From Onthophagus taurus (taxonomy: Eukaryota; Arthropoda; Insecta; Coleoptera; Scarabaeidae): a stretch of DNA of 64,000 nucleotides. The position numbers and the translations under genes are program-made. The notes below the pieces were generated by a model. That model saw only the letters and a program-made list of their open reading frames with translations, had not been told where the DNA came from and did no database searches. This document shows, one piece after another, positions 1 through 64,000 of this stretch. The DNA lies in assembly GCF_036711975.1 (NCBI RefSeq), contig NC_091972.1, positions 253,001-317,000 of the forward strand, read 5' to 3'. The number at the start of each line of letters is the position of its first letter. Within the stretch, counting starts at the first letter, position 1.

Positions 1-1167
1 CAACCTCATGATTGCAAGGTAGTTTTCAACTGATTTTTTCAAAAACTCTTTTTTGGCATATTACGTCTTAAGAAACCAATAATTTTCTTTAATAAGCAAA
101 CAAAGCGACTTAAAAGGTACAAAATAAGAAACTTTGATCTTTTCTGAATAAGATAGGACGAAACTCCTCGTTTTTTAGCGAATAGAAAAGTTTTGGCGAC
201 CACTTTGAAAATTGACATGCACTTTTAATGAAAAATTATCCATTAAAAAATAATTTAATTCATTTCGAGTTTCAAGGTTGGCAGAAATTCCCTGCTAAAT
301 TAGTTTTGAATTATGCTGGGTGTTTCGATTTTCCTTAAACGGGTTTTAAATTGTCTACGGTTGATTTTTCTTGTTTTCCACTCGTTTTGATTGGAAAATA
401 TTAATTATTATTAAAAATAAAAACGATATAACCTCAAAGGGATGTTGTCAATTTAACAGTACCAATTTAAAAAAAATAAAGGTACTAAATCTGGAAAATA
501 TCTAAGTTTTGAGATTATGTTGCAACGCAATTAAGGTAGAAATAAATAAATAACAATTAATAAACAAAAAATGAATATAATAGTAGTATATAATGTAATT
601 AATTTAAATTAAAAAAAAAATATTTAAACTTAGTGACATTTAATCATTTTCATTACCAACCTCATGATTGCAAGGTAGTTTTCAACAGATTTTTTCAAAA
701 ACTCTTTTTCGGCAAACAAAGCGTCTTAAAAGGTACAAAATAAGAAACTTTGATCTTTTCTGAATAAGATAGGACGAAATTCCTCGTTTTTTAGCAAATA
801 GAAAAGTTTTGGCGACCACTTTGAAAATTGACATACATTTTTTAATTAAAAAATAATTTAACTCATTTCGAGTTTCAAGGTTGGCAGAAATTCCCTGCTA
901 ATTTAGTTGTCGAATAAGGTTATGTATTTGATGGTTGACGTTTCTTTGAATTAATATCAGAAGATTAAAAAAACAAGATTGTTTCATATAACGCGAGTTT
1001 TATCAAAACACAAATTACCACAGGAAACTCTTTTTGATTGTTTTCAAGATAAAAAAAGCAATTACATCTATAGATAACTCAAAATTGTTTGAACATTACT
1101 TTTTAATAAATGTTTAGATTTATCTATAAACATAAGATGTTAAATTAAAATTGAGCAATCTTTTTAC
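1..1167. repeat. GALE intron with two copies of a ~250-300 bp direct repeat
   Basis: The opening ~305 bases recur at about 657-908 with small indels; both copies start caacctcatgattgcaaggt and end near a ggcagaaattccctgcta motif. The spacer is AT-rich low-complexity DNA. The preceding GALE exon ends at 1168 with a donor pointing into this stretch, so on the minus strand this is GALE intron. I found no further GALE exon here, so the last exons should lie left of the window. Confidence 0.7.
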
Positions 1168-2126
1168 CTTGATTTTTTGGTGTTTTTTAAATAACAAACT
1201 TAACGCAGCAACATGGCCTCTTGCTAAATCCATTACATGTATATAATCTCTAACACCTAAAAGGAAGGTAAATTCCAATGATAAATTAATATAAAATGTT
1301 AAAAATTAAACCTGTTCCATCAACTGTGTCGTAATCGCCACCGAAAATAGTTAAAACTGGTTTATTACCAATCGCAACTTGTGAAATAAAAGGCATAATA
1401 TTGCTAAAGGGTTTGGTGGGATCTTCACCTATTAATCCCGATGGATGTGCCCCAACAGGGTTAAAATATCTCAAAGCAATTATATTCCATTTCTATGTAA
1501 AAAACGTAAATTAAAACGAAAAAAATGTTGTAATAAAATACCTCATCTGAATAACTAATATCTTGAAGCATTTCTTCAACGAAATATTTCGTTTTTCCAT
1601 AAACATTCGTAATATTACGCCCTGTGGCGTGATTCTCAGTTACAGGGCATTCTTCAGGTTCGCCATAAACAGTACAAGAACTAGAAAATACCAATTGGTA
1701 ACATTTATGATCAGTCATAACTTCTAGCAGATTTAACATTCCTATTAAATTATTTTTGTAATACAACAATGGATATTCTATTGATTCATCAACAGCTTTC
1801 ATTGCAGCAAAATGAATAACACAATCTATTTGGTGCTAAAAGATAATAAATTTCAAAAATCAAGTTATTAATTTTTTTTTAATAAATACTTTTTGAAACA
1901 CCCCATATAAAGCATCTTTATCCAATAAATCAACTTTATAAAAGTGAATTTTTTTTCCAGTAATTTCTTCGACACGTTTTAAAGCTGCAGATTCACCATC
2001 ACAAACGCCGACGCTATTTGTAAAGTTATCAATAACAACAACATCGTAATCGGCTTTTAAAAGTTCAACAATACAATGACTACCAATGTATCCAGCACCT
2101 CCAGTTACAAAAACAGTTCTCGTCAT
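1168..2126 (-). CDS. GALE: UDP-galactose/UDP-glucose 4-epimerase, 5' part (3' end off window)
   Basis: GALE interconverts UDP-galactose and UDP-glucose in the cytosolic Leloir pathway, using tightly bound NAD. Four coding exons join in phase: 2126-1890, 1835-1542, 1492-1312 and 1256-1168, giving ~267 residues of a protein that is usually ~350. The Rossmann glycine motif [10 protein letters not shown] is at residues 8-17. The SDR catalytic set is present: the SSS cluster near residue 131, then Y158-x3-K162 (YGKTK). The region [18 protein letters not shown] matches the family core. Every intron has GT..AG ends. The ATG at 2126 starts the family's usual N-terminus. A donor-like GTAAGT just upstream (about 2185) suggests a 5'UTR intron. 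The C-terminal ~80 residues lie beyond the left edge. The gene looks intact, and identification is secure. Confidence 0.95.
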
Positions 2127-2186
2127 CCTTAAAAATATATTTCGATTACCAAAAAAAAAAACTAGTAAAAATTTTTGAACTTACTT

Positions 2187-3240
2187 CATTTTGAAAATTT
2201 TTTATTTAGGCACTTTCTCACTAATAATTCACAAAACATAAACTAATGGGTACGTTTGAACAGTTAGAAGAAGGCCAATATGAGCTGAGGATGTGTCAGT
2301 GACCTTAAAAAGGCCGGCAAACGGTCGCTTCTCAATATTATAAAAAGTTGGCCTTCAACAGGTTGGTTGCGGTTTGCGACTAAAACTGAATCCTAAATCG
2401 AACGCGACGCGACACTCAATGTAGACTCTTGAGTTGTAAATGTAAACTTCTCACAAACCGGTTTATCTAATCAATTTTTACTTTGGGATTATACCGAAAT
2501 TTGCTTTTGATATTGAAAATAAAAATTACATCCATTCCTTATCGGGCCGTTTTATTGATTATTATTTTCCGCGATCAAAAGGACAAAAAAATATAAGCCT
2601 TTAAATCGGTTTATAGTTTATGTAGATATTGAAGGTTAATCTTTTGTATTCTAATTTTTTTAAGCGGATACGCGTGATGCACCGAATGCAAGCTGAGTTG
2701 TATTTAGCAGTAAATTTGAGATGTGTGCCAAAGTCATATTTTATAGGCATGAGAAAATGTTTTTGTACGACGTAATTTGTTAATTTTATTTCTTTACAAG
2801 TAATTACATGATGGAAACGTTTCGTAGGCCTCTTGTTGAGATAATTGAGAGTACAGAGAGTACGTTTTCTTGTTATAAAAAAAGAAATAGGAATTTATCA
2901 TTAAAATTTATAATAATGGTAATGATGTAATGTTTTTTTTTCTGGAAATGTTCGTTTCATCAGATATATTTTAAGGCAGATTTTATGTTAACAAACAGAT
3001 TTGTAGTATCTTTGCTGTATGTACTCAATTTGTTACTTAAATTTTATTTGTTAAATTAAGAATTTAAGGAATTTGACTCAAAACCTAAGATTTTAATAGC
3101 TAGATAAAGTTATCATTTAATCAATCAATCATTACCTTGTTAATCAACGTTGCTGCCAAACAGAAAGAAAACTTACAATATGATTGATGAAGCTTGCCCA
3201 GAAATTTACTCACAAATGCAGAAACTATAATAAGAATAAA
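2187..3240. other. GALE upstream region and AT-rich intergenic DNA
   Basis: The first few hundred bases (to about 2460) are richer in CpG than their surroundings and should hold the GALE 5'UTR and promoter, but no single core element stands out. The rest is AT-rich, with no open frame, RNA gene or clear repeat that I can support. Confidence 0.4.
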
Positions 3241-3264
3241 TTAATACTTGGATAATACTAATAA

Positions 3265-3645
3265 TAGGGAATGCAGAGAGGCGAATAGAGAAGCTAGAAG
3301 AAGTTTGAAACAGTGGCAGAGAGGGGAGGTAGAGATAGATAGATATATAGAGGCCAAGAGAAAACACAAAGAAGAATACAAGAAAAAGAAGAGGGAGCTG
3401 CGACGATTAGGGAGTTGAAAAAGGAAAATGAGGTATGGGGATAGTTAAAGAGGATAACGAAGGGAAGACAGGCAGTCGGCAGAGATATACAAATAACAAA
3501 CCTACTTCATGGGATTGTTGGGAGGGGTGGAAGAGAGAAGAATGGGAGAGGGAGAGCGAGGGGTGCAAGGGGGAGAGGAGATAATACTGGAAGAAGTGGA
3601 AGCAGTGTTGAGGGGACTGAAGAGGATTAGATCCAGAATGAGGCA
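3265..3645 (+). pseudogene. Decayed non-LTR retrotransposon fragment (R1-like, endonuclease-RT linker)
   Basis: A purine-rich stretch reads, across several frames and stops, as lysine/arginine/glutamate-rich protein beginning NREARRSLKQWQRGE. This resembles the linker between endonuclease and reverse transcriptase in R1-clade LINEs. A later part reads IILEEVEAVLRGLKRIRS, like the EEI..EEV..AIR.LK segment that precedes the RT domain. It is short, frameshifted and isolated. The assignment rests on pattern resemblance only. An apparent long open frame on the opposite strand here is a by-product of the purine bias. Confidence 0.45.
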
Positions 3646-4175
3646 TGGTTAGATTCAACGGAGACAGTGAAGAAGAAGCTAGGGAAGGTATAATTCTCTT
3701 CAGAAGAAAACCTGCACTTCGTTTTAATAATGTTTTAATAAATTTCCCAATATGAGGCAAACTACAATAAATAGGTATAGGAATATTTATAGATAAGATA
3801 TACATTTACAGATTTGTTTATAGATAATTTGTAGAGAATAAAATTCCATTCTGATAGGCTAAAAGAATGGCCCTAATGAATAAAATTTTAGCAATTGCTT
3901 CACAAGTAAAAGCTAGCAGTAAAAGCAATGGATCATCACATGAATACAATTTTTAAGCAAATGCTGCCGTTCCTACATCTCTATAGCAATTGCTTATTCG
4001 AACAGGTCTCAACCTGCAAATTTAGATAGTTCAACTTTTACTACTGTGTTTACGTTAATACAACACCGTGGGTTAAAGAATGTTATTAAAACAATATTCT
4101 GTGCCATGGCAGATTCTAGTGGAATTTAACAGTGATGAAGAAATTGACAAGCAAATAATTTTTTTTTTGGCTGTA
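3646..4175. other. AT-rich intergenic DNA left of the first mariner
   Basis: No gene is recognisable. A short frame just before the mariner (about 4100-4172) starts near ATGGCAGATTCTAGTGG and has an acidic NSDEEIDKQ segment. This could be the start of a transposase cut by the mariner insertion, but it is too short to assign. Confidence 0.3.
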
Positions 4176-4678
4176 CAGGGTGTCCCAATTTCGATGTCCG
4201 CATAGACCATCTCCGAAACTAAAAGAGATAGAAAAAAAGTAGCTTACATGACATGATCTCGTTTTTCGAGAAAATGCTAATGCCGAAAACTCCGAACAGC
4301 TATCGTCTTTTGTTTTCGCCCTATCGGCAAAAACAGAAAATTTTCCAAAAACGACAATCGCGAATATCTCACTTATTATCAAAGATGGAGTATTATAAAT
4401 AAAACATTATATGGGCAATTTTTTACGAAGAATTCAGTAGCGTAGGTAGAATTTTTTTCCCATCTTTTATTTTCAAGATTTTAGACGTAACTTTATTTTT
4501 TTAAATGGAAACCATAGTTGGCTATGACTTAAAATAATTTGTTATTTTCTTCTGATAACAAATATATATAGTTTGTGGGGTATATTTCTTATAGTTATTG
4601 AATAATTAACAAAAATTCATTTTGTTCCATCTAAATCTAACGTATGTATTTAAAAGTTAATGTTGCTATGGTGATAAC

Positions 4679-4815
4679 TAAGGCACGGAACTTTTGTGAC
4701 AAAAGAATACGATTTCCCCCTCCACTTGTTCTCAATGGCTTCCTAGAAAACTAGCCAATGAGAACAAGTGGAGGGGGGAAATCGTATCGTTTTGTTACAA
4801 AAGTTTCGTGCCCTA
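4679..4815. mobile_element. 137-bp hAT-type MITE inside mariner copy 1
   Basis: A nearly perfect foldback begins TAAGGCACGGAAC and ends GTTTCGTGCCCTA, flanked by the 8-bp direct repeat GTGATAAC (4671-4678 and 4816-4823). The other mariner copy shows the uninterrupted site (ggtgataaccatac), which confirms insertion and an 8-bp target duplication as in hAT elements. The same ends bound the 6.4-kb satellite element at 34659-41086. The arms, ~55 bp each, include a pyrimidine tract (cccctccacttgttctca). Confidence 0.85.
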
Positions 4816-4876
4816 GTGATAACCATACATACTATGATGGAATATAATGTATCAATTTTTTTTGTTCTTTCTAAAA

Positions 4877-5300
4877 CTATTGTATGTATTTAAAACTTAA
4901 TGTTGTTACGGTGATAACCATACCATGAGGGAAAGCATTGTTTCCAATTATTGTCAAAGTGAGTAGCAAGGAGTTTGTAGTAGTATTTAAAAATTCACTA
5001 ACAACTCTGGCATTATGTGCTGGTGCTCCGTCATATTGAAAGTATATCATTTGAGACATATTTAGTGCCAAATTGTCGACCAAAGGCTCAAGTGCTGCCT
5101 TAATATATTGAGGTATTTCTCTGAGTTTAAGTTTTTATGGTAGATACTATATGGCAAAATTCTATTATCTAAAAGGGCACACCATACATTGAACCCCAAG
5201 CTTCTTTGAACACTCAGAGACTTCTTCGGTCCAGATAACATTTTGAACAAACAGCAGACTATTTAATTTTTCTAAATATCATCTACAAAATTCTAATCTT
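4877..5300 (-). pseudogene. Mariner-like transposase remnant (copy 1)
   Basis: Two overlapping minus-strand frames carry LGFNVWCALLDNRIL and then QYDGAPAHNARVVSEFLN. These match the mariner transposase core around the first two catalytic acids (..VWCGI.., ..DGAPAH..). The frames are offset by a frameshift. The segment that would hold the third acid (usually SPDLNPLDF) is absent, because the coding remnant runs straight into the inverted-repeat arm. It cannot make an active transposase. Confidence 0.8.
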
Positions 5301-6238
5301 CGATTGACATCTCCGGCACGTAAATAAGGAGTTAGCCCCGCTTTGTATGGTTTATACTTATTTTTCTTTCATATTCGGGAGCAACGGCTTTTGGGTCAGA
5401 CGTCTTGTTGCAATTTCTCTTGCAGGTCATTTTGGTATGTTTTTGTATGTGGTTTGGGGAAGGACCAAATATCTATTAAATTTTCTGCTAACCGGCTGAA
5501 GGTTCTTACGTGCGGTTGTCTTCTTTCTGGATATCTTGTGAAATAAAATTCCGCAAAATGTTACATTTTTCATAATTTTCGAAATTCATTGTAAAGTTTT
5601 ATTCAGTTTTGTTATATTTTGACACTTAACATGCTGGTGCATCGAACCAGCACATAATGCCAGAGTTGTTATCGAATTTTTAAATACAAACTTTGGCAAT
5701 TATTTGATACATTATGTTGCATCATAGTATGTATGGTTATCACCATAGCAACATTAACTTTTAAATACATACATTAGTTTTAGATAGAACAAAATGAATT
5801 TTTGTTAATTATTCAATAACTATAAGAAATATACCCCACAAATTATATATATTTGTTATCAGAAGAAAATAACAAATTATTTTAAGCCATAGCCAACTAT
5901 GATTTCCATTTAAAAAAATAAAGTTACGTCTAAAATCTCGAAAATAAAAGATGGGAAAAAAATTCTACCTACGCCACTGAATTCTTCGTAAAAAGTTGCC
6001 CATATAATGTTTTATTTATAATACTCCATCTTTGATAATAAGTGAGATATTCGTGAATGTCGTTTTCGCAAAATTTTCAGTTTTTGCCGATAGGGCGAAA
6101 ACAAAAGACGATAGCTGTTCGGAGTTTTCGGAATTAGCATTTTCTCAAAAAACGAGATCATGACATGTAAGCTACTTTTTTTCTATCTCTTTTAGTTTCG
6201 GAGATAGCCTATGCGGACATCGAAATTGGGACACCCTG

Positions 6239-7400
6239 TACACGATAGCAGAATTTTCAGAAATTCTAACATAATATTATTATATAGCATTCTTAAAAAC
6301 AGTACAGAAGAATCTGTATTGTCATCTCCGAACTCATGAAACTTTGGAATTCTAACATGTGTGCAGTCTTCAGACGCACGGCTAAACCAGAATTTTTCTA
6401 ATTCTAGGTCTAGTGTTAGTTCTAGTTTTAGTGCAATAAAAATATACAACATAGTGATATCTAGCAACATCATGTTTGAACTCATTTTAATAGTTTTTTT
6501 TAATAAAGAATACATCATAAGAGAACACCATGAAATTGTCCATTTGTCTATTATATGATAACTAACTTCAGATTTAAATGTCAACCTCAATTTTGACATA
6601 TTTGTAATCTTCATTAAAAATCCTTTAAAATGAGTACAAACACGACATATTTATGTTCAATATTAATGAAGTTATGGTCAACTTTCGGTTACAAATGTCA
6701 ACGTCAATTTTGACATATTTGTAATTGTCGTGAAAAATCCTTTAAAAAGAGCCCAAACATGATACGTTTAATTCTAATATTACTCGAGATATAAGCAACT
6801 TCCGATTTGAAATGTCAATGTCATTTTGACATATTCTTAATTTTTATAAAATGTCTTAATATTTATCACTAAAACAAAAATACATAAAATTGAGGTTGGT
6901 ATTAATATTTAAAAATTGCTAAATTGCTATCTTTATTGTTGCTAACTTCGGGTTTAATGTTTGTTATTCAAACTTTTTTGTTTTTTGAGATAAGTGGGTC
7001 ATCTTTGGACTCATTTTAAAGGTTTTTTAATGAAGATGACAAATATGTCAAAATTGACGTTGACGTTTCAAACCGGAAGTGATTGTATTTCCATTAATAT
7101 TACAGTTAAATATGTTGAGTTTGGACTCATTTTAAAGGAATTTTTATGAAGTTGCCAAATATGTCAAAATTAAAAGTTGGAAGTTCGAACTTTTTGGTTT
7201 TTTGAGATAAATGCGTCAAGTTTGGACTCACTTTAAAGGTTATTTTATGAAGATTACGAATATAATAAAATTAAAGTTGACATTGACAACTGAAAGTTTT
7301 TTCACGACTAAACCCGACCATTTCCAATTCTAGTGCTAGTGTAAAACTAGAACTAACACTACTAGAAATATTCGGGTTTAGACGTGCATCTTCAGACTTT
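6239..7400. repeat. Composite repeat: half hairpin module plus ~115-bp tandem units
   Basis: Positions 6356-6475 are one arm of the hairpin family (cttcagacgcacggctaaac, then a gtctagtgttagttctag tract and the ataaaaatatacaacatagt tail). From about 6540 to 7310 there are diverged tandem units of ~115 bp, each with a tgtcaaaattgacgttgaca-like segment and a ctcattttaaagg segment. Positions 7305-7400 hold another hairpin arm ending in ttcgggtttagacgtgcatc. A related block in the opposite orientation is at 21895-22800. Confidence 0.65.
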
Positions 7401-7484
7401 TCTAAGTTTTTGTCTAAGAGATGGTGTAGTGTTCTAGTTTTAATTGTTATTTAACCCTAAATTCTTTTACATTTTAATTGATCT

Positions 7485-8060
7485 AAAAAAATTTTTTTTT
7501 GATTTAATTCACTTACCTTGCGTATAATTTCATCCATTTACCCATTTAGAATTAAATACAACCTTTAAATCCAATTAATTATGTGTTTTTCATTAAAAAA
7601 AAACTTAAATTCAACGTCAATTTTGACAAGCAACTGCAATATTTGGATCTTAATCACCATGGTAACCGAGTCAAGTTGGATAACCTTAAAATAATAAAAT
7701 TTTATTCCGATTTTTTTGTCAATTCTAATCTAATTTTTATTAATTTTAAAACAATTCGAATTCTTTACGATTATCTCGCATTCATAACAAATTCGTTAAT
7801 TGTAGTTAATTTAAATCGATTTTAATTAAGAGAAATAAATTAAAAATATTTTTTTTTGATTTAATCCACTTACCTTGTTTATAATACCTTAGATAAATCA
7901 ATTTTGAGGTAAATACAGCCTTTTAAAACAATTAAATAAGACTTTTTCCTTAAAAGAACTTAAATTCAATTTCAATTTTGACAAGCACCTGCAATATTTG
8001 GATCTTAATCACCATGGTAACCGAGTCATGTTGGATAACCTAACAATAATAAAATTATAA
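7485..8060. repeat. ~358-bp direct tandem duplication
   Basis: Two copies, about 7485-7702 and 7843-8058, share a run of t residues with gatttaat.cacttaccttg, then tttgacaagca.ctgcaata and cttaatcaccatggtaaccg. Divergence is modest. No long frame is shared, so this looks like repeat DNA. Each copy contains a perfect match to the RFX X-box consensus (7653-7666 and 8008-8021). Confidence 0.6.
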
Positions 8061-8460
8061 CCTATTAACGGTTATAATTTCGCTTTATATTTTAATATTT
8101 TTTTAATTTTATTTTATTTTTTTTAATATTTTTGTATATTGCTTCTTAAGTGAAATACGCTGTATAAATAAATACATAGAAATGTCAATTCTTCCAATGA
8201 CGTCACAGCAAGGCCTTTGCGGGGCGATAAGGAGTTGGATAACCTTATACAGTGTATTTGCTCAACGAACCTTGGGTACTTTGAAGACATTTGACGTAAA
8301 ACTTGGTTATATTTCGTTTTATGACATCCAGACTTTAATTGCAAAAGATGGAATTTGAATTCAAAAATTTATTATCATTTATACCTTACGGAGACACTTT
8401 CCGGGGACACACTGTATATGGTATTAGAAAACTTCTGCAAAATTGAGTCCAATTAATTTA
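8061..8460. other. AT-rich flank with a probable short repeat
   Basis: The segment from about 8131 (tttttgtatattgcttctta) resembles one at about 59752, so it probably belongs to a dispersed repeat. Inside it, 8158-8260 contains a gtataaataa/ttatacagtg pair that could be part of a foldback. No gene is supported. Confidence 0.35.
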
Positions 8461-8507
8461 GATAAGAAAAAAATTTTCTTTAAAGTAACCTTGAACATGA
8501 AATGTTG

Positions 8508-8517
8508 ATAATTCCCC
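8508..8517 (-). promoter_or_regulatory. Candidate kappa-B (Rel/NF-kB) site upstream of the defensin
   Basis: The minus strand reads GGGGAATTAT, one mismatch from the insect GGGRNNYYYY consensus, about 150 bp upstream of the defensin ATG. Insect defensin genes are typically induced by Imd/Toll through such sites. A single short motif is weak evidence. Confidence 0.4.
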
Positions 8518-8610
8518 AACAATTAGTTGCTTGAAACGATAGAATTCAAGATGAATCACGTTAAAAGTTTTCAAAATTTGTGTTGGAAAATTTAGAAAGA
8601 TAACGGAACC

Positions 8611-8646
8611 TATAAATTTAGCAGAATTAGTTTTCGATTCAGTTTT
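8611..8646 (+). promoter_or_regulatory. Defensin core promoter: TATA box and initiator
   Basis: TATAAAT at 8611-8617 lies 30 bp before the A of an arthropod initiator TCAGTTTT (8639-8646), with the ATG 28 bp further on. Spacing fits a canonical TATA-Inr promoter, which is common in inducible antimicrobial-peptide genes. Confidence 0.65.
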
Positions 8647-8668
8647 AATTAAAGAAACGGAGTAAAAC

Positions 8669-9065
8669 ATGTCCAATTTTAAAATCAAATTTGTTTTGAT
8701 TCAATTCTTGTTGTTTTGTGTTTTAAACTGTTTAACTTTTGAGAATGATTCTAAAAATGGTAAGTGATAACTTTTTCGTTTCTAATTCATCTAATTTAAA
8801 ACTGGTTACTTTAGGAAGCGACGCCGGATTTTCGCGTTATAAAAGACAAGAAGAAGAAGATGAGGAAATACCAGAGCTGGTCCCTCGAGCATTATACACC
8901 ACGCCAAAGGGGGATTATAAATACGAACCGATTACGTATTGCGATCCACTTCATTTTCTTTTTGCGGGTTTTCTAGTAAATCACATCGTATGTGATCATT
9001 ACTGTGGAACAAAAAAAGCTTTTGGAAAAGGTAGCTGTCAATCAGGAAAATGTGTTTGCTATTAA
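8669..9065 (+). CDS. Defensin precursor (insect CS-alpha-beta antimicrobial peptide)
   Basis: Two exons, 8669-8759 and 8815-9065, join in phase to give 113 residues. Exon 1 encodes a hydrophobic signal peptide (IKFVLIQFLLFCVLNCLTF). Exon 2 starts with a pro-region containing a basic YKRQ site followed by an acidic stretch; a further arginine lies nearer the mature domain. The C-terminal domain has six cysteines spaced C-x16-C-x3-C-x10-C-x4-C-x-C, and NHIVCDHYC matches the insect-defensin NH..C..HC signature. Such peptides are secreted to act on bacterial membranes. The stretch between the KR site and the first cysteine is longer than usual, so the exact cleavage point is unclear. The next gene, convergent, is a galectin-domain gene. 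AATAAA lies 37 bp past the stop. Confidence 0.9.
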
Positions 9066-9101
9066 TATCATGACTTTATTGAATAATAATCTCATTACAA
9101 T

Positions 9102-9107
9102 AATAAA
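9102..9107 (+). terminator. Poly(A) signal of the defensin gene
   Basis: AATAAA 37 bp after the stop codon, in the ~230-bp gap between two convergent genes. Confidence 0.6.
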
Positions 9108-9295
9108 GTAAGTTATTCAGAAAATATTCGTATCAAATTATTTAAATTTATGCATTAACTTTTATAATAAAATACTAAATTAAAACGTTACAATCACAAT
9201 TATTTTATCATTATTATTTTTATTTTAATTATTTTTTTTATCAATTTTTTTTTATATTTACTTATAATTAAACAATACCACAATTTAAAATAAAA

Positions 9296-10427
9296 CTAAT
9301 CGTCGTCATCATCATCGTTATTATTTGATGATCCTGATAAAGCATATGCAATCCCACCAATTGCCAAAAGACCACCAACAGCAGCTGCCCCAACACCCAA
9401 GACATTACCCCAGGAGGTGGATGTTGTTTGTTGCATTGTTGGAGTAGGTGGTTTGCATTTCCTGCATTGACATTTTTCACAATGACAGGAAATTCCGCAA
9501 GCTTTACTTTGGCATTTTGAACGCTAAAAATTTTTTCAATGATTCAACAATTTAAAATGATTTATTTATTTCACATACGTTTCCAAATAGGGATGCGCCT
9601 AGCACGCCAATTCCAGTACCAAGAGCAAGAGGAAGAGCAGTTTGGAACATACACTGGTCATCGCCGCTTGACTAATTTTTAATTTTTTTAATTTACCCAG
9701 GTGTTTGTAAAAACAAAGTTATTACCTGATTTGGTTGATTTCTTGGTTTTGGTTCAAATTCTGCATAAGGTGGTGGTGGATCATCATAAAGTGGCACATA
9801 TTCACCATAAGACATGTTGGTTTCATAACAAATGGTATAAAGTTTAACATTTCCTTGAATTGAAATGTGGTTCACTCTTGAACCAGGTAATCTCTGTTTG
9901 AATTGAAATTCGTTATTATTGACTTTGATCTAAAATTGTATCATTTTTGAAAGATCAATTTGGAAACAAAAATTACTAAAACATACAATATACACTGGTC
10001 TTTTATTTGTTACTGAAATAGTAAATCTTTTTCCAACAATCAAAGGATAATGACCTGCAGTTTCTGCTTTACCCCAAATTCCTTCTATTGATGAATTTCT
10101 TGTTATACTACCTTCAAGAAGTTTTGCCCAGAGTTGTAGTGCAATATCATCACGGTCAGGAGCATATTTTCCAGTTTGGAAATTAATTGTAATGCTATAT
10201 AACATGATTATAAGTATTTTTTTATTAGTATAGTTCCAAATAATAATTTTTATACCTTTGAGCTGGAGGTTGAACAACACCTTCAATTGTGATAGTTTTT
10301 CCTTCAATAAAATTACCAACAATATGCCCCAAGTAAGGAGTGGGCTAAATAATATCAAAAAATTATTGATTTACAGTTATATAAAACATTATTTTTAGTC
10401 ACTTACAGGGTTTTCAATTCTTTTCAT
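9296..10427 (-). CDS. Galectin-domain protein with Cys-rich and hydrophobic glycine-rich tail
   Basis: Six exons (10427-10407, 10344-10256, 10194-9987, 9929-9726, 9671-9579, 9523-9296) join in phase to 280 residues. Residues ~9-145 form a galectin fold: YLGHIVGNFIEGKTITIEG, INFQTG, DIALQLWAK, RNSSIEGIWGKAE, KQRLPG, then the VNHISIQGNVKLY strand. The usual HxNxR sugar-binding motif reads LxLWxK, while the RNS and W..E positions remain, so beta-galactoside binding may be altered. A PPPPY motif follows at ~157-161, a hydrophobic glycine-rich segment at ~183-204, then seven cysteines at 209-228 (C-x4-C-x3-C-x-C-x2-C-x-C-x2-C). A second hydrophobic glycine-rich stretch at ~246-268 precedes an Asp-rich end. 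There is no signal peptide, as is normal for galectins. The tail is not a galectin feature known to me. A 5'UTR intron is suggested near 10497-10545. Confidence 0.85.
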
Positions 10428-11307
10428 GTTAAAAGTTGTAAAAATCCACTTTTTATGATTTTTTTTGTTGTAAAACTTGATATGATTTCTTCTGTAAAAT
10501 AGTAATAATAATTATTAAATGCAACTCTAAACATAAATTACATACTATCTGTACGATTTCACGTTTTCTAAATCAAATTACACGTCAATTTTGAGATATC
10601 ACATGGAAAGTAACAAAAAATTCTTAATCCACCATGTTTTTAGTAACAAAAAATTATTTGATTTTTCGATAATACTACGTTAATAGAATTGTTTATTGTT
10701 AATTCGTAAAAAATTAAGATTAAATAAAGTAGAAAAAGATAAATTCCGCAATAATTTTTTTACTCCGCCATATTTTTTATAATAAAGACAGTAATATTAA
10801 ACAAGTTGATTACTATCAGATCTGATTATTTAAATCCTTCATCTTACCTTCAAACACAGAACTCAATTTTGCTTCTAAAGATAACTTATCGGACGACAAC
10901 TTGCCCTTAATCGTAATCAGATGTTATGTGACAGATTTGTCAACCGGATATAACCTAACTTTTTAGGATACGCTCTTTAAATAAGCTGATTCTTAAACTG
11001 TACGCTGTGGACTCTTCACATAGTTTTTTAGCGCCTCAATGTTGTAGAAGTTTTTTAATTTCAAAATATTACTGAAGTTAAACAGGGCTTTATAAATAAA
11101 TTGTGACATACATTTTCTGATTGTTTTCTAATTCTTGGATAGATATTTGATAATACAAATTTAACTTAAATAAGAATAAAATGTTGTTATGGATGATTTC
11201 TCCTAGATTTCAGTGGATACAATTTTGTCCGCGCATCATTTAAAGTCATCTAAAACATTGAATTTCTTCCAAAAGTCTTAAATAGCTCGTTGTTTCGTCT
11301 CATAGCC
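10428..11307. other. Galectin 5' flank and AT-rich intergenic DNA
   Basis: An acceptor-like sequence near 10496 and a GTATGT donor near 10545 on the minus strand suggest one 5'UTR intron. Beyond that I see AT-rich unique DNA without a supportable feature. Confidence 0.4.
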
Positions 11308-11310
11308 TTA

Positions 11311-11731
11311 AGGTGGCTACACACGTAACTGCAAACTTGACAAGTATGCATGATTAATCTTTTTGTACAAGTATGCTTTAGCGTTTGTAGGATAATTTTG
11401 CAAGAACATTTTGCTTGTGCAATTCGCTTGATGATGGAATGAATTTTAATCATGCAAGTTTGCACGTGTGGCCAGACGTAGGGATTTTTAATAATTATGC
11501 CAGTCACGTGGATATACCTTCAATTCACTCAGTAAATTAATATGGGAGTAGGTTTTTCTTTTCAATAACCACTCTTTACACCATATATCACGTTTCATCT
11601 TCCGCATTTTCCTCTTATGGACAAGGCAAAAAGCAGCCAGTGCGAGTGCATCGTTTCGAAATTTTACATGCTTATACAAAAAGATTGATTATGCATGCTT
11701 GTCAAGTTTGCAGTTACGTGTATAGCCACCT
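11311..11731. mobile_element. 421-bp MITE with 3-bp TTA target duplication (PIF/Harbinger-like)
   Basis: Ends AGGTGGCTACACACGTAACT and the complement of AGGTGGCTATACACGTAACT form inverted repeats that continue for about 65 bp (GCAAACTTGACAAG.ATGCAT..). TTA flanks both sides (11308-11310, 11732-11734), as expected for PIF/Harbinger. There is no transposase inside; short frames there are incidental. Confidence 0.8.
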
Positions 11732-11734
11732 TTA

Positions 11735-12429
11735 TGTATTATAGATGGGCAAGCGATCATCTCATCATCGCAGCAAGCATAGGAAAAACTTCATTAACAA
11801 CAACAAATGGATATTCAATCCGAAATTACTTAGTATTTTTAATGGTATGATAGGATGAAGACTATCAAACGCCTTCTTAAAGACTAGATACACAACATCT
11901 CCTTATCCTCTGTCATTGATACAATATTAGATCAAGTATGACAGATTTGTATGGGTGGTGTTAAAAGGTCATTGAAAATCCGCACCGCAATGACGTAGGT
12001 AAATAATACTTGATCTCATTGTCAGTAAAGGATAAAATTGAAAATCTAATAAAACTATGAGAATAGAATTGCTGTCTTAACCTCATTTAAGGCGGTGAAA
12101 GCATAAAAGAAAGAAGAGAAGATTTAGAAAAATGTATGTATTCTGCTCATAACGCTTCATTTTTTTTGGACAACGTACTGGACGTTGGCTCTGGCTGGAA
12201 ATGGTGCCACTGAATAGAACTGTCGTTCCAAGACAAGTAAGCACTACAAGCCATGCTGCGGGCAACTGCCACTCGTGCTATGGGTCGATCGCAAGGCCAA
12301 AGCCTAGAATTGCAGTGGCAGTACTGGCTACAACCAGCAAATTTTGGAACAGCTATAAGTGAAGTAATACGTACTGTGCTACACAAGCCAGCATCTGATA
12401 TTATCAAGAAAATTTCAAGCGAGCAATAA
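11735..12429. other. Intergenic DNA, no recognised gene
   Basis: About 12140-12400 is less AT-rich than its surroundings and has overlapping short frames on the minus strand without family resemblance. It may be part of the adjacent hAT relic, but I cannot show that. Confidence 0.3.
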
Positions 12430-12685
12430 TTGAGTTAATTGAGCGATAATACAGTGCAAAGAAGAATTGATGAAATAGCTCAAGATGTTGAAGATTCATT
12501 GTGTGGGTATTTAAAAACATCTCGGTTTTCTATTCAACTTGATGAGTCAACTTTGTTAGGAAATGATGCTTAACTTTTAGCATACAAAGGAAGAACAAGA
12601 ATTATTTGCAGATATTAAAGGAGAATCAATATTTCATGTTTTGGATGAGTTTTTTAAAAAAAAGGTTCATCCTTCTCATTAAGAT
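12430..12685 (+). pseudogene. hAT (ZBED-type) transposase fragment
   Basis: Plus-strand translation gives NTVQRRIDEIAQDVED, then FSIQLDESTLLGNDA, a stop and frameshift, and KGESIFHVLDEFFKKK. These correspond in order to the conserved TVxRRIDEMxxDVE, FSLQLDESTxxGNEALL and KGESIFxVLxxFF blocks of ZBED-like hAT transposases. Only this part of the catalytic region is present. It is clearly dead. Confidence 0.75.
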
Positions 12686-13560
12686 CAATTCGAATGTTTT
12701 AACTTTTTTGTAGGCATTACCTTTCTATATAAGAAAGAAAATAAAAAACTTCTTACTTGCTAACAAATTTTTTTTGAAAATTTCGAGCCAATAAGCTCAT
12801 CCTCAGCCGAATTGTCAAAATCACTATTATACAGTATAAAGATTTTAACTCTTATTGTTCGTGCATTGTGTTGTGTCTTTTAATTATAAATAGTAAACAT
12901 TTTTTATTCATGTAGTGTAAGGATTATGCAAATGTTTCAAATACAAGTGTCTTTGTTAATTGTGGCGCATTTTTTGGCGATATTTGCTTGTTTGTATTGT
13001 TTTTTGTTTCGTTGCTATGGCAACCAACGTTGTTATTTTAAATGGGATGCGTATATTTTCTTTGCACACTTTCATAGAGGATAAATCCCTCTAAGCGATG
13101 AACATATATCAAATCATATGATTGTATATGAAAAGAATCGAGAAGAAACGCGTTTTCTGAAAATACTAAATCAGCAAATTACAATCAAAGTAGGTGCCGA
13201 AATAACGCCGTTGACAACTTTAAATGTCAAAAAAATGACAATTTTTGTTGTGTAGTTTGTATATCCGGGTAAATATTATGGAACAGTGTACAAACTTCAC
13301 CTTGACTGTGTTTTCTTTCACAGTACCTATACACATCATTAATATTTAGATTCTTAATTGCGCCATATTTGTTTGAACTGTCAATTGTTTAACATTTAAA
13401 GCTGTCAACAGCGTTATTTCCGCGCCTACTTTGACTGTACAAAAAACAATGTAAGCAAGCAAATATAATGCGTCACAATTAATACAGAATTTTTGGGCGC
13501 TGAGTAATATTTTTTCTGGAAAGGCCAAATAAGTTTAGGAACTTAATTTGTAGTAACTGA
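12686..13560. repeat. Foldback-like repeat with a weak hammerhead-like motif at its left edge
   Basis: gtaggtgccgaaataacgcc (13190-13209) with the following ttgacaactttaaatgtca recurs inverted at about 13380-13435. A second pair links ~12965-13005 to ~13445-13480. Together they suggest a decayed foldback element. At 12762-12827 (minus) a CTGAGGA, GAGC/GCTC stem and GAAA series resembles a hammerhead core but lacks a convincing stem I. Confidence 0.4.
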
Positions 13561-14738
13561 AATATGTTTTAGGATTTATAATCAGAGTATTTAATAATTG
13601 TTGATTTTTATCCAGAAAATCCTAATTAAAAAAAAAAAATTGTCAGTTATAGTATTATATCACTTTATTATCATTTTTTTTGTTGAATTTATCTACAATA
13701 CATAATTAAGAAAATACATTTAGGAGAGCCAGTGTTTCGCTACAATATATTAAAAATATAAACTATTTTCCTAAACACGTGGAATGTACACTTGTTAAAA
13801 TTCCAAATTTACAAGTTACACAAAATTAACAAATACAAAAAAAATTTAAAGAAGCACTGCTAACTTGTAAATTTGAAATAATGAGCTAAATATTCATACG
13901 CTTGTCGACGAACAAAGAAAGAATCTTGGCAACAACCTCAAGATGAAGGCAGTGCATTTTTTTTTGTTTAGAATCAATGGAAAATTTAATGATTGAGTTT
14001 TCACCAAGATTTTTACTATGTATATTAACAAGGTATTGGTTAAAGGTCAATACTGTTTTACATTTTTATATTAGTCCTATTTAATAATATATTTACTTCA
14101 ATTCATTTATCCAAATTATAGATTAAAGAATGTTGAATAAAAAGTATATATAAGAAAGTTGTTTCAAATTAATAGATATTTATTGTATCAAAAAGAGTAA
14201 GACACTGTTTGTATTAATACTTTTTTCTTAAAATTTCTGGCAAACAAATTTTTAGTTGAGTACATAGATTAGGGTATATCATAAGCATTTTCTTATTTCT
14301 GGCGGAAATGTGGAACACTTAATTAATATTGCACATAATAGAACAAAAGCATTAATAGGATATTAAATAACAATATATTTTTCAATTTTAAGTGTTTTTT
14401 TTTAAATATGTAATTATATTTATCACATAATTTGTCGCATTAAATATAATTCATATAAAATTAAAATTGAAAAAGTTACATTTCTAAATTGAGATCAAAA
14501 ATAAATTTCTGTTATAGAACTTCTTGGTATCAAACTTAATTATTTTTGGTAAACATATTTCTGCTATTAACATAAAGGTACAAGATTTAATATTTCTTTG
14601 ATTTTTAATTTTAAACACTTTTTTTTGAGATTCCGTACTTACAGGACTTTGTCAGTCAATGTTTTAAAATAATAAAATAATCAATAAGGAATGTTAATTT
14701 CATTTTTAAATACTCCAGTCTACTTATCTCATTACAGC
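13561..14738. other. AT-rich DNA including the expected SLC35F5 3'UTR
   Basis: The SLC35F5 stop is at 14739 on the minus strand, so the right part of this stretch should be its 3'UTR. I could not pick out one decisive poly(A) signal. The remainder is AT-rich without recognisable elements. Confidence 0.4.
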
Positions 14739-17700
14739 TTATGCTTCATGCTCGTTACTATTAATTCCAATGAGCGCTTCCGTTTGTTCTGCTGAAAACT
14801 CAGGAAATCGAAGTCTATATCTTCAAAAAAAGACACAATTTTTTAATCAAAACGATGCTTAGTTAATTATTACCTGTTGCGTCTCCGACAAATTGTAGTA
14901 TACACCAACCTTAACGTATTATAAACAGGATCCCAATTCTCATAGTGCGACAAAATCGACACGAAGACGAATGCTAAAGCAATAGGGACGGTTCCCACGT
15001 AAAATAAATACTGGTAAGAAATTTTTTTGACGATCACATCAGCGAACATCGTCATGGGTATGGTTAAACTTATCGCTATAGTTGCTATTAACGAAGATGT
15101 TAAGAAACAACCCCTAAAATTTTAAGTTATTTTAAATTAATTCTAATAAAATTAACAATTTTAATTTACCATAACCAAAGTACTTCTGAAACAACGGTGC
15201 CAAATAAACCGTTCATTAATAAGAAAATTAATTGGTGTTTTGTTGGCCATTCGAACGTTTCGTATTCGGAATAATGTAATATGAAAAATATCGGCCATAA
15301 AAGAAAAATATTAAATAATCCTACAAATCCTACAAAAAAATTTATTTTAACTTATTTTTTTTAAGGTTGTTGGAATTTACCAAAAAATAATGGTATATCC
15401 ATTTTATCTTCATGATCGACATGCATTCGAAGAAAAACAATGTACGCGGCATAAAAAAACGCGCTTAGTATCGATAAAGAAACTCCATGTGGTACCCTGT
15501 GTTGCATCATTATATCTGTATAACTTACCAAAACCTAAGCAAAAAAAAATTGTTGATTAAAAATAAATAAATTGATGAGAAAAGTTTTTACCGTTCCAGA
15601 TATACTTAAACATACACATACTAATTTTGAGAGGGTAAACTTATCATTGGATGTTGATGGAAACATTGCCGCTAAAGCTAATGTAAAAAGACTAGAAGTG
15701 GAAGACAGAACATTTACGACACCTGCTTCTGTGTCAGCTAACGCTAATTGATAAGTATAATTAGCACAAAACCACTATAAAAAAATACGCATTACTTAAA
15801 ATCAACAAATATTTTTTGTTATATTTACTAGAAGACAAAATCCAAAAGCTAATTTTGCTATTTTTTCAAGAGGTAACCTTGAAGCTGCTCTCCTAGCAAG
15901 ATCACTAGCTCGCACACTTGCTTGATAAGATAACCTCGCAAGTAAAGCTTCTGTAGCAACTTCATCAGACATTTGCCTCACCTCAGCTAATTTACTAAAT
16001 CTAACCGATCTTACGGATGTAGCATCACTGTCTGAGCTAGATACAAGCTCTGAGCCATCAGGAGTTTTTAATGGAATGTACGTAGGTGTACTCTAAAAAA
16101 AAATTGCGTATAACTTTTATAAATTAGAGTAAAACTTCGATGTAACGGACTAATTAACTATTTGAATGAATAATTTTAATGCACATAAATTCGGACACCT
16201 ATTCACACCGTTGCATTCAGTTCAGCTGGCTTTATATTTATATCAAGGGTTAAAAAAAAAGTAGTTTTCGCCATTTTCTCCCGAATGGTGATGAATTGGC
16301 CAGAACCAAAACATGACTCGAATATATAACCGATATTATTCAGTCGATAACCAGAAAATGGATGGCAGTAAAGAACATAGCACCCGACAGACCATTGGCA
16401 GAAACATCCACAAATGTTCCCTGCATAGACGTACAAAAACTTCCAGAAAGACTGGAAAGAGTTCACGTGGTGTGCAGCAGAAAGATGGTGGGTCAAAACG
16501 AAAATCACGCAAAATTTGCAATAAAGGATGTATAGTGTGTGCATTAGCCACGAATGCTAAATAAATTAATTACATATATTAACAGTTCACATAACGGGCA
16601 CATCTGGAGATTCCAGATTTCTGGAAAGTAGATTCCAGCACCGATTTTCGGTTAATGTGTGGGGAGGAATCATCGAAAATGTTGTCCTGGGACCGAAAAC
16701 CTTTGATGGAACATTGACCAATCAAATTTACAGGTCTAGAAGAATCCATACTTCTTGCAGATATTCCTTTGAACGTGCGTAATAGGATATGGTTTGTCCA
16801 TGACGGGTGTCCTGCACACTATGGAAGGGTCGTAACCGACTTTTTGAACACTGCGTTTCCAAACGGGTGGAGAGGGCAGAATGGAGCTGTCACATGGCCC
16901 CCGCGCTCGCCGGACCTGACCACTCTTGACTTTTTCTTTTAGGGCTATGTTATGGAGCCGGCTACCAAAGAAGAACTGGTAGGTATAATCCATCAAGCAT
17001 TTCAGGAAGTTCGTGGAAACATGGAAAATGTCAACTGGATAGGAGAACTTAGTCAAAGAGCAGAGTTATGCATGGCAGTCTAGGGTCGCCATCTTCAGCA
17101 GCTTTAATCAATTAATGATCGCTATGCTTTTGTTTGTTTATGGCATTGTTTGGTCATTAAAATCATTAAAACTTTACACTTTCTGCTAATTACTGTAGAA
17201 GTAAGACAGTAATTTAAGTTATCCCATATATCAAAAACGATTGAAAATTGGACCTATGTTGACATTGTTCAAGAAGAATTGTTCACGAGAAGTACGTAAT
17301 GTAGCACTAGAGGAAGAAGTTTTTAATTGAATTGAGAACTCTCCCGGAACCAGTACAAGAAAAATTGCTCAACAATTAAACGTAAGCCATTCTAGCGTGT
17401 TTAGGATTTTAAAAGAACAACTTTTGTATCCTTATCATCTGCAAAGCGTTCAAGTGTTCTTACTGAATTTTTCAAAAGAATCCATCAGAAATTTTCATAG
17501 TAATCACATATGGGCTGAAGAAAATCCACATAAAATTGTTGAATCCAATTTTCATTAAATGTGTGGCTTGGTGTCATTAACAATTATTTAATTGGACCAT
17601 ATTTTCTTCCAATGAGATTAAATGGAGACTTCTTGATGACGTTTCGATAGAAATCAGGCGAGAATTATGGTACTTGCATGATGGAGCGCCAGCGCATTTT

Positions 17701-20661
17701 AGTATTAACGCTCGTAGCTACTTAGACGAAGTTTATACAAGATAAGCCGCGCAGATCTTCAGAATTGGCCAGCCAAATCTTCGGAATTAAATCCATTAGA
17801 TTTCTTTGGGGTTTTCTTAAAACCCTGGTTTATTCAACTCCTGTTGAAACTGTCAATGGGCACTATGAGCAATAAGCGCTGTTAGCTGTTACGCAGCAGT
17901 TTAGTAAATATTTCAGCATAAGTAATCTGCGCTTGTAAGTTAGGATTAACATTTTTTGTTTCTCCCTTTTAATTTTGAAAACTGACAAAACTGTATAAAA
18001 ATGACTATTGTTAATGCAGAAACGCATCATCTACTATCTCTTGTAAAAGCACAAAATTTTCAAAAATATTATTGTTGGCCATAGCTTTAGGTTATGCAGA
18101 ACCGCTAATTCTCAATTGCTTGTTCAGCCGATTTCGTTCCGCTGTATTAAAGCTTATACAATAATAATAAAGCTTATACTGATTGATTTAATTCAACTGT
18201 TGACACCTGTTGAACATAACCATTGATTTACGGAATCGTATCATCGCATTATGTGAAACTATTAGGAATACACCAGGAATGTTTGAAAGAATACGAAATT
18301 CAATGAGGCGAAGGGTAGAATCGTGCGTCGCTGCTGAGGGGCGACATTTTCAACATTTATTATGATTATTACTATTTTGTTAAAGTTGTTATTATTTGTT
18401 TTTGTACTTTTGTTAATTGTTATTGTCTGTGCATTATTATTATTTTTTTGATTAAATTAACAATTTTGGGAGAAACTGTTCTTAATATTTCAAAATTTGT
18501 CATTATGACATCTATTGTTAGTGTCTATGTATTATTTTTTTTTTTTGATTAAATTAACAATTTTGGGAGAAACTGTTGTTAATATTTCAAAATTTGTCAT
18601 TATGACATCTATTGTTAGTGTCTGTGTATTATTATTACTTATCTTTTTTTGATTAAATTAACAATTTTGGGAGAAATTGTTCTTAATATTTAAAAATTTG
18701 TCATTATGACATCAACCTACTTGATATTTTTACATAAATAATAACAATACTGTGAATTTGTGTCAAACAGGTCTGAGTACTATTTTATTTTTTTATGGAC
18801 AAATTAACAATTTTGGGAGAAACTGTTCTTAATATTTCAAAATTTGTCATTATGACATCTATTGTTAGTGTCTATGTATTATTATTTATTTTTTTTTGAT
18901 TAAATTAACAATTTTGGGAGAAACTGTTCTTAATATTTCAAAATTTGTCATTATGACATCTATTGTTAGTGTCTGTGTATTATTATTACTTATCTTTTTT
19001 TGATTAAATTAACAATTTTGGGAGAAATTGTTCTTAATATTTAAAAATTTGTCATTATGACATCAACCTACTTGATATTTTTACATAAATAATAACAATA
19101 CTGTGAATTTGTGTCAAATAGGTCTGAGTACTATTTTATTTTTTTATGGACAAATTAACAATTTTGGGAGAAACTGTTCTTAATATTTCAAAATTTGTCA
19201 TTATGACATCTATTGTTAGTGTCTGTGTATTATTATTTATTTTTTTTTGATTAAATTAACAATTTTGGGAGAAACTGTTCTTAATATTTCAAAATTTGTC
19301 ATTATGACATCTATTATTGGTGTCTGTGTATTATTATTACTTATTTTTTTTTGATTAAATTAACAATTTTGGGAGAAATTGTTCTTAATATTTAAAAATT
19401 TGTCATTATGACATCAACCTACTCGATATTTTTACATAAATAATAACAATACTGTGAATTTGTGTCAAATAGGCCTGAGTACTATTTTATTTTTTTATGG
19501 ACAAACTAAGAATTTTAGGAGAAAATGTTAAGAGACAAAAATTTGCATATTGAATCCCTCTATTTAAATCAAGTTTCTAAATAAAAAAATCTGGACGCAT
19601 TAAAAAGTTCTGGTGCAAAGTATTAAAGGGGTGAATTTTTTCACCCTCTTGTAATTAAATTATAGGGTTTAAAAAATCGTTAAAAAATGTCACCTTATTA
19701 GTAATAGCAAATTTCACCCTTCCAAATTCCTACATAATGGATTTATTAAATAAAAACAATTTTTTTCCTCTAATTTTAGAGGGCTGTAACTTGGAGGAGA
19801 AATGGTTTTGACCAAAAAGTTATATGAAAGACCCCCTTAATTTTCGCTGAAAAATCACCCCTTAAAATCTTTTGCATCAATTTAGCTACACTTGCATATC
19901 GGAAATGCAAAGCATATACTTTGTAATAAATGGTCTATATAAAGTTATAATGAAAAGATGACTTTTTGTATGTGTAAATATGTTTTGTAAAAGAGAACTC
20001 AACTTTTACTCTCTTTATTATCTTTTATATCTTTGCTATTTGCGATGGAAAATTATATTTTCAATGAATATAGAAAAATTAGTGTCATTGTCAAAATCAT
20101 GAAATTCTAACATAGGCACCTCTTTTTCGCCCCCCATTAAAAGGGTTAAATATACTAATGTATTGAATAGATAATATTAATAATATGACTTAAAAATATT
20201 TCGTCCGTTATATCAAAGTTTTACTGCAATATCTTTTTAAAGACTTACAAGGGATGTATTAGCTTCTGAATAAAAATTATCATCTTCTTCTACATCTAAG
20301 AACTAAAAATAACAGTTATAATTACTAAATAATAATATACTTAAATGTTTATTTAATGATAATACCATGTAATGACTTGGTCGATAACAATGCTCTTGCC
20401 AAGGTTTCCAAAAACAAAGTCCTATTAAGTACAATGTAAACATAGAGGTTTTGATGTATGTGCAAAAAAACGGCTTCTCAAATGTTTCATTATGATAAAT
20501 ATACTAGAAAAATAATTAAACTATGCACAAACAACAGCAAATATTTCATTGAATACCTTTGTAAGTTCGGAAGAAGATACCCATATGATATCAACAAGGA
20601 TTAAAATGAAGGAACCTAACACCAGCCTCTGTAATCTAGTAAGCACTGGTTCCGCCTCCAT
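14739..20661 (-). CDS. SLC35F5: Solute carrier family 35 member F5 (multi-pass transporter)
   Basis: Nine coding exons (20661-20557, 20503-20366, 20302-20249, 16092-15829, 15774-15592, 15534-15381, 15329-15170, 15113-14874, 14820-14739) join in phase to 459 residues; human SLC35F5 is somewhat longer. Diagnostic segments include [83 protein letters not shown] and [10 protein letters not shown]. The family has about ten transmembrane helices of the drug/metabolite transporter fold, with a cytoplasmic loop after the second helix (here the serine-rich [10 protein letters not shown] region). The substrate is not established. Intron 3 (16093-20248) is filled with transposon relics and a satellite. 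A 5'UTR intron is suggested by a GTAAGT donor at ~20793. The gene appears intact and shares its promoter region with BBS4. Confidence 0.95.
16311..16563 (+). pseudogene. Possible piggyBac-type transposase C-terminal fragment
   Basis: Combining two plus-strand frames across one frameshift gives [15 protein letters not shown] followed by a basic segment and [12 protein letters not shown]. That is the layout of the cysteine-rich C-terminal finger of piggyBac transposases (..R.CVVCS.K..RK.. ..C..C...LC). It lies in SLC35F5 intron 3, antisense to the gene. The call rests on cysteine pattern alone. Confidence 0.35.
16630..17100 (+). pseudogene. Mariner-like transposase relic in SLC35F5 intron 3
   Basis: Plus-strand frames give [20 protein letters not shown], then [35 protein letters not shown] and [17 protein letters not shown]. 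These are the successive blocks of a mariner transposase core, including the DG.PAH acid and the SPDLxxLDF acid. A frameshift and an in-frame stop after DFFF disable it. Orientation is opposite to SLC35F5. Confidence 0.85.
17260..17870 (+). pseudogene. Second mariner-like transposase relic in SLC35F5 intron 3
   Basis: Fragments read [20 protein letters not shown] (helix-turn-helix), [24 protein letters not shown], then [20 protein letters not shown] (third catalytic block). This lineage differs from the one at 16630-17100. Several stops and frameshifts are present. Confidence 0.8.
17860..18290 (-). mobile_element. Harbinger-like MITE fragment related to the insert at 56842-57261
   Basis: Inverted relative to 56842-57261, it matches segments such as ttgcttgttcagccgatttc, the gcagcagtttagtaaatatt region and attcaactgttgacacctgt. 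Internal deletions and a small local duplication of the agcttatac segment are present. It abuts the mariner relic on its left. Confidence 0.65.
18440..19525. repeat. Satellite array with 351-bp higher-order repeat in SLC35F5 intron 3
   Basis: The anchor caattttgggagaaa occurs at 18461, 18558, 18662, 18808, 18909, 19013, 19159, 19260 and 19364, with a decayed copy at 19510. Spacing cycles 146, 101, 104, so three subunits form a 351-bp unit present about three times. The 146-bp subunit carries an extra catcaacctactTgatattttt segment. Confidence 0.9.
19526..20248. repeat. MITE-like AT-rich DNA in SLC35F5 intron 3
   Basis: From about 19610 to 19880, segments such as aaaggggtgaattttttcac and tgaaaaatcaccccttaaaa resemble the ends of insect CAGGGTG-type MITEs, but no clean termini are visible. 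The remainder is unremarkable intron. Confidence 0.35.
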
Positions 20662-20794
20662 GGTATCTTTTATTCAATTACTATAGTAACATTATCATAA
20701 ATGATGGACCTGGTGTGTCAGATAACAATTAACATATTCTAAAAAAAAATAAGAGGAGGTAAATAATGTTAATACGAAAAGTGGTTACTTACGA

Positions 20795-21040
20795 TTTCAC
20801 CAAAAAGAACATTTAGGGGAAATTAACTGCGCTGAGGAGCGAAAACTAACACGTAATTCTACATCATACGTTTTCTTGTCTATTGTAAATAAAACGTTTG
20901 ACAGTTCGCCATTGTTGTAAATGCGCGCGCACGTCGCGCCATCCGTTGCCAAGCGACGAGAACTAAAACAACCCGCGGAAAATCACACTTCTGGTTCGGG
21001 TCGCATTCGAATTATTAATTATTTTTGAATATATAATGAA
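20795..21040. promoter_or_regulatory. Bidirectional promoter between SLC35F5 and BBS4
   Basis: The start codons are only 490 bp apart and face outward. The middle (about 20900-21000) is much richer in CpG than its surroundings (gcgcgcgcacgtcgcgccat). 5'UTR introns are suggested on both sides: a GTAAGT donor at ~20793 for SLC35F5 and a TTTTCTTTTAG acceptor at ~21137 for BBS4. Confidence 0.7.
20945..20957 (+). promoter_or_regulatory. X-box (RFX/DAF-19 site) upstream of BBS4
   Basis: GTTGCC-A-AGCGAC fits the RYYNYY-N(1-3)-RRNRAC X-box at every position, and lies 195 bp before the BBS4 ATG. RFX factors control ciliary genes, including BBS genes, in nematodes and flies. A degenerate 13-mer can occur by chance, but the location is the expected one. 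Confidence 0.6.
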
Positions 21041-21151
21041 TTTAATAGCTAATGGAAAAGCGGACCATTACGCAGAACGTATTTTACAGCAGTTGCGTAT
21101 ATTACACAGTCAATTATACCCCAATTTTTTCTTTTAGATAACGTTGCGAGT

Positions 21152-24100
21152 ATGTCTTATCCAGAACCGTCTCCGATTGAACAGTTGAATTGGTTGATAC
21201 ACGTCCAACATGTTAGAGGTGAAATTGCTAGTTGTAAACGATTGATTAAGGAAAATATCACAAAAAGCCATGGGAAGAATGATTATGCTTACCACAAAGA
21301 AGTAATTAAAAAAAATAATCATTGTAATCAATAATCATACAATTATGTGATCAATAGGTATATTTTTAGAGTAGGCTATGAAATTTACAGTTTAATTAAA
21401 AAAAATTGAAGATTATTGGATTAAAAGTAGCCTACTTTAAAATATATTTTTGATGATATGGTAATTGGATCGCGTTACACATCACTTGACTAAGCGACAT
21501 TTTATCGGTTTTAGAGATTTTTCATGCTGTCTGGTAGGTAAAGGTGTAACTTATCTTAGAAAAAATGCAGAATACCGAAAAACCTAAAACACTATTTGTT
21601 TTAAAAGATAAAACTAAGCGCCAATCATGTTATACGATTTCAAGTCGGATTTGCATCATACAACGTCTAAAAACCGACTTACTTAGATAGACCAAGAAAT
21701 TCTACAATAAAAAAAATAGATGGACCTACAATTTCGGGCCAATGTCGTTTTCTAGATATTAGTATAAAATTAAAAGTTTATGTCTTTTATTTTATATACC
21801 TAGAATTTAAGTCTAACTAGTTTCGGCCCTTGGCCATCTTCAGAGACTCTACAAATAGATTAACATCTCTCATCTTATCCATTTTACAAACGAAAGCGAT
21901 AGGTAGCGCTAGTTAGCATAAAAATCCAGAACTAACACTAGACCTAGAACTAGAAAGTTTCGGGTTTAGCCGTGCGTCTGAAGACTAATAAAAGAATAAT
22001 AAAATTGTGGCGATGGATAAGAGAAAGTAAAAAGGTCATCAAATTTTAGTACAGCAGAAAAGAACTTGCTGATAGATTTGGCAAACAAATATAAAAATGT
22101 CTTTAAAGTGAGTCAAAACTTGACGCATTTATCTCAAAAAACCAAAGTTCGAACTTTGAACTTTTAATTTTGACATATTTGTCAACTTTATAACAAATCC
22201 TTTAAAATAAGTCCAAACTCGACATATTTACCTTTAATATTAACGGAAATACAATCACTTCCGGTTTGAAACGTCAGAGTCAATTTTCATGTATTTGTCA
22301 TCTTCATTAAAAAACCTTTAAAATGAGTCCAAAGATGACGCACTTATCTCAAAAAACAAAAAAGTTAGAATAAGAAACGTTAAACCCGAAGTTAGCAACA
22401 ATGAAGATAACAATTTAATTTATAAATATTAATACCAACCTTAATTTTTGATTTTTTTTAATTATATTTTTGATTTTGTGACAAATATTAAGACATTTTA
22501 TAAAAATTAAGAATATGTTAAAATGACATTGACAATTCAAACCGGAAGTTGCTTATATCTCGAGTAATATTGGAATTAAACGTATCATGTTTGGACTCAT
22601 TTTAAAGAACTTTTCATGACGATTACAAATATGTCAAAATTCACGTTGACATTTTTAACCGGAAGTTGACCATAACTTCATTAATATTGAAGATAAATAT
22701 GTCGTGTTTGTACTCATTTTAAAGGATTTTTAGTGTAGATTGCAAATATGTCAAAATTGAGGTTGACATTTTAAACCTGAAGTTAGTTATCATGTAATAT
22801 AAGTTTTAAAACTGAAGTTAATCTAGTGTTAGTCACTTTGTCGCACTTTCTTTTTATTTTTAACGTGTTTTTTGGGTCATTTCACAAACTTGGATTATTT
22901 TTTTCGTAAAACAATTTTCAATAGTTTTAGCCTGTCTATTCTGAGAAGTCTTATATTTTTAGAGAGATGAAAACGAACATCCCGTTTTTCTCAACATGAT
23001 TCATGTGTCGCCTAGTCAAGTGATGCATAACGCGGTCCAATTAATAAGTAATAATACTGTGTCACGGTATATGAGGACTTATTGATTCTATGTTGAAATT
23101 AATAATTTGTTATTTATGGATTATTTTAGGGAACGATATTGCGTGAAGAAGGTAAATTGCAGGAAGCCTTAGAAGCATTTCAGATTTGTCATAAATTAAA
23201 TCAAGATGATACGGGACATGTGAAGGAAATTGCAAAATGTTTGTAAGTCTTCTTAGTGTTTATGACCTAAGGAGGAGAAAAATGCTTTATGCACCCTAAC
23301 CCCGGTCAGATGTGCGCGTGATGAGGAAATTTTATCCAACCGGGAGTGTGGGACTCCGCCGGCGACAGGGATTTTATGCCGGCCTCTTGATGGTTACACC
23401 ACTAAAAAACTCCCCCTTTTTTCCTTGCCTATTGGATCTTGGCAGTCCGGACCAGCTTACGCATTTCAGCAGATTGCCTTGGCGATTGTGTTGATACTTT
23501 TCTTTTTCATTTCAATATTCTTCTCTTCGTGTCGGTTCTTGTTGCTTCTCTCGGCAAAATCCATGAGATCTTCTTTCTGTATCCCTCATTATTCCTGGAC
23601 AGGGGGGAGGGGAAGAGCTCCTCCCCATCCTCCTCTTCTTATGCAGACTCCTCTCATCGGATATATGTCATCCCGGCCCTCCTCCTATGTTGAATGGTTT
23701 CTGGATTAGGGGAGTCAAAACTGCCTCCTCCGCTTCTCTTCTTATATGTACCACTCTCTTCGAATATATGGCATCCTGGTACTCTTCCTGTTTCGGATAG
23801 TTTCCTCCCGCGGGTGAATTTCAATGTACAACACAAAAACGACCTATTAATTTTTTAATAACATAGATTACCTTATCATACCTGGATTGGGGGAGACAAA
23901 AGCTGCCTCCCCGCTCCTCTTCTTAGTTCTTCTTCCTTTCTTCTTCTCTCTTCCATCTCTTTTATCTTCATCACCTCTCTTAAGTAATTCATTATGCTAT
24001 CACGCTGCTTTTCGTTGCTCATAAGAAGGTCGGCTACGTTTTCTTGCTTAACGGGTTCTCCCACTTGTATATCCATTTCCATCCTTTCCTTTTCGAAGCG

Positions 24101-27100
24101 ACAACATTCAAATATTGTGTGTCGAGGTGTATCCGTCTCTTGACATCCGAACCAACAGTTGTCTGACTCAATCTTCTTTATCTTCGCCAAGTATGCTGCG
24201 TACACGCCATGCCCAGTTATTGCTTGGGTGGTATAATAATCTACACGAGGCCCTTTACTTTGCCATTCTCTTACATTCTTTATGAAAGTCTTTGCCCATC
24301 CCTCATAATGGTTCCATCTCTCTTGCCACTTTTTATACATGTCTTCTCTGTTCTGTTCTACTTTTTCTCCCCTTGTCTCCCAATTTCTACTTCTTTCCCA
24401 GGCCAGTAAATCCATAGGTGCGTGTCCGGCCAATGTACCTACAGCTTCCGTCGCTACCGTGCGATATGCCGATGTTACGCTTATTACCATTTTTCTTTCA
24501 ATTATTCTCAACATTTTAGCATATTTCTTGTACTTAAGAGCACTTTCCCAAGCTGAGGCTCCGTAGAGAGTGACCGATGTTATAACTGTCGCTAATAGTT
24601 TTCTGCGAGCATAGCTTGGACCTCCTTTTCTAGGCATCAAACGCGTTAGGTTATTATACATTTTTCCGGCTTTCTCTGAGACTTTTTTGATATGCGCCGT
24701 CATGCGTAGATCCTTGTCTAAATGGACTCCTAAGTACTTTACCGATTCTGAGCTTTTAATGATTTGTTGGCCTACTCTAAGCTGTATTGTTTTCAGCTTT
24801 CTTCTTCCTTCCAAAATCACTATCTCGGTCTTCTCTTCTGCTAGTTGTATACCCAGTTCTCTCATATTCTCCGCCACCCTCCGTACGCAGTATCCAGCTT
24901 TATCTCTCATCGCCTCTTCAGATTTCGCTCTCACCACTACTGCCAAATCATCTGCGTAGGCTACCAGCGAGACTCCTTCTTCCACCTTACTTTCCACCAC
25001 CTGGTCGTAGAAAATGTTCCAAAGTGTTCCTCCTAAGACTGACCCCTGCGGGACTCCGCACGTCATTACCTCCTCTCTCCCCCCTGGCAGAACTATCCGT
25101 CTATCCGATAAATAAGATCTTATTATCTTTCTAATTTGCATTGAGAAACCTTTCTTCTCCAATGCTCTGTTAGTGTTTATGACCTAGAAATAGACAATTT
25201 AATGATACATAACAACTAGAACTAGACTAACACTAGACCTAAAACAAGAAACTAGAACTAACGCTAGACCTAGATCTAGAAACATTCGGATTTAGCCGCA
25301 CGTCTTTCAAGACGGCTAGACCCGAATGATTCTATTTCTAGGTCTAGTTCTAATTTTAGTTCAATAAGAATATGCAACAATCTAGCACTGCATAACAATT
25401 GAAACTGTCACTACTGTTACTGTATTAAACTACCACTATGCCTAGAACTAGAATCATTTGGGTTTAGCCGCACGTCTCTAAAGACGGCTAAACCCCAATG
25501 ATTCTAGTTCTAGGTATAGTGTTAGTTCTAATTTTACACTAGCACTATTACTATGTAGAACTAACACTATACCTAGAACTAGAATCATTTGGGTTTAGCC
25601 GCACGTCTCTAAAGACGGCTAAACCCGAATGATTTTAGTTCTAGGTATAGTGTTAGTTCTAGTTTTGCACTAGCACTATTACTAGAACTAACACAAGACC
25701 TAGAACTAGAAGCATTCGGGTTTAGCCGTCTTTAGAGACCCATGGCTAAACCCGAATGTTTCTGGATCTAGGTCTAGTGTTAATTCTAGTTTTCATTCAA
25801 TAAAAATATACCACCATGTAACGCTGAATAACAATTAAAACCAGAATTAGCATTAGACCTAGAACTTGAAACATTCGGATTTAGCCGCACGTCTCTCAAG
25901 ACGGCTAAACCTGAATGATTCTAGTTCTAGGTCTTGTGTTAGTTCTAGTGATAATGTAAAATATTATGTAAACATTCGGATTTAGTCGTACGTCTCTCAA
26001 GACGGCTAAACCCGATTGATTCTAGTTGTAGGTCTTGTTAGTTTTAGTGATAGTGCTAGTGCAAAACTAGAACTAACACTATCACTAGAACTAACACAAG
26101 ACTTAGAACTAGAATTATTCGGGTTTAGCCGTCTTGAGAGACGTGCGGCTAAATCCGAATATTTCTAGATCTAGGTCTAGTGTTAGTTCTAGTTCTGCAC
26201 TAACACTATCACTAGAAAAGTCATTTTGATTCATGAGCGTCAGAACCTGAAAGAGACTAAGGACTTTGCTCTCATTACACCTAATTATTAAACCCTTTTT
26301 CCTCTACGTCAAGAATTCAGTAATAAAATCTTTTAATGTATTATTTATATTAAAACGATTAAATTAGAAAAATACGTTTGTCGTATTTTATAGAAAATAA
26401 TGTCTTTGTCATTTTCAAAGGACATCAAGTTCTTTTGTTTGCATAATCTCGGTCTATTAAATCCCGTATTGTCCAATACCAGAATAAGACAATGGTTGTG
26501 TCACAAAATAATCCTTACAGAAAGGATTTCTATTATCTTTCTTATTAGTGTTGTCCTTCATGTTTCCATGTATCTAAATTATTTAATAAACTAATGTAAA
26601 GAAGAAACTTGATTCAAAATTTCTCTCCGGCGCTATTGAAATCGTGAAAAAGTTTTAATGATGTATTTAAAATCGTTTCCGAACGATCTTTTAAGCTTTT
26701 AATACTTTTTTTAGGTATTTGCTTCAACGATACAGACTGGCCTTGGAGGCGTATTTGGAAGCGGAGAGAGCGTCTACGAAACCCGACTGGGAAATATTTT
26801 ACAATATCGGTGAGTCTGCCGACTTCACAATATCGTACACAGGTAGGAAGGGCGCGCGATTTTGTTGTTTTTTAATTTTGCGTCGGCGGCCGTTACATAA
26901 CTGAACGTAATTTAACCCCGGCTTACCGGGTCACGTATTATTAGTTCCGCCGAAATTTCACGCCTCGACGTCTACGTGGCTCATTAAAGATTTGAAGATT
27001 GTGAGGCCCGGTCGTTGGATGATTTAGTGCAAACTAAATGTGGAGCTCCGGGCAGAATCCATTATCTTTTAGTAGAATTCAATAAGCTGTATGTTAAGCA

Positions 27101-30100
27101 GTACCCGTCGGCTTATCCTACGCGGTTTAGATAACGAGATCGTTAATATCCATTTTAGAGAAACTAGTTCGGTGTTCGTTTCGAGCTCCTGTCAATATTA
27201 ACTAATAAACTTCCGCTACTCCTCATAAATTTATCGATCTATTCTTTTTACCCTTAATCATTTTTATTTCTTTGTAATTTATAGCTCAATGCCTTATTTT
27301 GATGGGAAAACCAGAAAAAGCAAGGGAGTACGTACAGAAATCCCTTCAGTATGATAAACAAGAAGATTCTTATGCGCTTTTAATAAAAATCTTGCTACAA
27401 GAAGGAGAAATAAAATCTGCAATTACAGTTTGCAATGCGGCTTTGGAGTAAGTACCTCCTGGGAAGGGTGTGTTTGGGAGGATTGCCAATCGTAAAAGGA
27501 TATAAGGAATTTTCGTTTTGTTTGATTTTCAGAAACTGCCCGGACAGTATAGAGATGCTTACTCAATCTGGTCTGCTATATTTGAAGTCTGGACAAACGC
27601 AGCTAGCGTTCGAAAGGCTTAGCTCTGCCCTGGCCTTAGAACCGACGTGCTCACGAGCCCTGTTGGGAATCGGATGCATCACGCAGGTTATTATTTGCCG
27701 TACGGCTTTATGGTCAAGCCTCCGGGATTCGATCCAATTATGTCGGCCTTAAGCAACACCTGTTACAACTTTTATCCGTCGTCGACGCCAACGGTGCGGC
27801 GCGGCCTTTCTCTCGTTTCTATTTTCGACGCGCTTTCTGTAATTGAATCTGGGAAATGTGTAAGGAAAGTAATATAAAAGATAGTATTTTGTGGCTTTAT
27901 AAACTTCTTCTTTTTGAGAGTATAATGATAGTAACAAGTTTTGATCTTTTGGGAAAATTAAATTTTCTTCTAATAACGAAAAAGATAAAGATTCAACGAC
28001 GTAAGTGGGAAAAAGTTAAATTGTATTAAAAAATGACGGGCAGTTTATGAAATTTTTAATCCCAAATGAAACGAATCCTCGTCGTGTAGCAAATTAGTCG
28101 GCAACTTTTAATTAAAAAAGTTTATTTTATATAATGGAAATTTGTTTGTAAATCATCGAGTAGTTTTTTACTTGTCGCCAACTTTATTACTACAAACTTT
28201 TAGAACCATTCTAAATTTAAAATATAAGTGCCCCATAATTGGGTAATACGAAAAATAGTGATAAGGTGAATGTGAATGGACGTGGAAACTGAATTGCAGT
28301 TACTGAAATAGAATTACATCTTAATTAAAACTAAAATTTTTATTATAATTTTCCCAACTCGTAATGCACAACTCAACTCTTAATTAACATTCATTATTTA
28401 TTGAGGGGAAGCTGCATTAAAAAGGTAATTTGAAGATTCCTTGTTTGTGGTTGTACATTTAGGATGTTCCACTAAATAACTGTTTGCTGATTACTACATT
28501 GTTTGGTGAAGTAGTTAAATGTAGTTTGTTTATGGTGTGGGGCGACGGTGGTTTGACGATGATGAAGCCGTTTCTAGATGAAATCGATTTTATATGATAA
28601 CGTACCGCTACCGCTTGAGAAGGTATTTCATCCTTCAATTCGTATTATTATACGGACATGTTAGTTAAACTGACCTAATTCTAAATGTTAATTGAAACAC
28701 ATGGTGACAACTCAGAATCTTGGAAATATAAATAAGTTATATTCTCCTAAAATATTCGTGTTATGCAATTTTCTCACTTTCCTAAAGTATAGGCCGAATA
28801 GTTATAATACTCCTCAGTACCTGCATTAAAGTGAACACTTACTGGATTGAATTCCTTTTTTTTGCAATAACGCAACTTTATACCCCACATTTTTTTGTAT
28901 ATTTAAACATCATGTCGCATGTATTATTCTCCCCGTCAATCAGTCACACCACGTTATGCTTTGTTGTGAGTTACATATGCATTTTGACATTTTCACTTGC
29001 ATTTCCTATTTAATGGTATAATGGCTGCATTTTGTCGTTTTGACAAACTAATTACATGAATTTGCGCTATGCATTGAAACGATCAGTTTGCTAATTGTAT
29101 TAGTAATTACCTGTACATTTTTAGTTTTCTAAAATCTGTTGACGGTGCTTTAATTGAAAGTGTTAATATTGATATTCCAGCGGTGACATTGGTTGGTGAA
29201 AAGGACAATTGACTTTATATTATACAGGGTGTATCTGAATGACTGCAACAAACTTCAAGGGGTGATTCTTTAGTGAATTTTAAGGGTACTTTGATATATG
29301 AACTATGAGCGACTTCGGCTCCCCTAAGGAGCTACACCCCTTCAAAAATGGCGGAAAATTTTGGTTTATTTTTTTTTTCTCAAAAACCATAAACGCTAGG
29401 AAAATGAAATTTGGGGAATATGTTTAACTCATAATAGGGCACGTTTTGGCCCTATTTGTACTTTGAACCTACCCTTCTAAACTACTAAACGTAACCACCC
29501 TCGTTCAATTTATGCCTAGATTTTTTGTATGAAGATGATAAATACATTGGAAAAATTTCAGTTAGATAGATAAAACTATTATAAAACTTTTTTGTCTCTC
29601 TGATGTTCTTCGAAAAATTAATAATTTCTGAGAAAAAAGATAATTAAGCAAACACTAACTGTTAAGCTGTGGATTGTTAATTGAAAGTTGGAATGAATTT
29701 TTAATGAAAAAATCTTAGTAGGCTTTGCAATCTTTGTCAGAAATATTTTTGACGTTTAAATGTCAGTGGTTTTCTTACTATTTAAATTGTTCTTATTATA
29801 TTATTGTTTTATTTAAAATTTTGAAACGTCGAGTGAACGAGCGTAAATGCGATAGAACTTTATTTAAAAATTAATATGAAAAACAATAATAATAGTAAGA
29901 AAAACACTGACATTTAAACGTCAAAAATATTTCTGACAAAGATTACAGAGCCTACTAAGATTTTTTCATTAAAAATTCATTCCAACTTTTGATCGACAAC
30001 CCCGATGTTTAACGTGCAGTATTTGCTTTATTTTTTTTCTCAAAAATTTGTCGTTTTTGGAAAAATTTTAGAGAGACAAAAAAGTTTTAGGATACTTTCA

Positions 30101-33100
30101 TCTACCTAGGTAAATTTTTTTTAATGTATTTATCATCTGCATAAAAAAATATTAGCAAAAATGTAAAGGGGGTGGTTACGTTTAGTAATTTAGAAGAGTA
30201 GGTTGAAAGTACAAATAGAGGATCAAAACGTGCCCTATTATGAGTTAAACATATTCCCCAAATTTCATTTTCCTAGCGTTTATGGTTTTTGAGAAAAAGA
30301 AATTAAACCAAAATTTTCCGCCATTTTTGGAGGGGTATAGCTCCTTAGGGGAGCCGAAGTCGCCCATGGTTCATATTTCATATATCAAAGTACCCTTAAA
30401 ATTCACTAAAGAATCACCCCTTGAAGTTTGTTGCAGTCATTCAGATACACCCTGTATATAAAGTATTGTATAGATGTATTGTAGTAATATCCACTGCTAT
30501 TGATTTTTGATCTCTTATACTTCGGAATTAATCCTCTGTAGCGCAAGATATCAAAATTTAAAAATAAGTTGTGAAAAATGTTAATCGAAAGAAATAGGAA
30601 AGATCTATTTTTTTTGTTTATCTGTAAAAAAATAGAATTAAAGGGAGTGTGACAGAAATGTTACACCGCATCAAAACGGTAACTTAACTTAGGTGAAATA
30701 GTCTGAAACAATTGTTGTGTTTATTGTAGCACACATTTCTCGCACATTGTTTGTGAGACACCAGAGCATTTAGAAAATTTGTAGCGTATTCTTTTTTCTG
30801 TTCAAACAGGCCAGTGTCCTGTCGAATCTTGCCTGATTGCCAATGGAGAAACATGTTGTGCTGGACCTTTGTGTCGTTTTGCTTGAATTTCGTTTTTGAT
30901 AGATAGACGGCTTTTCAAATTTGATGGCACACAAAGTTGTTGTAATTTCAAGCCGAAAATCAGCCGAGTTCTAAGGTTTATCCTGCAAGTCCTTTGCCTT
31001 ATGAATTCTTTTGTAAAGAAGCCATACTTTTGCCCAATAAATGGTAAAACATTCGAACATGCCATCTTTTGCTGCGAAGCTGTATTTTGTAGCGTCCCAT
31101 GATGCTATCGATTAGATCTACACCACCCATGTGGCGATTGCTTGGTCTTCTTGTTATACTTCCTCACCTGAGCTTTTGGCATTTCTCCCACAACAGTTGA
31201 TGCCAAATTAACTACTTTGTTATCTTCCCAGGATACGGTTGCTACATCTACACCATTGACATCAGCAACATACTCAACAGAATACCCTTTGTCTTTCTTG
31301 GATATGCCTTTGTGTGTGAATAATCTGAAATCCTGTTTCGACGTACACTACCAAGACTCAGTATACCATTTTTTGACAAGTATTCTATCAATGGCAAAGA
31401 TGTTAAGTAATTGTCGAAATACAATCATTTCACGTGACAGACGCATAACAACATTTGAGGATGCGCTTAGATCAGGTTCGTTGGGTAGTAGCACATTTTC
31501 TGAGCCAGTTTCAGGTTCGATTTTGTATGCAAATCCAGAGACTCCACCACTAAGAACGTAAATCTTATAGCCCCATTTGTAAGGCTTTTTCGGGTTATAT
31601 CTTTTCCAGTTATTCCTTGATTTCGTAGAGTATATTTGCTCATCGACGCAAAGATATTGCTCTAAAGGAATTTTGGCAAAGTTTTTGTTCAATTTTTGAA
31701 CAATTGGTCTGAGTCTGAATAGTCTGTCAAATTTCGGATGTTCGTGGGGCAAGTTTTGTGAATTGTCATTAAAATGAATGAATTGGCGAATTTTTTCAAA
31801 TATCTTTATTTCTTGAATTATAGGAGTTCCAATGGTGCCATTCCAATGACTAGTAACTCGAGGAAGATGAATCAAAGACATGATATACACTATGCCAATA
31901 AATTGCTGAATATCTGTGGTGTTAATTGAACTAAAATTAGAACTAACACTAGAAGCTTTCGGGTTTTGCCGTGCGTCTTTTAATAAAAGGTTTGACGTTT
32001 CGGATGCCATGTTGCAACCTTCTTCAGAAACTGGTTCGAAATGGCCACTTTTCTTAAAAGACGCACGGCAAAACCCGAAAACTTCTAGTGTTAGTTCTAA
32101 TTTTAGTTCAAATATATAAATTAGTCTGTGTTGCAATAAAATCAATCAAATCTTGGGAAAATAAAAACAAGAAGATCTTTGTGTCAAGCTCTAAAATATC
32201 TGCTGGAAAATTTTCATTCCCTAGAAAACACAACTGTTGCTCATTCAAAAGCAGACTTTTCTTCTTCCATCGCAGGTTGAGTTTTTGTGGCTTTCTATGG
32301 CATCCCACGGATTGGGTTGGTTGCAATTGAGATGGCACAGCAGCAGTAGATGGAGACGGATTAGGTTCGCTGCCTTCTAAGTTATGAATAATCTCATCAA
32401 GGTTCACTTCATCGTCTTCATTTTCATCACTAGAAAACTACTGCTCTTGCTCCATTTCATTTTCAGCTTGATAATCTGGATCTGCAACACTGTCATCGTC
32501 ATCTTCCATGTCATCTTCACTGTCTTCGAAAGTATTCAACATCTCGGCTATTTTAAAGCAAATGAACCATATTATATTATCAACCTCTTCACAAAGTAAA
32601 ATTTACCCACGTTAGGCAATGGGACACTTCAAGACCATCGAAGGCATACAATTATATAAAAACCCACATTACACCATAAAGTACATGTAGCTTACTAACC
32701 TTGTATATTTTCGAAAAACACACAGTATTAATCACGTTTTCTTATATTTTTTACTGATTTTTCAAAAGCACATAGGCAGATCCCACCCGATCTGTCGACG
32801 AACAATAGCCATCGCGCGGCCCTAACGCCATCTACATTTTTTGTCTTAAAGTAAGTCGATACATCGGTTTGTTGCAGATAAGTCACACTGACTCAAAATT
32901 GGTTTGAAAAAATGTGTAAATTTTGGTAGGCAAAGAATAGTTTGTGACAGAAATATTACACCACGCTACAGAGGGTTAAGCACTGTTGATTCTAAATTCA
33001 TTTTGGTCGCAAAGCTTTTCATTGAATATGTTGATGCCAGGAGTAACTTTGTTATCAATTTTTACGTTTAAGTTTTCTCTTCCTTTATTTTGTTCGTGTT

Positions 33101-34654
33101 TGGCGCGTATACACTTATAAGGTGATATTAATGGCCCGCGGTTAATCGGCACTTTAACATACTTATTTATTCATGATGTGGATCCTTGTTATCAATATAT
33201 GTATATGAAAATAATTAAACGTATATTTATGCTTTTATTGATATATTAAGTTTTACACTCTGGCTGCACTGCTAGGTGCCATTTAGCACGCGATTTTCTG
33301 CAATTTGTTCGCTCCCGAGAAAAACAAGTAGTAATCCAGACCGTTAAATGTTAATGTTTGAAAATAATCCCTGCAAGAAGCATCTTAGCTTTACCACATA
33401 AAAGAAAAACCGATATTTTATGTACTACATAGCATAACCAAGGACGAAAGCCTCCGAAGATGGCGTAGATCGCCGAAACGCGTCAGGTAGAGTGTAAAAC
33501 TTAATATATTAATAAAAGCACCTTATAACATCAAGTATATTTATCACAGATAAAATTACGAAAAATATTATGAAAATCTAAAATGTCCATTTATGTTTTT
33601 TCTAGTTACATGAAGAATACGATGTCGCTTTAACAAAATACAAATTGGCTATACAGACCCAATCTGATTCGATAGCATTATGGAATAATATAGGAATGTG
33701 TTTTTATTCAAAACAGAAATATATTGCGGTAAGTAATTGAATTTGATGCATTCAGAAATATTGACATATTAAAAATTCGCCAAATGGAAAGATTGAAAGG
33801 ATAAATATTTTCTCTTTTACGTTCGGAATTAAAATCTCTGTTGCATATTATAAAAACATTTTTATGAATAGTTGAATTGAATAACGTTATAACAATGTTT
33901 GTTATGTTTTCATATCGATTTGTACGTTTAACCGAAATGGAAGCCAATAAAAATTTTACGGTTCAATTTTGCCGCGTGTAAAATTAAGTTGAAATGGTTC
34001 AATTTTTTTTTTGCTTGTTTTTATATAAAAATATTTTATTTCTTTTTTTTTAGGCGATTGGTTGTTTAAAAAAAGCTTTATGGTTGTCTCCTTTAAATTC
34101 ACGTGTTTTGTTGAATCTGGGGCTTATTCATTTATCAATTCAACAACCTGCATCTTCTTTTAATTATTTATGTGCAGCTACTAATTTAAAACCTGATTTG
34201 GCGTTAACTTATGTTATATTAGCATGTAAGTGAATTATTTAAAAAAAACGGAAATTTTTTTTAAATATAATTTATTTTAGGTGCGTTATTTTCTTTGGAA
34301 GATAATGAAAGCGCTTTAAGAGCTTTAAAGCGGGCTTTTTCTTTAGCACCAGATCAACCGTTGATTCAATTAAATACAAGCGTTTTATTGTACCATAATG
34401 GAAATTATACGGAAGCTAAGAATTTGTTAGAAAAATTTGAAGCAAGTAATTTTAAAAATGAAGAAATGTTTAAACTTGCTGCTAAATTAAAAGTTGTGTT
34501 ATCAAAATTAGTAAAAGAGGAAAATCAAGATGAACCTGAATATGCAGAAATTAATGAAGAAGAAAATGTTCGAGGTTTAGAAGTGTTTGGTGGTGGAATA
34601 GAACATGTTGAAAAAACGTTATCTGATACTGAATTGGATCCAGATGAAGTATAA
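21152..34654 (+). CDS. BBS4: Bardet-Biedl syndrome 4 protein (TPR, BBSome subunit)
   Basis: Eight coding exons (21152-21301, 23130-23242, 26715-26809, 27285-27447, 27533-27686, 33606-33728, 34054-34225, 34281-34654) join in phase to 447 residues; human BBS4 has 519. BBS4 is a TPR subunit of the BBSome, which sorts membrane cargo in and out of cilia. Diagnostic matches are EQLNWLIHVQHVRG near the N-terminus, LQEALEAFQICHKLN, KPDWEIFYNI, YDVALTKYKLAIQTQ, LWNNIGMCFYSKQKYIAA, LNLGLIHLSIQQPASSF and LVNL-type LIQLNTSVLLYHNGNYTEA. The C-terminus is acidic. Introns hold an R1-like LINE (intron 2), a palindrome array (intron 2) and a foldback MITE plus a piggyBac (intron 5). The stop codon overlaps the target duplication of a 6.4-kb element. 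Reading frame intact. Confidence 0.95.
21302..23129. repeat. BBS4 intron 2, left part: hairpin arm and inverted ~115-bp units
   Basis: Positions 21895-21990 hold a hairpin-family arm (actagaaagtttcgggttta then gccgtgcgtc). About 22080-22800 is the ~115-bp unit family seen at 6540-7310, here in opposite orientation (e.g. catgtttggactcattttaa). A hammerhead-like motif lies at 21810-21848 on the minus strand. The remainder is AT-rich intron. Confidence 0.6.
21810..21848 (-). ncRNA. Hammerhead-ribozyme-like motif
   Basis: Read on the minus strand: AGTCT, CTGAAGA, T, GGCC-AAG-GGCC, GAA, ACTAGT, T, AGACT. This supplies stem I (AGTCT/AGACT, 5 bp), the CUGANGA core, a 4-bp stem II with 3-nt loop, the GAA core, a loopless palindromic stem III (ACTAGT) and a permitted H17 (U). 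A loopless palindromic stem III is typical of hammerheads in Penelope-like elements, which are thought to work as dimers. One extra T separates the core from stem II, as also seen at 33451. Confidence 0.55.
23270..25169 (-). mobile_element. 5'-truncated R1-like LINE with 17-bp target-site duplication
   Basis: The element is flanked by the direct repeat ttagtgtttatgaccta (23253-23269 and 25170-25186). It runs antisense to BBS4, in intron 2. Its 5' end (25169) is cut inside the reverse transcriptase domain. The 3' part beyond the ORF contains imperfect tandem repeats: 23880-23925 (ctggattgggggagacaaaa) is echoed at 23700-23745 and 23597-23640. There is no clear poly(A) tail, in line with R1-clade elements. 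Confidence 0.85.
23876..25162 (-). pseudogene. LINE reverse transcriptase, C-terminal 428 residues (open)
   Basis: The frame is uninterrupted. GVPQGS is at residues 36-41, the catalytic YADD at 69-72 and KYLGVHLD in the thumb at 142-149. A C-terminal finger C336-x3-C340-x7-H348-x4-C353 follows, as in R1/LOA-type LINEs. The endonuclease and first RT motifs are missing by 5' truncation, so it cannot support its own retrotransposition. The lack of stops suggests a recent insertion. Confidence 0.85.
25196..26226. repeat. Palindrome (hairpin) array 1, in BBS4 intron 2
   Basis: About ten units are built on a core such as cattcgggtttagccg, cacgtctctcaaga loop, then cggctaaacccgaatg. Outer arms of gaactaacactagacctaga and its complement extend the pairing. 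Orientation alternates, and arms drift slightly. It starts 10 bp after the LINE's right-hand target duplication. Confidence 0.9.
26227..26714. other. BBS4 intron 2, right part
   Basis: AT-rich unique sequence with a good acceptor (ttttttttag) before exon 3 at 26715. Nothing else is seen. Confidence 0.5.
26810..27284. other. BBS4 intron 3, moderately CpG-rich
   Basis: Unique sequence with more CpG than the average of the window (e.g. gggcgcgcgattttg, gcgtcggcggccg). No gene or repeat recognised. Confidence 0.4.
27687..29222. other. BBS4 intron 5, left part
   Basis: The donor after exon 5 reads GTTATT, weaker than GTAAGT, but phase and homology support it. The stretch that follows looks unique and AT-rich. 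I see no exon or repeat. Confidence 0.45.
29225..30454. mobile_element. 1.23-kb foldback MITE (Tc1/mariner type) in BBS4 intron 5
   Basis: Ends are CAGGGTGTATCTGAATGACT and its complement, flanked by TA (29223-29224, 30455-30456). Inverted similarity continues almost to the centre, ~500 bp or more per arm, with small indels. There is no transposase. The ends are related to, but distinct from, those of the two long-armed mariners. Confidence 0.9.
31926..32111 (-). mobile_element. Solo Penelope-type terminal hairpin inserted in the piggyBac ORF
   Basis: A 186-bp palindromic insert starts ttgaactaaaattagaacta and ends with the complement. The arms carry ttcgggttttgccgtgcgtc; the centre matches the tip of the Penelope-like element arms at 43203-43244 and 44790-44831. 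It splits the piggyBac frame between NLYI and TTDIQQF, so it came after the piggyBac. Confidence 0.8.
31990..32031 (-). ncRNA. Hammerhead-like motif of the solo Penelope terminus
   Basis: Same sequence as in the Penelope arms: stem I GTTT/AAAC, CTGAAGA, stem II GGTTGC/GCATCC with one T-T mismatch and loop AACATG, GAA, palindromic stem III ACGT, and C17. See the entry at 44790 for the layout. Confidence 0.5.
33228..33520. repeat. Short inverted-arm element with a hammerhead-like motif
   Basis: gcttttattgatatattaag with following ttttacactc (33231-33260) is repeated inverted at 33490-33520 (gagtgtaaaacttaatatat taataaaagc). The right part carries a hammerhead-like core at 33451-33487. It sits in BBS4 intron 5, just upstream of exon 6. 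Confidence 0.6.
33451..33487 (+). ncRNA. Hammerhead-like motif with one core substitution
   Basis: CCT, CCGAAGA, T, GGCG-TAGAT-CGCC, GAA, ACGCGT, C, AGG. Stem I is 3 bp, stem II 4 bp with a 5-nt loop, stem III is a loopless palindrome. The core reads CCGA in place of CUGA (U4 to C), which should impair or abolish cleavage. The arrangement equals that at 21810-21848. Confidence 0.45.
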
Positions 34655-34769
34655 TCATTAGGGCACGAAATTTTTGTAACAAAACGATACGATTTCCTCC
34701 CTCCACTCGTTCTCAGCAGAAAATTTCGTACAAAAGCTGTTCTAAATTAAATTCTAAAACAATTTTCTC

Positions 34770-34775
34770 AATAAA
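34770..34775 (+). terminator. First poly(A) signal available to BBS4, inside the satellite element
   Basis: AATAAA 116 bp after the stop. Many more AATAAA copies occur in the array. The native 3'UTR must lie beyond 41094, so transcripts probably end within the element. Confidence 0.45.
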
Positions 34776-34789
34776 AAATATGTAACAAT

Positions 34790-37700
34790 TTTTTTGAGGC
34801 TATGTTCTTAATTATTTATCAAATCAAAAATTTTTATTAACAATATTTGTTTAAAATTACTTCAGGAACAGTGTTTGTTAATAAAATTTTTTGCTAACTT
34901 GAAATTTTAATTTCCCTCTGAATAGTATGGTACAAAAATTAATATTTTTGAGGTTATATCCTTATTGTTGATTTAATCAAAAAATTTTGTTAATAAAATT
35001 TGTTTAAAATTACTTCAGGAACAGTGTTTGTTAATAAAATTTTTTGCTAACTTGAAATTTTAATTTCCCTCTGAATAGTATGCTATCAAAATTAATTATC
35101 TCAATAATTATTGTTTCTATCAAAAAATGTTTTAAATAAAACTTGTTTCAATTTCGATTTTGAATCAATTATCTTAATAAAAAAATTTTACATCTCTATT
35201 AATTAAGCATCTAAGTATAATTATGTATAAAAACGGAAAAATTATTATTTTGAGGTTATCTCCTTAATTATTGATTAAAGCAAAAGAAAATGTTAACAAA
35301 GTTTGTTTAGAATTGTTTCAGGTACAATTTTTGTTAACACAATTTTTTTCTAACTTAAAATTTTAATTTTCTTCTGAATAGTCTGCTACAAAAATTAATA
35401 TTTTTGATTTTATATCCTTATTGTTGATTTAATCAAAAAATTTTGTTAATAAAATTTGTTTAAAATTACTTCAGGAACAGTGTTTGTTAATAAAATTTTT
35501 TGCTAACTTGAAATTTTAATTTCCCTCTGAATAGTATGCTATCAAAATTAATTATCTCAATAATTATTGTTTCTATCAAAAAATGTTTTAAATAAAACTT
35601 GTTTCAATTTCGATTTTGAATCAATTATCTTAATAAAAAAATTTTACATCTCTATTAATTAAGCATCTAAGTATAATTATGTATAAAAACGGAAAAATTA
35701 TTATTTTGAGGTTATCTCCTTAATTATTGATTAAAGCAAAAGAAAATGTTAACAAAGTTTGTTTAGAATTGTTTCAGGTACAATTTTTGTTAACACAATT
35801 TTTTTCTAACTTAAAATTTTAATTTTCCTCTGAATAGTATGCTACAAAAATTAATATTTTTGAGGTTATATCCTTATTGTTGATTTAATCAAAAAAATTT
35901 TGTTAATAAAATTTGTTTAAAATTACTTCAGGAACAGTGTTTGTTAATAAAATTTTTTGATAACTTGAAATTTAAATTTCCCTCTGAATAGTATGCTATC
36001 AAAATTAATTATCTCAATAATTATTGCTTCCATCAAAAAATGTTTTAAATAAAACTTGTTTCAATTTCGATTTTGAATCAATTATCTTAATAAAAAAATT
36101 TTACATCTCTATTAATTAAGCATCTAAGTATAATTATGTATAAAAACGGAAAAATTATTATTTTGAGGTTATCTCCTTAATTATTGATTAAAGCAAAAAA
36201 AATGTTAACAAAGTTTGTTTAGAATTGTTTCAGGAACAATTTTTGTTAACACAATTTTTTTCTAACTTAAAATTTTGATTTTCCTCTGAATAGTATGCTA
36301 CAAAAATTAATATTTTTGAGGTTATATCCTTATTGTTGATTTAATCAAAAAATTTTGTTAATAAAATTTGTTTAAAATTACTTCAGGAACAGTGTTTGTT
36401 AATAAAATTTTTTGCTAACTTGAAATTTTAATTTCCCTCTGAATAGTATGCTATCAAAATTAATTATCTCAATAATTATTGTTTCTATCAAAAAATGTTT
36501 TAAATAAAACTTGTTTCAATTTCGATTTTGAATCAATTATCTTAATAAAAAAATTTTACATCTCTATTAATTAAGCATCTAAGTATAATTATGTATAAAA
36601 ACGGAAAAATTATTATTTTGAGGTTATCTCCTTAATTATTGATTAAAGCAAAAGAAAATGTTAACAAAGTTTGTTTAGAATTGTTTCAGGTACAATTTTT
36701 GTTAACACAATTTTTTTCTAACTTAAAATTTTAATTTTCCTCTGAATAGTATGCTACAAAAATTAATATTTTTGAGGTTATATCCTTATTGTTGATTTAA
36801 TCAAAAAAATTTTGTTAATAAAATTTGTTTAAAATTACTTCAGGAACAGTGTTTGTTAATAAAATTTTTTGATAACTTGAAATTTAAATTTCCCTCTGAA
36901 TAGTATGCTATCAAAATTAATTATCTCAATAATTATTGCTTCCATCAAAAAATGTTTTAAATAAAACTTGTTTCAATTTCGATTTTGAATCAATTATCTT
37001 AATAAAAAAATTTTACATCTCTATTAATTAAGCATCTAAGTATAATTATGTATAAAAACGGAAAAATTATTATTTTGAGGTTATCTCCTTAATTATTGAT
37101 TAAAGCAAAAAAAATGTTAACAAAGTTTGTTTAGAATTGTTTCAGGAACAATTTTTGTTAACACAATTTTTTTCTAACTTAAAATTTTGATTTTCCTCTG
37201 AATAGTATGCTACAAAAATTAATATTTTTGAGGTTATATCCTTATTGTTGATTTAATCAAAAAATTTTGTTAATAAAATTTGTTTAAAATTACTTCAGGA
37301 ACAGTGTTTGTTAATAAAATTTTTTGCTAACTTGAAATTTTAATTTCCCTCTGAATAGTATGCTATCAAAATTAATTATCTCAATAATTATTGTTTCTAT
37401 CAAAAAATGTTTTAAATAAAACTTGTTTCAATTTCGATTTTGAATCAATTATCTTAATAAAAAAATTTTACATCTCTATTAATTAAGCATCTAAGTATAA
37501 TTATGTATAAAAACGGAAAAATTATTATTTTGAGGTTATCTCTTTAATTATTGATTAAAGCAAAAAAAAATGTTAATAAAGTTTGTTTAGAATTGTTTCA
37601 GGAACAATTTTTGTTAACACAATTTTTTTCTAACTTGAAATTTTAATTTCCCTCTGAATAGTATGCTATCAAAATTAATTATCTCAATAATTATTGTTTC

Positions 37701-40700
37701 TATCAAAAAATGTTTTAAATAAAACTTATTTCAATTTCGATTTTGAATCAATTATCTTAATAAAAAAATTTTACATCTCTATTAATTAAGCATCTAAGTA
37801 TAATTATGTATAAAAACGGAAAAATTATTATTTTGAGGTTATCACCTTAATTATTGATTAAAGCAAAAAAAATGTTAATAAAGTTTGTTTAGAATTGTTT
37901 CAGGAACAATTTTTGTTAACACAATTTTTTTCTAACTTGAAATTTTAATTTCCCTCTGAATAGTATGCTATCAAAATTAATTATCTCAATAATTATTGTT
38001 TCTATCAAAAAATGTTTTAAATAAAACTTGTTTCAATTTCGATTTTGAATCAATTATCTTAATAAAAAAATTTTACATCTCTATTAATTAAGCATCTAAG
38101 TATAATTATGTATAAAAACGGAAAAATTATTATTTTGAGGTTATCTCCTTAATTATTGATTAAAGCAAAAAAAAATGTTAATAAAGTTTGTTTAGAATTG
38201 TTTCAGGAACTATTTTTGTTAACACAATTTTTTTCTAACTTAAAATTTTAATTTTCCTCTGAATAGTATGTTACAAAAATTAATATTTTTGAGGTTATAT
38301 CCTTATTGTTGATTTAATCAAAAAATTTTGTTAATAAAATTTGTTTAAAATTACTTCAGGAACAGTGCTTGTTAATAAAATTTTTTGCTAACTTGAAATT
38401 TTAATTTCCCTCTGAATAGTATGCTATCAAAATTAATTATCTCAATAATTATTGTTTCTATCAAAAAATGTTTTAAATAAAACTTGTTTCAATTTCGATT
38501 TTGAATCAATTATCTTAATAAAAAAATTTTACATCTCTATTAATTAAGCATCTAAGTATAATTATGTATAAAAACGGAAAAATTATTATTTTGAGGTTAT
38601 CTCCTTAATTATTGATTAAAGCAAAAAAAAATGTTAATAAAGTTTGTTTAGAATTGTTTCAGGAACTATTTTTGTTAACACAATTTTTTTCTAACTTAAA
38701 ATTTTAATTTTCCTCTGAATAGTATGTTACAAAAATTAATATTTTTGAGGTTATATCCTTATTGTTGATTTAATCAAAAAATTTTGTTAATAAAATTTGT
38801 TTAAAATTACTTCAGGAACAGTGTTTGTTAATAAAATTTTTTGCTAACTTGAAATTTTAATTTCCCTCTGAATACTATGCTATCAAAATTATTTATCTCG
38901 ATAATTATTGTTTTTATCAAAAAATGTTTTAAATAAAATTTGTTTCAATTTCGATTTTGAATCAATTATCTTAATAAAAAAATTTTACATCTCTATTAAT
39001 TAAGCATCTAAGTATAATTATGTATAAAAACGGAAAAATTATTATTTTGAGGTTATCACCTTAATTATTGATTAAAGCAAAAAAAAATGTTAATAAAGTT
39101 TGTTTAGAATTGTTTCAGGAACTATTTTTGTTAACACAATTTTTTTCTAACTTAAAATTTTAATTTTCCTCTGAATAGTATGCTACAAAAATTAATATTT
39201 TTGAGGTTACATCCTTATTGTTGATTTAATCAAAAAATTTTGTTAATAAAATTTGTTTAAAATTACTTCAGGGACAGTGTTTGTTAATACAATTTTTTGC
39301 TAACTTGAAACTTTAATTTCCCTCTGAATAGTATGCTATCAAAATTAATTATCTCAATAATTATTGTTTCTATCAAAAAATGTTTTAAATAAAACTTGTT
39401 TCAATTTCGATTTTGAATCAATTATCTTAATAAAAAAATTTTACATCTCTATTAATTAAGCATCTAAGTATAATTATGTATAAAAACGGAAAAATTATTA
39501 TTTTGAGGTTATCTCCTTAATTATTGATTAAAGCAAAAAAAAATGTTAATAAAGTTTGTTTAGAATTGTTTCAGGAACTATTTTTGTTAACACAATTTTT
39601 TTCTAACTTAAAATTTTAATTTTCCTCTGAATAGTATGCTACAAAAATTAATATTTTTGAGGTTATATCCTTATTGTTGATTTAATCAAAAAATTTTGTT
39701 AATAAAATTTGTTTAAAATTACTTCAGGAACAGTGTTTGTTAATAAAATTTTTTGCTAACTTGAAATTTTAATTTCCCTCTGAATAGTATGCTATCAAAA
39801 TTAATTATCTCAATAATTATTGTTTCTATCAAAAAATGTTTTAAATAAAACTTGTTTCAATTTCGATTTTGAATCAATTATCTTAATAAAAAAATTTTAC
39901 ATCTCTATTAATTAAGCATCTAAGTATAATTATGTATAAAAACGGAAAAATTATTATTTTGAGGTTATCACCTTAATTATTGATTAAAGCAAAAAAAAAT
40001 GTTAACAAAGTTTGTTTAGAATTGTTTCAGGAACAATTTTTGTTAACACAATTTTTTTCTAACTTAAAATTTTAATTTTCCTCTGAATAGTATGCTACAA
40101 AAATTAATATTTTTGAGGTTATATCCTTATTGTTGATTTAATTAAAAAATTTTGTTAATAAAATTTGTTTAAAATTACGTTAGGAACAGTGTTTGTTAAT
40201 AAAATTTTTTGCTAACTTGAAATTTTAATTTCCCTCTGAATAGTATGCTATCAAAATTAATTATCTCAATAATTATTGTTTCTATCAAAAAATGTTTTAA
40301 ATAAAACTTGTTTCAATTTCGATTTTAAATCAATTATCTTAATAAAAAAATTTTATATCTCTATTAATTAAGCATCTAAGTATAATTATGTACAAAAACG
40401 GAAAAATTATTATTTTGAGGTTATCTCCTTAATTATTGATTAAAGGAAAAAAAAATGTTAACAAAGTTTGTTTAGAATTGTTTCAGGAACAATTTTTGTT
40501 AACACAATTTTTTTCAAACTTAAAATTTTAATTTTCCTCTGAATAGTATGCTACAAAAATTAATATTTTTGAGGTTATATCCTTATTGTTGATTTAATCA
40601 AAAAATTTTGTTAATAAAATTTGTTTAAAATTACTTCAGGAACAGTGTTTGTTAATAAAAATTTTTGCTAACTTGAAATTTTAATTTCCCTCTGAATAGT

Positions 40701-41010
40701 ATGCTATCAAAATTATTTATCTCGATAATTATTGTTTTTATCAAAAAATGTTTTAAATAAAATTTGTTTCAATTTCGATTTTGAATCAATTATCTTAATA
40801 AAAAAATTTTACATCTCTATTAATTAAGCATCTAAGTATAATTATGTAGAAAAACGGAAAAATTATTATTTTGAGGTTATCTCCTTAATTATTGATTAAA
40901 GCAAAAAAAAATGTTAATAAAGTTTGTTTAGAATTGTTTCAGGGACAATTTTTGTTAACACAATTTTTTTCTAACTTGAAATTTTAATTTCCCACTGAAC
41001 AGTATGCTAT
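34790..41010. repeat. Satellite of ~152-bp monomers in 456-bp trimeric units
   Basis: The anchor ctatcaaaatta occurs at 35083, 35539, 35996, 36451, 36908, 37363, 37666, 37968, 38424, 38880, 39336, 39792, 40248 and 40704, and as a cut copy at 41007. Spacing is 455-457 throughout except three intervals of 302-303, i.e. three or two monomers. Copies are nearly identical, and some pairs of units share private variants (e.g. 35996 and 36908), a sign of block duplication. Confidence 0.95.
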
Positions 41011-41094
41011 CCTTTTAATCAATATTTTCTGAGAACAAGTGGAGGAGGGAAATCGTATCGTTTTGTTACAAAAGTTCCGTGCAATAATAATCAT

Positions 41095-42700
41095 ATTAGG
41101 TTGTTAAGATTGTAGAATAATGAATTATTTATAAATAATCTGAATGAGTTGGTCCCTAAAGGATTTCTTTTTATCATCATTTTTGCACCGTAACGAACTT
41201 GTAAAGACCCGTAGTTTACTCTTGTGTGATTCCTTTTCGTGAAAAGTGTACTACATTAAGCTTGAAAAAGGATCTAAAAGGATACTTCGCGAACATATTT
41301 CACAGCGAAAATGATGGCTCTGGGAGTAAGAGGCTTTTATTAGCGGAAGGCCTTGCTGTATCTGAACTGGTCTTATTTAAGCCACGGACGTTTTAAAGCC
41401 CTTGTTACCGTAAAATTTAAAATTTCTTTTCAGATATTTCTGTTTAATTTTCATCAAAAACATAAATCATAATTTCAACTAATTGAGCTTTAAAATTTCA
41501 AAGGAAAATTTGTAGTGGCACAGCTTTATTTCTTTATTTTTTAATTACACATATTAAAATAATGCGCTTTTTATGTTTGATAAAGTTATAAATTTGAGCG
41601 AAACGTCAAAGGTTAATATTTCGTTAAAATTTGTTATATACAGAATTTAATTCGCATTAAAATACAATTTCCTTTGAAATATGAAACTGTGGGCTAACGA
41701 TAGCGACTTTTTTTTATCGTTGTATCGTTCAGTAATCCCGATATCATCGAAAATATAAATATCTATAGAACATTTTACAATTCGGTGATACTAGTGGGGA
41801 AAATGGACGTTTAAACCAATTGCAGTACTAGCGTTTGTGAGAGAAAAAATGGGAAAAATTGTAAGCCGGCGGCAAAACGTGGTTTAATATTTAAATTCGC
41901 GTTGATGCACAACAAACGTACTTTACTGACTATCAACTATTTAGGGCCATGCTAAATTTCACGTCAAACCGGCAATTCATCATGCGTTTTCCATCCCTCG
42001 CCATCCACAACCGGGAGAGCCTACAAAGGGTTATCCGAAAAACTGCTCTTTAACATTGCACGAGAATTTCGCCAAAATTCATTATATTGCATCCCTCCCG
42101 TTGGACCCGAGGGCTTGTCGCATGTGAACGTTTAAATAATGCAAACAGTGATTATCAGCCTGACGTGTAGTCGTAATTTGTATAGTACTAACCAAAAGTT
42201 TATTAAATTATGTTTTTGTTTTCAATTTAAAAGTTAGCTTAAAACTAAATCGTTATGTGTATTATTCAAATTTAACGTTGTTCCGATATCCGATTTAGAT
42301 TCCTAATTCCCAAACAATTTATTTCCAATAAAATAGATAATAGGATTAACTCGATGTGAATTTCATATTTAAATAACAAAATACGAGTTATAATCCGTTA
42401 AATTGTATATTATTTGTTAATTTTTTAGAGTAGCTCTAATATAATTTAATAATATTGAAATATAAATGTAAAAAATGTCGTGTTTAAATTCAATCACTCT
42501 GTATATTGAAGCACTTTAGTGATTATTGGATAATTGGAGCAATTAATCAAATTAATTCCGTGTAAAGTGGAATTAACGTCACCGCATTTCCCAAAGGGGG
42601 AGTTTTAAATTATTAATCCCTAATAACTACAATATAACATACATATTCTAATTAACAATCAATGTTAACATCAGATTATGCATACTATGAAATTAAAAGT
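41095..42700. other. Unique DNA downstream of BBS4
   Basis: This would include the original BBS4 3'UTR displaced by the insertion. About 41300-42130 is less AT-rich than average. No frame, RNA gene or repeat is recognised. Confidence 0.45.
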
Positions 42701-42771
42701 TGCCATCAAGAGGAGTGCGGGAAGTTAGCCCCCCATTTTTGATTTTTAAATTTTTCATAGTTGTTCTAGAG

Positions 42772-42919
42772 CAGTGGTTCTCAAACTATGGTACGCGTAC
42801 CACTGATGATACAGTTTATATTTGCATTATCATTATTGTTTTTTTTTTTGTTCAGTGGTACTACCTGATTTTTAAAATAGCCTTAGTGGTGCGCAAGGAC
42901 ATAAGTTTGAGAACCGCTG
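42772..42919. mobile_element. 148-bp hAT MITE nested in the foldback element
   Basis: Ends CAGTGGTTCTCAAACT and AGTTTGAGAACCGCTG, with a perfect 8-bp target duplication TTCTAGAG (42764-42771, 42920-42927). CAGTGGTTCTCAAA is a familiar hAT-type terminus. Confidence 0.9.
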
Positions 42920-43202
42920 TTCTAGAGTTGTTCTACATTGTTCCAAAGCGACAAATAGAAAAAATAAAATCTCGGCGAGAAAAACCGAAAAAACGGTTTC
43001 TTCTTGACTAGCCTCCCACTTTTGGAAAAATCATTTTATGTTGTTCTGGGTTGTTCTAGTTATTGACCAAAATTATGGAATACAGCATTAGAAAATTATA
43101 ACTAAAAATAGTACTAAGGCTTTCACGGCCGGTGTGAATTAAACTAAGATTAGAACTAAAACTAGAAACTTTCGGGTTTTGCCGTGCGTGTTTTAATAAA
43201 AG

Positions 43203-43244
43203 GTTTGACGTTTCGGATGCCATGTTGCAACCTTCTTCAGAAAC
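43203..43244 (-). ncRNA. Hammerhead-like motif in the left Penelope arm
   Basis: Mirror copy of the motif at 44790-44831, oriented on the minus strand. Confidence 0.5.
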
Positions 43245-43473
43245 TGGTTCGAAGTGACGAGATCAAAAAATCGGTAACTATATATAAGTCGGAAAAAACT
43301 AATTAATAATCAGTTAACGGTAATTTCAAACTAATTAATAACTAATTGCGTCGCGTCCGGTGTGAGGCGGGAAGAGGTCTTCGTGTTCACCACCATCTTC
43401 CATGTTCTGCTAAGCTCCCAGCCATCCTCTCTGTTGACGTTATTTTTATGTCGGTGAATCTCTATGGCTTCTC

Positions 43474-44690
43474 TTGTCAGTCTTTGGTAATATGTTGGTA
43501 AGTTTCGATGTGGAATCCCTTTTTACTAGGGTACCAGTTAAGGATGCTGTAGAGGGTCTTCGCCGAAAACTCATTCCGGAGGGTTTACCAGGATACGTGC
43601 CAGATCTGGTGGAGTATTGCTTATCGTCGACGTATTTCAGCTGGAAAGGAGAATTTTACGAGCAGTTCGAAGGGGCAGCCATGGGATCTCCACTATCGCC
43701 AGTTATAGCTAATTTCTACATGGAATTATTCGAAGAGGACGCTTTGAAGAAGAGCCAGTGGAAACCAAAACTATGGCTCCGACATGTGGATGACACGTTT
43801 GTGATATGGCAACATGGTCAAAAACGGCTCCAAGAGTTCTTGGATCACTTGAACTCTCAACATCCTATGATTAAGTTCACCATGGAAACAGAAACTGCCA
43901 AAAAACTACCTTTCCTAGATGTGTTGGTCACCAGGACGACAAATGGAGATATAGAACTTGGTGTATACCGAAAGAAGACCCATACCAACAGGTATTTACA
44001 GGCATGTTCACATCATCATCCCCAACAGAAGAGGTCCGTGATCCGTACATTATTTCAGCGAGCAGCGAGACTATGTGAAGGAGAGAACTTGAAGAAGGAG
44101 CAACACTTTCTACGAGGCGTGCTGCAGAAGAATGGATACACTTCGAGGGACATCAAGCAGCGAAAGCAGAAAGAGGACACGGTAAGTACAAAACCACTTG
44201 GATTTATCTGTCTTCCCTATGTTTCAGGTGTAACGGAACGAATTGCTAGGCACCTCAAGAAGAACGACATCGTAGTGCGGTACGGCACGGTCAGCAAAAT
44301 TCGGAACACACTCCCGATAGCCAAGGACAAACTAACTCCATTAAAAGGAGCGGGACTATCGTGTAGTTGTGGGAAGGTTTATGTTGGCCAAACTGGACGC
44401 AACGTCGAGTGCCGCTTCAAGGAGCATGAGAGGGATGTAAGGCTGAAGAAGATCCAGCAGTCGGCGGTTGCGGAACATTGCCATGCAGAGGGGCACCGAA
44501 TAGACTTCGAACAAACAAAGGTGCTGGCTAGGGACAACAGATACTAACAAAGACTGACAAGAGAAGCCATAGAGATTCACCGACATAAAAATAACGTCAA
44601 CAGAGAGGATGGCTGGGAGCTTAGCAGAACATGGAAGATGGTGGTGAACACGAAGACCTCTTCCCGCCTCACACCGGACGCGACGCAATT
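43474..44690 (+). pseudogene. Penelope-like reverse transcriptase and GIY-YIG endonuclease, truncated
   Basis: The open frame 43474-44547 (357 residues) is 5'-truncated; true RT homology starts at about 43486 (LVSFDVESLFTRVPV). Motifs are GAAMGSPLSP (68-77), the catalytic HVDD (104-107, where Penelope usually has YVDD), LPFLDV, and the endonuclease start CSCGKVYVGQTGR (297-309). The GIY tripeptide that should precede CSCGK is missing, as if a few residues were deleted. An in-frame stop after DNRY is followed by further homologous sequence (QRLTREAIEIHRHKNNVN) to about 44690. The copy is defective. Confidence 0.85.
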
Positions 44691-44789
44691 AGTTATTAAT
44701 TAGTTTGTAATTAGCGTTAACTGATTATTAATTAGTTTTTTCCGACTTATATATAGTTACCGATTTTTTGATCTCGTCACTTCGAACCA

Positions 44790-44831
44790 GTTTCTGAAGA
44801 AGGTTGCAACATGGCATCCGAAACGTCAAAC
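44790..44831 (+). ncRNA. Hammerhead-like ribozyme motif in the right Penelope arm
   Basis: GTTT, CTGAAGA, A, GGTTGC-AACATG-GCATCC, GAA, ACGT, C, AAAC. Stem I is 4 bp (GTTT/AAAC), the CUGANGA core is intact, stem II is six positions with one T-T mismatch, GAA is intact, stem III is the loopless palindrome ACGT, and C17 precedes the predicted cleavage. One unpaired A lies between core and stem II. Penelope-like elements are known to carry hammerheads with minimal stem III. Confidence 0.55.
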
Positions 44832-45721
44832 CTTTTATTAAAAGACGCACGGCAAAACCCGAAAGTTTCTAGTGTTAGTTTTAGTTCTAATCTTAGTTTA
44901 ACTAAAAATAGGTTTGGCTGCCAAAATGGTGACCATAGTTTTTCTATTTTCAATTCCATATTACAAATATACACTTATTATACCTAAAGTAATCTGGAAC
45001 TGCTATTATTTTCATTAGAACAACTCTATAAAGGACACTTTAGTCTTTGAAAATTAAAGTTTTTGGAAGTTTCAGTCAGTAATTCTTGCGTCAGCGGTTT
45101 TAAATTACACAATAACAATTAAAAAACATATAACGATCTAAAATCACTCAAACTTTGCTGATTCAAATTGTTCTAGGCGTGTTTTACGTTTAAACTAGGG
45201 AAAAAAGGGTTTTCTGGTTACACGGACATTAATTTAGCAAAATCATATCTTCCTAAAAATACAGCAAAATGCAGACCTAAAAAGAAAAATACTAAATCAA
45301 CAAATGAATAATCCACCTATTTGATCAGAAAACAAAAATACACTATTTGTATTAAACATTATGTATTAAAATCTAAATATCTCTGTGTCCCATCCACACA
45401 GAGATATATTTATATATACTGCATTTGTTCCCATACATTAATAAAATAAAATATTAAAATTCAGATGAAGAATTAAACAGGTTTCCCAAACGTAGAAGTG
45501 TAAGAGTAAGAATTTACATTTTTTGCAATTTTTTGGTATAGATTTCAAATTTTTTCCGCCATTTTTAAACGAGTTATGACGTCATCGCTATTTTTTTTCA
45601 AATAGCAATCCCCCATTTTTATTATGGAATATAAAAGAGGATTTTTTCTGAATTTGGTACCGTCAAAATTAATATTAGCTACATAACAAAATTTTCATGT
45701 TTCATGTTCAAGTTTCATGAT

Positions 45722-45885
45722 TACCCATTCATTTGAGGTAGAAAAATAGCAGTAGCCATACGTAACCATGGCAACCAGTTGTTTCAGATACTTTATAGAG
45801 ACAATAATTAACTTTTGATATCTGAAACTTTTGGTTGTCATGGTTAGTTACTGCTATTTTGCTATCTCAATTGAATAGGATGTGT
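45722..45885. repeat. Short inverted repeat containing a perfect palindromic X-box
   Basis: gaggtagaaaaatagcagta through gtttcagata pairs with tatctgaaac through tactgctattttgctatctc. GTAACCATGGCAAC at 45762-45775 is a full-consensus RFX X-box; the partner arm carries a degraded version. Confidence 0.55.
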
Positions 45886-46660
45886 TCCATAGGATTCAGG
45901 TTCCTTACTTAACGCCGGACATTCCATGATTTGAATTCCACGTTCTTGCCAAAAGTTTCTGGTGATGCCTGCGGTATGTGGCTTTGCATTGTTCTGCATT
46001 AGGATGAAATTTTGACCGACCCTATATTATATGAAGCTGGCACCACATGGTCCAAGATGTTTTCTATGTAATTCATGGCATTTAGTCTACCAGGAACAAC
46101 AACAAGATCTGTTCTGTTGTCTACACTGATTCCAGCCCAAACCATAACTGATCCCCGACCAAATCTATTCACTTCCTGTATAGTAGCGGCTGCGTAGCGT
46201 TCACCAGGACGTCTATATACACTCGTCTTTAAATAGTACAGGCGTCCAGTGACGAAGTTGTCAATCTCTGTGATCCAGAGCAAACGTCATTCGCGCTGCT
46301 TTGTGATGCTACTTAAGGCGTGGTTCATGGACAGGTCTTCTAGGTTTTAAATTCGCTTCTTTTCATCTCTTTCTAACAATTTCATCAGAAATTTCGATTC
46401 CATGAGCTCGTCTTGATTCCATGAGGTCGTTTAGGAGGTCTCGTGGTGTACAAGAAATCGGTCTTGATTATCGGCCAGTCTCCCGAAACCAATCCCATAA
46501 ACGCTAAATAACAGAAGGGGAAACTCGAAGATTCCTGCTAACATGTCGAATAGAGTGGTTATGCTGAATAAGAGTGACAACACGAGCAACTTGCACTTCA
46601 CTAAGATGCTTTATGACGCTTCTAATCCACGAAAATTGATGAATTAATCTTTAGTAGGCT
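45880..46660 (-). pseudogene. Tc1-like transposase relic
   Basis: Minus-strand fragments read RLWDWFRETGR, VYRRPGERYAAATIQEVNRF, GSVMVWAGISVDNRTDLVVV and RLNAMNYIENILDHVVP, then diverged traces of the NPMEH block. These are the linker and catalytic region of a Tc1-type transposase (RPGERY, SVMVWGGIS). Stops and frameshifts are frequent. Confidence 0.85.
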
Positions 46661-47249
46661 TTCATTCGCGAATTCAAAGCATACTTGACATTTTTTCCAC
46701 TTTGTTTTGCGTTATTAATTTATATTTTTAAGTATAACTTAGAAGTAACTAAGAGTTGTAACATTGTTTTTGTAATTTTCTTTAGTTAAATATATGTCGT
46801 TGAAGCAAACCAAATTTGATTTGCTTAGAACTATTATTTAAAAAGTTACAGATTTCGGAAAACGTGTTCCCCTAATTTTGTTGAGCAGTGTATATAAATA
46901 TACAATAATTTATAATAAATATATAGTATATATAAATATATCTCTATGTCGGTGGGACACAGAGATATTTAGTTCATAATACATAATGTATAATACAAAT
47001 AGTATTTTTTTGTTTGCTGATCGAATAGTTAGATTATGTTATTTTGTTTGTTAAGTCTGCATTTTGCTGTATTTTTAAGATATGATTTTGCAAAATTAAT
47101 GTCCGTGTAACCAGAAAAAATTTATTTTGTTTTTATTTTTTCTATTTGCCGTTTTGGAACAATGTAGAACAACTCTAGAACAATCTAGAACAATGAAAAA
47201 TTTAAAAATCAAATAATGGGGGGCTAACTTCCCGCACTCCATCAAAGTG

Positions 47250-50135
47250 TGTTTTTACAATGGAAATTATATTTTAACTTTTTCTATGCATACATTACAC
47301 AAAATAAAAATAGTGATAGATGGCAAGTTTATATGAAGCTGGCGTTGTTCATTTTCTACAGGTAAACCGGAATAAGTCAGCCATGTATAAATTGGAAACC
47401 TTTATAATCTGGATCCAAATGCTTGTCGAGCGTTTTTACTGAAAAATACTTTTTATTTGTGCCAATTTTAACTTCTATAACTAGGATACATTTTTATCCA
47501 TTCCTATTTCTATAAGTAGGATTTTTTCACTTAACGACTTTTTACCTCTATAAATAGGACTTTTAAAACTACGACGGCTCACACAAGTATGTACGTGTAT
47601 AAACAGGTTGTTTATTATAGATAGGCTGCATAGTGTGCTTGGAACTGAACACGTGTTTGTGATCTTTGATATAAGATATTATTGAAAATGACCAGTAATA
47701 AAATATGGCCAAAAATAGTCTAACGTGGCACGATGCCTAGGCCCTAGGAGTACACAGGAATAACAAAATCGATTCCATATTTAGAAGAAGAAACCGACAA
47801 AACGATGGGATAAAAGGAAAAGTATTTAGAACAAATAGAAAAAAATACAAAATATCAAATCCTGCTCTTCTCAATGATGCAAAAGAAAAAATTAGAATAG
47901 TTAGAATAGACCTTTTAACACATCATCCATTAAATCAAAAAGTAATGTGAAAAATTGTTTTCCATTCAACCTTTTCTCCCAAGTACCATAAACCCGTTTA
48001 CTTTTACGACTACTTACAGGACTGATTTAGGATTTACGAATCGGATGCGGCGCGTGAATGTGTTACCACCTTTATTCGTTATAATAATATAATTACTTAT
48101 ATTGTTGATAATGGACAACTAACGATTATGACATGTGTATTAATTATAGATAATTGGCGTACCGATAATTAGATAGAGGTGTATTATGTTTAAAATATGA
48201 CAACATATGTCATATAATAATATGAAATTATATTTATAATTAACAGTGTGCATCTAATTAACTTATTCTGTTTAAATGCAATTACACAGTTTGTAAACTG
48301 AAGTTTTCAATTAAAGTTTTCTTTTAAGGTTTAGTTGAAAAACACACGGTGCCTAAAATGGAACCATTGATAACGATAAATTAATTAATCAAATTTGATA
48401 AAAAATAATGTGAAAATTATTATATTAAATTTGTTTAAGTTTAGAATTACGGGCGGCGTTTGTAGCTGCAATTCAGGAACACTGTATAATACTATCAACT
48501 TATGCATACAATCTTATGCATAATAACTTATGCATACTAAGTTATGCATGAATTGATTAACTTTATTTCAACAAGCGCTTCCGACTGAAGATAAAAGAAT
48601 TCGTCATTAAACACGAATATGGAATAGATTTGCTTAATTTGATGGCAATACAGTGTAAGATCAATATTTTTAAACGCCTTAGGTAATCCCACTTTCTCTA
48701 TAAATAAAAACTTGTTTATTTATTAGTATTGACACAAGACATAATGGTAATTCTAGTTTTGGACACTTTTCTGTCTCGTGCTTTTCGCTTTTCTCAGGAA
48801 ACTTATATCTTGTTTGGGAAAACTTTCCAGAACAATCCACTTTTATCAGCATTGCAGACTTCATCGTGTTTTCAAAACCACTTTGCTTTAAATTCCTTGT
48901 TTTTATAGATTTTTCCATCAGAAACTAAATCTTTTCGTGGATAGTATTCCATTCTCGATATTTAATATATAATATATGATATTTAATCAGCATATTTAAT
49001 ATAGGATGCTATTTTTTCCCGATTTTTCTTTATATCATACATTTTTGCACCATCAACGTTGAAGTTACAAGCTAACTTTGCCTAATTGTTACCAAGTATC
49101 TTAAAACTTTCATTTTTTTATAAAGGTTGTGTTTTGATCCAGTCTGAATAAATTTGTTAGTAAAGATGTATTTTTATCCACATTTAACCATATTGATTTT
49201 CTTCTCTATAAATTAATACCATTTTAAATGAAAACTCTGACTTTAGTTCCGAATTTTTAACCAAGCAGAAGTGTTAAATTTCTGAAAATCGTTACAAAAT
49301 TATTGAAAAATCACTATTAATGTAAAATTATCCAATTAATAGTAACTAATTAAACCATCATTTCATTTCAAACTAAATACACTTCAATTTATGCTGACAG
49401 GTTTGTTTAATTGTTAACACAACTTCGTTATTTAGTCAAATTAACATTATGTGGCTTCCAATGTAAATACAAACAATATGTACTAGAAATTTCCAATTTA
49501 CAACGTGGCATCATTCTTTCTAATCATAAAATTGTGTTATAAAATAGATCATTACACACAAATGGGAAAATAATATCCCCAATTCGTGGAAAAAGAAAAA
49601 TTATGTTTTATTCTTTTTTACTTACTGTATAGAACTCAAACACCTCCTTGTCTCTTCCGGTTACGTGGTATGTGTACACGTAGTGACCGAGAGGCAATCG
49701 AGAAGTAGAATACTAAATAACGACGCATGCGTCCTCGGAAAATTCATCCCTTCATATACCGGTATCCTGAAAACAGGAGTCAGTTACTGCAGAAACCGCC
49801 AAACCGAGATAACACTATTTATTAAAACAATTCATTTTAAATATCGCGTACACAGACAACGTTGCGATTCGAATCTTAGTAAAGAAAATAGCATTTTCGC
49901 GTAATTGATGATAAGTAAATCAATTTTTTAATAATTTTAAACCTTCTTTTCTAAATATCGAGAGAGATAAATTTGTGAAATTCTTTAGCGTCGGTTCCTT
50001 TGTCCCGTAACCACTTGTTTGAGAAGTACGGTTAGAGTAATGGACCAATATAGGTTATTGAAAGGTAATTTTATGAACTAGATTTCTCAACTTGTGTAGC
50101 AAGTAGACGACACTCTTCGGGGGGTTTCAACGGAA
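47250..50135. other. AT-rich intergenic DNA and presumed 5' region of the next gene
   Basis: No gene is recognised up to about 49600. A minus-strand frame at 48679-48918 (KSIKTRNLKQSGFENTMKSA) faintly recalls a transposon helix-turn-helix, but I do not assign it. From 49640 the base composition becomes more balanced. TCAGTTAC at about 49780 is an initiator-like sequence that could belong to the gene starting at 50136. Confidence 0.35.
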
Positions 50136-50193
50136 ATGGTTTTCTGGGCTACGATCGTTCTTTTCCTTTGTCATTTTCATCTCACTTACCAAG
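50136..50193 (+). CDS. First coding exon encoding a signal peptide, gene unidentified
   Basis: An ATG in good context (cggaaATGG) opens 19 codons, MVFWATIVLFLCHFHLTYQ, plus one base before a GTAAGA donor. The peptide has the hydrophobic core and length of a cleavable signal sequence, as in secreted or single-pass membrane proteins. No later exon was recognised before the right edge, so a large first intron (>13.8 kb) is implied. Without downstream exons the product cannot be named. It may be a chance frame next to a chance donor. Confidence 0.45.
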
Positions 50194-50199
50194 GTAAGA

Positions 50200-51094
50200 T
50201 TATCAAAGAAAACTTATTGTAGAAATTTTTTTGTTGTGTCAATTCATTTAACTTATTTAAAATATATTATATAAAATGTAATCGATTAAAAAAAATTATT
50301 GAAAGAATTGGTGGAGGAGCCGGCTATTACACATTTTTTTGATTTGTATGTTAAAAGATCTTTGATCATACAAGCTGAATAATATATATTTAAACTATAA
50401 AGTAGGAGCCACAAATTGGAATACTAAAAAATCTACTTTACCGATTTTCGTACATTACAGAATAAAGGCTCATTTACACCGTCAATCAACGAACGGTTAA
50501 GCTACGAGCCACTCGCGTTCCACTCAATTTTCAATGAATTTCAAATGGTGATCTATCAGCAGCCAGCTTGGTGTTTGAAAAGTGCAAAAATGTTTTGCAT
50601 TTCAAGTTTAATAAAAATTACGCCTGAAATAAAGTATATTAAAATTCAGGGACATACAAAGAGAATTTGTCACATTATATAATGAACTCCTACACGATGA
50701 AAATAAACATTTTAGAATGTCAGACTAAGAATTTAATGATATTTTTCGAGTAATTAAAAACGATAATAAAAAGAAAAATATAACATTTGGAGAAACTATA
50801 ATATATCCCGAATGCAGAAACTGATGGTTTGTTTAAGGTAAACGGTATGCCTGATTTTCAAATCTGCATCAAAATCTTGGAAATATATAGAACTACTAGA
50901 ATTTGGCTTATGATTGAGAAATTGATTGAGAAAATTGTGAAAAATGTTTAAACAACTGAACCTGGTATTAAGTGTGCAAAATACAAAATTAGAGGCAGCA
51001 TATGCTAGATTAAGGTTGCCTTTTAGCAGTACTATTGGTGGAATGAGATGGTGTGACTACTGCTGTAGAAATGCATTTCTATCATGTGTTTGAA
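50200..51094. other. AT-rich DNA; left member of a duplicated segment
   Basis: About 50785-50990 (gaatgcagaaactgatggtt onward) is repeated directly at 53330-53515 on the far side of hairpin array 2. The rest is unique and without recognised features. Confidence 0.55.
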
Positions 51095-53290
51095 ACGGGT
51101 TTATAGCCGCAGGTCTCTCAATACGGATAAACCCGAATGATTCAAGTTCTAGGTCTTGTGTTAATTCTAGTTTTACACTAGTACTATCACTAGAACTAAC
51201 ACTATACCTAGAACTAGAAACATTCGGGTTTAGCCGCACGTCTCTTAAGACGGCTAAACCCAAATGATTCTAGTTCTAGGTCTTGTGTTAGTTCTAGTGA
51301 TAGTGCTAGTGTAAAACTATCACTAACACTAGACCTAGAACTAGAAAGTATCGGTTTTAGCCGTACATCTTCAACTTCACAACTTCTAGTGATAGTGTTA
51401 GTGCAATACTAGAACTAACACTAGAGCGAGAACTGGAAACATTCGGGTTTAGCCGCACGTCTCTCAAGATGGCTAAACTCGAATGATTCTAGTTCTATTT
51501 CTAGTATTAGTTCAAGTGACAGTGCTAGTGTAGAACTAAAACTACCACTAGACCTAGAACTAGAAACATTCGGGTTTAGCCACACGTCTCTTAAGACGGC
51601 TAAACCCAAATGATTCTAATTCTAGGTCTTGTGTTAGTTCTAGTGATAGTGCTAGTGTAAAACTATCACTAACACTAGACCTAGAACTAGAAAGTATCGG
51701 CTTTAGCCGTACATCTTCAGACTTCACAACTTTTAGTAATAGTGTTAGTGCAATACTAGAACTAACACTAGAGCGAGAACTGGAAACATTCGGGTTTAGC
51801 CGCACGTCCCTCAAGACGGCTAAACTCGAATGATTCTAGTTCTATTTCTAGTATTAGTTCAAGTGACAGTGCTAGTGTAGAACTAAAACTAACACTATAC
51901 CTAGAACTAGAAACATTCGGGTTTAGCCGCACGTCTCTTAAGACGGCTAAACCCAAATGATTCTAGTTCTAGGTCTTGTGTTAGTTCTAGTGATAGTGCT
52001 AGTCTAAAACTATCACTAACACTAGACCTAGAACTAGAAAGTATCGGCTTTAGCCGTACATCTTCAGACTTCACAACTTTTAGTGATAGTGTTAGTGTAA
52101 TACTAGAACTAACACTAGAGCGAGAACTGGAAACATTCGGGTTTAGCCGCACGTCCCTCAAGACGGCTAAACTCGAATGATTCTAGTTCTATTTCTAGTA
52201 TTAGTTCAAGTGACAGTGCTAGTGTAGAACTAAAACTAACACTATACCTAGAACTAGAAACATTCGGGTTTAGCCGCACGTCTCTTAAGACGGCTAAACC
52301 CAAATGATTCTAGTTCTAGGTCTTGTGTTAGTTCTAGTGATAGTGCTAGTCTAAAACTATCACTAACACTAGACCTAGAAAGTATCGGTTTTAGCCGTAC
52401 ATCTTCAGACTTCACAACTTCTAGTGATAGTGTTAGTGCAATACTAGAACTAACACTAGAGCGAGAACTGGAAACATTTGGGTTTAGCCGCACGTCCCTC
52501 AAGACGGCTAAACTCGAATGATTCTAGTTCTATTTCTAGTATTAGTTCAAGTGACAGTGCTAGTGTAGAACTAAAACTAACACTAGACCTAGAACTAGAA
52601 ACATTCGGGTTTAGCCACACGTCTCTTAAGCCGGCTAAACCCAAATGATTCTAGTTCTAGGTCTTGTGTTAGTTCTAGTGATAGTGCTAGTCTAAAACTA
52701 TCACTAACACTAGACCTAGAAAGTATCGGTTTTAGCCGTACATCTTCAGACTTCACAACTTCTAGTGATAGTGTTAGTGCAATACTAGAACTAACACTAG
52801 AGCGAGAACTGGAAACATTTGGGTTTAGCCGCACGTCCCTCAAGACGGCTAAACTCGAATGATTCTAGTTCTATTTCTAGTATTAGTTCAAGTGACAGTA
52901 CTAGTGTAGAACTAAAACTAACACTAGACCTAGAACTAGAAACATTCGGGTTTAGCCACACGTCTCTTAAGCCGGCTAAACCCAAATGATTCTAGTTCTA
53001 GGTCTTGTGTTAGTTCTAGTGATAGTGCTAGTGTAAAACTAGAACTATCAGAAGACCGAGAACTAGAATCATTCGGGTTTAGCCGCACATCTCCTAAGAC
53101 GGCTAAACCCAAATGATTCTAGTTCTAGGTCTTGTGTTAGTTCTAGTGATAGTGCTAAGTGCTAAGTCTTAAGACGCACGGCTAAACCCGAATGTTTCTA
53201 GTTCTAGTGTTAGTTCTAGTTTTAATTCAATAAAAATATGCAACATAGTGATATCTTATGTTAACTAGCGCTACTTACCACTGTCACCAA
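51095..53290. repeat. Palindrome (hairpin) array 2 with 347/341-bp higher-order period
   Basis: Hairpin cores like those at 25 kb are arranged in a higher-order unit: equivalent points fall at 51421, 51768, 52115, 52456 and 52797 (steps 347, 347, 341, 341). Each unit has two complete hairpins (arms ~32 bp, e.g. acctagaactagaa.cattcg, loop ~14 nt) and one diverged arm (gtatcggctttagccgtaca). The right end has the ataaaaatatgcaacatagt tail seen at other array ends. Minus-strand frames run open through it but are repeat shadows. Confidence 0.9.
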
Positions 53291-54800
53291 CGCAATATTA
53301 CAAAGAAAAGTTTACCATTTGGACAAACTATATCCCAGATGCAGAAACTGATAGTTTGTTTAAGGTAAACAGTATGTGCCTGATTTTCAAATATGCATCA
53401 AAATCTTGGAAACACATAGAAGCACTAGAATTTGGTTGATTTTTGAGAAAAATTGTGGAAAATGTTTAGACGACTGAATCTGGTATTAATTAAGTGTGCA
53501 AAGTACAAAATTATTAGGGATGTGAGAAAATTCGTTCGGAAAAGATTATTTCCTACCATAGGCACTTCGGATGCTTCGTTTGAAGTTGTTGTAAGTCTTC
53601 CTATAGAAACTGAAGCATTATTATTTGTAGAATTAAAATTATATTAGACAAACCAGTACAATTGACATTATCCTGATTATGAAGATCGAAAGAATGAACG
53701 GAAGAACTTCATTCGTTCTTTGTCTCTGCTTGGAGCAATCGCATGGATTCCTATCTATGTTTCCAACACTGTTTATATGTTGATGATGGCTGTTAGATTA
53801 CGTAAAGTAGAATTTTAATCGTTGTAAGAAATTTATAAATATCACGTTAATTTGTAATATTAAAGTGAGAAAACTTAGCTTTATCACTCACGTGTATATG
53901 TCATTTTTACACGAGGCGTAGCCAGGTGTAAAAAGATTATAAAACGAAATCACCATTCATTAACGAAGCAACCTTTACATTGCGTGAGAATTCAAATCGG
54001 TATAATGTAAGGTATTAGAATGATGTAAATCCCCATTAGATATGTGAAAACCGTACTCAAAGTCCATAAAAGTTAAATGTATGGTTACGTATAATAGGTA
54101 CTTTGATGCTTGGGTCAATCTTTATCGCAGAATACTTAAAAGCTGATAAGTATGAAATTTTACATGTAAATGAAATCGTATCTTCAATGAGAAATCTGTT
54201 TGACGCCAATTTGAATCCAGTACATTTTCGCGTAAATGTTCGACGGTATCTAGATTTTTCCTAGAAAATGGATTAGTAGTGTTGAATGGCCTCCTCGTGC
54301 ACCATATCTCAATCCTAAAGACTGGATTTAATGGAAATACTTCAAAGTCGAGCTTATAAAACAAAACTTGAAAGTCTTGCAGAGTTAAGGCAACGAATTA
54401 TCGATGAATCATGATTAAATTCCGGGAAATCCTGGAGGAATGTAATTGAATAATTAATTTTTATATTATTGCAAATTATAGATTTGATGGTTTCAATATT
54501 TAATAAATGGAGGATGACAAAGACTATAATTTTTTGTTAGGCCAAGTTGATACACATAATAAGACACTTAAAACATCTTTGTTCATGTACCTAGTTTTGA
54601 TACATATAGCATATAACTTAGTTTTGACATACCGAGAATGTTATACAACAATGTATGAATGCAGTAACCATAGTAACGAAACTACTATGCACTTGCACTG
54701 TCCCACATAAAATGCAACATAGCTTAATAGTAATTTAATAACTTATAACTTAATAATTTGCTTGGAAAAAGCTGACGTCCTTATGACAAACTTGAGATTT
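53291..54800. other. DNA between hairpin arrays 2 and 3
   Basis: Begins with the second copy of the duplicated segment (53330-53515). About 53510-53815 has frames with RDVRKFVRKRLFPTI and, after stops, IAWIPIYVSNTVYML, which I do not recognise. A mariner relic follows at 54200-54450. The rest is AT-rich. Confidence 0.45.
54200..54450 (+). pseudogene. Mariner-like transposase C-terminal relic
   Basis: Across frameshifts: VHFRVNVRRYLD, WISSVEWPPRAPYLNPKDWI and YKTKLESLAELRQRIIDES. These match the end of the mariner catalytic domain ([13 protein letters not shown]) and the following helix. Only this end is left. Confidence 0.75.
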
Positions 54801-55816
54801 CGGTCGTCTTAAAAGACGCACCGCTAAACCCAAATATTTCTGGTTCTAGGTTTAGTGCTAGTTCTGTTTTTCGTTCAATAAAAATATACCACAATCTAAC
54901 GCTGAATAACAATTAAAACTAGAATTAACACAAGTCCGAGAACTAGAAACATTCGGGTTTAGCCGCACGTCTCTCAAGACGGTTAAATCCGAATGATTCT
55001 AGTTATGGGACTTGTGTTAGTTCCAATGATAGTGTTACGGCAATACTAGAACTAACATTAAAGCGAAAACTGGAAACATTCGGGTTTAGCCGCACGTCCC
55101 TAAAGACGGCTAAACCCGAATGATTCAAGTTCTATTTCTAGTGTTAGTTCAAGTGACAGTGCTGGTGTAAAACTTGAGCCGTCCCGAGGGACGTGTGGCT
55201 AACCTCGAAAGTTTCTAGTTCTCTGTCTAGTGTTAGTTCTTATGATAGTGCTAGTGTAAAACTAGAACTAACAGAAGACCGAGAACTAGAAACATTCGGA
55301 TTTAGCCACACACCTTTTAAGACGGCTAAACCCAAATGATTCTAGTTCTAGGTCTTGTGTTAATTCTTGGGATAGGTCTAGTGTAAAACTAGAACTAACA
55401 CTAGACCTAGAACTAGAAAGTATCGGGTTTAGCCATGCGTCTTCAGACTTCAGAACTTCTAGTGATAGTGTTAGTGCAATACTAGAAATAATACTAGAGC
55501 GAGAACTGGAAACATTCGGGTTTAGCCGCACGTCCTTCAAGACGGCTAAACTCGAATGATTCTAGTTCTATTTCTAGTATTAGTTCAAGTGACAGTGCTA
55601 GTGTAGAACTAAAACTAACACTAGACCTAGAACTAGAAACATTCGGGTTTAGCCACACGTCCCTTAAGACGGCTAAACCCAAATGATTCTAGTTCTAGGT
55701 CTTGTGTTAGTTCTAGTGATAGTGCTAGTGTAAAACTATCACTAACACTAGACCTAGTACTAGAAAGTATCGGGTTTAGCCGTACATCTTCAGACTTCAC
55801 AACTTCTAGTGATAGT
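54801..55816. repeat. Palindrome (hairpin) array 3
   Basis: Same family as arrays 1 and 2, with the higher-order arrangement of array 2 at 55286-55816. It is cut at about 55816 by a Harbinger-like element and resumes at 59145; uninterrupted units elsewhere read ctagtgatagtgttagtgca across the breakpoint. Confidence 0.9.
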
Positions 55817-56841
55817 AGCTGTGTTTGGTACACTTGCTATAAATACTCCTAGTGTAGCAAGTGTAGTGCAGTTGACAACTCTCAGTTTTCAACACATTTT
55901 CAAAGTGCATAAGTGTAACAATTTTAGGTGTTTGGTAAAACGGATTATTATGACAGTTATAGGTTATGTAAACTTTATTATTTCTGTAGGAAGTTGAATA
56001 ATTTATTATTGATCAAAGAATCAAGATGAATAAATCAAAAAAGGAAATGGTGCCTGTAGTGACCCTATTAAAGTCTGACACCGAAAGTGAAGACAATGAT
56101 ATGATTTTTGAAGAATTGGACAGCGATGATGAAGAAAATGTATTTTTACTTTTAAGTAAAAAAGATAAAAGAACTTGCATCGATAAATACTTTGAGGATG
56201 TAGTTCCCAAATATTCTGATGTACAGGTGTCCCAATTTCGATGTCCACATAGGCTATCTCCGAAACTAAAAGAGATAGAAAAAAAGTAGCTTACATGTCA
56301 TGATCTCGTTTTTCAAGAAAATGCTAATGCCGAAAACTGCGAACAGCTATCGTCTTTTGTTTTCGCCCTATCGGCAAAAACTGAAAATTTTGCGAAAACG
56401 ACAATCGCGAATATCTCACTTATTATCAAAGATGGAGTATTATAAATAAAACATTATATGGGCAACTTTTTACGAAGAATTCAGTGGCGTAGGTAGAATT
56501 TTTTTCCCATCTTTTATTTTCGAGATTTGAGACATAACTTTATTTTTTTAAATGGAAACCATAGTTGGCTATGACCTAAAATAATTTGTTATTTTCTTCT
56601 GATAACAAATATATATAGTTTGTGGGGTATATTTCTTATAGTTATTGAATAATTAACAAAAATTCATTTTGTTCTATCTAAAACTAATGTATGTATTTAA
56701 AAGTTAATGTTGCTATGGTGATAACCATACATACTATGATGGAACATAATGTATCAATTTTTTTTGTTCTTTCTAAAACTATTGTATGTATTTAAAACTT
56801 AATGTTGTTATGGTGATAACAATGCCACGATGGAAAACATT

Positions 56842-57261
56842 GGGTACGTTCAGCAGGTGTCAACAGTTGAATTAAATCAGTCAGCTAGTTGTATGAGCTT
56901 TAATACAGCGGAACGAAATCGGCTGAACAAGCAATTGAGAATTAGCAGTTCAGCATAACCTAAAACTATGGCCAACAATAATATTTTTGAAAATTTTGTG
57001 TTATTGCAAGAGATAATGGATGATGATGTTGATTTTAAGGCTCATTTCATTTTATACAGTTCTGCCAGTTTTCAAAATTAAAGGGGAGAAACAAAAAATA
57101 TTAATCCTAACCTAGAATTTCACAACCGCTGACAAACTAAGCGCAGATTACTTACGCTGAGATATTTACTAAACTGCTGCGTAACAGCGCTGACTTAGCA
57201 TATCGTTCAGCCGCGACTGCTAATATAGCAACTTAACAGTTGACACCGGCTGAACGTGCCC
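56842..57261. mobile_element. 420-bp MITE with 3-bp ATT duplication inside mariner copy 2
   Basis: Ends GGGTACGTTCAGCAGGTGTC and the complement of GGGCACGTTCAGCCGGTGTC. ATT lies on both sides (56839-56841, 57262-57264). Mariner copy 1 supplies the empty site (gcattgtttccaatt), which proves the insertion. A relative lies at 17860-18290. TSD length and TIR suggest PIF/Harbinger, though ATT is not the usual TWA. Confidence 0.85.
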
Positions 57262-57289
57262 ATTGTTTCCAATTATTGCCAAAGTTTGT

Positions 57290-57964
57290 AGTAGTACTTA
57301 AAAATTCACTGACAACTCTGGCATTATGTGCTGGTGCTCCGTCATATTGAAAATATATCATTTGAGACTTATTTAATGGTAAATTGTCGACCAAAGGCAC
57401 AATGTGCTGCCTTGATATATTGAGGTATTACCTGAGTTTAAGTTTTTATGGTAGATACTATATGCCAACATTCTATTATCTAAAAGGGCACACCATACAT
57501 TGAACCTCAACCTTCTTTGAACACTCAGAGACTTCATTGGTCCAGATGACATTTTGAACAAACAGCAGATTATTTAATTTTTCTAAATATCATCTACAAA
57601 ATTCTAATCTTAGATTGACATCTCCTGCACGTAAATAATGAGTTAGGCCCGCTTTGTATGGTTTATACATATTTTTCTTTCATATTCGGAAGCAGCGGTT
57701 TTTGGGTCAGACGTCTTGTTCAATTTCTCTGCAAGATGTTGATGGATTTATCGCAAGTGAAGCCAACACATTGACTTCATCCTCTTGCAGGCCATTTTGG
57801 TATGTTTTTGCACGTGGTTTGGGGATGGACCAAAAATCTATTAAACTTTCTGCTAACCGGTTGAAGGTTCTTACGTGCGGTTGTCTTCTTTCCGAATACT
57901 TTGTGAAATATAATTCCGCGGCTAACGTCGCATTCTTATCTGATAACATATAGCATTCCATCAT
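57290..57964 (-). pseudogene. Mariner-like transposase remnant (copy 2)
   Basis: The N-terminal frame (57707-57964) reads MMECYMLSDKNATLAAELYF, SERRQPHVRTFNRL, then SLAINPSTSCREIEQDV. That is the helix-turn-helix region with the RRQPHxxTF motif of one insect mariner lineage. Downstream frames contain FNVWCALLDNRM and QYDGAPAHNARVV. As in copy 1, the block with the third catalytic acid is absent. Confidence 0.8.
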
Positions 57965-59144
57965 GTTACATTTTCATAATTTTCGAAGTTCATTGTAAAG
58001 TTTTATTTAGTTTTGTTATACTTTGACACCTAACATGCTGGTGCATCATACCAGCTCATAATGCCAGAGTTGTTATCGAATTTTTAAATACAAACTTTGG
58101 CAATTATTTGATACATTATGTTCCATCATAGTATGTATGGTTATCACCATAGCAACATTAACTTTTAAATACATACATTATGTTTAGATAGAACAAAATG
58201 AATTTTTGTTAATTATTCAATAACTATAAGAAATATGCCCCACAAACTATATATATTTGTTATCAGAAGAAAATAACAAATTATTTTAGGTCATAGCCAA
58301 CTATGGTTTCCATTTAAAAAAATAAAGTTACGTCAAAAATCTCGAAAATAAAAAACGGGAAAAAAATTCTACCTACGCCACTGAATTCTTCGTAAAAAGT
58401 TGCCCATATAATGTTTTATTTATAAAACTCCATCTTTGATAATAAGTGAGATATTCGCGATTGTCGTTTTCGCATAATTTTCAGTTTTTGCCGATAGGAC
58501 GAAAACAAAAGACGATAGCTGTTCGGAGTTTTCGGCATTAGCATTTTCTCGAAAAACGAGATCATGACATGTAAGCTACTTTTTTTCTATCTCTTTTAGT
58601 TTCGGAGATAGCCTATGCGGACATCGAAATTGGGACACCCTGTACAGTTTAAAAAGCATTTTAGAATATCTAGGGAGTTGTTTGAAAGTTTATCCAGTCG
58701 TTTTGAAGTAACAGAATTCCGGAAAGTAAATGATACCTACAACAGAAACAGTTCCGCTAAACATTTAGCAGTGTTGCAATTTTAGCCATTATATTTAACC
58801 GGAGAACTTCCTATTCGGTTTTTAATTTTAATTGAATAGAACGTTTTCTACAAATCAAACTGTTATTTATTGTTTTTACTAGCTTACAATATTTTATTTT
58901 TGTTTAAATAAATCTAACTTTGACACTTTCAAAAAACTAAATACGTCTTAAAGGTTATGTCGACTTACACTACACTTCCTACACTTGCCGGCGAGTCGGT
59001 GTGAAAAGTGTCTGCACTTTTAAAACTCAATCGCTTACCAAACGCGGCGGCACGATCTACACTTGTTTGCACCAGTCTACCAAACACTATTTTTAAGAAA
59101 AAGTGTGCACTGGTGTACGTTAGTGCAAGATACCAAACAAAGCT

Positions 59145-59700
59145 AATGTTAGTGCAATATTAGAACTAACATTAGACCTAGAACTAGATAGTTTCTGGTT
59201 TAGCCGTGCGTCTTCAGATACACGGCTAAACCCGAAAGTTTCTAGTTCTAGCTCTAGTATTAGTTCTAGTTTTAGTTCAATAAAAATGTGCAACATTGTG
59301 ATATCTCATGTTAACTAGCGCTACCTATCACTGTCACTAGAACTAATATTAGAACTAGAAGCATTAGGGTTTAGCCACACGTCTACCAAGATGGCTAAAC
59401 CCGAATGATTCTAGTTCTACGTCTTCTGTTACTTCTACTGATAGTGCTAGTGTAAAACTAACACTTTACAACTAACAGTTTTACACTTGTGGTTTGTTCT
59501 CAGTCTAGTGTTAGTTCTAGTGATAGTGCTAATGTAAAACTAGAAAGTTCTAGGTCTAAACCCGAATGTTTCTAGATCTAGGTCTAGTGTTAGTTCTAGT
59601 TTTAGTGCAATAAAAATGTGCAACATCGTGATATCTTATGTTAACTACCGTCACCTACCATTGTCACTAGAATTAATATTTGAACTAGAAACATTCGGAG
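59145..59700. repeat. Palindrome (hairpin) array 3, continuation
   Basis: Resumes with tgttagtgcaatattagaac and contains three more hairpin units and two copies of the ataaaaatgtgcaacat..gatatct.atgttaact tail (about 59278-59320 and 59608-59650). Confidence 0.85.
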
Positions 59701-60200
59701 ATGTTGCATGTTATGTGGAATAAAAAAGTAGGTGTTTCCTGGTTTCTATGGAAATATATTTTTGTATATTGCATTTTAAGTGAAATTCACTCACTTTAGT
59801 ACCAAAAAATAAAATAAAAAATGATTTATAGATATTTTAATGCCCTATTAGTTTCAATTAAAAAAGAATTATATCAACATCTATTTAATTGTAGATCATA
59901 AAATAAAATTTTGTCACTCGCATAAAAATCAATCAATTTCATCATTAGTTAACATTTTATCATATTCCAGTTTCATAAATGATCGTTATTTATATAAACT
60001 TTTGTTATGGATTTAGAAAAACCCAACAAATTACGAAATATAAATCAACCTTGACATATTCGTGTTATTTCGTACATTTATTTCTGATAAATATATAAAT
60101 ATCTCCAAACACGACACAAAACATTATCAAAAAAAAAAAGAAAATTCATTATTTACCGAAAAACTTGGGAACATTTTTTTGTAACGATTTAAATGAAAAC
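59701..60200. other. AT-rich DNA right of the hairpin arrays
   Basis: The start (about 59752-59790) resembles the repeat at 8131. Nothing else is recognised. Confidence 0.4.
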
Positions 60201-62960
60201 GTTGCGTTGAACATCGTATATTCTATTCAAAGCAATAATTATCCGTGAGTCTTCTTTAACTGTTCCTTGATGAATGTGTCCGCATGCTTCTCTTTTGCAA
60301 ATGTCTCGTTCACAAAGAAAGGGACGTTGACGTCAATTTTACCGTACAAAAAAGCGCGTTTTTCTGCTGAGAACGTAAGTCCCAGCCGGTTCAAAGGTTT
60401 GCGTGAGCGGGTGCTTATGGCCTCATTGTATATTTTCATCAGGTTCTTAACCGTTTTTCTCTTCCGCGTTTCCCCTTTTTTTTTGCAGACACGAATCCTC
60501 CATTTTTTTCCTTTCCTTTTCAAGTTAAGATGAAATTCTTTATTTAGGTTCACATAAATGTATATAGAATGTTATTCGTTCTGTAAATTTGTGATTAAAG
60601 GAAAACGTAATGCAAATGAGTAATTTTGAGAGAGGAAATGTCTTGTTTTAACATCATTCTAAGGGTTGAGATTATTGCCGTCCCGCAACATTTTCGAATT
60701 TCCCGCTGAAATTAAATTTACCTGTTTCGTACACTTCCGGGAAAAAGTCTTTACGAAGACGGGCGACTCTCACTCAAATTCAATTTAAACTTCGTCTTTA
60801 GTCCCCCTCTTTTCGAACTTTCCATATTTAATAAACCGGAAATTAAAAATGCCGCCCGAACTATGCAGAAAATTTTACATGTACACTTCCAACAACTTGG
60901 GGGAAGATGTATTAAAAACTTTTTCGATTTTTTTTATTTTATCCTGTAAACGATTTATATGGAGCCCTATATATGTAATACGGTCTGTCAGTGTTTCTGA
61001 TGAATCAAAGAGAAAAGAACCGGCTCTGAACTCGAGTTAAAGCCGGCCGTCGGTATCCATTACTTCTGCCAAATCGCCCTAAACGCCATTTGGGGTGAAC
61101 TTTTCGTTTGGAGGATATTTGGGGCAACGGTGGACGGAAGAGGCGGACGAAGTACAGTTGCTTTTCGGATAAGCCCGAGACGAACTCTAAGAAGTATTAT
61201 CCGGTGGGACGGCTTCGAAGTTTACTACTAAATCATAAGGCTTAAGTCAACAACTACTACTTAACGGTTTGTTCAAAAAGACTGGTGGGACTTGGCGAAG
61301 AGGAATTAACTAGCTCAGTACCGTACGTTACCGAGTTGAAAGTCTTCCAATTTTCTTTGTAATATTATATCTTTAAAGTAAAAAGAAAAATAAATTAGAG
61401 ATTCTAATTTATAGTTGCGGTTCATCTTCTGTAACTAATTAATCCATCTCAATTTTATTCACTGCATTCTATATCGATTTAAATCCAACCTAAATCTCAT
61501 AATAATACTTTATTACTTCGACACTGCAATTCATTCTCGCCCTGTTACCGGATATAAAGCATTTACACGAGATATATCGTTTTAATTACGTCCTAAATTA
61601 ATTTACACGCAAACATCGGTGCATTTTGAGTGTTTTGATAGAGAAGATTTAAATATATGCCCTTTAATAATCCCTTTGGCTTTAGGGCAGGGACCACTTT
61701 GTCGAAACATTTTCATTCCTTTCACATTTCTTTAAAAATTAACGAATGTCAAATTGCGAATTCAACGCTGTATCTTCCATTTGCCGACGAACTTTTCCTG
61801 ATGTTCTCTCCCTTCATCCCCTATTCAGATTCGCTTCGCGCTTCTCAACCGGCCCCCCTTTTATTTCTTTCGCATAAACTGAACGACAACAACTCAAACA
61901 GGAGTCAACTTTGAACTTTTTTTAACTCCAAGCTTTCGCCGTAACGTTCATTCTTTGTGTTTATAAAATCCAAAGAACGCTATTGTGAAACGTGCTCAGT
62001 TGTTTTGTCCGTTTGGAGCAATTAAAGTTTTCCTTTGTTGTATATATAACGACACGGTCCTTCTTATATTTTTAGTTCCTTTTGTTAGTATCTACAGAAA
62101 GCTTTGCAATTATTACAAAACAACTAGTAAATGTAGAAATGTTATAAATTAAAAAACTATTAAAAATACTGTTTTATTAAAGATTTTTAAAAAAGCAAAT
62201 TTATTTACAGTCAGAAAATGATAAAACCGCGTAGTTTAAAGCGTTTATTTAAAATAGTATAAAAGGGAAATAATGAGAAATCTAATCAACGTTTGTTGGC
62301 AGCCGTCGTGAAAACGCATAAAGTATAAAGCGGAGAAGACCTTTTGAAAATAAAATTCCATCCGGCAAATAAGAGAAGGAGATGCCGGTTCGCGTCTCCG
62401 TCCGTGCGAAATGAAGTCAACGGAAGCTTTTTCAGGGTAATTTTCCACCTGAAACCGACAAAGGGGTCTACAAAGCGACGTCCACAACCGCGTCGTATTC
62501 ATCGCGAAAGGTTTTGGCCCCCTTTTCCGAAAAAGGCTGGCGATAAGCATCTGTCGCCAGATGAATGCCTTTCATGCCGCAAAATTGAAAACTACGGAAC
62601 GGTCCGATGCCGCCACGACCGGCCCCTTTAATTTTCAACCCGTCGTCAATGCCGGTCGCCTGCGGTGGTCGAAATTAAATTCGCCATATAAATAGGAAAA
62701 TGCGGACCTTTAATCAAAATATCGTCCCTTTTCGAACTGAAGCGATTTCAAGGATATCCTCCTTTTTCTGTAAGGGTTGCTGAAAATGGGTGCCCCAGCG
62801 TTCGTTTAATGCAAATTGGAGATATGGCGACAACCTGTCGCCGCTAATTCCAGCAGTTGGTACAGGACTTGACACAAGATTTATTTCATCCTTTACAGCT
62901 CACCCGATTATTCTAAGCTACCGTTGCCGCGGAATACAATGAGCTTGTCAAGTTATTTTC
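60201..62960. other. CpG-richer, repeat-poor stretch without recognised exons
   Basis: Base composition is visibly more balanced than in the rest of the window (e.g. gccgccacgaccggcccc near 62610, cggtcgcctgcggtggtcg near 62654). Short frames occur on both strands but show no family resemblance and lack supporting splice or start context. It could be a regulatory or intronic region of the gene beginning at 50136 or of a neighbour. Confidence 0.4.
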
Positions 62961-64000
62961 ACCCTCTCATTCTCTTCACATCCGCAGCACATTTTAAACT
63001 ATTAATTTAAATTTTCCGCATTCAATAAAATTTGTATAAATCATTATAACAAAGAGGTTGATATGATTTTGCAATAGGTAAATGAAATATTCCCAATTTG
63101 TATGCAGCTCATGTCGGTGGTGTTGCAGTAAATCATAGATTGATTTGATGACTTCTTGAACTTTTGCAAGTTAGTGGTATTTTATCGTGATGGAAATTAT
63201 TAAATTCTTCTCTAGATTCAATTGCGACATTTGCACCAGCTGTCTTCGCCTGTTTGACTTGCGTTTGTTGAACATTTGCGGTAGAAACTTACTGTAATGT
63301 TTTTTTTTAATTCATAATTTTATTAAATCTAATCTATTAAAGTTGAAAACAATAAATAATTTAACTGTTTAATTTTAAAAATGTAATTGAAATTTTAATT
63401 CCGGAACTAGCGACGTTGTCAAGTCTAATCGAGCGTGAGCTCGTGAGACTGTTCAGAGTAATAGCCGGTTCACACGTTTGAGTTAACTCGTAAACAAATC
63501 TTTAATGTAAAATTCAACGAATTAAATGTGATTAATTGATAACAAATTTCCTAAGTTTTAGTTAATACGAAGTAAGATTAATATTATTGTTCCATCAAAT
63601 TAAGGAAAATATCTTGTTTAAGAAGAAACAACATAATCACAAAAAAAATAAAGTAAAGTAAATAAGGAGTTATGAAATGAATTATTATGAAGGTAAGTGA
63701 ATTGTTAACTAAATTAACAAGTATAAATCTAAAAAAAATAACAACACTTAGCTTAGTCTGTTGGTTGTAGGATAAATAAGTCCACGGTACGGGATTCAGG
63801 GATTGTCAGGAACGGGAACCAAAATGATGTTTCTTCACCAGGGTTGTATAATAATGAAGTCTACAGTACAGGATTCTGTTTCTTCATTAGGGTGACTTCT
63901 TTTCTTTTTCTTTGAATCGGAGAAATTCTTCAAATTACTTTTTTTTTGAGGTTATGTCAACATTTATCTTTTTACATAACCTAAAACGTTGCTTATGATG
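62961..64000. other. AT-rich right end
   Basis: No gene is recognised. About 63775-63900 contains two imperfect copies of a ~75-bp segment (tcyacrgtacrggattc .. tttcttca.yagggt). Confidence 0.4.

Follow-up and report, generated by a model that had tools for sequence, protein, structure and literature searches.

The window analysed here, a stretch of 64,000 nucleotides of the Onthophagus taurus genome (NC_091972.1, positions 253,001 to 317,000), contains a BBS4-like gene with a satellite-filled element at its stop codon, a short satellite-free element with the same ends, and an empty site related to a third insertion. The features are as follows, in window coordinates:

4679..4815, + strand: 137-bp miniature inverted-repeat transposable element (MITE) with the same ends, without satellite, nested in a larger repeat; target-site duplication (TSD) GTGATAAC at 4671-4678 and 4816-4823
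22738..22886, + strand: related empty site of the 1,058-bp element of locus L020, with a single copy of the target GTTATCAT (joined-flank match, exact target)
34271..34654, + strand: 3' terminal exon of the BBS4-like TPR gene (open reading frame; PDB BBS4, E=1.2e-05; TPR_19, E=3.6e-09)
34651..34658, no strand: left 8-bp TSD ATAATCAT
34659..34715, + strand: left terminal inverted repeat (TIR), 57 nt
34716..34786, + strand: non-satellite left segment (L), in 17/17 aligned elements; its 27-nt pattern gives 155 genome matches
34787..41009, + strand: satellite array, 41 monomers, mostly 456-bp B-C-A trimers (TRF and monomer typing)
34787..34932, + strand: edge monomer B' (comparison of first B monomers over 17 elements)
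35390..36301, + strand: 912-bp six-monomer block, first copy, 99.8% identical to the adjoining block
36302..37213, + strand: 912-bp six-monomer block, second copy
37671..38274, + strand: two C-A dimers breaking the trimer order (monomer typing)
41010..41029, + strand: non-satellite right segment (R), in 15/17 aligned elements; its junction pattern gives 127 genome matches
41030..41086, - strand: right TIR
41087..41094, no strand: right 8-bp TSD ATAATCAT

The satellite-bearing element spans 6,428 bp (34659-41086), with 57-nt inverted ends that begin TAGGGCACGAAATTTTTGTAAC.. at one end and TATTGCACGGAACTTTTGTAAC.. at the other, and is flanked by perfect copies of the 8-bp duplication ATAATCAT. 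This bears out a sequence-only reading of the window, which had described a single 6,428-bp element with a perfect 8-bp duplication and inverted ends of about 55 bp. The same reading had placed only satellite between the ends, which is true of 34787-41009, whereas the segments of about 70 nt (left) and about 20 nt (right) beside it are non-satellite. The list of open reading frames has none of at least 120 aa within the element, indicating that it is non-coding, and a search for RNA families across the whole window returned no match. A reverse-transcriptase reading frame is also present within the window. The TAA stop of the BBS4-like gene (34652-34654) falls inside the left target duplication, and the reading frame therefore still terminates at its stop. 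The sequence 3' of this codon is now that of the element, which may affect the BBS4-like mRNA.

TRF resolves the array at 34787-41009 into periods of 153, 303 and 456 bp, and its monomers fall into three types (n=3), of which A and B are 89% identical and C is 61-62% identical to A or B. The order begins with B' and continues mostly as B-C-A trimers, with the two C-A dimers in mid-array, much as had been described from the sequence (monomers of about 152 bp in 456-bp trimers with occasional dimers). The 12 B-C-A trimers are 95.8-100% alike, whereas A and C are only about 61% alike, the pattern of a higher-order repeat. The array runs in a single orientation between short TIRs, and the element is thus not of the foldback (Tetris-like) kind.

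Searching the single assembly on which this study is based (290.8 Mb) for the parts of the element revealed a family. A 24-nt TIR pattern has 547 genome matches (273+274) with up to two mismatches; with up to three mismatches, the 27-nt left-segment pattern has 155, the right-junction pattern 127 and a 24-nt C-monomer pattern 1,445. Reversed-pattern controls gave 0 for the TIR, and the controls for the other three patterns were likewise 0. Being non-coding, with TIRs, TSDs and many copies (547 TIR and 155 L matches), the family has the attributes of a MITE or non-autonomous DNA transposon, and its satellite forms (0.6-6.4 kb) are larger than the usual MITE size. By end coordinates alone, one locus with both end signatures (C1:1879849-1889185) extends to about 9.3 kb. 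Taking one C monomer per 456-bp trimer, the satellite would total roughly 0.66 Mb, or 0.23% of the genome. When 100 of the 1,445 C matches were listed, they fell into 25 clusters, located on C1 and part of C2. Each cluster (25/25) has a listed TIR or L place no more than 3 kb away, so that the satellite of this sample is confined to the element. Runs of six TCAGG units were not found in the genome, and there is one TTAGG run inside C3.

Individual copies were studied in fetched loci (numbered L), of which 20, each of 10 kb, came from the best left-end matches to the window copy; two array places on C5, five loci for a transposase hunt and one more TIR pair were added. As most elements were picked by left-end similarity to the window copy, they are not a random sample. 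Together with the window copy, 19 satellite elements have both ends, with lengths of 637 to 6,428 bp; their TSDs are perfect in 17, carry one mismatch in L033 and are absent in L021. Exact 8-mer matches at displaced flank positions, a control for chance, amounted to 1/6,859. Six left ends are without a partner in the fetched DNA (two in L017 and one each in L023, L031, L034 at 206, and L036), and the row for L034 206-8733, with a one-mismatch TSD, was dropped because the inner element at 4578-8733 has a perfect one. Other elements with these ends and duplications, which the sequence-only reading had suggested looking for, are therefore present. That reading had also allowed that no other copy might carry monomers between these ends; all 19 of the 19 do. 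Its description of an interior that has become satellite is an understatement, as the array forms the regular core of the elements in a family with 155 left-segment matches and is not an accident in one MITE.

Monomer typing covered 17 of the 19 elements (L021 and L044 were left out) and gave 3 to 41 monomers per element, often a multiple of three. All 17 open with L and then B, so that left segment and edge monomer are common to them, and R is deleted in L033 and L035. Comparison of the 34 flanks of 17 elements gave one matching pair (70% over 138 bp), from which we conclude that the insertions are independent. Sites without the element can also be recognized. The joined flanks of the L024 element match two uninterrupted repeats in L021 at 97.7% (target altered by 1 nt) and 92% (target exact); the L020 element has its empty relative in the window at 22738..22886; and another spanning match is that of L028 to itself (75%). 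At many unrelated sites, then, target duplications enclose an array bordered by common end segments. Tandem arrays are hard to assemble, and the 6.4-kb copy might be suspected of being a collapse or a mis-join, but its perfect TSD lies in one contig and the same architecture recurs in 18 other elements, making an artefact scarcely credible.

Short elements with the same TIRs and no satellite also occur. The 137-bp MITE of the window was confirmed, and its site has empty relatives in the window at 56577-56842 and 5704-5885. A second satellite-free MITE, of 160 bp, lies in L037, and both MITEs examined have an 8-bp TSD. Four near-identical MITE copies (L013-L016) look like one insertion amplified within a larger repeat and not like independent jumps, since the 500-bp flanks common to the 137-bp MITE and its closest copy (L013 versus L014) are 98.6% identical on the left and 99.8% on the right, and L015 and L016 have the same 60-nt junctions in reverse orientation. 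The existence of the satellite-free MITEs would be compatible with each array having arisen or been inserted independently inside a MITE already in place. However, the 17 of 17 typed elements that begin with the same L and B edge monomer do so at sites with unrelated flanks, and separate events would not yield one phase and one edge variant, so that an independent origin of each array is extremely improbable.

The sequence-only reading had called the element hAT-type. Perfect 8-bp TSDs in 17 of the 19 satellite elements and TSDs in both MITEs agree with this, as do the termini, which read YAGGG at 31 of 34 ends (the exceptions being TACGA at the left of L034, CAGTG at the right of L020 and TATTG at the right of the window copy). 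The terminal inverted repeats of hAT elements begin YA-G. The 20 tabulated duplications (18 satellite elements and the two MITEs) have the motif NTNATNAN, with T2 in 18/20, A4 in 20/20, T5 in 20/20 and A7 in 19/20. They follow the nTnnnnAn target preference given for the hAT element Hermes (PMC10368747, PMC2803484), with the central AT, present in 20/20, in addition.

A transposase with these ends was the missing part of this comparison: none was present among the loci read, which comprised four with long reading frames and one match near a TIR. The PF05699 profile gave 150 scored matches from 1,076 candidates. One of these, 2 kb from a TIR in L037, turned out to be an unrelated relic of a hAT element next to the 160-bp MITE; the 627-aa family of L038 has other ends (TAGAGATGG/TAGGGATGT) and the TSD TTATTTAG; and the long-ORF hAT loci L039-L041 are without these ends. 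The best TIR-like stretches at hAT loci, in L038 and L039, are unpaired and match at 13/19 positions. C5:57861-60903, considered as a coding copy, proved to be another satellite element, and two exclusion-pattern searches for variant ends found only 4 and 1. As motif and ends fit but the search for a transposase gene bearing these ends was negative among the loci read, we regard membership in hAT as likely rather than shown. The lack of such a transposase among the loci read would suit another superfamily of DNA transposons with 8-bp duplications, but the target motif and the YAGGG termini are as in hAT, and this assignment is quite unlikely.

Two routes to such an element had been proposed, expansion of the satellite inside a MITE and movement of the element with a satellite cargo, and each is supported, in different copies. 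The edges and the interior of the arrays differ in their pattern of resemblance. First B monomers are 95.8% alike between elements and 90.6% alike to the remaining B monomers of the same element (17 elements), and last A monomers 96.1% and 93.9%, respectively (10 elements ending in a full A). Identity within and between elements is 0.958/0.917 for A, 0.970/0.953 for B and 0.970/0.949 for C; it is higher within elements in all element-by-type rows but one (32 of 33; C in L025 is the exception), and this also holds for comparisons inside one subfamily. Interior monomers are thus more alike within than between elements, and edge monomers are common to elements.

The ends of each element provide a measure of change against which its array can be set. 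In L025, one of 197 end positions carries a private change (0.5%) and the interior array divergence is 5.5%; L024 has 2 in 203 with 5.1%. Tests on single elements are weak, with binomial probabilities of 0.027 for L025 and 0.11 for L024. Copies with nearly unchanged ends that hold diverse arrays, such as L025, indicate that arrays move as cargo, and the arrays of L025 and L024 were, most simply, already old at the time of insertion. The opposite holds for the window copy, with 13 private changes in 200 end positions (6.5%) against an array divergence of 2.1%. With half the array divergence as the expected rate, end changes this numerous have a probability of 2.7e-07, and of 0.0016 for the left end alone. 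In general, an old source copy could already have contributed part of an element's private end changes. Had its monomers been left unchanged since the ends diverged, they should differ by more than 2.1%; this and the 912-bp blocks, 99.8% alike, are most simply explained if the array was rebuilt in place after landing.

Fifteen elements have one or more interior monomer pairs. Array divergence is more than twice the end change in five of them (L020, L024, L025 and the two L029 copies) and falls short of that value in the other 10, a division affected by L033 and L035, whose R-end counts are inflated by end deletions and which by the left end alone (2/117 and 0/118) would look young with diverse arrays. 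The cargo signature is that of a minority of elements, and turnover appears to be commoner than untouched cargo. Length and left-end change are not significantly correlated (rho 0.39, p 0.12), nor is array divergence with length (p 0.89) or with left-end change (p 0.76), which suggests that age alone does not account for growth. Two 18-monomer elements in L029, separated by about 1 kb, differ in their TSDs and flanks; their last A monomers are identical, the first B and the first C find their best match in register, and identical interior variants stand at different positions. The pair resembles the product of a local jump with later reshuffling. The idea that arrays stay collinear between elements was dropped, as register tests over whole arrays showed no real excess (L029 pair, 0.962 on-register, 0.959 off-register); only the edges are in register.

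The out-of-register variants of the L029 pair, and blocks of high identity that could be conversion tracts, would also be expected if the arrays owed their uniformity mainly to gene conversion, between or within copies, and not to monomers being gained and lost in place. Yet the number of monomers varies widely (3-41), so that length change must also occur, and mean identity within the array of the window copy (A 0.971, B 0.983, C 0.985) is above that of the best match in any other typed element (0.967, 0.980 and 0.980). We consider a main role for conversion unlikely. That arrays are carried during transposition and that some are rebuilt afterwards is, on these sequence comparisons, well supported, not proven.

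Taken together, the data very probably describe a non-autonomous, hAT-like DNA transposon family with a satellite-array core, in which arrays are carried and some are rebuilt after landing. We predict cut-and-paste movement by a hAT transposase provided in trans, which would act on the ends of the element and ignore whatever lies between them. Unequal exchange, slippage or gap repair among monomers would then add or drop monomers, often a whole 456-bp trimer, and an insertion would regrow into its own long homogenized array, up to about 9.3 kb if the end coordinates alone are taken. One such copy would have landed at the BBS4-like stop codon in the window.

The 152-bp monomer also occurs in arrays of another kind. 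All of the sampled clusters on C1 and part of C2 are near a TIR or L, but arrays at two loci on C5 lack one or both ends: in L042 the array begins inside a monomer without TIR or L, covers more than 9 kb with an 895-bp insert included, and extends beyond the fetched piece, and the arrays of L043 are without the left segment. C5 holds 16 of the 79 exact L matches on 5.1% of the genome (binomial 2e-06). Its end-less arrays are candidates for becoming a free satellite. A broader interpretation, which we put forward tentatively as a real possibility somewhat short of an even chance, is that this is a higher-order satellite living as a transposon, with no home array, dispersed as cargo and re-amplified at landing sites where the element ends shelter it. 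If so, every insertion would be a replicate of satellite birth, and the end-less C5 arrays would be escapees toward a free satellite. The origin and spread of satellites in euchromatin have mostly been argued from single snapshots. The family suggests a testable way in which satellite DNA could spread among genes, and provides a set of natural replicates, with known boundaries, a shared starting edge and varied array lengths, from which rates and modes of growth could be measured, at least once beside a gene.

MITEs bearing satellites are already known (miDNA4, Xstir, Tetris, Pearl); hAT-like ends with a higher-order unit differ from these, and such an element may already have been published. 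No hAT-like MITE with higher-order trimers was found in the literature covered, which consisted mostly of titles and beginnings of abstracts, with passages of two reviews, with subscription papers mostly outside it. The Mar elements of Drosophila are hAT-type MITEs, as the members of the window family probably are; Mar is not known to have a satellite core. Tandem repeats, central or borne by a MITE, are described for the Xstir MITE of Xenopus, Pearl/CvA of bivalves and the DINE Helitrons (PMC12628747, PMC9659126), which resemble the window family in that a transposon disperses the repeats and differ from it in belonging to other element classes. In Drosophila virilis, the satellite-bearing non-autonomous element Tetris and the MITE DAIBAM have common terminal ends, and longer satellite arrays derive from Tetris (PMC4079207). 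The window family similarly combines a satellite-bearing element and a MITE with common ends, but the repeats of Tetris lie within its inverted repeats, in a foldback-like manner, whereas here there is one central core between 57-nt TIRs. In its mode of working the window family parallels miDNA4, a Xenopus tropicalis MITE of the Tc1/mariner type (Scalvenzi and Pollet 2014) whose satellite interior comprises one monomer or a variable array and for which growth of the array inside the element has been modelled (PMC12628747, PMC9659126). Like miDNA4, the window family consists of MITEs with a satellite interior of variable monomer number; unlike this Tc1/mariner-type element, it has hAT-like ends, a three-monomer higher-order unit and shared edge monomers, and its copies separate transport of the array from its regrowth.

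Three pairs of terminal inverted repeats of the hAT-like satellite element lie within 12 kb on contig C3 of the genome assembly (C3:30049028-30060671), two of which read as elements of 18 monomers; local jumping is a possible origin of this group. Element ends are also densely clustered on contig C5, with six exact matches to the non-satellite left segment in 57 kb (C5:9518311-9575050), perhaps through nested insertions.

The 137-bp MITE of the window (4679-4815) is enclosed in a larger repeat. Because its three best other genome copies (L014-L016) have the same junctions as the window copy, all four look like a single insertion transported by another repeat.

In the satellite array of locus L042 on C5, an insert of ∼895 bp (4237-5133) interrupts a monomer, and the monomer coordinates overlap by 2 bp at its edges, the trace expected of a TA-type insertion. 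Elsewhere on C5 (10270071-10271157, minus strand), three matches to the hAT dimer domain are spaced at exactly 446 bp, possibly representing a tandem array built from hAT coding sequence.

The window holds further tandem arrays (TRF), a transposase relic and two reverse-transcriptase ORFs:

51104-53157 and 25428-25793, tandem arrays whose repeat periods are close to 127-131 and 341-347 bp
18416-19529, nested-period tandem array, periods 97/101 and 351 bp
31348-32145, minus strand, DDE_Tnp_1_7 transposase relic
23876-25183, minus strand, reverse-transcriptase ORF
43438-44547, plus strand, reverse-transcriptase ORF

The arrays at 51104-53157 and 25428-25793 contain a palindromic core, TAGCCGCACGTC..GACGGCTAAACCC, and are hosted by AACTAG-rich DNA. 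Judged by eye, the terminal stretch of the plus-strand reverse-transcriptase ORF resembles the GIY-YIG portion found in Penelope-like elements.
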